Part shown: piece after piece, positions 1-64,000 of the stretch | Layout: every line of letters begins with the position of its first letter | Position numbering within the stretch: the stretch's first letter is position 1 | Origin: Thunnus maccoyii | Taxonomy: Eukaryota; Chordata; Actinopteri; Scombriformes; Scombridae | Length of the DNA stretch: 64,000 nucleotides | NCBI RefSeq assembly: GCF_910596095.1 | Contig: NC_056548.1 | Span: 11,743,151-11,807,150, forward strand | Direction: 5' to 3' | Program-made: the position numbers and the translations under genes | Notes under the pieces: generated by a model | Database searches by the model: none | What the model saw: only the letters and a program-made list of their open reading frames with translations | Told to the model about the DNA's origin: nothing

Positions 1-97
1 CGATTATCTATTTATCAGGTAATTTAATTTCCTAAAAGAGTAGCTGTTGTGATTTCAGATCCTGAATAGTACAAACTAGCTTTGTATTTTTATTTAG

Positions 98-3000
98 ATG
101 CAGGAACTCTGGGAAGGAGATATGGCTCTGACTGTGGCCAAGAGTCTTCCAGCAGGTCTACACCTCTACAATACTCTTACAGGTGAGACATGTAGCAAAA
201 AACCTCAAGAGGACCTCAGAAACTATGGATTTATGTACAGTATTTCTGTAACTTTGTTTTACTCTTTGCAGATGACAATGTCTCCCTGTACAGTGCAGGC
301 ATCTACACAAACTCTGACCTGTTTGTGTGGAACGGCAGAGAGGTGAGGAGAGACATAGTCCATCACAAACATGCTCAAGTGTCAAGATCCCAAATAACTG
401 ACATCCATGCTGGTTCTTATTATCTGTTCAGGTGTGTGGTGCGAGTGTCCTAACCGGAACCGAGTGGGAGCCAGTGCTGCTGAATGTAGTCCGTCCCTTT
501 TTGGGGGAAGATGGAGAGCAGGAGGTGGAGTGTGAGGAGGGTAGAGACGGTTTTGAAAATGGGGGACCAGGGCTTAAAAAGGAGGCGAGAGGTTTTGCAG
601 GTGGTGTGACTCTCGGGGAGGTGAGGGAGGCCCTGGGGGAGCCCAAGGAGAGTTTGCTGTGTCAGGAGCATAAGGGAGGAAAGAGAGAGAGAGAAGAGCA
701 GGGGGCAGGAGAGGGAGGAGGGGCAAGCGGATGGAAGGTGTTCCCGCCCGACGACATGCAGCGGACACTGAAGGAGCTGTCGCTGAAAGATGGAGATGCG
801 CTTTTGGTGCTGGAGCCGCAGTCGTTCGACAGCAGGTAAGTCCTCTGCAGCGTGTCAGTGCACATGCGCGTTGTTGTTTTTGTATGTGTGTTTTACAACA
901 ACCCTCTCCACTTTGTTCAGCATGTTCAGTCTAAACGGAGATGTGGTCACCGTGACTACACCGTCAGACTGTCGCTGGCTCCAGGTGGAGTTTCGACCAC
1001 ATGGAGGAGCAGAAGGAGAGGTAGAGAAAGAGGAGGAGAGGAGGAAAATCAAGGTTCCAGCCACAGGAAATATGGTCAGTAATTTGTGTGCTTCTGTTTT
1101 TGCTCTCTTTTTGTTTTTTCCTTTTCTTTTGTTTTTGTTTCCTCTTTATTTCTTCTTTTAGGCATTATTATTCTGTCTTAAAAATCATATAGTTATGTGT
1201 AATGTGTCTCTTCCTGCAGCTGCTGTGTGAGGTGAAACAGAGGGCCGTAGACGAGCTGCAGTTACAGGAGCAGCTCTCAGGCAAGGCTCTCAGTGTTGTA
1301 CATAACCTCCCCTGGATGTCCAGATAAATGGTTTTCTCCCCCAATACTGATCAGAGAGTCAATTTAATATAGTATATTTGCTGATGCGGAGTCCCATTCT
1401 AATTTCATAATGCAGCAAAACAGTACACATTTTAAGTACACTTAAATTAGTTTGACCAATCCGGTTTACATAGATAGATATTTTTGACAATTAGCAGTTG
1501 AATATCATTGCATCAATAAAAAATAATCGCCACATTCACCAAATATATGACCAGTTTCTTGTTTTTTTATATAGTGATGAAGAAAACAGACATATAAATG
1601 TTGTCAATGTCTCTTACAGAATATAAAATTGCTGGCTAAAAATTTGGAACGCTTCAGATTAGAGACCAGGCTTCTCCCAAGTTGTGAACAGTGTCAGTGT
1701 ATAATTCATATGGTCTTACAGATGGTGTAGACTGAGTGCAGTGGTGTAAAATAAACAAAATGTCTGAATTTCACCAGGGTTTATGTAGTTCTCTGTAAAA
1801 TGCATTTTCCACAATTGATTATGAAAATTGGCACAACTTGCATCCCAGTTATCTGCAAGTTATATTTTTGTCCTACCTGCTGCTCAGGTGATGACAAAAT
1901 GTGCGTTTGTGTTTTGATCCTTATGCTGACTACAAGTTTATGCTCTTAAATCAGCTGTTTTTGTCTCACTGACCAGGTGCACAGTACTGTCTGAGACAGG
2001 TGGACTGCACAGGGAAACTCCTTCCTCCAGGTACTGTGTCAGATGTTAACCTGGGGCTGATTTTAATGGTGCAGAAGAGCTGGAAATCCCCCTCTTTTTA
2101 ACAAAATATTAAGATACACACTCCTCTACTTTGTTCCCTCATTAAATTTTTAAAAGGTACTCCCCCTGCTTGTAATGTTTCTTCTCATCATCTGTCTTTG
2201 AAGTGCTGCACACACTGCACATTTTTACTAAGTGCAGTTGCGCTGTCTTATTCTGGTTAATTGAACAGTGTGTGAGGAGCTGAGTGTTCGGGACGCAGGC
2301 GTGCGACTCATGACCACACTGACTCTCTGTCCGGGTAATGCCCCCAAGGCATCGCAGGTGTGTCTTTTATTTGAAATCTTCAAGAAATCCTTTGTACTTG
2401 CAGCTGCACAGGTGAAAGTTAAGAACCTTTAAGCAGCAGTAAACCTATCCTATCCTGCAGTTTAGCAGTTATACTAAAACAGATGAAGAATATGGCTTAT
2501 AAGCTTTTTTAAATGCTTGATTGATGTTTGGAGATGTTCTCTCTGCTTTGCAGCTTTTCTTGCACTTCTCTGTGGGCGCAGCGCCCTCTGCTGGCTTGGA
2601 AATGGACATAATAGTGGAGAAGACTTGTACTGTCAAAGAAGTAAGGAAAAAACTTTTTATTTGGTGAAACATTCATTCGTGTGTATTTGCTTTTTAAAAT
2701 GATTGTTTTTATTATTTGCAGTGTCTAAAGGCAATGCTGGATGCTGTTGGACTTGATGGTAAAACTAATTTTTTTCCCCCCAGTTTTTTCACTTGTATGT
2801 TCATGACTGTAGACTCAACTTTTTTGTATTTAGCATCATCAAAATGATCTCTGCTTTTGTGGTATTGTAAATGTACAGATCTAATTATGTTGATCATAAT
2901 GTAATTAAAATGTGTGTTTGCAGGCACCTCTTGGCACTTGAGGAGGCTTGATTGGTGTGAAGAGGTTGGAGAGGCGCTGATGGATGAGGTGAGTGGCTAA

Positions 3001-5260
3001 ATTACCCAATTACCCAAAATTACCCATTACCCAAAATGTTATAGTCAGTCCTTGTTTTTTTTAACCTATATCTATCAATCCACATGTTGACAACAACCTT
3101 TTACCCTCAGGATGCTTCCCTGTCAGAGCTGAAGATAAACAATGGAGAGACATTAGTCGTCACAGAAGGACAACTGCCCCCGAAGGTACTTCAACATTTT
3201 GTTTTTATGTGTAGATTCATGATACATTGTGGTCTTTTTCCTCTCTTTAGCTACACATTTCTCTTTTCCTGCCAGGGTTTTCTCAAGCTATCTGTATGGC
3301 TGTATCTGGATGCCAGTAATAACTCAACAGTTTCCATGGAAACTGATTTTAACCACACTGCCAACGGCCACGCTGAGGAGCAGATGCCGGTGGAGGCGAC
3401 TGCAGGTGAAACGCACAGTCGCTCGCCTCGTCTGTGTGACGGCAACATGGCAGAGCTGAGAAGTGTAGGACAGGTGGAGATATCAGATGAAGTCAGCTTG
3501 GAGGATCTCAAGACTCAGGTAGAGTGTGAAGGTTTTGTGTATCCAAAGTAAGAGTTGATAGTCATTTATAATAGTAAGTTAGGCCATACAGAGTATGTGT
3601 GTATGACAGTTTGATGCTTTTGCCTAGCAGATGTTAAAAGACTTTTTCTCTACATCTGTATCAGGTCTTGACGCTGCCCGCTCTTCAGGATGTGTGTCTG
3701 CCAACCACTGCATTCATGCGTGTGTGGCAGCTGGAGGGACGGAGGCTGGCACGAATCCTCAGAGGACAGCAACTCACGCTCAGGTATGAACACTTTCTTC
3801 TCACATGTTTTATTCCTGTATCAATGACCTCCAGATTCTTTATATTAATGACAGATGCAGAACTGTCGAGTCATTGCTCCTCTCATTGACCTGCATTTTC
3901 TGTTTGGTTCCCTCCTGCTCAGGAAGTTGAAGATAACTGGTGGCACAGACCTTTGTGTGCAACAGCTACTAAAAGAGGAAGATCTTGGGTATGGTTTGAG
4001 ATGTCTGATGTATACATGTTTTGTAGAATCCCAACATGATAAGAAAAATTACTCTTCTTTTCCGGTACATACATTTTGAACATAAGAAAAAATAAATCTC
4101 TATATTTCCTCCCTTTTCGAAGCCCTAAGGAGGTGTTGCTGAATGTTAAGATGGGAGTACCTGGAGAAAGATGTTACTACCCTTCAGAGGAGCTGGTTTG
4201 GGATGCATCCCGGGACTCTTCTGCTCGCTCTTTACGCACTTGTCTGGCTGCACACTACGGCCTCTCCCCTGATTCTCTGCGGTTGGCCAAACACCAGCCC
4301 GACAAACACACTTGGGAAGAAATATCCAACTGGGTAAGATTAGAAGAGAATAATTTCTTGAGAAAGATCCTGGTTTAGGGGTTGGGGGCGACCCATATGT
4401 ATACTTGCACACTCTCACTCAATAGAAAAGTTGATTGAGCTTGGGAAGAACATTAGAGAGGGATGTTGCCTGAATGAAATGTAGTGAAGACCTGAAATCT
4501 CAATATTCTCATAATTGCCACTCATTCATTGTCACACTATAAGTGAATAATATGTCATGCATCTTTTACTTTCAGAACCAGCAGGTTTCTAAAAAGAAAA
4601 AGAAGAAAAAGGCAGAATCACTACTGGGAGCACCATTTCACCTCAAAGATGGCGACGTAATTGGCATCAAGGTATTTGAAACTATTTGTTCACTCAGTAA
4701 ATGTTTAAATTAGTCTTTTTTGGATTTATTTGACTGAGAATCATTTAATTTACTCTTGTTTTTTTTTGTGTTTTTTTTACAGAACCTGTTGATTGACAAC
4801 AACAGAGACTTCTACACCCTGGAGGATGAACTGGGCCAGCAGAGGCTCAGAGAGCAGGCAGAGCAACGAAGGAAAGGGTGCGACTTCTTTACTTTGACAC
4901 ATTCACAAACTGGGAAAATGTAATAACTGTGATCAAGGCTTTATAGATGTCTATAAAGACGAGAGACTGCTTGAACTAATCTCAGAGGAAAGCAAGGCTT
5001 TTTACAGCTTTTACTTGGCAGTCATCGCCTTACAGTGATTCATAACTGTGTTACCTCAAAACTCTGTTCTTTCTTCTGATTATTCTTTATCTTATGTGAC
5101 TTGTTACTTAAGATCCTTTTGGTAAAATTTTATTCAATTGTTTATTTTCAGTGAGCAGGCTGCAGGCTCTGACGGTGATGGATCACAGAAGAAGGCTGGA
5201 GCTACCAAATCCAGGAAACCAGAGGTGGCGCTGTCAATCAATGTTGGGGTATTCAGATAG
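98..5260 (+). CDS. usp40: usp40, ubiquitin carboxyl-terminal hydrolase 40, 3' part (18 exons)
   Basis: C-terminal part of USP40, a USP-family deubiquitinase; the N-terminal catalytic USP domain lies left of the window. Exons: 98-182, 272-342, 432-835, 921-1074, 1220-1280, 1977-2030, 2269-2357, 2554-2640, 2722-2758, 2924-2988, 3111-3185, 3276-3518, 3665-3783, 3923-3988, 4123-4333, 4576-4671, 4783-4877, 5152-5260. They join without a frame break into 706 codons plus TAG. The tail closely follows what I remember of human USP40: LPALQDVCLP, PGERCYYPSEELVWDA, a KKKKKKK run, then GAPFHLKDGDVIGIKNLLID and the end ALSINVGVFR. LKDGDALLVLEP near the end of exon 3 looks like the edge of a ubiquitin-like fold. 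The intron after 1280 appears to use a GC donor. Position 98 is an exon boundary, not the true start. Confidence 0.93.
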
Positions 5261-7264
5261 CACCCTGCTACCAGGGGTGCACGGACAAATCAGAACTACC
5301 TATAAAACTACACACATGCACAGTGAGACGCCACGTTGCTATTAGGACAATCCGCTTGACATCAGTCTTGTGCCATCTTTTTTTTTCTAATAGCTTTTGC
5401 ATAACTGTATTTCTCCATAAATCTCTCAAGCTTGACTAAAGTCAAACCCCTAAATTCATGACTTTTTCTAATCTGTCTGAATTTTTCATTGGCAGAAGAA
5501 GAGAAGGAATTTACTCTTTGGCACTTTGATTTGCTGTACTGTAAATAATGACTGTAATTTGCATTATGTCTATGCAATATTACCAGATGTGTTATTAGAT
5601 AACTCTCTCTACAAGCTTTCAGAATTACAACAACCACGCATGCTCATTATTTTTATTTAATTTCTGTTTTGTCACCCTTTTTTTTTTTTTTTTTTTTTTT
5701 TCAAAAAAAAAAAAAGGTTTCTGAGGGATATTTGAAGACAGTGTGACCTTCAGGAAAACAGATTTTTTGCTGCATGGATTGATGGCTATTTTGTAACATT
5801 ATACTCTAAGTATCAGCCCAGAGAAAGCCATTTCTGCAAGTGTGCTTTTTGCTATTACAAGCCTGCAGTGACACACTGAAGCTTGTGCTAACTGGAGTTT
5901 CTATCTCATATACTGTTGTGTATAAACTGTAGTAATCAGGGTGAAACATTTATATTCGCAGCCACCAGCCAACGGCTTGAAAATTGTGCTTTTCTATAAC
6001 AGCTTCTCCACCTCAGTCGAGAATCAGTAATCAACCTGATGTTGTTGCGCATTGGGTTGAAGGTGAGTCTCATTTTTATAATCCACTTGTCACTGCGCTG
6101 TGAACAGAAACGTTTATCTGGATCATGGGCTTTGTAGACAGTTTTAGGTAGATTTTAGGCTGATAAGGGAGAGGAGAGATAGGCCTTAACATGGAGAAGC
6201 CTCAGTGCTGCTCTGTCCTCCCTACCTCACTCTCTACCTCTCTCACTCTACCTCCGCTGCCCTGTCTGTTTTTTTTTTTTCTTTCCTAACCCCAAACTGT
6301 TCAAGCCAGGCAACTATGATTTCAGAATTTCAACAACACATTGTTTGATGTTTTGTGTGAAACTACACATCAATTGTAGGGTGAAAGTGAAGTCTGATTT
6401 ACTTTTAGTCATATTGGATAAATGGTTAAATAACTTTACTGCCTTTTTATTGGACATAATCCACCTCCTTCAGAGCTGAACAATATCGCAGAACGCCTTC
6501 ACTTTAACCTCAATCATTTCACATTCAAAACAGTTGTATGGAGCACAACATCATTCTTTTATGGAACAATTATAATATAATATATGAAATATACTTCAAA
6601 ACAAATTCAACAGCTTTCTGTCATTTTTCTCCTTGATTATAAATAAAGATCCCTGATTTGCTACATGAGTTTACATCTTGAAACATTAAATGTATCATTT
6701 GCATGCACCATGTGTGAACTTCAGGGAATTAAAAATGGTTCTTTAGATAATTTATTGGGGAAAGCTGACAAAAAAAAAATTGTGTTATGAATTGTGATGT
6801 GTTTTTTCTTTTTTTTTGTCTTTTTTGAAGGGTGGGGATTTGATTCTGTTTTAAAAGATTTTCTATGCTGCTTTATGTATCATTATCTGGCCTTAATCTG
6901 TGCCAAGAATTTTTCAAGTGGAAAATTTAAATTTCAAGTGGAAATTCAAACTTTTTTTCTTCTTCTCCTTCTTTTTTTTTAGTAGATACAGGAGAACTGT
7001 TTTGACTATATACTTATTAGGAATAGAAACCTTTCATTTTGTATCATGTGGTATCATTTACTAGTGTTATTGATTACATCATTAGTGTTATATGAACTGA
7101 CCTACTGTAACAACAGATCAAATTGTAAATTGTTCAATTGTATCTGCAGAAAGTATTTTATCAATAATAAAGGTATGCAGTAGTACTTGTCAGTCATGTC
7201 ATGTTAATTAAGCTTTAGCTGTGTCTTCTGTAGCAGGAGTTTGTGGCTTAATATTAATCGTAAC
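5261..7264 (+). other. usp40 3' UTR and downstream non-coding sequence
   Basis: No coding exon is seen. It starts as the usp40 3' UTR. AATAAA poly(A) signals occur at 6642-6647 and 7166-7171; either could end the transcript. The stretch is AT-rich with a T-run/A-run at 5678-5715 and a CT-rich patch near 6215-6265. Short reading frames here (for example on the minus strand at 5362-5637) have no recognisable motif. Confidence 0.5.
5678..5715. repeat. T-run followed by A-run
   Basis: About 24 T, one C, then 13 A. The two homopolymers are complementary and could fold as a hairpin. It lies in the presumed usp40 3' UTR. It may be two transposon tails meeting or an unstable simple repeat. Confidence 0.8.
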
Positions 7265-7948
7265 ACTATTTTTAGCCATCCTATCTGCATGGCTCTAAGA
7301 GTGCCAGTGTCGGTTGGTTGGTCCACCACTTTGGTCCAGATTGAAATATGTCAACAACTATTCAGTGGATTGCCGTGAAGTTTGGTACAGACATTCACGG
7401 TGTCCAGAATGAGTCCCTGAATTTTCTTTTAGAACTATACCAGCTAGTAATCACATAAATATCCACTAGGGATTGGCACAAACTTTAGTACAGACATGCA
7501 TGTTTTCCAGATGATGAATCCTTACCGGTGATCAATAACTTTCCCTCTATAGCATCACTATGAAGTTGACATTTGTGGTTTTTAGTGAAATGTCTCAACA
7601 ACTATTGGGTGAAATTTATACACATATGAATGCCCCCCTGAGGCCAAATTCTACTAACTTTTTAAAAAATTAAACAACTTCATTTATAAACAAGATATAT
7701 AAACTAATGATAAACTCTAATAAACTTTGATCTCTTTTTTTTTTACCTCTAGCACCCTCATCTGGCCAAAGTCTCAATTTATCCAATATTTTGGTTTGGA
7801 CCAAATGCCTGCAGAAGTAATGACATTTCTATTCAGTTCAGCTTTATTTATTTACTCTGTGTTTAGTGCAAATTAGCATGATAACGCGCTAAACTAAGAA
7901 CACGGTTGGCATGGCAAGATAGCATTAGCATTTAGTACAGCCTCATAA
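7265..7948. repeat. Teleost interspersed repeat with internal sub-repeats
   Basis: The wording 'ccactttggtccagattgaa', 'caacaactattcagtggatt', 'ttggtacagacattcacggt' and 'tagcatttagtacagcctca' matches a very common fish-genome repeat that I recognise from memory but cannot name. Inside it the phrase 'ggattg...aagtttggtacagacat...ccag' recurs in degenerate form near 7369, 7469 and 7600, so the element is built of roughly 110-130 bp sub-units. It is clearly diverged from the usual consensus. No coding potential. Confidence 0.65.
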
Positions 7949-8084
7949 AAAGATTAATTGTATCCCTGTGTAATAATGACATCTGTAAAAAATGTTTTTT
8001 TAAAAATATTATTCATATTTGTAGTAAACAATTATTATTTCTATCATTATCATTCATACATGGTGATATTTGTAGTACATTTTC

Positions 8085-8266
8085 TATGACCAATCAGGGT
8101 CTACAAAGCATTTGGAACATCCAATCAGCTTTCACGATGCGGTCTGAGTCCCTGCCCCCCTGTCCAGTATTCATTTGGCACACAGACACGCTGCAGGATT
8201 TACTACACTGAGAGCAGAGGCAGTCTGACAGTTTGATACTTGACTCGCTAAGTAACATCTGCAAAC
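8085..8266 (+). promoter_or_regulatory. Presumed fabp7 promoter and 5' UTR
   Basis: Two CCAAT boxes in the same orientation, at 8090-8096 and 8121-8127 (both read ccaatca), lie 140-180 bp upstream of the fabp7 ATG. An AT-rich 'tattcattt' follows at 8167-8175 where a TATA-like element would be expected, though it is not a good TATA match. The CCAAT boxes are visible; the promoter role and start site are inferred. Confidence 0.4.
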
Positions 8267-9248
8267 ATGGTTGAAACTTTCTGCGCTACATGGAAGCTGA
8301 TTGACAGCCAGAACTTTGATGAATACATGAAGGCACTTGGTAAGCAACTTTAAATGAATTTTCTCCCTACTGAGATGTAATGTGAGCAACATTGTGCTTC
8401 TTTTTAGGCAGAGAAAATTAGTCAAATTAGTAGTTGTTAACGTTTTAATTTGTGTCTAGCATAATGCACCACTGAGGAGTTTTACTGTTGTTTTTGATAG
8501 GTGTTGGTTTTGCCACAAGGCAAGTGGGAAATGTCACCAAACCAACAGTAGAGATCAGCCAAGATGGGGACAAAGTGGTGGTGAAAACCCTGAGCACCTT
8601 CAGGAACACAGAGATCTCCTCCAAACTGGGAGAGGAATTCGATGAGACCACACCTGATGACCGACATGTCAAAGTAAGATGAGTTACTCTTTACATGATC
8701 TGGTCTTTAGCTTGTGCAGGTAATAATGATACGAGTGTGGTCCTCACTGTGAGATGTGATGCTGGTTTTAAATAAAATGATGCCTCTGCTTACAGTCTAC
8801 CTTCACCATGGAAGGAGACAAACTTGTGCAGGTGCAGAAGTGGGATGGCAAGGAGACCAAATTTGTCAGAGAAATCAAGGATGGCAAGATGGTGATGGTG
8901 AGATTACATAATTTGATATAGTATGATATGAAGAGAAATCTTTTTACCTGTCATGTGGTTATATTAATCAGTTTATGGAGTCATTTGCCTATGTAAAGCA
9001 CTTTGAATTACCTTGTTGCTGAGAGGTGCCAAACCTTTGCAATGGTGTATATATGTGATATATGACCTGAATGAATTAAAGAAAACTTGCTTTACATATG
9101 CATGATTTCTAGTCGATACATTCAAAATCGCAGCAAAATGTAATTGCAATAATGTAATTCTGGCTCTCTTTTGGTTTTCCTCCTCTCTGCCTCACAGACT
9201 TTGACCTTCGAGGGAGTCCAGGCTGTCCGCACATATGAGAAAGCCTAA
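8267..9248 (+). CDS. fabp7: fabp7, brain-type fatty-acid-binding protein (4 exons, complete)
   Basis: Cytosolic lipid carrier of the FABP family, typical of radial glia and able to bind long-chain polyunsaturated fatty acids. Exons 8267-8339 (73 bp), 8501-8673 (173), 8796-8897 (102) and 9198-9248 (51) have the lengths expected for FABP genes and give 132 aa plus TAA. The protein begins [20 protein letters not shown] and has the family signature at residues 6-23. It carries the brain-type stretch [35 protein letters not shown], and the C-terminal VRTYEKA containing the Arg-x-Tyr carboxylate-binding motif. These details favour FABP7 over FABP3. Teleosts often have two copies (fabp7a, fabp7b); I cannot tell which this is. 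Neighbour trdn is also near FABP7 in human. Confidence 0.97.
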
Positions 9249-9486
9249 CTTTACCATCCACTTAAATGAGCAAATCATCCCAGCATCAATTTAACAAGTT
9301 TTTTTTTTTTTAAATGTTCTTTTTATTGTATGCAGTGATTTGCACTTGATTTGTCATTGTAACACAAGATAAATATTTTGGGAAATCATTTTGTAAGATC
9401 TTTTGTAAGAAATTCGGAGATTGCGTCTGAGACTGTGAAGAGCCTAAAGTGTGTCATTCTGTGTATCACTTATGAAAAAGGGAACA

Positions 9487-9492
9487 AATAAA
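9487..9492 (+). terminator. fabp7 poly(A) signal
   Basis: AATAAA about 240 bp after the stop codon, followed by an unremarkable AT-rich stretch. It is the only perfect signal shortly after the gene, so the fabp7 transcript probably ends near 9510. Confidence 0.65.
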
Positions 9493-10879
9493 CTTCTTAA
9501 CGAAACCCTCTCAACGTCATTCATTTCACACTTTTCAGTTGGTCTTTAAAAGTCACCAGAGCACCATCAGTACCACTTTTTTTTTGTCTTTTTGTCAACT
9601 TTGCATGCAGCCCTACTTTTTCTATTCAAATATGCAAACCTAAGTTGTGGGAACAGAGCTGTCCCTATGATGGGTCAGTTCCAGGTGACAGCTGCAGGGT
9701 GATGGTGCAGGCCAGATCTGGCCGTGCAGCAGCAGCCAGTGTGACCATTGAATTCATGAGAGTGAACGTCCTGTAGTAACCCCCAGATGGTCAGAGATGA
9801 CTAGGAGCCGGTGAGGATGGAGGGGAGGGGTGGTGGGGTGATGTCACTCGCCTCAGGATAATCTGGTTTAAGTTGTGGTGTCATTACGTAGAGACATCAT
9901 TCGATGGTGTGGACCAACCGTGATTGAATGCTGCCAATGGCACGACAGTCAGACAACGAAAAGAGAGCACACTGTGCAGGATGTGGACACTTTGTATAAA
10001 TCCAATATCCCACGGTCAGTAGTTCAAGGACTAAGAATAGTAACTGTCAATAAACCTTTGTAATCTCCAACGTGTTTCTTTTTACATCTTTGATATAAAC
10101 AAGAGAATGTCCCCATTTCATCATTAACTAATTTGCACGCTCATAATGTTCATTTTAAGTTTACTAAATCCCGCATCTAGCCTACTGAACGCTGTGACTA
10201 CAAGTGGCCATTCTTCTAATCTCAGCACACAGGCTGCCAAGTTTTTGGCCACCTCTGAATAGACTGTGACACAAAGAAACTGAGTTAACTGGAGTGGAAC
10301 TCATTTGGCCATTGTCCACTGAATTAATTTCAAAATCAAAATCTGTCTTTATGCTCCAGTTATAGTGTGCCAGAAATTAAATCTTCTCTCACAAAAGTAT
10401 TCGCATGAGTATTTGGGCTGTATATGGTTAAAAGGCAAGGTTCATGTCACAATATTCACAGCTGCACCCACGCTGAGTCACTTTGAAAAGGTAGAAAAGG
10501 GAGCTGATCACGTTCCATGTTGGAGAAACAGTGAGAGATAATAGTTTAGTGTAGCTTGTCGTGTCCTCAGTGGTTCCAGCAGAGCAGCAGGAGTTTCCTC
10601 TTTGTGTGGGATCTGTGTCAGTGGTGTAAGCTGACCTGTAGTAACCCCTCTCTGGTCTCACGAGGGTAATACAATGAGAAGACCTGGCCATATGTGTCCT
10701 CCTCAGTTCAATTGTTTTACATTCTCCCATTCACACACGCGTACACTGTATATACTCCTGCACACATATAATAAGGCAGATAAGTTACTGATGGAGACTT
10801 TTGGAGCCATCATAAAAATGTGATCATAAGCTAATGTCCTCAAGATGATATTGATGATGACATACAGTACTGTGTGATA

Positions 10880-11585
10880 TCATAGTGGTGGAAGAAGTAG
10901 CAATAGCGCAACATGAAAATACTCCATTACAAATAAAGATCCTGCATCCACGTATTATTGGCTAAATGTAAGTATCAAATTCAAAAGCACTCATAATATA
11001 GAAAATATTGTATATTATATTATTGTATTATTATTACTGCTGTTGAAGTGAAGCAAATTGTTGCAACTTCAGGGCTGCAATTAATGATTATGTTCATTAT
11101 CGATTAGTCGATTAGTTGTTTGTTTGGTCTATAAAATGTTAGAAAATGGTGAAAAATGGCGAACACTGTTTCCCAAAGCCCAAGAAGCAACCTAAAATGA
11201 CATTCAGTTTACTATCAAAGAAGAATTATCAGAGAATGTTGGCATTTTTCCTTTAAAAAATGATTAATTGATTATAAAAATGGTTGGCAATTGATTTTCT
11301 TTTTGTCGATTGACTGATTAATTGACTAATTGTTGCAGCTCTAAACTCATTTATATGTTGTTGTGTAATTTAATAGTTTCTATAAAAGTGCACCATATTT
11401 TAGAAACTCATCATATGTTTTGTTTGTAAAATCGTAATCTGAAAAGTAACAAGTCACTAAAGCTTTCAAATGCATGTAGTGGAGTAAAAAGTACAATATT
11501 TATCTCTGGGAAACAGAAGATGGAAATACTCAAGTAAAGTACAAGCACCCCAATTTGTACTTGAGGTAATGTACTTTTGGTGTGA
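10880..11585 (+). mobile_element. Teleost non-autonomous DNA transposon fossil, split by a second insertion
   Basis: Left part (10880-11005) reads 'gtggtggaagaagtag', 'aaaatactccattacaaat', 'gatcctgcat', 'aagtatcaaat'. The right part (11345-11585) reads 'aatctgaaaagtaac', 'gtagtggagtaaaaagtac', 'aaatactcaagtaaagtac'. From memory these are the two halves of one common fish repeat that begins and ends with CAGTGGTGGAAG-type inverted termini. The middle is interrupted by the MITE at about 11070-11343. An inverted partial copy of the left half lies near 38748-38915. Confidence 0.6.
11070..11343 (+). mobile_element. hAT-like MITE, copy 1
   Basis: Starts 'agggctgcaattaatgatta' and ends 'taattgttgcagctctaa', so the ends are inverted (GGGCTGCAA / TTGCAGCTC). 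The interior has the family landmarks 'gattagtcgattagttg', 'ggtctataaaatgttagaaa', 'cagtttactatcaaag' and 'ttgattttctttttgtcgat'. It belongs to the same family as the copies listed at 33304, 54384, 55890, 57940, 59362 and 63700. Non-coding. Confidence 0.75.
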
Positions 11586-13529
11586 AATGTGCTCCCATAT
11601 GAAAAAGTGTATTAGTTATAACTGAAAATGTAAGCATAAATAATATAAATGTGTCAATAACTTTGAACAACTGAAACCAGGGAGTAAAGCCTCATCCTGA
11701 CGTGACATGAGGACAAAAAACTGTATTTTCTTCGGTGCTAAAGTCTTCATGCACTTCATTATAACATAAACAGCTGAGACCAACACTGCACTCACCTCAA
11801 AATAGTCCCATAAACTGTGACAGAAACTGTACTACACTTTCTGTTAGAAATGTTGCGTTTGGCACCTTAAGAGAAAAGACTCGATTTACAAAAGAATCAC
11901 TTGCATTGCTATGTTTTAATCTCACATGGATAGTATTCACAAGCATAATGAAGGTGTAATTGACAAATGATACATAATTTGATATTATATAGAGCAGTTT
12001 CAGTAGTAACGGGTCAGGGATAAAACTCAATTTCAGCAAATGTCGTCTATTTCTATTTACATTGAAGTTACTTGAAATACATTTATATAGAAAGTTAGCA
12101 ACACCACCGAGACACAAATGTCAGTTATTGGTATCAAATTACCCTTATTCATAAGTTCAAGTATTTAGTGTTGCCATTCTTAAAGTTAGAGTAGGGAAAA
12201 TATATGTTGCTGATATCACAAAAACATTTTGGGAGCATAAAACAAAAACCCACACGCATCATGCACATTTCATTTAAGGACTATCAGACAAACATACAGT
12301 GCTTCAGATCATTTAAAATTCATGTATTGCACATGTTTACCTGGTAAAAGTGAATTTGTTGAAACAATTCAGTTAAAATGATTAAAACATAAGGTAGCTC
12401 TAAAATAGAAATGTCTTGTTTGCTTCAATCCAATAACAGTGTCATATTGGGAACAATACCCACCACTCCATCACTGATAGTGATTGTATTAAAAATCCAT
12501 AAAACTCCAGCTGTTACAGTACAGTTACTGGATCCTGTGAGCTACAGAGGGTCACACGCAAAATCTATGGACTAATACAAGCTGTGTTCCTTTATCTCAA
12601 TTTTAAAAATAAGTGGATTTACATTATCGTTGACACAGGATTAGTACCACATGCTGTAATAACTGACTTCAATGCAGCATATGGAGCTAAATGTAAAGAT
12701 CCCTATGTAAACAACAGCTGGTACGAGCTGGCTGTTAAACAATGTGACACTGTCTTCAACGACCTAGAGTATAATCACACAATGTGCAGATATAATCAAA
12801 TACGTATATATTTATTATTTGTCTATTAATATTAGACTTTACTTAAGCATATTCACGTTAACATCATCATTCCAGTTTTTAAATAAACCTGGAAAAGAGC
12901 TAACTGCTGCAGAGATTTCAATGACATGATTTGGCTTTGAGTTTATCACCAATAACAGTATTTGAAATCAATCTACAGTCATGTAGCCCTCACTGTCGAT
13001 CACAAGTATAATATATATATATAAATATAATATAAATCCTGTTTATATTATGCTGCATTTTAGCACAGTTAATATAAGATGTCACTATAATATACAACTT
13101 TTCTAAAGTTAACCTGGAAATATTTTCCTAATTTTAACTTTTCCTTTACTTTCTGTGTTTATAAGAACCTACTCAAAAGGTTTCCAAAATATGTCAAGTT
13201 TCTACATTGTGCACACAGATAAACATCCACTGACCAACGTCAGTGACAGTGCATTTTTGGTCTATCAAGGAATTACAGAATGAATCTGATACTTGACGGT
13301 AGAAACGGTAAAAAATGAACTCAAACCTCATTCTGAGAGTTCAGGCAATGCAATGCGTGTTATTAGCACCAATATCAGAATGAGGAGCTGGTGCACACGT
13401 CTAGATGGTACGGTTTAATAAGACTTTAAATATCAACATGTCAGGTAGTCAGGTAGTGTTCCATCAGTAAGTTTGGGAGCTCTCATATACAGTGCAATGT
13501 CATTCCTTTTGACACATATAGATTACAGA

Positions 13530-13567
13530 AAAAAAACAAAAAAACAAAACAAAACAAAACAAAACAA
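13530..13567. repeat. (AAAAC)n simple repeat
   Basis: A-rich run resolving into at least five 'aaaac' units. No gene nearby except the 3' side of trdn on the other strand. Confidence 0.85.
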
Positions 13568-14409
13568 ATATCAGTGCTGTAAATCCAAAGAGGATTAATT
13601 CCTTTTCATTAATACTTTGATTCATTTTGTGTACCCAACAGGGAGGAAATAGAGGAAAATGTGTGAGAAACACGTTTCCTTGAAATAAATGAAATATCAG
13701 GAATAATGTACGAATGCTACAAATGCCCAGTCACTGATTAAAGGGCTCTAAAAGCAGGATAAGCGGAGCATTAAAAACTTTGCCATCTATGATGCGCTGA
13801 AGAAAAAAAGCTAAAGTAACGAAGATGACAAAAATGAATGTGCCACTACTGTACAAACCACTTTTCAAGTAAATGTGGGCTTAGAGGAACTGAACCCCTA
13901 TCAGCCTTGGATCAGCAGTTGGAGCCACGTTTGTACCCTGCAAACTATGTTTCTACTTAAAAAAAAAAACACCATTGTGCTGCAGCACAGAGGTGATGCT
14001 TTTTACAGTTTGATTACGAGAAAATTAAATGAACAGTTAAAATATTAAACATATTTTCATAAGGTTGCTGTGATTTAAAACAAATGATCCACAAAGGATA
14101 ATACAGATTATATTGTATCGACTTTTTAAAAGAAATTAACACAAAAAATTTTGAAAAATCAAATAAAGAAATGGAAAAGGAATGACACTAGCTGCATGTA
14201 GTTGGTATGAGAGCTCAACCAAATCTGGAAATAAGAAACGGTCCATCTCATAAAATCATCCCCTGCCATCAGGGTTTTCTACTGAAGACCAACAATGAAC
14301 TGCAGGCTGCGTTTCAGTAACACAGTGCAGGGCATGATGTGACCTTGTCATTATCAGTAAATTGACTAAATTGTAAACTGCAGACTGGATTCAGACTGAA
14401 GCTTCAAAT

Positions 14410-17400
14410 CTACAATGGTGAGAAGGCATAGAATGGAAACTGGGCCTCATCCTCGTCCACAAAGAAACACTGGAAGTAGGGCAGCTCTTCTGTGGAGGGT
14501 ACAGGACAATATGTTTCAGTACAGTTCAGTACAACGTGTTCACTGTGTAATATTTCAGTTATGAGAAGGGAACATGTGCTCACCATCCATAAGAAAGCTG
14601 TCTGATACAGCCGGCTCTGCTAGGAAATGAGAACATAGTGTTCTAGTAATCATAAAACTCTCCAGTATTATCTTGAAATACAAAACTATGTAGTACCTTT
14701 TACTTTTTCCTCTTTGGTAGCTTTCTTCTCAGCAGATTTTTCTGCAACAAAAATAGGAATTTGTGTCCATAAATACAGTAAATAAAGATCTGTTGATGTA
14801 TTTTGTGCACTCTGAATCTATCTGATTACAAATCTAAATTCAAGATACCTTTCTTTGCCGACTCCTGTATCTCTTTAAGAACTCTGTCTTCTGTAAATAA
14901 CAACAAAAAAACAGTCAAAAATTAAATTAAATTCAATCCTGCAGAGAAAATTGAAACTGCTACGAGTATTTTGATATAATTCACAGACATTTTTCTTATT
15001 TGATTATGTCAATGCTCAAAGCTGACTGTTTTATGAATGAGTAATTCAGCTCTACAGCAGCACATTTCATTTTCTTTTCAAGCTCTGGCTTTGTTCTCTG
15101 TAAATAATCAAATATAAATACTACTCATAATAAGTCAAAATGATAAAGCAGCTTTTTCATCCTCTTTCATTTATGAAAGCTTCTTTTTTGCAGAAGTGAT
15201 TTTTCATACAGCATATTGTAGACTTGATTATATAATTATACTAAGCTCATTGCATGCTGTACCTTTCTTTGTTGCAGCAGGTTTGATCATTAGTTAAGTA
15301 TGTTGGTAAGAACTTGTTTAACATTTTACACCCAAATTAAGGTATTTTTTCCTTCTTACAGCTATAAGCCTATGCAGTGTATGGTTTGCCAGTTTCAGGA
15401 TGACTGATAGGAACAATGTCAGTGGTACATTTAGCAGCACTTTAAAATAATATATGTGGTTATGAAAAGACAAGCTTAAAGGACTCGTAGCAAAGCAAAA
15501 ACTGCATCACAATCAACTTCTCAGTGTTGTTCATATTACCAGCATGCATGTTCAGAAAGATACTGGAAAATAATGTGAAACTACAATCTATATGGTTATT
15601 GTTTATAAGCCTTAGATTTATAGAAAAATAAGTCAATATTGAAATATTCTGTATAAATTTCAGATTTATTATAGATTTTTTTCTTGCTGAGTGAAAACAT
15701 CTAGAAATCATTATTTTAGATGTTCTTAAATTTATGGACATTTTCACATTCAGCAGGAAAATATTGCCAGCCTTCAGCAGCAGCAGGCTCAACTTTTATC
15801 CTTTTATATTCTTATAAGTGAAATAGCCATTTCCCCTTTTAGTAATCAAAGAACTACTTTTGCAGTGGCCTTCATGCTGTGATCAGATTGTAAACAGATG
15901 ATCACTGCTGGTTACATAAAGTGCTGCCTCTACTGAAGCACCACACATGTACCTTTCTTCACACGGACTGGTTTGGTCTTTTCCTTAGACATGACTGGGC
16001 CATCGGGGAGAAAATGCAATTGATAACATACACATTTCTTAAATTTGTGGAAGTATTTCTAGTGAAAGGGTTGCTGCATATTTGATCAATTTTTAAAAAT
16101 TCACTGTTTGCACACAGAGATGAACATTTTACCAGTATTCTTACTGGTATACTGATCTAAATAACAGTGATAAATAATCCTTGTACTCAGCACTGTACCT
16201 TTCTTCACTGCAGCAGGTTTGTCTTTTTCTTTAGAAGTCTCCAGTTCTGTGAAGGGAAAAGTAAGGTTAAATATCAGCAATTGGCACACAGATCTTTACA
16301 GCAGAAGCCACAAATACCTCATTTTCACATTTAATTAAATCACAGCATTAAATCACAGCATTGCTACTGCAAAAATGCATTTCTTAAAGCCTGAAGCAGC
16401 TTCCAAAGCCTGGAGCTCATAGAACTAGAAAACTATGTTGGAAAGTAAATTTCTATTTAGCAAAGAGACACATTTGATTTATTCCTTTCCAATCAGCTGC
16501 TGGCTTGGACTTTTCTGCAAAAAATAAATCTTAAGAGTTCTTTCACTTTCACACAATTTTAAAAGTTGTGCACAGAGCCAGAAGACTTTTGTAAGTGATT
16601 ATCAAGCTTTTCAGACAGCTTTTCAAATATGGAATTGAAATATGGCATTATCTTAACATCACACAAAATGTTGATTATGTCAATACATATTCTGGGAAAA
16701 AGACTTGAAAAAGACTTACTTGGTTTGGCTGATTTTGAAGCTTCTGGCTCTATGCTTTGTTTTCTCTAATGTAATGTCTACTGCAGTGACTTTTTTATGT
16801 GGCCTGATTTGTGCCAGATCTGCCAAACCAGAGTAAAAAGCTTGAATTCTCCTGATATGTTCACACATTTCAACATTTACAACACATTGTTAATGTTTGG
16901 TGGGTCAATGGGCCTTGGTTTTGAAATCTAAACTCTTTATAAAGCCTAACAAAATCTTTGTATGCTGTGCTTTGCAAATCTATCAACTATGCACAAATAG
17001 CTTAATACTTGGTGTCTTCGAAAGCATATTTCTAAGCATCACTGCAAAGAAACAGCTGTTTGCCCATGGAGCTGCTGCAGAGAAATCATTCTCAATTTAC
17101 TGTGCAAGATGTTCTCTACAATATATCATTAATAATCTCACAGGCAAAATGCTTGTTTCCCCCCTGAGCCATCCAGTCAGAGCTTTTACAAATACAGATC
17201 ACTGTAATAACAGGTTTCTACTGAAGCACAATTAATGTACCTTTCTTCACACGGACTGGCTTGGCCTTTTCCCTCAACATGGCTGGGCCATTAGGGGGAA
17301 AAATGCACGTCATTAAACTTTATTTATAATCATGAAAGGCACATAATTACAACATATTAAAGGATAATACCCCATTGACACAAAGAGCTGACTTTTAAAA

Positions 17401-20400
17401 TTTCAGGACATGTATTTGTCACCTATCATGACAATGTGTCAAGTAAATGTTGTTGTACCTTTTGGTTTGACTTTCTCCTCTGGGACTTTTGGCTCTGAGT
17501 AAATAGGAATGTAAGCATGTGTTGATACTCAATAAATTGCTTTATAGTTATTCAACTTGGTGACAAGTTAGATAACAACAGAGATTTAATGATGCTACCA
17601 TAATATATGTTAAGATGATGACAGTAATTTTGTTAAAGTACAACCTCAGAAAATCATCTGTAGGCTACCTTTTTTCCTTAGGAGTGATTTGACCTTTTCT
17701 TTGTTTGTTTCCTCTGATTTAGAAGGAGCTACTTCAAATGAAAAACAACATTTCTTAAATTGTGAATATATATATATACAGCATATTATGTCGTGTCTAT
17801 CATGATTTTTGTTTTACTGAAAGATTTACCTTTCTTTTCATGAGCTGGTTTAGGCTTCTCCTTTGTAGCCTCTGGCTCTGAATAAAACACAGGGTGGAAA
17901 TTATTTAAATTGTTGTGTTGAGGACAGTTTGCTTTTTTTCAAGTAATGATTTATGGATTGAAACTGCATTACCTTTTTTGGCATGAACTGGCTTAACCTC
18001 ATGTTCTAAGGATAAATAAGTGGATCTCAGTCAGTCACTCTATGTATTGATTCTTATTTTCTGATAAGTGATTGATTTAACTGAACTATCGACTGAAATT
18101 GCATCATATTCTGTAAAGATTTTTTTTTAAATGTGTGCTATAAAGGGTGAAAAACTATCTGGCTTTGATGTTACAGGAAATGTAATTGCTGTGTGTGTGA
18201 AGCTGATTGACTTTAAAACTATAAACTTCACTATATTCTATAGAATATTAGAGACAGAAAATGCAGATTTGCACCTTTCTGTGAAGTTTTTGCTTTTGCC
18301 TTTTCTTTCAGAACAGCTTCTACATTAAAAAGAAACATTATGATGCACATATGATGCACTTCATAAATCACATCTAAAATATAAATCTAAAAACATCTTT
18401 ATAAAAGCTGTGTAAACCAAAGACGTACCTTTCTTCAATGGCACCACCTTCGCTTTCTCCTTTGTTAGAGAGACATTTTTCTGTGGGGCTCCTGCTTCTG
18501 TAAGAAATAATAAATCAGTATGAAAATCTTACTGCTTGATTATTTAAACATGAACATAAATGTTGATTAGTGTCCTCTTACCTTTGACTACCAGGGATGG
18601 TTTTATCCTGAGTGGAGCAGTTTCTAAGTAAAGAAATTTTAGGTTTATCATTCCAGAAGATAAGTAGTAAGATGACACTAAAACTATAAAGCTATAATAA
18701 TTACTCTGTAATCTTACCCCTCTTTATATGAACTGGTTTGGACTTCTGTTTTGAAACCTCAGCTGCTAGAAAAAAAACATATAACATGATATTGTATGTA
18801 TGTATGTATGTATGTATGTAGGCAAAGCTAAAACGCCTTGATGTTATGTTTAATCCTTTGAAATATTTAAGATGTGACATACTTGTCTTTGCAAATACTG
18901 CTTTGACTTTCTCCTTTGCCACCTTGACATCTGCAAAAGTTCATGAAAGCATACATACATAATGCAATACATGATTATTGCAGAGGTAACAATGCAACTC
19001 ATAAATCATTTCAGAAAAAGGATAATTACCTTTCTTTATAGGCACTATTTTGACCTTCTCTTTCACCAGAGAGGCATTTCTGGCAGGGCCTCCATGTCCT
19101 GTCAACAGAGATTAGCAAATATAAATACACGTATGTAACTGGAGTTTAATATTTTCTGACATGCACCAGTCTTACCTTTTTTCAAGATAACTGGCTCAGG
19201 CTTTTCTTTTGGAGCAGCTGCCTCTGTTGTCAAAAGCACAATGTTTCTTACAGCAGGCTAGGTTTTTTCCCCATTATTACAATTCATTATTTTGCTGTTT
19301 GATAATTAAAACATCAGCAAAAGGTTGTAGCTTGTAAACTATGTTACCTTTCTTAGCCGGAGCTGCTTTGGCCTTTTCCTTTGGAACCTCTGTGTCACAA
19401 AATAGGGCACAAAAGTATTGTTAGCTTTGCATTTAGATCACTTACTTTTAAAAATTAACATTAAAAACCTATGCATCATAAATTGAAAACCTTACCATGG
19501 CGGTGTATAAAACCTGCCACTTTGCAATTATACATGAGTAACCCAGTGCTGGAGTAACCACATCTGTCAATGTATTCTCAAACAAACACACACAAAAGAA
19601 ATATTGTTCATGTAAACTAAAAACTGTGTTTATATATACGGTATCTACAGTAAATTTACCCTTCTTTGAAGGAGCATGTTTGGCTTTTTCTTTGGTAACT
19701 TCAGCATCTAAAAATATGGAAAATAACATAATGACTATAATGAAGTCACTCATGATCACTGAAAACCTGTTAAATAATGTTCAGTATATGCAGTCTATAG
19801 TGTAAATTAGAAAAAAAATGACCTGTACTGTAAAATAGTGTGCTGTAAAAGGACTTTAACTTTCTGTTTTTAAAATATCTTTTTGGCATTCTGTCTTTAT
19901 TTGAAAGTTCATAGTGAAGAGTCAGAGGACAGAAGTGCTACAAAGGTTGCTTCAGTCTTTACCTTTATGAACAGGTGTAGGTTTGACCTTTGGTTTAGAA
20001 ACCTCAGTTTCTATAGGAGAATATATGAATTTAATATTATCTTCAACAACTTGCATAAGCACCGTTCATAAAGGGTTTTGAAATCAATCCTACCTTTCTT
20101 TGTTGGGATTGTTTTTTTCTTTTCCTTCACTTCATCAATATCTGCAGGATTAAAGTAAATGCACATGTAGTCTTTGTGGTAATCATAATTGATCGAGCTA
20201 TAGCTCAGTTATAGCTATAGCTGGGTTATTGTACAGTATACTGTACAATAACCTTAGCAGGCGATGATGTTGTCTAAATGAATTATTTCTCTAATCTAAA
20301 TATGGAATGAATGTAAAATATTAGTATAAGATGATGCTGTTAGTGAGACAGTCACCAGTTGGGTTAGACTGCAGCATCAGTTAGTCTTTGCATTACCAGG

Positions 20401-23400
20401 TTTTCCAGGTTTACGTTTGATTTTTTGTTTTGATTCCTTCTTGGGCTCCTTGGGAGCTGCCACTGGTGAAAAATTGTGACATCAAAAACCCCTTAAGTTT
20501 CAGGTACAGTATTAATAAAGATCACAAATCATTATGTGACACTTTCTTAACTACCTTTTATGTGTAGAACACATAAAAAGTCAGTGTCAGTAAACTTTAA
20601 ATTATGCATAATATCTTGATAGAATATGATTAAGTATAATTCCTACATTGTCCATTTAAAGTGCGAGGGAAAATTAGGTTATAGACATCTAAACAGCTAA
20701 AAAAAACATCATGTCTTACAATTATTGACTTTCTAGAATTTAGAAAAGAAAAGAAAGATGTGTATACCTTTCTTTGTCTTTGGAGGTTCTGGTTTGGCTT
20801 TCACCTTAGTAACTTCACGACCCTCTATTATTAGGGAAAATTTGAAAATATAATCCATTACATCTAAGCCACACAGCTGCATCTACTGTAATTCCAACAC
20901 TGCATCACTGAAGCCAATAGCAACATGTAGTGGTTATTTTTCTGTTTTCATTTTAGGATATCTCAAACAATTCAAGGAGGAGTAATTTAATCACTTACTA
21001 TGCCAGATTTATACAACATGTCATATTTTTTTTAACTTCTTCATGATTATGTCCCAATCCAAAACATCATCCTTTTTAAGACTTGTGAGAAGTTTGTGCT
21101 AATAATTATCTGAATTTCATGATTGATGATCACTTTCTAAGTGACTGTACAGTACACCAGGTGATGGTGAATAGCTACATATCTTCTTAGGATTACTACT
21201 AGAACCTCAAGCTGCAATTTCCAATCACACTCTGATGTTTATTTGGGGTCAGAGTTGTTTATCATCATACACACTGCAGCTTTAAGTTCACATTTGGTTA
21301 TACTGTTACTCACCTGTTTTTGTGACATTCATATGTTCCTTTTTCAGGACAGGGATTATGTGCTTTTTAGCAGCTTTCAGGACCTTTACAGGCTTCTTGT
21401 GTTCAACAGCTGGAAAGGAAGGGAAAACTGATAATGCAATAAATTCAGTATCACGCTGGGTTAGGGTGTTATTTAACTTTATTCTGTTTTATGTCTTTCA
21501 TTTTAGAAAATATGGTATTGTAGGTGAGTTCTGGCTGTTGTAGACAGATTTGAGTCTGTTAGATTGCTAGATTCAGAGATGCTTAGGAGACTTCTACCCT
21601 TACTGGTATCAAACCATACATTGCATTTGAATTGCTGATATATTAATTATCACAGAAATACTTTTAAATAGGGGGATAGTATGATAGGATAATATCTTTT
21701 TTTAATTAATCAAAATATTTTTAAAGTCAGAATCCTGCAAAAGGTCAGATTTTTTTACTTGAGACCTGATGATATTAATTGTTGAGTTGAGTTTATTCCT
21801 AGTCTATTCCTATTGTAACTTGAATTTTGACTCTACATCTTGGCCTCTTGCTTCTGTTCCTATGTCCTGTTGGCATCCAAATACTCTTTTGCAAGCAAGC
21901 ACTTCTTTCTTCCAAATCCTTATAAATGTGTCATTTGTTGCTGCATTTTGTTGCTTTGGCGCCCTCATCAGTAGAATTAAGAAAGAGCAGCAGTGGAATT
22001 TTTGGCATCTGAAACCAACACTGATTGTGGGAAACATGACTTTTTTGCTCATCCATCAACTCCTCTTTAATTCTTTTTGCAGTGGTGCTTCACACTATTC
22101 CCTTCTTTGCCATTCATCATTTTGAGCAGGTTGAAAAATAACAAAGGGGCATTTGTTAATGCATCTGCATGAGGTCGGAAAATGTAAAAATGGGTTGTTT
22201 TAAGCCATTTGCTGTCAATTTTGGATGAGGCCAGTCTCTTAATCTTTTCAACTCTTTTCTTATTTTATCTACATTTATCTTGGTGTAAGCTGTGTCACCG
22301 CAAAATTCTTTAAAAAACAGTTCTCCATGCTTTTACATGTTGTCTTACCTGCTTTTGTTACATTAAGATGTTCCTTCTTCAGGACAGATGCAACCTCCTT
22401 CTTGACTACTTTAATCCCTCTTGCAGCCTTTTGGGGTTTAGCTTCTGAAATAAAAAGGAAAAGCTGAAAAAAGTTTCACATAAATTATACAGTAGAAAGA
22501 AAGATATCCCTCATTCATCAATGGACTCCTTTCAATCTGTTTAGCCATCTTTATGCTCCAGACTGGCCCTCTCTTTGGCACTCTCTATGAGTAACATCAA
22601 AACTACAACTAATAGTTACAATACTTGCATTAATTAGAAAAGTCAATGGATCCTTATATTGTTTAACGGCTACAAACACTGCATTGCTGTCCTATACATA
22701 CCTGTCTTAATGTCTTTCTTCTTTGCAGGTTCTTTGTCTTCTTTGGGAGCCTTCTTGATTTCTTTCTCCTCTTTAGAAGGCTTTGTTGGTTCAGTTTCCT
22801 TCTTAGAGGTCTTCTTTGGTTCATGTTCTTCTTTGTGAATCTTCTTGACCTCTTTTACTACTTTAGAAATCTTAACCTCTTCTTCTTTAGACAGCTTCTT
22901 TGGTTCTGTCTCTTTTTTGGTAGGCCCTTTTCTTTCTTTTTCTTCCATTTTAGGATGTTTTGAAGGTTCTTTTTCTTCTTTAGAGGGTTTCTTTGGTACT
23001 ACCTCTTCTTTGAGAAGCCTCTCTTTCTTTTCCTCTTTCACCTCTTTAGAAACTGGTTGTTTCTTCTCTTTTGAGATCTTTTCTGTTTCTACTTTTGGAG
23101 GTTTTGCTACTACTTTCTCTTCTTTTGGAGGCTTTGTTACTTCTTTGGCCTTCTTAGGTGGTTTTTCTGGTTCTTTTTCTTCTTTTGAGGGCTTCTTTGG
23201 TTCTCTTTCTTCTTTTGGATGCAGTAATTCTTCCTCCTTTTCTTTGAGATGCTTTTTGAGTTCATGTACCACTTTAGGATGTGATGGTTCTTTCTCTTCT
23301 TTGGGGAGTTCTGTTGGTTCTTTTTCCTTTTTAGTTGGTTCTTTCTCTTTTCGGTGAGGTTTTTCCTCCACAGAAGGTTTCTTCATTTCTTTCTCTTCTT

Positions 23401-26400
23401 TAGGAAGCTTCTTCAGTTCTTTTTCCTTTTCGGAAGGCTTTTGAACTTTTTCCTTCATTTTTCTCTTTTCTTCAAGAGCCTTCTCGTCTTCCCTCTCTTT
23501 CTTGGACGGCTGTATTTTCTTTTCTTTAGATGGCTTTTGATCTTCTTTCTCTTCTTTAGAGGGCTTCTTCGCTTCTTTTTCCTCCTTCTCTTCTTTTAGA
23601 GGTTTCTTCACTTCTTTTTTCTCCACATGCTTCTTCTCCGCTGTCTCTTCCTTAGAAGGCTTCTTGTCTTCCCTCTCCTTCTTGAAAAGTGTCACGTTGT
23701 GTGGCATCTTCTCTTCTTTGAGATGTTTCTTCACTTCTTTCTCTTCTTTGGGAGGTTTCTTCTCTTTCTCTTCTTTGAGATGTTTCTTCTCCTCTTTCTC
23801 TTCTTTGAGATGTTTCTTCTCCTCTTTCTCTACTCTATGTGGTTTCTTGACTTCTTTCTCTTCTTTAAGAGGTTTCTTCTCCTCTTTCTCTTCTTTGAGA
23901 TGTTTCTTCTCCTCTTTCTCTACTCTATGTGGTTTCTTGACTTCTTTCTCTTCTTTAAGAGGTTTCTTCTCCTCTTTCTCTTCTTTGAGATGTTTCTTCT
24001 CCTCTTTCTCTACTCTATGTGGTTTCTTGACTTCTTTCTCTTCTTTATGAGGTTTCTTCTCCTCTTTCTCTTCTTTGAGATGTTTCTTCTCCTCTTTCTC
24101 TACTCTATGTGGTTTCTTGACTTCTTTCTCTTCTTTATGAGGTTTCGTCTCCTCTTTCTCTTCTTTGAGATGTTTCTTCTCCTCTTTCTCTACTCTATGT
24201 GGTTTCTTGACTTCTTTCTCTTCTTTATGAGGTTTCTTCTCCTCTTTCTCTTCTTTGAGATGTTTCTTCTCCTCTTTCTCTACTCTATGTGGTTTCTTGA
24301 CTTCTTTCTCTTCTTTATGAGGTTTCTTCTCCTCTTTCTCTTCTTTGGGTAGTTTCTTGGCTTCTTTCTCCTCTTTGGGTGGTTTCTTCAATTCTTTCTC
24401 CTCTTTGGGAGGTTTCTTGACTTCTTTCTCCTCTTTGGGAGGTTTCTTGACTTCTTTTTCTTCTTTAAGTGGTTTCTTAACTTCTTTCTCTTCTTTAGGA
24501 GGTTTCTTCTCCTCTTTCTCTTCTTTGGGTAGTTTCTTAGCTTCTTTTTCTTCTTTGAGTGGTTTCTTGACTTCTTTCTCTTCTTTGGGAGATTTCTTGA
24601 CTTCTTTATCTTCTTTAGGTGGTTTCTTGGCTTCTTTCTCTTCTTTTAGATGCTTCTTTTCCTTCTTCTCTTCTTTGGAGGGTTTCTTCACTTCTTTCTT
24701 TTCCTTAGAAGGCTTTGGTACTTTCTTCCTCTGGGGTTCTTCTAAAAGCAATTAAGAAAGTGTAATTTACATGTCTGTAAATGTCTAACAATGACGGTTA
24801 CCTGGTCACCTGTTATCAAGTGACCTGAGTTATTAAGAGAAACTAAGTTGTAAGTTTACACGTGGACATTTGAGCAATATTTTATTATTACAGACCATCA
24901 TTTCATGATTAAGTGTAATTACCTTTGGGCTTCTCTGGTATCTTCTCAGTAGGTTTTACCTCAGGTTTGGCCTCCTTCTTTGGCTTTTCTTCCATTGGTT
25001 TTATCGCCACGGTTTTCTCAACTTTGGTTTTGTTCTCCTTTTTCTCCTCCTTTTCAATTTCTGTGGCTTTTAGGTCTGTATGCAACAGTACATTTTCTTA
25101 AGAAAAAACATCAAGTGTTCACATTCTTGTCTTCACAAAATAATTTCACAAGAATATTACCTTTCATAAGGGCATCTTTAACTTCTTTTATAGCGTGTCT
25201 TTCCTTTGCGTCTTTGAGAACTGAAGTATATCATACAAAGATATATAAAAATATACAGTATTTATGTAAACAGTGTAACTTGCCTTTTTCCACAATATAT
25301 GATTCAGGCTTGTGTTATAGTCATGGCAAAAGATCATGCTTGCATAAGCACTATAAGCACTACTGTGCTAAAAACACTGTAATTAAAAACACACCACAAG
25401 CTGGATGATGTTCAATAGGTAGAGCTGTACAAAAAAGAATGATATTGTGTTATTCAGTGAAAAAATTTCAGTGACAATAACTGTGGAGGGCAGGCAGGAC
25501 AACAAGACAACAGTACATCAGTACATTGACTAATGTCCTCATCTCGAAACCTAGTCCCTCTCTGTACTAATGACCTCAGCTCACTGCCAAAGGCAATGAC
25601 TGCATGCTTTAAAAGAGGAACATATTAGCACCTTGGGAAATAGACGTCTTTACTGAGTCATCAAAAAGAAAAACAGCACAGTTAAGGAGGCTGTAACTGA
25701 CAGTACCGTAATAGTCTCAAGATCCTTTTTCCAAGTAGCTACTCACACCCAAGTTAGGATGAGTTTCTGATCTAAATAAAACTTAACTTGATCTGTTGTG
25801 TCCATCTTTATTTACTTTTCAATTAAGACCATAATTCGTCTTTTAAAGGAAAGCATGAATATTTTTGGAGATATAAAATGAGAGGATCAATGCAGTTTAA
25901 TTGCTGTGTTTCTAGTAGAGACTGGTCAGGGACACAAAATTATGCAATGCAAGGCAAAGACATGAGTGGATGTGATCAGTAATCCCTCTCGGCAACTCTG
26001 ATTGAGGTGAAGACATGTCTGGGCGAGTAGAATTTTGCTACCTCAACCTGATCAAAAAATTTGCACGTATCCCGAGGTTTTGTATCTCCTATTCTTTGTA
26101 CAGAGGTAAATAGGAAGGGGTGTTGAAGGAAAATAACAGAAAGAACTGAAGTTACTGGTGAATTTTGAAAATACACACCAATATAGCACAGATGCAGAGG
26201 TTGCTAGCTAGCTAACGTTACAGATAACGTAATCTTTACAGTCAAAACATGCTGTTTAGCGAAAGTCCAGTGGTCAAATTCACATATAGAGCATAAATTT
26301 GTTTTCGTATTCAATATGAACACATCCTATAATTAACAAAAGACATCAGAAAAACAAACTTAGATTACCCATCAGCGACTGGATCCAGAATGGGTTTAGT

Positions 26401-27962
26401 TTAGCTTAACCTAAAAACCGCAAGCACAGGGAAATAGTAAGCCTTACAACAAGTCCAATTTCTTATTTGATTGTATCCTAAAAAGCTACACATACATCCA
26501 AGTGTTACCTGGGTTTTGTTTGGAGTCATGATATTGTGAACAACTGGAAACCATATGAGGACTTTTGAGCTGAACTGTTGCAGCTTTGCAGTTTCACTCT
26601 ATTTCCATTTTGTGCTAAGCTAGGCTAAACACATCCCGCACCTGTCTGTACTGGACACACAGATATTAAACTGGTAAATTCTCCTTCTCAGAACAAGTGA
26701 ATTTCCTGAAAAGGTGGAATGTTATGTTTTTTAAAAATTTTTTATCTGTAATAAGCCTGGCCATTTCTATCATGAAAACTTTGGTTTTGTTTAAAACTTT
26801 GATGTTCTGCTTAGTGATTATTAATAGTAGCTACCATCACAAAAACAATTCACAAACATCATTTTAACAAAAAAACACTGAAATCGAAATATGAAACATG
26901 TCACATCAACCACCGAACAAATAACTGTTAGGCCCTAACAACTTTAGTCATGTCACAACCAACACATTTAGTAGAAAAAACCCACATTCATCATGTTACA
27001 AAATGTTAAGAAATTGTAAATATGATAAAAACGTACAATGTCATTCAACATTACATTTTCACTCATCATTCAGAAACATTTTCATTATCAGATAATGAAA
27101 GAATTATGAAAACTATGTGATGATAATGGTAAAGATTGTTGTACCTTTGTCATGTTGTTTGTGTTCTTCTTTGTGAACAGCTCTGGATCCGACTCTTCTG
27201 ACTCTCTCAACGGGAATATGAACCTTCCTCTTTCGTTTAGGTTCAGTTTTCCCATTCTCGCTGTTGTTGTTGTTCTCATCGTGATCATCGACAATGTCAG
27301 CGTGTTCGTCTTTGTCGTGAACATGTGGTGAAGTCATCGTTTCTTCTTCATCCTCATCATCAGATTCAGATACTAAACTGTCATCATTGAGCTGTTCAGC
27401 TGACAGAATTTCAAGATGAAGATGTTGGACTGATGGCTCTTTTTCTTCTTCCTCCTCTTCTTCCACTGCCTTATCATCTTCCTCCTCTAGAGCCTGATCG
27501 TCCCAATCAGTTTTTACAGATTGATCTTTGACATCAGTATCTTCATCACCATGAAGATCTTTTTCTTTGTCATCTTCATGGTCATAATCTCTGGTCTCCA
27601 TATCTTTATCAATGGTGGCAGCAGCAGCTTCAGTCTCCTCCTCCTCCTCCTCTTCCTCCTCGTCAGCCTCTACAACATCTTCTTCTGTTATTGCCTCCTC
27701 CTCCTCACTCTCCTTCTCCTCCTCCTCATCTTGTGCCAAAGCTTCTGCCAATTTGGTCTCCTCCTCCTCTTCCTCTTCCTCTTCCTCCTCATCTTCAACC
27801 ATGTCTTCTGTTTTTGTCTCCTCCTCCTTCTCTTCCTCCTCATCTTGTCCCAAAACTTCTACCAATTTGGTCTCCTCCTCCTCCTCCTCTTCCTCTTCCT
27901 CTTCCTCCTCTTCTCCCAAACCTTCTTCAGTTTTGGTCTCCTCCTCCCCATCTTCTTCCTCC

Positions 27963-27994
<32 letters not shown>

Positions 27995-30900
27995 AGTTTT
28001 TGTCTCCTCTATTTTCTCCTCATCCTCATCTTCTACAAAATCTTCTTCAGCTTTGGCCTCCTCCTCTTCCTCCTCCTCCTCCTCCTCCTCATCTTCTACA
28101 AAATCTTCTTCAGTTTTGGCTGCCTCCTCCTCCTCCTCATCCTCTTCCTCCTCCTCCCCGTCCTCCTCATCTTCTACCACCTCTTCTTCTGTTTTTGTTT
28201 CTTCCTCCTCCTCTGAATATTCAACCAAATTTTCTGCAGTTTTGGCCTCCTCCTCCTCCTCCTCCAGCTCCTCCTCTTCCTTTACTTCAGCCTCCTCTGT
28301 TTTAATATCTTCTTCTTGTTCTTGTTCTTTGTCATCATCCTCTATTTTGAAGTCCTCCTCCTCCTTTTCTGTGTCAACACTTCCTTCCTCTTTTTCCTCC
28401 TCCTGCTCTTCCTCATTTTCCATGTGTGCTCCATCCTCCTCTGTTTTAATCTCCTCCTCCTCCTCCTCCTCCTCCTCCTCCTCTTCTACAGCATCAACCT
28501 CTTTTGCTTCTTCCTGTTTCTCCTCTTCACTGTCAGCAGCATCAAGGATTTCCTCATCTTTCAGTGACGGTTCGAGTTCTGTTTCTTCAATGCCGGCATG
28601 TTTCACTAGTGGTGTGATAGCAACAAATTTAATCTCTCTTTCATTGCATTCTTTAATCTGACTAACGAATATGACTATTGAGGAAAAATCATGTGAATAC
28701 CATCATCTTCCTCTGTCTCTTTGCCATCTGCTTCAGTTGGAACCTCAGCCTCCTCCTCCTCCTCCTCCATCTTTGAGTCTGGGGCTTCACTTATCTCCGG
28801 AGCAGGAACAGCTTCATGTTTGGCAGCGTGCATGATCTCTGTAACTGTATCATTAACCGATGTGACCTCTCTTAACAGTTCTTCACATCTTTGGCTTTTA
28901 AAAAGTAGGTCCAAACTTGTTTTTTTGGTATACGGGGACTTTGATGGAGTAAAATGAGTGATACATTTATACCACAATAAAGTATACACCACATGCTGTA
29001 GTTAGCGTCCTTCCCTATTTGATTATGAACATTTTGACTGTTTTTTTTACAGTTTTTTTCTCTCAACACTTTCCAAAATAACTTTAATCAATAATAATCT
29101 CAGCGCTAACTTTTAAAGCATGTGGTGTAAACTTGTACGATGTACACACAGATGAAATGTCATTCAGAACAAACAATACAAATACATGATGTATCACAGA
29201 TAAATTGTTTTACATACAGATGAAGGTCAGTCACTCAGTCGGTCGTACAGAAGATGCTTGGACAATGCGGGAGAGGGACACAAAGGAATGCAACTCCAAA
29301 GGACACATTTTCATGCTTAGTATTACACAGAAAACCCTCATTTCAAATGAGTTTTGAATGAGTTTGAATGAGAATGAGTTTTATTTTGTAAATTTAAAGA
29401 CCTGTCAGTGTGACAAAGGGTGCGAGTGATGCAGTAACAAACCCATAAGAACTTGGTTGTATAGAGACATTTATTCCAATGAAATTATACTGCAGGTATG
29501 ATGCATATTTGTTCATGCAGTAAGATTATTTAAATGATTTAATAAGTGAAACATGGAGTTTATTCAAACAAGAGTGACATACAGTTTCATAGTACACCAG
29601 GCACACAAGGCAGACTTCAGACAAGAAGTGGTAAGAAAAACAAAAAATTCAATTTCATGCATGAAAGGTCAGAAACAGATATAGAATAAACACCCAAATA
29701 GGTCTATGCACACTATTTGCCGCCAACACACATTGCACTTGTCCGAAGTAAACATATATAGTGTACATATCCAATGTGTATTCTCTTACCTTTCTCGAAA
29801 GGTGGCAGAAATTCACCTACATTTCAAAGAAGATATGGTAATTAAAGACAATAAGCTTGATTTGTAAAGAAGTTATTTTTAGTGTGACAGCAAAGAGAAA
29901 TAGAAGAATATTATCAGTACTTACCTTTCCTTCTGACCAAATTAATATCAGCCGGAGAAATTTCATCTAAATAAAGAGAAAAAAAAAAGACATACTGTGT
30001 GATTGTCGTTTAACTGACACAAATACATAAAAACTGTAATAAAAAAGTGAAACCTTTTTCAGTTACTACATCTACAACTGGTGTGGCAAGAGGTTCACCT
30101 AAAACAAGAAAAAAAGAAAGAAAATGTTTTTTTTTTAGTATAAAGTGTATTTTTTTAATCTTTTCTGCAAGTCTAATAGCATCTTAGCATAATTTCGTGT
30201 ATAACCAATGCAAACAAGCATACCTTGATCACCAACGAACATGCTTGATATATAAGCCATGAACAAATCTTTCTTGTCTGAGACCTCCAACACAGCATCT
30301 TCAACAACTTTCATGGGGTCAATGGACACCTCAGGCAAGATTCCTGAAATATCAACACACCACACAGTGAGTAAAAGCTCTTCACAGTATTCCTGACACC
30401 ATACTTTATATTCTTATAATGCTCAATTCGGAGAAATGTCTAAGTAGTCACAGTATAAAATGGGATGGAAATTTTCTGCCATTATATGTTAAAACAGACC
30501 TTGTTCACCCATCAGCAATGTGGAGAAGTAGCTCACAAGCATGTTAATCTGTTCTGTGGTGATTTCTGCTGTTCTCTTCAGGACTGCCATAGGACTGAAT
30601 CCCACAGAATGCTGGACATCTGATCAACAAAGAAGTCAAAGCAATTATTTTCATGAATAAATATTTAAGATATAATTGAGTTTGTAGTTGAAGACTACAG
30701 CTGTCAGGCTACAGAGGAAACATTGTAGAGGTTAAAATCCATGTTTGATATTGTACTTGTTAATGCAGCCAGTATTACATCCAAGACTGCAAAAAGCACA
30801 TTCTGGATGTATCCTGCTATTCCACTTACAATGTCATTTTTTGCTATGTAGACATTTTAAAAGACAATTAAGGACTTATCACTACCACTACTACTACAAC

Positions 30901-33900
30901 AAGCTTTTAGTACCATAGTTAGTGGACCTTCATCCTTTTAAATTTGTATTTTAGCAACCAGTTTATTCTAATGTACAGTGCAATGCCATTTAGAAACACA
31001 AACCAACAGTTTTCGAGTAATTTAGTAAGTAATTTCTAGTATATGTAGCAACAAATAAGGATTCAATAAGACAGGCATGATGATACTTCATGTACATATT
31101 GCACCACAAGTAATCCAAAGGTTAAAACATGAAGCAGGTACCTTTCATTATATCCAGTACACTGTCTAAAATGAAGCAGAGCGCATCCTGGATGTAGCCC
31201 ATTATTACACCCACAGTGTCATTTGTAACACTGAAGACATTTCTGCCAATTACCACGGGGTCGATGAAGCCAAGGTCAATGATTCCTGAGGGAAAAAAAC
31301 AAAATGAAGGAGTATAGAGAACAGATATGTACAACCAATACTATAGTGTTAAATTGTAATTTTAAAATGTTAAGAGGTTACAGATTAAGCAGAATGTTAA
31401 GTACCTTTCGCTACATCTAGAATACTGTCCAAAATGGCACAAAGCACTTCCTGGACGTAGCCGCCCACTTCACACATAAGCTCATTAGTAACACTGAAGA
31501 CACCTCTGCCTATTACTACAGGGTCAATGAAGCTGAGGTCAATTTTTCCTGAGAAAAGCACAGACATTTGTTAGGGGAAAATCACTGATTAATACTTAAA
31601 GCAGACACTTGAGCTCAACATAAAGCAAATTATTGAAGTAGTTTAAGTAATTGGCATGATTATCATGTTATTTGACTGGGTGTGAAACATGGAAGGCAAA
31701 TAAAATCTTATATTCAAATGTAGATTACAAACCTCTATTTATAGCCAATATAATATCAATTATAGTATCCATGATAGCACAGAGTGTGTCCCTGATGGAT
31801 CCCACCACTCCACACACGAGGTCATTAGTTGAATGGAAAGCTCGTCTGCCGATGATTACAGGGTCAACGTAGCTGAGGTAGAAGTTTCCTGGGTTTTGGA
31901 AGGAGATTTTTAGAGACATGGGTTCATCACATTTATATAAAAATGCTCTGTTCCTGAAAGTTTGCATATTGTTCGAGTATTAGTGTCGTTTCATACCCTC
32001 CTCATCTGAGAAATATCGAACAAATCCATCCTTTGCTTCTGCTATTTCATCTGCCGCATAAGTGGCAGCAGACATGGGGTCACTTAAATCAGGCGCACAT
32101 TCTAGGGGTGCAGAAATGAGAGTCAGATATTACAGTACTTGCTTTTAAACATAACAAAGTGTCTCATGCATGCCAGTTCACTACTGTACCTTGAAACTTA
32201 TTGAGCAGACTGGATACTTCATCAACAGCATCGTTTACAGCTTGCACAGGGTCCGTTATGATTTGCTGAATGTCTGAGAGTACCAACAAACAGACATACT
32301 GATTAGTCTGCATGTCTGATGACTGAAATGACATTACATTAAAAAGAAACCTTTTTGTTTAGGTATTTGTGACTTACCAGGGACTGCTTTGTACTCCACA
32401 AAGTCAAACATCACCACTCCCACCACCACCCAGGACAGCAGAGCAGCCAGAGCAATCATCAGCTCCACAGACACTCTCAGCTTATTGAGGAGCCCCAGAC
32501 CTTTAGGTTTCTCAGAGCTCGCCGGTGGTGCTGCGGCTGCTGCATTGGGCTCACTGGCGGCGGACGAGGGGCCGGATTTGTCCCCTTTATTTGGAAAAAC
32601 AAAAAGATGCTAAAGTCACTTTGAGAACTCTCAACATCATCAAGACAGACCTGTTATTGGTCAAAGTACTGATGGTTATGGTGTTTCTTTTATATTGTTT
32701 CTGACTTTTTAAAGCTTCTATGCAAGAACAAGTTGTTATTATTTATTTTTTGATTTGTTGTATGTTAGGTTCATTCTTTTACAGTCAGTCTGACTGAATG
32801 GCAGGGCAGATATATCAGCCAATATTAGCTTATCACAAATGTATTAGTATCTGTATATATATATATATAATTCTGGTATGTGATGGCAGGTAAGTAACAA
32901 GAAATTGCTCTAGAGAAATGACAAAGATATTTGTTGAAATGACATATAGTGGTTTGTCCATAGTTTCATAGTTTATTTTTCAACTGTAAATGTCTCACTC
33001 AGTACATATCTATGTCACACTTCTTTCATGAACTAATTTAAGGGATCCTTTTGAAATGTGTTTTTTTCAATGTCATGTGTATATGTAAAAAAAAAAACAC
33101 TGCAGATACATCGTTGTTGGATTTTTTAAAAATCCCTAAAATATTGATATCAGTACCTGCTTTAAAAATTCATTATTAGTCTGGCTCTTGAAAATATCCT
33201 CTTACAAAAGCTTCTTTTTGCTAACTACAAAGTTCCTAATGAATGTTAATTGTCCATTTCCATTTTGATAAAAAGTTAACAGAAGATCCTTGTGTGATGT
33301 TTCTAGGGCTGCAACTAACGATTATTTCATTACTGATTAATCTGATTATTCTCTTTATGAATTGTTTTGTCTACAAAACGTCAGAAAATATAACTTCAAG
33401 GTGATGTCTTCAAATGTCATGTTTTGTCCGAAATTCAAAAGATATTCAGTTTATTGTCACATTTGAGAAGCTGCAACCAGCAAATTTTTAGCATTCTTCC
33501 TTCAAAAAATTACTAAAACGATTATCCAATTATCAAAGTAGTTTCTGATTCATTTTCTGTCCATCAACTAATCGACTAATCATTGCAGCTCTAAATATTT
33601 CTACCTTGAATATCGATCTGGTCCATTAATATGTTCTTATAAAAAAATCATTCATTTTATGACTTTAACACATGCCTTAGTCAAGTCTCTGACCAGGAAG
33701 TCACTGTATTGCGGCATGTATGGAAAAAATGATGTTCTTCCAAAGCCACATTTCATGTCTCATCATCTTCTCACTGCGGCTAAACCCTGATAGGTTAGGA
33801 ATATTTCTTATTTGATAAAAGGATTTAAATCACTACATGGTTGAGACAGTGTGTCTGACATGTGTGACAGATTATATGGTGTAGACAACCGCACTTTATC

Positions 33901-34661
33901 TGATATCTCACGCATTTTGCCAAATGAAAGATAAAAACAGGTTTAGCAGGACTTATCTATCAGTTCTATAAGTTTTCCAAACATGATTCACAGCTGTTAG
34001 GCACATTGGAAAATGTTTGTGCAGTCTTTAATAATGTTCTCACCATCACTTGTGCTTTCCAGCTCGGAACTGGTGCCAAGGTGCTAGAGACACATTCCAA
34101 CTGTGAATGAACTCTAAGCATACCTGACTCATGATTCACTTCCACATATACAAGTGCTGCGATATGAAAAAACACAAAACAGCTCCTTCACTCCTCTGAA
34201 CTATACAGGACGGACAGGTGGTGTCACTATTTCAACACACATTTGCTCTGTGGGGGGAGCTGCCTGTTTAGTCAAGCCCTGAAGCTTCATCAAACAAATG
34301 ATTTGGTTGTAAGATATCATTTGTTTTAGCATATTACATTAAAAGACTTTTTTTTAAATGGCAAAAAGAAGTTGTTCGAAGTTGTTGGAAACCTTAATGT
34401 CAGCAACAGCAGCAGCAGTTATGTGTCTCATGTCACAGGAGAGCAACGCTAATACTCTGGCTACATGATATCCTGTATTTATAGCAACCAACTTTCAACA
34501 CATTTTCCTAAGAGGACGCAACCTATCAAAACATTGCCATTTTTTATTTATTACATAGCATTTATTGTTGGGGATTTGGTGCCCAGTAACAAACAATAAG
34601 TGTTGTTAATTTCACAAAAGGTGAGTGAGGTTGCAGGTATAACAATCCTACCTTCAGTCAT
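14410..34661 (-). CDS. trdn: trdn, triadin, greatly expanded (about 43 coding exons, about 2156 aa)
   Basis: Single-pass junctional sarcoplasmic-reticulum protein; in known triadins the luminal KEKE region binds calsequestrin and the ryanodine receptor. Start codon at 34659-34661 (exon 34652-34661, coding MTE); transmembrane exon 32378-32584; last exon 14410-14489, stop TAG. Identity rests on the membrane-proximal MFDFVEYK (MFDLVDYK in human), the KEKE luminal domain, and the C-terminal PYFQCFFVDEDEAQFPFYAF, which parallels human FFQC...FQFPF. Joining all exons with consensus splice sites gives 6471 nt with no frame break. Predicted layout: cytosolic tail and membrane segment 1-72, DP modules 73-363, short linkers to 447, acidic region 448-934, linkers to 1005, KEKE giant exon 1006-1685, micro-exon array to 2130, conserved tail 2131-2156. 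All internal junctions are phase 1. Real isoforms probably skip many exons. ASPH/junctin was excluded because no hydroxylase domain is present. Confidence 0.9.
15060..15295 (-). pseudogene. Two degenerate trdn micro-exons
   Basis: On the minus strand, 15250-15295 retains CCTGCTGCAACAAAGAAAG followed by a good gta donor, but no AG acceptor lies close upstream. At about 15066-15107 an AG acceptor is followed by AGAACAAAGCCAGAGCTTGA, which would put a TGA stop in the phase used by every real exon of the array. Both resemble members of the array and look like dead duplicates. Confidence 0.45.
16476..16515 (-). pseudogene. trdn micro-exon with destroyed splice donor
   Basis: Minus strand shows a fair acceptor (tttttgcag), then codons for KSKPAADWK in the array's phase, ending GGAAAG followed by ga instead of gt. 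Apart from the donor it looks like its neighbours, so it is probably a recently inactivated exon. If a GA donor or a nearby cryptic site is used, it could still be coding. Confidence 0.45.
22702..24741 (-). other. trdn: trdn giant KEKE exon (2040 bp)
   Basis: One uninterrupted open exon of 2040 bp, phase 1 at both ends, coding about 680 residues made mainly of Lys, Glu and Pro. The basic unit is ten residues, K-K-P-x-K-E-E-K-E-x, repeated with variations over the whole length. KEKE motifs are the calsequestrin-binding signature of triadin, so a role in calsequestrin capture is inferred. Acceptor cttttag at the 24742 side and donor gtatgt at the 22701 side. The coding strand is extremely purine-rich. 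The reading frames on the plus strand of this stretch are antisense shadows. Confidence 0.88.
23791..24350 (-). repeat. 90-bp coding minisatellite inside trdn
   Basis: The landmark 'tctactctatgtggtttctt' (plus strand) recurs at exact 90-bp spacing, six copies with the first near 23829 and the last near 24279. Each 90-bp unit is three 30-bp sub-units coding KKPHRVEKEE, KKHLKEEKEE and KKP(H/L)KEEKEV. Copies differ by only a few substitutions, so the array is young or homogenised. Copy number is likely to vary between individuals. Confidence 0.92.
24923..25220 (-). other. trdn: trdn linker exons between acidic and KEKE blocks
   Basis: Exon 25161-25220 (60 bp) codes LKDAKERHAIKEVKDALMK and exon 24923-25075 (153 bp) codes a Lys/Glu/Pro stretch containing KPMEEKPKKEAKPEVKP. 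Both are phase 1-1 with good splice signals and join the acidic exon to the giant KEKE exon in frame. Confidence 0.8.
25221..27144. other. trdn intron between acidic and KEKE blocks
   Basis: 1.9 kb without a convincing exon. The sequence is AT-rich; I see no repeat family I recognise and no open frame with coding character. Confidence 0.5.
27145..28605 (-). other. trdn: trdn giant acidic exon (1461 bp)
   Basis: Uninterrupted exon of 1461 bp, phase 1-1, coding about 487 residues dominated by Glu with Asp, Lys, Thr and Val. It starts KHAGIEETELEPSLKDEEIL and has a repeated theme of E-rich runs punctuated by ETKTEE, AKTEEDFVEDE and KLVEVLGQDEEE. Near its C-terminal end it turns basic (KRKRKVHIPVERVRRVG...). 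Known triadins have only a short acidic patch after the membrane segment. A calcium-buffering or calsequestrin-like role is possible but is inference from composition. Acceptor caccactag, donor gtacaa. Confidence 0.85.
28701..28838 (-). other. trdn: trdn exon leading into the acidic block
   Basis: 138-bp phase 1-1 exon coding IMHAAKHEAVPAPEISEAPD, then an E-run, then EVPTEADGKETEEDD. It joins in frame to the acidic exon. Its acceptor (gttacag) has a weak pyrimidine tract, so the upstream boundary is less certain than the others. The intron upstream (28839-29789) shows nothing I recognise. Confidence 0.65.
29790..30098 (-). other. trdn: trdn linker micro-exons
   Basis: Exons 30054-30098 (EPLATPVVDVVTEK), 29925-29966 (EISPADINLVRRK) and 29790-29816 (EFLPPFEK, only 27 bp). 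All are phase 1-1 with AG acceptors and gt donors and join the DP modules to the acidic region. Confidence 0.7.
30224..32273 (-). other. trdn: trdn membrane-proximal DP-module exon array (7 exons)
   Basis: In transcript order: 32190-32273, 31997-32101, 31733-31888, 31405-31548, 31142-31285, 30500-30619, 30224-30343. All are phase 1-1. Six have Asp-Pro, and the seventh Ser-Pro, at an equivalent place (ITDPVQAVND, LSDPMSAATY, YVDPVIIGRR, FIDPVVIGRG, FIDPVVIGRN, FSPMAVLKRT, SIDPMKVVED). The three central exons are close duplicates, sharing F/YxDPVxIGR, S-x-TN-(D/E), and LC(A/F)I(L/M)D with a conserved luminal Cys. From memory, mammalian triadin has one such DP segment directly after the membrane. 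Predicted amphipathic helices; function unknown. Confidence 0.82.
30757..30843 (-). pseudogene. Truncated DP-module exon of trdn (relic or short exon)
   Basis: The 87 bp code KNDIVSGIAGYIQNVLFAVL then DVILAALT, matching the C-terminal half of the neighbouring DP modules (TNDTVGVIMGYIQDALCFIL). The N-terminal half with FIDPVVIGR is missing. An AG precedes and a GT follows in the array's phase 1-1, so it could be spliced in frame, but the acceptor lacks a good pyrimidine tract. It is left out of the 2156-aa model. Confidence 0.55.
32378..32584 (-). other. trdn: trdn transmembrane exon
   Basis: 207-bp exon giving residues 4-72 of the model: a Ser/Ala/Pro-rich cytosolic tail with AAAAAAPPASSEKPKG, basic NKLR, then a hydrophobic span at about residues 44-66 (MIALAALLSWVVVGVVMF) and the hallmark DFVEYK. 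Orientation (N-terminus cytosolic, C-terminus in the lumen) follows known triadins. Confidence 0.9.
32585..34651. other. trdn first intron
   Basis: 2.07 kb intron between the 10-nt coding part of exon 1 and the membrane exon. It contains a MITE copy (33304-33593), a short TA repeat near 32856-32871 and nothing coding that I can support. Confidence 0.6.
33304..33593 (+). mobile_element. hAT-like MITE, copy 2, with possible 8-bp target duplication
   Basis: Begins tagggctgcaactaacgatt and ends attgcagctcta, giving inverted termini. The flanks are gatgtttc (33296-33303) and aatatttc (33594-33601), matching at 6 of 8 positions as expected for an aged 8-bp target-site duplication of the hAT superfamily. 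Interior landmarks match the other copies. Confidence 0.75.
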
Positions 34662-35952
34662 GGTGATGTGGAGACTATTTCAGTTATAATCCTTTGAGTT
34701 GGGGGCAAAGCCTCATGCAGAACTGACTGGAAATGCTTCAGTAAATCCAGTCAGCATCCACTTGTCAGTTAAATAGAGTCCCAGTTAGTAAATTATTCCA
34801 TTTCCACTTGGTGATTACAATCTTGTTTCCTGACCCATGTAATCCACAGGTTGAACTTCTCCAAGAAAAAAAAAAAAAGAGAAGAAAACGGAAACTAAAA
34901 TTTTAAGATTACAGGTGTTGGGGAATTTGGAGCTGCCGGTGCGGCCGCATTGCAGAGGGGAGTCTGGGGATGGTGGGGCAAAGAAAAGCAAAGCAAGGGA
35001 GGAAAGAGCCAAGCTAAGCACAGGGCTGGGTTGGGTGACGGGGATCAGACAGAATATCCCACTCAATGTTATTGGTGCCACACATGGGTATAGGTCAGAA
35101 CAGAGCACAGGCAGGCTACAAGGTAACTTTATCCCCCAGAAGGTCCAGGTTATTCTTAGCTGATCTCTGCACACCAGCCGCTCTGGCAGGCCTTTTTTGG
35201 CGGTTGAGGGGGTGTGTGTAAGATCAGTTGGCTGAACTGAGCACCCCTACTGGTGGGGCACTAATCTGCAATCTGCCCCTAAACTGGGACAAATCAGCTG
35301 ACCAAGACAAGGAATGGACAACACTACAGGTGGAAATCGTCCTTTACTTTAAACACCACCCTCCAAACTTCATGCTCACAACATTAAGTGCTTTGTCCTC
35401 CAACTGGCACTGGTGATTATATAGATGACTGCAAATTATTTGATTTTATTCAGGGGTTTTTTCATTTACTCATTTACTTAGAATTTCAGATAACTTGTTA
35501 TGTTTGGTTTCATTTGGCAGCTTTCAAACAAACATGTTTCCAAACTTATAAATGACTTCACCAATAATTCAATCCAATGTTTGCAATCCGTCAACAGCAC
35601 CCTCCTGAGCAACTTTTTGCACCCTGCAACAGCTTGAACTACTATATCAGTGCTGTGTTCTGTATACACTATACTCTAGAAACTGTTTACAACAAAGTAA
35701 ACCCGTAACAAGTGTATAAGTAATATTTTCATTTGAGAGCAATTTTAAAAACTTCAGTCATTTTATACACAGTAGGTATAGGTACACAGACATAAAATAA
35801 GCTTTATTTTAAGAACCTTAAAACTTACTGTACTTTAGGTACAACATACACCCCAATACACAAGCTGTATGAAGCTCCAAAAGAGAGAGAGAGAAAAAAG
35901 ACAAAACATCAAACGTATTATATACACACACACACATGCATAAACATGGTCT
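34662..35952. other. Upstream region of trdn and 3' flank of traf3ip2
   Basis: 1.3 kb without coding exons. The left part should hold the trdn promoter and 5' UTR; I see no clear TATA box. A moderately GC-rich patch at 34915-35235 has no recognised motif. The right part, up to 35952, should contain the traf3ip2 3' UTR. Confidence 0.45.
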
Positions 35953-38900
35953 TTACAGTGTAGCTGCAGCACTGGGGGTCACAGGCCTGATGATGAGGGT
36001 GAGCTCCATTGGCACAGGAGGAGGAACGAATCTCTCCTCCCTCAGCAGCCGCAGTAACAAGTCCTCAGTGTCCTGTGGCCAGCGGTATACACGCGTGTTC
36101 TGAAGCCAACGTGGGACATGTTTCTGTGAAGAGTGTGCATGTGTTCGTTAAGGTAGATAGTGAGAAAATGAGAAAAATGAAGTGGGCAATAGTGTAAAAA
36201 TGCTTTCTGTTATGAAGCAGAAGTGTTACGTTTTCTGACCTGGGATGCATTGAGGAAGAGAACCGGGATGAATCTGAAATTCAAGCTGCCTTGTTGGATG
36301 AATTCATTCTGCATCTGGCAAAATTTGGATTAAAAAAAGTACCTATTAGCAATTTGTCTCAGTATTTTTGTCTTATTTAAACAAATAGCATGTTTTTTCT
36401 CACCATGGAGTGAACATATTTAGTGTGTAGACCATGGCTGTCCACTACAGATCCTTCAATATCTGCCTTATACTTTGGACTGATGGCGATGATAATCAGG
36501 GTTGTTGGCTGTTTGAAAAAACACACATTTTGTGCACATTCACAGCTTGAAAAAACAACAGCAATTACAGCAAAAAAACAACATTAATACCTTAAAGTTC
36601 ACAGACACTGCAGACCAAAAGATAAATATTAGAATTCTGTTGGAATATTCATTAACTCTTAAACTACAATGTCATATTTAGTCAGATTGTGTCCTTTAAG
36701 TCATAAAAGTTTATAGAAATAAAATTTATAAAGTGACAATGAAGCAATAATAAATTGCTAAATTATTGAACTTTTCACTTACATCTTTCAGGTAACTGTC
36801 CTTCCACTTATTGATGTCCATGCATCTAATGGGGTTATCAAATATGTCAATCTGTGAAATCAGAGTCTGTTAGTGTACTTGCACAATGTTTTACAGGTTT
36901 CTGAAAGAAAAGACATTTGCGTTAAAGATCTATAGAAGCTTACAGCTGGTTGGAAACCTTGCTTCGTGAGGAAGTCTATGAAGGGGACCATCTCTGAAGA
37001 CGTGTCCGAGGAATAGGTTATGAAGACGTTTCCTGAGAAGAGGACAGATCATATAATCACTACTATGGTAGTTGTTTGTTAATTCTGTGATAGGTTTAAA
37101 AGTGTACTTTGTGTATTGGGCTACACTGTGTTGAGAGGTGTTTCCAACATTTTGTCCACCTGAATTACATGACAACCACCTAACAAATGATGCAGTCCAA
37201 TACACTAACACACTAACACCACATTGCAGCCTCCAAAATGATCATAAAGATGAATCAATACCTCAGACACTTTCAACAGTGGTTCAAAATTATCACAAAG
37301 GTTTTACCCAAAAATATGAATGAGATAAACATTTCAATAAACCCAAAGCAGGGATATTCTTTATTGTATTCTTTTATAATCTAGTTGAAATCATTTACAA
37401 AATAGAATTTTCATTTTCCTCCTCATGTATATTCACATAAAATGAAATTATACCTAAACAGGCCGGGCAGGTTAATACAGACACACATTAACAACACACC
37501 CTGCTTCCAGTGCTCACTTTATGAAAATAATAATAATTACTTTTAAAAGCCCCACACAAAAGCAATCATTTTCTTCACAGGATTTACTTTTGTTTTATTG
37601 ATCCAACGATCCAAAAAACCTAAGGGCAGAAAATGACTCACGGCACTCATTAGGCAGACTGATGGTTTGTCTTTTCTCATGTGGATGTGAGGCAGACGCC
37701 TCTGCTCCTGCTGAGCTCAGGCTCATCACGCTGATCTGAGACACACTCTCTACAGGGGGGACGGAGAACTGTGGCACGTTTACTGAGACACCTCCTCGGG
37801 CCGTGCTGTCATTCATGAAATTATCATGAGGTATGAGCCTGAAGCGGCCAGAAAGAAAAACAAACAATAGCTCTTCAGTTGAATTGCTCAGAAATGTGAA
37901 GCACCTGAGTAGCATGCAAATTAGATCTGACTCACTGCATTTTCGAGAATATCAACAGTGAGTTTGGAAGAAATTTACTTCCCTCAGTCTAAACCAAAGA
38001 GGTTCAAGAACTTTTACCAGTTTTGGGAGTCAGCCCAGGGACCTCTGTGCTGGTGACATGGATGAGGTTGGTGTGGATTGAGATTGTACTGACTTTCTCC
38101 TGCAGAGTGGTAATACCTGACATCCGTAGTATGATGAAAGACTGTGGACACAGTTTAAACAGTTTAGACATTTCTACGTGAAAGTTGAACATGATAAAAA
38201 AGTTGATGGTCTTGTTGAAGTGCCAGCTCAGAATTACAAGACAGAAACTGTCTTAAAAAAAAAAGACAGAAGGTAAAAAGGAGGTTTCAAGATCAAATAC
38301 ACATAAACCTACTGATCAGCTAAATTAATAATAAAAATACAACTGTTGCTAATGGCAGTGGTGGAAGTACTGTACTTAAGTGCAAGTTTAAAGTGAAAGC
38401 AGTAGTGACTATACAGATTAAGATTTTACAGACATGCAATCCATTTATACGACAGGATGCATTGTTACAGATTAAACTACCAACAGTAAGTAGTTAAAAT
38501 TTATATTTAAATGCTGCTTAAACATTTATCAATCAATCAAACAAACTTTATTTATAATGTACCTTTCATACATGACACATATGACAAACACAGGGTGGTA
38601 AATAAGGATTGGGAGACTAAAGCACAACAAGATACAAGAAAAATGTAAGTAAAATAAATAAATAAAAAAAGATAATATCTAATAGTAGATTAGAAAGAGA
38701 AAGATTAAATAATAAATAAATAAATAATAATAATTAACTAGTAAGGGGCTATTCTGGTGCATCATGAGTACTATTACTTTACTTGAAGTACATTTTGCTG
38801 ATATTTCTATACCTTCACTAAAGTAGGATTTTGAATGCAGGACTTTTACTTATAGTTTAGTATTTTTACACTGACTGTTGTGTTGCTACTCTTTCTTAAG

Positions 38901-39686
38901 TAAAGGATGTGAACACTGACTGGCCTGTGGATCATCTTCTTCTTTAAATCAAACAGACTGTACATGTTTATCATTTTTGCCCTTTTCAGAAATGTCCTTA
39001 CCGTCGTTGTGCATGTAGTGGTGATGAGGTAAAAAGGGGCTGCAATGTTGCAACTCATCGTCAGATCTCAGCGGCAGAGGAGGCTCAAGTTCTACCTCTT
39101 CATCACTCTGAAGCTGAGAATTGTATTCATCATCCCCCCTAAAATAGAAAACAAAATAATATTTTTGCCCAACTCATCTTTGAATTAATCCGAACTGTAC
39201 TCCATTCTGTGATTGATTTCCTAGCTCCTGTGTACAAAGACAGTTTTGTCTTAGTTACCTATATGTTTGTCCTGTTGTTCCGCACTGATTTGGTCTACAG
39301 TCCCAACAACAGCACTGTCCTCTTGTGTCACCCTGACGTCTGTCTGCAGCAGGACGTGGGCAACAGCCATCAGGGGGTCGATGATGGAGATTCATCCTGG
39401 CAGGAGTCGCTCCAGGATCTGCAGGCTCTCTTTGCTGCCTCAGCTCTACATGCTGTAAAAGACAAGCTGGCTGACTCCTTACTTCCACCTTTTGTCCACC
39501 TTTATGTGCACTTTGGTGGAAATAATCTGCATCACTGCAACAGGTTGGTGTGAATTTATCACAGAAAGGACTTGCATGAAATATCTGGTTTACTGTGACT
39601 TCAGGGTTTAAAGGCTGAATGCAATTTCCTGACTTATTTGTGTTGCAAATCATTTTCAGTTCTGGTACTTCTTCAGATTTCTCCAT
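35953..39686 (-). CDS. traf3ip2: traf3ip2 (Act1), IL-17 receptor adaptor with SEFIR domain (9 coding exons)
   Basis: Adaptor that links IL-17 receptors to TRAF6 through SEFIR-SEFIR contact. Exons in order: 39259-39686, 39002-39138, 38018-38141, 37642-37838, 36944-37032, 36783-36851, 36404-36508, 36240-36314, 35953-36123; they join in frame to 464 aa plus TAA. An in-frame TGA just upstream supports the ATG at 39684-39686. The N-terminal half is poorly conserved and rich in His/Pro/Ser. The C-terminal SEFIR domain is clear: [95 protein letters not shown]. Human ACT1 is about 565-574 aa. Gene order traf3ip2 then fyn on the same strand matches human 6q21. Confidence 0.93.
38348..38915. repeat. 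Repeat cluster in traf3ip2 intron
   Basis: 38355-38395 reads 'cagtggtggaagtactgtac', the start of the element at 10880. 38748-38915 reads in reverse ('cttgaagtacattttgctga', 'aatgcaggacttttactta', 'ctttcttaagtaaaggat'), so the two ends face each other. Between them are 'caatcaatcaaacaaacttt' (38529-38560), a common fish SINE-like tail, and AAAT/AAT-rich runs at 38650-38737. Confidence 0.55.
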
Positions 39687-39879
39687 CTTAACCAAATTAC
39701 TTCAGTGTTGCCAGAGTCCTGCAAGTAACAGAGAAAAGCAGAAAAAAACACAAAGTTAAATGGAGTAAAATTTCCTGCACAATCTATAGGGAATATTCTC
39801 AATAAAATATTTCACATGCAGTTATTAATATATATTTATATAACCACATGAAGCATGAAACATTTTGTGCTGTACATAC

Positions 39880-40060
39880 CAGGCCAAGAGGACAGACTGT
39901 GAAGAGAAAGCGTAACAATGACCAACCTGTTCTTGGCTGGATTCTTTAGACTCCTGTGGGTGCAGAGGCTTGTGTGTGTTACAGCCTGCTATATGCAAAT
40001 TCTTCACTGCTTCAGCTGCGTCCAATCAGAGCCAAGAAAGTACCGTTTGTGTTGCTCAGC
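39880..40060 (-). other. Possible 5' non-coding exon of traf3ip2
   Basis: A donor-like GTATGT on the minus strand (plus-strand acatac at 39874-39879) ends a moderately GC-rich stretch upstream of the first coding exon, which itself starts after an acceptor (cttgcag) near 39724. The upper boundary is unknown. Offered as a candidate only. Confidence 0.3.
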
Positions 40061-40639
40061 CAGATCGGCCAGAAAAAGTCTACCTGAGGTGGATAGCATT
40101 CAAAAGTGGACTCTATGCTTGGATTCTATTCTTTTTTAAAAGTTTTGTCTGAGATTTTTCAGCTGCAGGAGATACAATGAAACAGAGACTACAATACATT
40201 AAAGCTACACTCTCAAAAGACTAAATTCAAACAAAAATGTAAACAGTTAAATGTTAAACACAAATCAAACAGTTTATATGTCAGTCTTTGCTGTCTGCAG
40301 GCAAACATCTAACTTTCTACGTGCCCGGTGGACACCTGTGAAATGATTTGCATATATTCTGAGTTTAGCCATGTTGTTTTTGTGTCAAGTTCAGCCTGAG
40401 GGAAAACCACAAAGACACAAACACTCTTAGACACAGTAATTTCAGCTGCATGTACTTAAGACAGCAGTGATGGATTTCCGCTGTCATTTGCCCTGGGGGA
40501 AAAAGAAGAAGCCTGTGGTGCTATGTTCTCTAGAGAAAGCTTAGCAGTCAAGGGATCTTTAAAACCACTTACTGACTACAAAGTGTTCAATGATAATTGG
40601 TGAAAGTCATGAGTTTACAGAACAATGATGGCAAGATTG

Positions 40640-42041
40640 TTTATTTCAAAACCAGTTGTGTACAAGTAACAGACAGAGACAATAAATAATACAGAGACCA
40701 AAAACATTTCCCGTATATCTACTGAATTAGGGTAAACAAAGTGACACAAAAAAAGAGTTTTTTGCTCACTTTTCCACCCCTGGAAAGCAACAAAAATACA
40801 CACAGAAATGTTGTACTGTCCTGGAATGCACCCTCTCACCCAGAGAGAGAAGTCTGATACTTGAGCATGATAAGGTGTCATCCAGAGTTGCAGGTGTTCT
40901 TGCAGAATCATGTACGTAATATTAAACGACACACAAGACTGGCTGAAATGTTGAGCAAAGGAAGAAAAAAAAAACAAAAAAAAAACACAGACAATGAAAT
41001 AAACACGTTTGGTCTCGTAAAAAACGTGTTATTTCCAGTTACACATTAAGGAGGGACAAACACAGGTTTGAATTCTTCGTTCTTGTCATGTAAGTGGCAG
41101 TTAGTTTGTTTGGCCGCTCAAGCGAAAAAGACAATCTGAATGTTCAAAGCAGAATTCTAACACAGCCTGCTGCCATTTAACAATGCTTTTAAAATATCCT
41201 CAATATAATAAGCAGTCACCCGAACAATGGTTGCTGTTGGTGGGAGGGGGCGAGGGGGCTGAACTAAAAGATACTTTAGGCCGATCTATAAATCATTGGC
41301 TGAAGCTGAAATGCAATGGATGCACTTAATATCAGTGCAGATGCCATACACGTTTGGGTAATGGACTCTATGATGCATTAGGCATTTAGTTAGTGTGTAG
41401 AAAGCATGAAGGCATTCCCTTACGTTATAAGAATATCACTAAACATGAAAAGGCAAGAACAGGTGTTATAGTACATCTAAGTTCCTTGAGAAGAGGAGCA
41501 GTATCGTTATACAGTATTAACTTAGTAAAAAAAGGTCAGTGGACTCCCAGAAAAACTTCTGAGATATTTCAGTCCACAATGTCTAACTATTACCATTCCT
41601 ACAATTATTATGTCAATATCTGTTACCAAGCCTCACACGTTTTCTACGAGCCGTAAAATTCTGAAATAACTTTGACCTTGGATTAAAAAAAAAAATCCAC
41701 ACATTTCCAAAATATCAAAAGTAATATAAAAGGAAACAAAAAGAGATAACAAGCAATTTATATTTACACTACATACAAGTTACACAACACAACTCATCTC
41801 TTTCACCCATGGCAGTCATTTTTCAACTCTGCAGTCACGTCTCAGCGCCCCCTCCCACCTCCAAAACATCCTCTGATTTGATAGTCAGTTTGCCGTTGTG
41901 GCATCACCATCTGTCTTTATGTGTGTGAGGCTTGGAAGTCAAGAAGTCAGTCGATGATGCCACATGATGAGAGAGAATAGGTGGTGTCTGGCTCCCTCTG
42001 GTGGGAAGCGATGAAATGACATGAGATGAGGGCAGCGGCGC
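40640..42041 (-). other. Presumed fyn 3' UTR and gap to traf3ip2
   Basis: 1.4 kb downstream of the fyn stop codon, no coding frame recognised. A minus-strand AATAAA (plus tttatt at 40640-40645) is a plausible fyn poly(A) signal, implying a 3' UTR of about 1.4 kb. From there to 40060 nothing is recognised. Confidence 0.4.
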
Positions 42042-53226
<11,185 letters not shown>

Positions 53227-54383
53227 TCTCTACTTTCTGTGGGTAAGAGAGAAAAAACACAGAGATGGAATTAGTGCGTAGGTAAAATAATAGCTCAAAA
53301 GCCGACTCCAGTGGGGAAATTATGATTCAATATTCCATTATTTCAGAGCTTCCTCTGAGAGTTACAGCGAGCCTTCTGAAAAATCTTTCAATTATGCTGA
53401 AATTAAACACGATACTTCAAACTCCATCACTAATTATACAGAGGAGCATAATGCGACAGAGCTGCAGTGTTTGGCTCCTTTTGATCGCTGTTGTAAACAT
53501 TTGTACACATTGATGTTGACGTGAGACACTTAACACTGAGAATATCCAGCTAAACTTGCCATAAAAGAATTTAACAGCACTACTTAGCATGGTTTACTTT
53601 TCCATCTTATTGCACGACCACACATGTGAAAAAGATTTACACCCAACCGTTGCATTTACAAGTTGGTGTGCGCTTTATTTTTGTTTGCTTTACAAGGAGC
53701 CACACACCCGTCTATAGATTCAGAGTTAAAATGCACAGAGAGACCCTTAACAGCAAACCGCTCCCTGGCTCTACGCTGGGTCTCATGAGGGGCGACTGAT
53801 GGAGCATTTGGCCTAAGCTAAACCAGTTTCTGTAATGACTGAGGCAATCTGCTTTGCCAATTAAAAAGTGCCTTACCGTCTTTAAAGACCCAGTTAAACT
53901 AATGCACATTTCTGCTCCCTGTGCCCCCCCCCCCTCCTCTCCTCTAAGCCCTGGAAGCTCATGCAGCCGGTACAACACGGCTATGAAGAGACTGCTGACA
54001 GCACTGTTGTCTTTCATCAGCATTAGCAGCCAGCTGACTTCGGAGATGGCTAATTGGAAACACACTTGTTTACAGTTGCTGTGGACGGGGATGGGATGCC
54101 GCAGCAGACGGAGGAAGAGGGAAACCGGCGCAAAGCTCTTGACCCCGACTAGAGACTCCGTTATATCCACAATAACAGTACAGCTGGTTGGCTCTTTTGT
54201 GTCAAGAGTAATTTTTTTGTAACCAGAGAAATAATCAACTTATGAATAATGTTTTTGCTGGTGAGTCAGGCAAAAAAAATATAATATATCAGCAGCATCA
54301 GTATACAGTTTCATTTGGGAAGATTCTTTCTTAGACTCATTACGTGTTATCCTCTGCATACTTCAAATGACATCTTTTATATC

Positions 54384-54697
54384 TGCAATCATTAGTCGAT
54401 TATTCATCAACAATAAATGAATCGGCATCATTTTTTAAACAAATATGCCAAATTTGCCAAGCAAATATTGCTGCTTTTGGCATCTCAAATGTGATGATTT
54501 TATGCTTTTCTGAGTCATACATGATAATAAATTGAAAATCTTTGGGTTTGTTTGGACAAAATTAGACATTTAAAGATGTAACCTTTGACTTATAACGGGT
54601 ATTTTCACCATTTTCTGTTATTTTATAGACAAAAACAATCAAGAAAATAATCCACAAATGAATTGATTATGAAAATAATGGTTAGTTGCAGCCCTAA
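54384..54697. mobile_element. hAT-like MITE, copy 3
   Basis: Starts near 'atctgcaatcattagtcgat' and ends 'tggttagttgcagccctaat'. Interior 'atttgccaagcaaatattgc', 'ctcaaatgtgatgattttat' and 'cattttctgttattttatag' correspond to the other copies. Confidence 0.7.
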
Positions 54698-55889
54698 TCC
54701 CCTCTTATTCATCAAATAGAGTAGCAAACCAGGGAAATATCTGAAAATGATTGTGTTTTTAAATCTTTTCCTAGGAAACTAGTTTTCCTCTCTAAATAAT
54801 GTGGAATCAGAGGTTTGACCTGCATGACACTGGAGCTTAATGGTTACAAGGAAAGCTACACAGGGTATGACTAAATTCCTTCAGGCCTGTTTTACATTTA
54901 CTAGCAGAAAAAACACAAATGCCTGCATCGGAAAAAAAATCACTTGTGCAACAGGGTACAAGGAAAGTTGAGTACAGAATGTAGTGGAAGACCAAATTCT
55001 TGCATCAGTATTTGAAAACACCGAATGTTAAAAGACAGACAAAATAAAAATGACCTTTTCGGGGAGTGCTCTGGCTAGCATTACTCATCATTTACTACTA
55101 GAGTTAAGCAGAAAAGCCCATGATGCTTTATAATGGCTTGGCTTCATTTGTGGAGTTGATGTTGGAGTAGGTAATTACATTAAATCAGACTCTTAAAAGT
55201 ACCAGTAGTAGTGGAAAATCAACACAAGCACACTATCAGTAACACTTATTACAGCCTGCTCTCTTTTAAACTCTAAACATCAGTTTTGTGTCTCTGTTAA
55301 GTTGCCTTTGTCTTGCCTACTGTATGCTTTCAGATATTTCGCTGTTGACACACTGCAGATTTTGTGACAAAACACTACAGTGTACTAAATAGATGCCTAC
55401 CAAGTACAGAAGTCGCTTACTGTGTACAGCATTTTCACTTTATCCAGTTCTTTATTTGTACCACACTGCTTAACCAACAGAAGAACAGAGCTGCTGCAGA
55501 GAGAAGGAGATCATTGTGATTCATTACTGCCAATAAAACACCATAAAATACCCCGAAGAAGAAACAAGCCCCGCGGTAACATTACAGTATAAAGCCCCAG
55601 ACCAAAGCCGACACCGAAGACAGAAATCTGAGGAGAAGGAGGACTGCAGCTCCTCTGGTAATCCTAAAGATATCAAATAATCTTCCTTGACATTTATATT
55701 TACGTCTCCCATCTTCTGGTATTTACAGTGACCTCCATTATCACAGGTATAAATCAAGAAAAATCTACCTTCAAAAACACAAGATGAGTCTACAATTTCC
55801 ATTCAAGGGGAAATGCATAAGCCTCCCCGAAACAGCAGAAATGAGACTATAATATTGTCAACATGACTTTATGGAGCTGCTGTTGGGAA

Positions 55890-56045
55890 TTCAGTAGAGC
55901 TGCAACAATCGATAGATTTGTCGATCCACAACTTGTGGCCAACAACTATTTGGATAATTGATTAATTGTTATTAAAGTCATGTTTAAGGCAGAAAAACTG
56001 GTTCCAGCTTCTAAAATGTTTTAGGATTAAGATTGAACGATCAAA
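55890..56045. mobile_element. hAT-like MITE, copy 4 (truncated)
   Basis: Left terminus 'tagagctgcaacaatcgata' followed by 'aactatttggataattgatt' and 'actggttccagcttctaaaa'; the right end is lost. Confidence 0.6.
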
Positions 56046-56910
56046 AAACAGCTCTACAAAACACAGCAGATTGATTTCACTTTCTAGAGTAATGGGATTA
56101 TTTCAAGTCTGATACAAAACCTATATTCACATATTCACAACATAAAACAAATCCAGGAGTCACATGGTGGAGAACAGAAAGAAACATCCGAACCAACTTG
56201 GACAACATACTATAGGTAGCTTCTGTTTTCTGATGTATTTTCTCTTTAACTGCAGTGATTGAAATAGCACTGCAACCGCTCCTGGAGGGATCAGAGTAAA
56301 TGAGGGGAGATCTCACGTCGTTGTGCTGCCTGTAGGGATTATGAAAATCTTCCTGCTCTTGAAGTAAAAAGGCCAGGGACTACCGTAGCTTTAATAGAAC
56401 TGTAACCATTCTGCTGCACAGAATCTAGGCCATCTCGTATTGTTTATATACATACGTTCCCTTTGTGGCGTTGTTTTTTTGGCCGAGAGTTCGCTTTAGT
56501 AAACATTTGCATATGAATCACGTCTGTGTGCACTTTGTGTTATGGCTGAAATTGCCGGATGAGTCTTATAGAAATAAGGCTCCTTTGGACATCAAACAGT
56601 TTCCTTTAAGGGGATAAACTGATTCAGATTTATCAAGTTTAGCTCAAGAACATTTGACAGCAACAGGCAGACTTATCGCATTTTCACACAATAACAGAAT
56701 AAGAGTTTCATGAACATTCATCAGCGGTACACGGCTTTCAGATTCAAGGGTTACTCAATTACACGCATGAACCAACACTATGGATCTTATGAAAATGTCA
56801 AGATAAAGTCGTGCAACATAATGATTTGTGTTCTCCAAGTGTCTCATCATGACAGAGACACACACACAGGCACATGCTGGCCTGTGCTTGGTGCTTGACC
56901 TGCAGCACAA

Positions 56911-56935
56911 CCCCCCCCCCCCCCCCCCCCCCCCC
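56911..56935. repeat. C25 homopolymer
   Basis: Twenty-five consecutive C residues, followed by an A-rich stretch. On the minus (fyn sense) strand this is a G25 run able to form a quadruplex. Length is prone to sequencing error. Confidence 0.85.
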
Positions 56936-57196
56936 AATAAAAAAAGCAGATGATGGCATCATAGCCGCGGGGCTCATCCCTTCCGTGGCACAGCCTGGGT
57001 ATCGCATGACCACCTCAGCCTGCAAGAACACTCATCACGCTATTTTCAGCCCCAAATGAACAGCTTGCCTCCGTGAGGGCCACACTAGCGTGATGAGGCA
57101 GGTCCAGTGGGGACAGGGTCGTATGGCTACGTGGGTTATTGCGTTGTAGCACAAGACGGAGACGAAAAGGAATGAGTGGGAGGGCTTGACTTAAAC

Positions 57197-57221
57197 AAAA
57201 AAAAAAAAAAAAAAAAAAAAA
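57197..57221. repeat. A25 homopolymer
   Basis: Twenty-five A residues in the presumed fyn intron 1; seen on the fyn sense strand as a T-run. Possibly a retroposon tail, but no element body is evident. Confidence 0.85.
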
Positions 57222-57939
57222 CACAGACAGGCGAGGCTGTTATATGAAAACTCCTCATCTTGATTAACCCAAGATGCTGTCTGAAATCTGACTCTGATGT
57301 CTGGCCAAATATGTTTAATAGTATTTGTCTACGCTGCTGCAAGAGTCCCTCACATCGGGAAGTAATGAATGAAGAAAGATGAAGACAGCACAAAGCAACA
57401 GCACAAGGTTACTGCTACTACATCACTCACAACCGCTGGGCTCAACTGGAAATTAATTTACTGAAATGAAGGCCGTTATTTGGATGCTCTACGGGCACAA
57501 GTGTTAATCATCTGTAATAACACACGCACGCACAGAGCGCTGGGAGCCCTAATGAGATACTCATCCATTTATAGTAAAGCTGTGAGATCAATATACTAAA
57601 TTAAAAGGACATGTCAGGGTCACACAGCGTAACTGATGGATTGAAAAGGAGACAGACAGTCAGGCCTGAGAAACGGACATATGTGCAGTTTGGGTTTGTG
57701 CGACATACAGCAGAAAGAAAGGATACTCATTACTTCTGCACATGTACAGTTATTTGCACACATCATGTATGTAGCCTAAGTATTATAATTCATATGATGT
57801 ATTTAGCTTTTAAATGTTTCTGTTTTGTTGTATTTATTATTTCAAAGACATCTGTATCTGTTTACTACCTCTTGTACTAATTTCACATGTGAATTTCCCA
57901 TCTGGGGATCAATAATTATCTTATAATGCTACAATGGAC

Positions 57940-58280
57940 ACTAGAATTACAACTAATGATTATTCTTTATCATTGATTCATCTGCTGATTACTGTATTTT
58001 CAAGATGAATCCTTTTATATTAATAATTTTGTCCATAAAATGTCAGAAAAATAGCAAAAAAAACAATCATGATCATTTCCCAGAGGCTTATATAGTGTCT
58101 TCAGATTCCTTGTTTTATCCAACCATCAGTCAAAACCCCCAAAATATCTAGTTTACTATCATATAAGAGCAAAGAAGAGCAGAAAATCCTTACAAATATT
58201 AAAAAGATTATGAAAACAGTTGCTGATGAACTTTTCTGTCAATTAATAGTAATGAGAGTAATGATTTCGGCTCTATAGGA
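57940..58280. mobile_element. hAT-like MITE, copy 5 (diverged)
   Basis: 'aattacaactaatgattatt', 'tttgtccataaaatgtcaga', 'tagtttactatcatataaga' and 'gatttcggctctatag' follow the family order, with decayed termini. Confidence 0.6.
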
Positions 58281-59361
58281 CAAGTTTACAGGTTACTTTT
58301 CTGTATTAGTGTTGCTAAAATGAAGTTCTGTAGCAAGAAAAAAAAGCAGATTTGAGACTGTATCATATCTAGACATGCGCTCACTACTTCACCTCAGTTA
58401 ACTTACAAAGCTCTCTATATCACAATCGTTTTGCAATTCAGCGAAGCCTTCAACAAGACAGCTCTGTTTAATCTGAAGTGTGGGGTCCCTCTACGCTCAT
58501 TGACACGGCACATAACAAGGTCAAACCTCCCACACCCCTCTGACTGATGTCACGCTTGCAATGACCTTATTCAACTCCAAAATACAACTTGTTGTCGAGT
58601 CTTTATTAAAATTACCAAAAGAGGATCATTTTCAGTTCTGTGCCGTTTAAATGCAGTGAAACCCCACTTGTGTGTTTACTGACAATCTCTTCCTTATGAG
58701 TGCCATTCACTGAATAGTTACAATATTTGCTTGTGTCAGACAACTGAGTTCATTCAGTGTATCAACAACAAGACAATGGCCACATTTCACTCTGCTACAA
58801 GATTATGTGCACAATGAAATGCAGTGTTGGGCTTTCAAAGCATTCTTCACATACTGAATGAAAAGAGCTAGTTATAAAACCCACAGCTTAGCTTCATACA
58901 GTATGTACGTGTGGGTTTAAGCCTAACTGTGTTTTAGCTTCACAATGTTCACAGTTGAGTCATGTTGTTAAATCACTGCGGCCATTGTAAATGAGTAAGT
59001 CCATTCAATCAGCGAGATTTGTGCCTAGTAGATGAACATTTTCCAGAATGGGGGAAAAGGGCAACTAAGAAAAATGGGAACTTTTTCTTTCTTTTTTTTT
59101 TTTTTTTTTTTTCCAGAAACAGGAGCAGATTCTCGCTCTTCTGCCTGTCAGTCTGAACTAGTTTGGGGGGTTCAAATGGTTCTTTCCAAGTCTTCTGCCA
59201 GTGGAGGGCAATGGTCAATGTAAGAATCCACTGGAAATAATGATGCAGTGGGTCTACAGCGATGTAGGTTGGAAGATTTCTGCTTGAACTAAATAAGACT
59301 TAAGTTGCTGGAAAGTGCAAACCAAGACACGGGCTACAGTATGTGCTGTACGTGTGACATC

Positions 59362-59676
59362 TAGAGCTGCAACGATTAGTCGATTTATTGATTAGTTGCC
59401 AACTATTCAACTGTTTTGATAAACGATTAATCATTTGGGGTCATTCTTTAAGAAAAGAAAGTATCCAAATTCTCTGGTTCCAGCTTCTCAAATGTGAATA
59501 TTTTCTGATTTCTATGATAGTAAACTTGAATATCTTTGGGTTGTGGATTGATGGTCGGGACAAAAGAAGACAATATGAAGACATCGGCTAGGCTTTAAGA
59601 AACAGTGATCAATGTTATTCACCATTTTATGACATTATATAGACCAAACAACTAATCCATTAATTGAGAAAACAAC
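59362..59676. mobile_element. hAT-like MITE, copy 6, with near-perfect 8-bp target duplication
   Basis: Starts tagagctgcaacgattagtc. The left flank gtgacatc (59354-59361) recurs as atgacatc (59677-59684), 7 of 8 matching. The right terminus has lost the ttgcagctcta end. Interior 'gattgatggtcgggacaaaa' and 'tatagaccaaacaactaatc' match family members. Confidence 0.7.
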
Positions 59677-60132
59677 ATGACATCTGCTAACTGACACAAT
59701 AACAGGCCAAAACTAACTTGATATCTTGTAAGTCAACACCTTTTGCTTAAACCAGACGTCAGAATGAAAACATATGAATAAAGTCACCCTTTACAGAGTT
59801 GAATATTTCACTCTACTGTTGACATATTTCATGGGAACCTGCAATTCAGGAGTAGCAGCTTATGTGCCAGTATCTGATGAAGTAGCTTCAACTATATGGA
59901 CAGAAAGAGCCTGAGGGGGAAATATACATGGTTCATGAACAACAATATTGCAATCCCTTTCATTCATTGATACATATCACGCATGTCAATTGTGCTGTCA
60001 TTCATGGACCAAGGAAAGGTTGAATACTAAGAGCTTCAGGGTGCTGAGTGCATATTTACAAACCAATACACAACACACTTCTTCTGGTTAACTAATTGCA
60101 CATGGATAAAACTGAGGCTTTAGTTCCCAGCT

Positions 60133-60171
<39 letters not shown>

Positions 60172-60511
60172 TTATATCATCCCTAGTGTTTGCCTACAAG
60201 ATGGATGGCTGCACCTCCAGATACATCAGATAACCCGATTAGGACAGCTTTAATTGGATATTTAACAGCGTGGCAATGCAATTAGCTTAAAGCATGAGAC
60301 ATTTATTTTGGGGCAAATCAATAGGAGGCTGTCTGCAGGCCTTTTGTGGCGTTAATGTGTGTGTGTGTGTCTCTCTGTGTGTGTGTGTGCATGGCCTCAG
60401 TGGTCAGCTCTGTTCTGCAGCGCATCCATCCCTTCTGCTGCTGCAACACAAGAGCCCCCTCTCCAGAATCACAGCACTGCAAGACATCATCCACAATTAC
60501 GAGTCCATAAA

Positions 60512-60628
<117 letters not shown>

Positions 60629-60751
60629 TTTACCCCCCCCCCCTCCTGAGTGCAAAGTTATCCATCAAATAGATGCACCAACATCTGCATGGTATCTGGA
60701 GTGTGTAGTGGCTTGAACGCAGCGACTCACAATGTGTTATTTATCTCCTCT

Positions 60752-60752
<1 letters not shown>

Positions 60753-60802
<50 letters not shown>

Positions 60803-60818
60803 TCTCTCTCTCTCTCTC
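60753..60818. repeat. (CT)n array interrupted once by G
   Basis: CT units at 60753-60800 and 60802-60818, so a GA array on the fyn sense strand, ending only about 70 bp from the presumed exon-1 donor. Confidence 0.95.
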
Positions 60819-60889
60819 CACAGCGCAAAATAGGGGACAAGGCGGGTGCACCAATTGAAATTCAACACAAGAAAAGAAAACGTGCTTAC

Positions 60890-61115
60890 CACAGAAAATT
60901 CAGACTAATCCATCGGAGTTTGCAGAGGGACTTTCGTTAGGGGGGAAATTCGCCGATGTTCTTCTTTCCTCTCTGTTAGTGTTTTTCTCGCATTGAGAGA
61001 GAATAGCGGTGGGATGCCCGTCACTCCCTGCCGACTCAGGAGCTCCTGTCGCCGCCGTGCGTACTGATGATGACGAAGGCGACGATGATGTAAAGCTCAC
61101 TACAATACCAGCCAA
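60890..61115 (-). promoter_or_regulatory. fyn: Presumed non-coding first exon and promoter of fyn
   Basis: On the minus strand a CG-containing, relatively GC-rich block ends TTTTCTGTG followed by the donor gtaagc (plus gcttac at 60884-60889). It is the only such block upstream of the fyn ATG exon on this strand. No long ATG-initiated frame is present, but two very short upstream frames are: ATGCGAGAAAAACACTAA and ATGGATTAG. This fits a Src-family gene with a non-coding first exon separated by a large intron. The upper boundary and start site are guesses. Confidence 0.45.
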
Positions 61116-61360
61116 GATTTCCGGCTAATCCATTCACAATAAAGCTGTGGTTTCTCAACGCGTTCAGTAAAATTGAGCAAGTTAAAAAAAAAAAAAAGGC
61201 CAGTTGAAAGAAAAGAAAAAGAAAAAGTATTATCTTTTAGTTATAATTTGAGGGTAATTCAACTAAAACTGCATTTGTAAGATTATGTAAAGCAGTTGGG
61301 GAGTATTTAACTATGTAGTTCAACTAGTTGAGCTACAATTTGCAGTAGTTGGGTGGTAGT

Positions 61361-62058
61361 TTAAAGGTGCAGTGTGTAGAATTTAGTGGCATCTAGTGGA
61401 ACGGAAATGGAATATAGTATTCATAAGAGTGTTTTAGTTAGAGTATAATCACCTGAAAATAAGAATTGTTGTGTTTTTGTTACCTTGGAATGAGCCCTTA
61501 TATCTACATAGGGAGTGGGTCCTCTTCCAGGGAGCCTGCAATGTTGCACCGCCATGTTTCTATGGTAGCCCAGAACAGACAAACCAAACACTGGCTCTAG
61601 AAAGGGCCTTTCGCAAGTTTCGTGGTCACTGTAGGTTCTCCTACACGCTTGGAAGGGGAGGGTAAGGTGTATAGCTTCATATATACTTCTGAGTGGACCT
61701 GTACACAGACAGCTTCAGACACCACAGATGGGTATTGTTCTGTTAATACTACTTTCTGGGGTTCGCTTGGAGGACGCGTTCCAGACATGCGCAGTAGATC
61801 GGCGTCTACAGGGAGACAACATTGTGACTGCGTGGACTGGTGCAGACAGATCCACGCGGACACAACAAATTGCAGGTACGCGGATGTCTGCACAGAGCTT
61901 ACGCATACACCCTCTGATGATGAAATTTATGCCCTGCGGACCCTGGTGGACCCCCGTGGACTCGTGGATGCAGAAAGTATAATTTCAGTTAATTCAGTTG
62001 GTTGCAATCTGCAACCTCACTGCTAGATGCCACTGAATCCTACATACTGGTCCTTTAA
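61361..62058. mobile_element. Teleost DNA-transposon fossil with long inverted termini
   Basis: Left end ttaaaggtgcagtgtgtaga, continuing 'atttagtggcatctagtgg'; right end 'ctagatgccactgaatccta' and 'catactggtcctttaa'. Read on opposite strands the two ends agree over about 35 bp with few mismatches. The internal wording ('gagcccttatatctacatag', 'ccagaacagacaaaccaaac', 'ggttgcaatctgcaacctca') is a repeat I recognise from many fish. It is interrupted by the insert at 61682-61981. Frames within it are not genes. Confidence 0.75.
61682..61981. mobile_element. 300-bp element nested inside the preceding transposon
   Basis: Begins tatacttctgagtggac and ends gtggatgcagaaagtata, imperfect inverted termini of about 10-11 bp. 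It is relatively GC-rich and separates two parts of the host element that are normally adjacent. Possibly PIF/Harbinger-like, but the family is not established. Confidence 0.5.
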
Positions 62059-62613
62059 GTACATTCAAATCTCACTAGCTTTTTCAGTAGTGAACTACTT
62101 TGGGTCATGTAGTTGAGGTAGTTAATTACAAACTACATATTCATAGTATTCTCATAAACATGTGGCACTATGCCACAGCTCATAAGCCACAGTTGTCATT
62201 TAATGACAATCAACTGCTATTTGATTAAAATCACATGTGATGTCTACGATCAAATGCAATGAATTTCCCAAGAAATTTTGTATTTTGCTGATTCCACCCC
62301 AACAATCACTCCCTATCCTCCCCTTAAAACACAACCCTGGGCTGCCGAAGTAAGGACTGGCCTGCCCCAGTCCCTAAATCAAACACACCTATTTTACTAA
62401 GTGTCAGGTAAGTTGTATTTTGTGTAACAATATGAGATTTCGGCCTCAGATTGTGATGTAGTTTGGATGTAGTTAAACTACTTTTTGAAAGACGTTTTCA
62501 TTTGACAAGCTACATTTTTGAGAGTAGTTAAGATTTAGTTTAATTACTTTTCATTGTGTAGTAGCTAGTAGTTTGGTAAACTACAATTTTTAAGTAGTTT
62601 CTCCAACAGTGAT
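62059..62613. mobile_element. Older element rich in gtagttt motifs, host of the nested insertions
   Basis: Repeated 'gtagtt' and 'actac' phrases occur at 61310-61360 and again at 62085-62150 and 62455-62613, ending 'aagtagtttctccaacagtg', a terminus seen in fish repeats. The interruption by 61361-62058 implies that one older element was split. Confidence 0.45.
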
Positions 62614-63589
62614 GTTAAGCACCAACAATACCTCGTTTCATAAGAGATGATTCTGGGGCTTTTATTTTGACTGTCAAATGCTGCCGCATGTTCCGGGTTA
62701 TCTCTGGTTGTCTTGCTGCAGCTGTGATTGCGGATCCACTCCGACCATGAGCTTTGATTGATACCGTTTTCCACCAATGGCAGATTACAATGTAGAGTGA
62801 GACGCCTCCTCGTCTTTGGAGTGACTGAAAAACAGGGCAAGGTTGGTCTTTAGAGTTCTTGTTGCTTTTCATCTTTAGTTTACAAATGTGAGCAAGTAAG
62901 AAACATTAATTATGCTTAAAAATTTAAATTAGACCAAAGGGAAATATTCTTAAGCATGTGGGTCTAATAATGTTGTATCCCATTTGTAATCAACAATTTC
63001 CTCTGGAGATCTGAGTGCATAAGTTTTTGTTCCCGGCTAAAATCAACAGCAGGTGATGTCCAATGCTACAAATAAGTGAATCCACCTGCTGAGGTCTTTG
63101 TGAGAATTATAAACTGCATACACTGGGCCTTTCATGGCAATGTTAAGTCTTAATGATGCAGCCTCAGAATAATGATCAATAGGCCTTGTTTCAGGAAATA
63201 TTCAGGTGGTCAATTACTCTCAATGAAAGCAAGCTGGGAGGAAGTTTTGGGTGCAGAATGCAACATGTTTCTCAGTGAGGGATAATCCAGAGTAGGAAAT
63301 ATCACTTTTTAATACTTTACAAGGATTTACAGCAGTTTGACCTGCTCAGGAATGTAATTGTCCACAATTCATCTAACATTCCTCTGGTTTTGCTGCTGTT
63401 AATCTTGATCAGGCTACAAGAAATCAAAAAGGTTTACTCAGTTGACTGAATGAGCTGCTTAAGAACCTTAACCTTTAATCACATAGGAACATTTTACTTC
63501 ACATTAATATGGAAGATGCTTTTGTACAATCTACGTTTTTCCCCAAACACATGTGAACTGGAAGCAATTTGGAGTTCAAGGGCACTGAC
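62614..63589. other. Non-coding upstream sequence
   Basis: About 1 kb upstream of the presumed fyn promoter. No exon, repeat family or regulatory element I can support. Confidence 0.4.
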
Positions 63590-63675
63590 ATGTGGACAAG
63601 AGGAGCTGGGAATCAAACCACCGACCTCACCTGACATATAAGGGTCAACCCTCTCTGCCACTTGGGCTACAACAA
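63590..63675. repeat. Repeat fragment with tRNA-like box
   Basis: 'gctgggaatcaaaccaccga' and 'cactctctgccacttgggct'-like wording (63607-63670) resembles the tRNA-related portion of common fish repeats, here as a fragment. Confidence 0.35.
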
Positions 63676-63699
63676 CTCCATCATTTGTAGAATATCAGA

Positions 63700-64000
63700 C
63701 TATGACTTGCAGCAAGCGATTATATTCATTATCAAGTAATCAATTTATTGTTAGTCTATCCCAAAATAAATATCCCAAATTTGTAAAAAAAAATGTCCAT
63801 AACCATAACAGTTTCTCAAAGATTAAGTTAATTTCCTCAGATATCTTGTTTTGTCTGACCAACAGTCCAAAGCGTGAATATATTAAATTAACAATGATAT
63901 AAAACAGAAAAAAAAGCTGCAGATCTTCATGTTTGAGAATCAGCAACAAGTGACTGTCATTTTTACTTTACACATTATTTCAACAATTAATGGATCATCA
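63700..64000. mobile_element. hAT-like MITE, copy 7 (cut by the window edge)
   Basis: 'cagcaagcgattatattcat', 'cttgttttgtctgaccaaca', 'catgtttgagaatcagcaac' and 'caacaattaatggatcat' follow the family order. The right terminus lies beyond 64000. Confidence 0.6.

Follow-up and report, generated by a model that had tools for sequence, protein, structure and literature searches.

Judged by its sequence, the minus-strand gene in our window (the whole 64,000-nucleotide stretch of DNA analyzed) is a paralog of the annotated triadin (TRDN) and gives teleosts a second triadin-type gene; it carries, next to its membrane segment, an array of duplicated exons that includes a repeated, cysteine-bearing and apparently helical unit. 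Our preferred explanation, to which we give a little less than an even chance, is that the array arose by tandem exon duplication and forms a helical, disulfide-lockable, splice-tuned luminal stalk beside the calcium-release channel.

Seven exons in two module classes

The array comprises seven consecutive exons on the minus strand (30224–32273), all with AG/GT borders and all in phase 1-1, with lengths from E2 to E8 of 84, 105, 156, 144, 144, 120, and 120 nt. Six have a D-P core, replaced by S-P in E7. Phases and cores are as the initial annotation had described them, and likeness is confined to adjacent exons of equal phase, as is the case in tandem exon duplication. The modules fall into two classes, A (E2, E3, E7, and E8) and B (E4 to E6):

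32190–32273, minus strand: E2, class A DP module (hhalign against the triadin DP segment, 98.1%, 1.1e-13)
31997–32101, minus strand: E3, class A DP module (hhalign against E8, 95.8%; against triadin, 79.1%)
31733–31888, minus strand: E4, class B unit 1, 52 aa, two Cys
31405–31548, minus strand: E5, class B unit 2, 48 aa, two Cys
31142–31285, minus strand: E6, class B unit 3, 48 aa, one Cys
about 30757–30860, minus strand: decayed class B unit between E6 and E7 (DNA 75% identical to E6 across a 63-base stretch)
30500–30619, minus strand: E7, class A module with SP (hhalign against E8, 96.4%, 1.4e-9)
30224–30343, minus strand: E8, class A DP module (hhalign against the triadin DP segment, 96.6%, 4.9e-10)

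In profile comparisons (hhalign), class A modules match the DP segment that annotated fish triadins have once, although within the class the E2–E7 match is weak (7.2%). Class B units (48 to 52 aa, pattern xDPVVIGR...LCxILD) give no convincing match to that segment, with a best probability of 4.8%. The initial annotation had treated all seven modules as one family and had proposed comparing their profile with triadins; the comparison held for E2, E3, E7, and E8 but not for E4 to E6, and the single family is rejected. Because there are weak pairwise protein scores for E6–E7 (z 4.3, 1/500 shuffles), E6–E8 (z 3.5, 3/500), and E2–E4 (z 2.9, 8/500), the two classes may nevertheless share a very old common origin.

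The three class B units are close duplicates, as had been proposed: protein z scores are 25.7 (E4–E5), 20.2 (E4–E6), and 31.5 (E5–E6), and each score is reached by 0 of 500 shuffles. In blastn, E5 and E6 share 76% DNA identity across the exon and ~5 bases on either side, and E4 and E5 share 70% across the first 127 exon bases; E4 and E6 have no match at E 0.01, despite their protein similarity. (Rows of 100% identity in this self-comparison of the array are flanks that physically overlap.) The motif F-I-D-P-V-V-I-G-R, ascribed to all three, is exact in E5 and E6 but reads YVDPVIIGR in E4; the conserved Cys, in L-C-x-I-x-D, is present in each.

Conservation beyond the window was assessed on 52 class B units (3 from the window and 49 from 17 relatives, collected by the pattern DPV..GR; the partial unit of P0036 was omitted, P0018 is absent, and two P0005 rows identical to P0004, from the same gene, are included). 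Positions D9, P10, V11, G14, and R15 are invariant in 52/52, a figure that partly reflects how the units were chosen because the same pattern retrieved the 49 relative units, and the Cys is kept in 50 copies and missing from 2. Among E4, E5, and E6, dN/dS is 0.29 to 0.41 (over only 44 codons, with dS reaching 1.4). Such constraint, together with the kept Cys and core, argues against the reading that the array is a side effect of exon duplication, tolerated and lacking any function of its own; a unit number that ranges from 0 or 1 to 5 across fishes, and the decay of one copy in the window, speak for this reading, and we regard it as improbable.

The decayed copy, overlooked in the initial annotation, has an in-frame TAA, lacks an acceptor at the homologous place, and has Phe in place of Cys; its inner 87-base piece (30757–30843) is an open frame with weak AG/GT on either side. 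In a poorly resolved unit tree (48 columns, with 22 of its 48 inner branches left open, the decayed copy added and the two duplicate P0005 rows dropped), this copy clusters nearest to the last units of other fishes.

A paralog of the annotated triadin

The remainder of the gene, as far as it could be delineated in the window, is as follows:

34652–34661, minus strand: candidate for the first coding exon, MTE(G) (CACC ahead of ATG, GT donor, phase 1; one of seven ATG+7+donor patterns in 32584–37600, picked on peptide and context)
32378–32584, minus strand: exon with cytosolic tail and membrane segment, ending MFDFVEYKAVP (splice sites, alignment to relatives)
30054–30098, minus strand: exon GEPLATPVVDVVTEK (alignment to relatives)
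29925–29966, minus strand: exon DEISPADINLVRRK (alignment to relatives)
29790–29816, minus strand: exon GEFLPPFEK, common to annotated triadins (VRKKGEFLP in P0049 and P0052)
27113–28702, minus strand: Glu-rich open frame, 529 aa stop to stop, putative exon borders
22670–24751, minus strand: Lys/Glu (KEKE-like) repeat open frame, 693 aa stop to stop, putative exon borders
14410–14489, minus strand: terminal coding exon EELPYFQCFFVDEDEAQFPFYAFSPL, then stop (resembles the end of triadin P0048, RYFQCIYIPG...PFTP)

This layout is that of fish triadin: a short N-terminal tail, a single membrane segment ending MFD..[DE]YK with an adjoining DP segment (aligned with the corresponding region of triadin P0035), the GEFLPP exon, a Lys/Glu-rich luminal part (64% K/E in the listed stretch of the 22670–24751 frame, whose splicing to the array is putative), and a C-terminal FQC...PF (YFQC) exon, found by pattern search and compared with P0048 by eye, whose joining to the array is likewise putative. 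Layout and terminal exon would also suit an ordinary fish triadin gene that happens to have an array, and the initial annotation had taken the gene for triadin itself. That reading is already contradicted, and we consider it very improbable: Poecilia mexicana, Liparis tanakae, Lucifuga dentata, and Takifugu rubripes each possess both an array-type protein and a triadin, and the window protein and the array proteins form a clade of their own (support 98/96; 74 columns, midpoint root), apart from the proteins named triadin. The annotated fish triadins returned have one DP segment and no class B unit, and those whose sequences were compared carry TTT..VID and TFSSP motifs; the window gene has four class A modules plus class B units and neither motif, and the N-terminal motifs of the two kinds differ. 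Mammalian triadin, too, has one DP segment of this kind. The comparison covered fish triadins, and a single human sequence was included in a tree.

The class B unit occurs in 0 of the 44 fish proteins named triadin that were returned (many of them short isoforms or fragments of 118 to 410 aa), and we found no description of a repeated, Cys-bearing unit of this kind in literature listings and the opening lines of abstracts. Within these sources, the initial annotation was right to place such a unit, amphipathic and, in a protein of triadin type, directly following the membrane segment, outside the existing descriptions of triadin. The gene also recalls the junctin/aspartyl beta-hydroxylase N-terminal family (PF05279), in which a single membrane segment is followed by [LF][VMD][DE]Y. 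A PF05279 match is seen in triadin P0035, along with a weak one to the ASPH structure 9fvu; the window protein matches neither PF05279 nor, by profile, any ASPH structure at E up to 1 (PF05279 is a soft marker, with precomputed matches in 31 of the 44 proteins named triadin). Pfam returned only a subthreshold DUF2884 match for the window protein, the array profile found nothing among PDB sequences at E up to 1, and an Rfam gathering search across the 64-kb window gave no matches.

Unit number and exon usage among fishes

Other genomes have the array as well: it occurs in gene models of several spiny-rayed fishes, and relatives, annotated as "uncharacterized" or "hypothetical," carry from one class B unit (salmonids) up to five (Fundulus). 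Because this number varies and one copy has decayed in the window, no fixed number of units is required, a point against the stalk explanation, as is the missing Cys in 2 of the 52 units.

Adjacent homologous symmetric exons, of which different subsets appear in two grouper gene models, resemble tandem exon duplication with alternative splicing (a subject treated in PMC9013439 and PMC9741552). Grouper models X3 and X2 (P0004 and P0005) have units 1 and 3 in common, but one contains unit 2 and the other unit 4. The duplicated exons might thus serve mainly for isoform choice, with units swapped by tissue and total length of little import, a reading also in keeping with the symmetry of every array exon and with the partial positional identity of units in the poorly resolved unit tree. 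Against this, the grouper isoforms are gene models only, and array relatives keep three to five units jointly in one frame, not singly: four to five units occur together in P0001, P0002, P0003, P0007, P0009, and P0019, and of P0007 and P0013, both encoded on contigs too short to hold introns, one has 3 units in a single frame and the other 4. These two contigs, which count toward the stalk explanation, bear on whether the exons are present in the mRNA of relatives. Since six relative proteins carry four to five units together, the choice among units is not exclusive, and isoform choice as the main role seems to us rather unlikely. Strict mutual exclusion of class B exons is ruled out for relatives with several units per protein.

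A putative luminal stalk

Class B units display helical hydrophobic periodicity (0/1,000 shuffles), and each looks like one long amphipathic helix, with modest model confidence. In structure prediction, as suggested in the initial annotation, AF2 modeled a single unit as one helix (pLDDT 63.5, pTM 0.29; the E4 row of its alignment does not overlap the modeled unit); the model of the entire luminal array (17 sequences, P0002 first) reached a pLDDT of 37.5 and was set aside. These low scores count against the stalk explanation. The Cys and acidic residues lie on the polar face, and net charge is −4 in E5 and E6 and −1 in E4.

The periodicity peaks at 96 to 98 degrees, near an 11-residue repeat, and is weaker at the heptad coiled-coil value of 102 to 103 degrees. 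This peak, and the location of the units after the membrane segment, would fit helices resting against the sarcoplasmic reticulum (SR) membrane from its luminal side, with a part in targeting or shaping that membrane, and forming neither stalk nor oligomers. Typical membrane-binding helices, however, are unlike E4 to E6 in charge, these being net negative, and the conserved polar-face Cys would be left unexplained; we think this arrangement unlikely, if slightly less so than isoform choice.

Under the stalk explanation, the triadin DP segment would have been multiplied by tandem exon duplication into E2, E3, E7, and E8; a separate unit, class B, would have been added and then multiplied into E4 to E6 and the decayed copy. 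Each class B helix would pack on others via its hydrophobic face, leaving the Cys and acidic stripe exposed, such that the array, as a stalk, would lengthen the protein and cluster it next to the calcium-release channel. The stalk could be locked through disulfides and tuned by the count of symmetric cassette exons included, while the acidic and KEKE parts would, by analogy with triadin, hold calsequestrin and the channel. Passages of PMC9026860 and PMC3388061 describe, respectively, triadin multimerizing via luminal Cys and forming anchors of about 4.3 nm; from the repeated Cys, we infer that disulfide-linked oligomers could form here as well. A splice-tunable, disulfide-capable luminal stalk is thus the role we consider likeliest for the array. 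A bolder version, in which copy number (through exon birth and death, from 1 in salmonids and probably 4 early in spiny-rayed fishes to 5 in Fundulus and 3 plus a decayed one in the window) and splicing together set calsequestrin/ryanodine receptor spacing or clustering by lineage and muscle type, is speculative, and we rate it no higher than the membrane-lying helix.

Triadin is, according to PMC8471218, a core component of the muscle calcium-release unit, and its mutations cause a lethal human arrhythmia syndrome. With a second triadin-type gene filed as an "uncharacterized protein," knock-down and expression studies of fish "trdn" may cover only part of the triadin supply. In the literature passages retrieved, we found no description of the function of triadin's membrane-proximal luminal part. 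Just inside the calcium store, the protein is lengthened by duplicated exons whose count differs between fish lineages; this varying number of equal-phase, putatively helical units is a natural experiment on the role of that part of triadin.

Identity and layout of the array gene

The gene that carries the seven consecutive minus-strand, phase 1-1 exons E2 to E8, read here as a separate triadin-type paralog, is by sequence comparison not the annotated triadin gene. Its modules comprise class A (E2, E3, E7, and E8; like the DP segment of triadin) and class B (E4, E5, and E6; units of 48 to 52 aa, DPVVIGR...LCxILD), and relatives with class B units are termed array proteins (P-numbers denote proteins returned by database searches). 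The features of the gene and its surroundings are as follows.

Features of the array gene and its neighbours (window positions)
34652-34661, minus: candidate first exon MTE(G), from a pattern search
32378-32584, minus: cytosolic tail and membrane exon
32273 to 30224, minus: E2 to E8, with AG/GT borders, phase 1-1, and lengths divisible by three
~30757-30860, minus: further class B copy between E6 and E7
30098 to 29790, minus: three short exons after E8
27113-28702, minus: Glu-rich open frame, putative part of the array gene
22670-24751, minus: Lys/Glu repeat open frame, putative part of the array gene
14410-14489, minus: putative terminal coding exon, EELPYFQCFFVDEDEAQFPFYAFSPL*
42042-53229, minus: SH2 and tyrosine-kinase exons (Pfam) of a neighbouring gene
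3045-3551, plus: USP40 domain frame (Pfam)

The initial annotation had assigned these exons to triadin itself, an identity we abandon: four fishes possess both kinds of protein, namely Poecilia mexicana (array protein P0011 plus triadin-named P0049 and P0077), Liparis tanakae (P0021 plus triadin-named P0098), and Lucifuga dentata and Takifugu rubripes (P0008 and P0009 plus the unnamed triadin-type P0044 and P0068, respectively, which group with triadins). In a midpoint-rooted tree of the membrane and DP segments (74 columns, with Alosa and ASPH on long branches), 13 rows (the window, 11 array proteins, and Alosa P0045) split with 98/96 support from 18 others (16 triadin-type proteins, ASPH, and a human triadin row entered from recall). 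Three protein searches, each scoring only the ~8000 candidates sharing most words, listed 17, 35, and 86 proteins (the last at E up to 10). A class B HMM matched 26 of the 109 proteins fetched and 0 of the 44 fish proteins named triadin, many of which are short isoforms. Exactly one DP-segment match occurs in each of those 44, a count that is partly built in because the training set of the profile consisted of 13 of these proteins and 3 further ones. The open-licence papers on triadin that were covered, including PMC8471218 and PMC10864312, yielded no description of the array gene or the array.

By eye, the putative terminal exon resembles the C-terminal end of an annotated triadin (P0048). 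The Lys/Glu frame contains a 90-base tandem repeat (23709-24703; 11.1 copies, 90% matches) whose length probably differs between individuals. Two alike 32-aa minus-strand exons (22349-22444 and 21314-21409), both ending KKEH(L/M)NVTK(A/T), are apparently a second tandem exon duplication within the array gene; their ends resemble the NVTKA that human triadin carries close to its C-terminus. A loose mechanical scan of the minus strand at 17830-20141 returned six candidate Lys-rich phase 1-1 exons of 15 to 16 aa with a similar pattern.

Among the neighbours, we take the SH2/tyrosine-kinase gene to be FYN-like, and a traf3ip2-like gene was identified by eye from a frame resembling SEFIR fusions. 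These fusions, P0006 (Scortum barcoo) and P0016 (Lates japonicus), are models joining a traf3ip2-like (SEFIR) protein to the first exons of the array gene, and are likely annotation errors because the two genes adjoin.

Two module classes and their distribution

Profiles built from relatives divide the modules into two classes, since class A matches triadin and class B does not. Within class A, E2 and E8 match the triadin DP segment (1.1e-13 and 4.9e-10), E7 and E3 match E8 (1.4e-9 and 7.2e-9), E3 and E7 match triadin with 79-83% probability, and E2-E7 is weak (7.2% probability); class A thus looks like a multiplied DP segment. The class B profile matched neither class A nor the triadin DP segment (best probability 4.8%), and class B is a separate unit. 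Of the single seven-module family proposed initially, the duplication of E4, E5, and E6 stands (pairwise protein z 20-32, a score reached by 0 of 500 shuffles), but their kinship with the other four is not supported by the profiles.

At the DNA level, E5 and E6 match at 76% (from ~5 bases upstream to 5 downstream of the exon) and E4 and E5 at 70% (confined to the exon); E4 versus E6 gave no match at E 0.01. Within the limits of 44 codons, dN/dS of 0.29-0.41 (dS 0.58-1.40) points to coding constraint on the three exons. Among 52 class B units (3 from the window and 49 from 17 relatives, found by the pattern DPV..GR), the LCxILD Cys is present in 50 and a second Cys position is occupied in 11.

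The further copy between E6 and E7 matches E6 at 75% over 63 bases of DNA; in protein it shares 61% identity over 33 residues with the unit that comes last in P0002 and in P0006. It has an in-frame TAA, lacks an acceptor at the homologous place, and replaces the conserved Cys with Phe; against its being dead counts an open inner piece (30757-30843; 87 bases, 29 aa, phase 1-1, AG/GT-flanked with weak surroundings).

Class B units number five in P0001 (Fundulus), four each in P0002, P0003, P0007, P0009, P0018, and P0019, and fewer in partial gene models; two grouper isoform models have three apiece and four distinct units jointly. Salmonid P0014 and P0020 have one each, which fall in the unit-1 group (94/90, unit tree). 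Four units share a single frame in P0007 (400 aa, 1539-base contig), as do three in P0013 (291 aa, 961-base contig); from their size these contigs look like cDNA, since the window introns from the membrane exon through E8 total ~1.3 kb. An HMM search of P0045, from the herring Alosa alosa, found no class B unit; by eye, this protein has a different duplicated luminal segment of its own, which is ~50 aa long, ends in KYV.S and may have expanded independently.

Helix geometry and a possible anchoring role

Across the 52 class B units, the mean hydrophobicity of residues 10-47 has its strongest periodicity at 96-98 degrees per residue, approximating an 11-residue repeat, and 0 of 1000 column shuffles reached this strength. 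AF2 predicts a single unit as one helix over the same residues (pLDDT 63.5, pTM 0.29), 5.7 nm long if straight. At 98 degrees per residue, acids at positions 23, 34, 41, and 45 (D/E in 46, 35, 51, and 45 of 52 units) lie 152-176 degrees off the hydrophobic centre, and Cys positions 37 and 26 lie 143 degrees off, so that in this model the Cys would be exposed.

Triadin is described as multimerising via luminal Cys270 and Cys649 (PMC9026860), as making ~4.3 nm anchors, held in bundles through S-S bonds, between receptor feet (PMC3388061), and as activating RyR1 through residues 200-231 (PMC3427183). The weakest steps of the proposed mechanism are that class B helices would pack against each other rather than lie on the membrane and that their Cys would form disulfides. 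The array would most likely extend and cluster an anchor of the triadin type.
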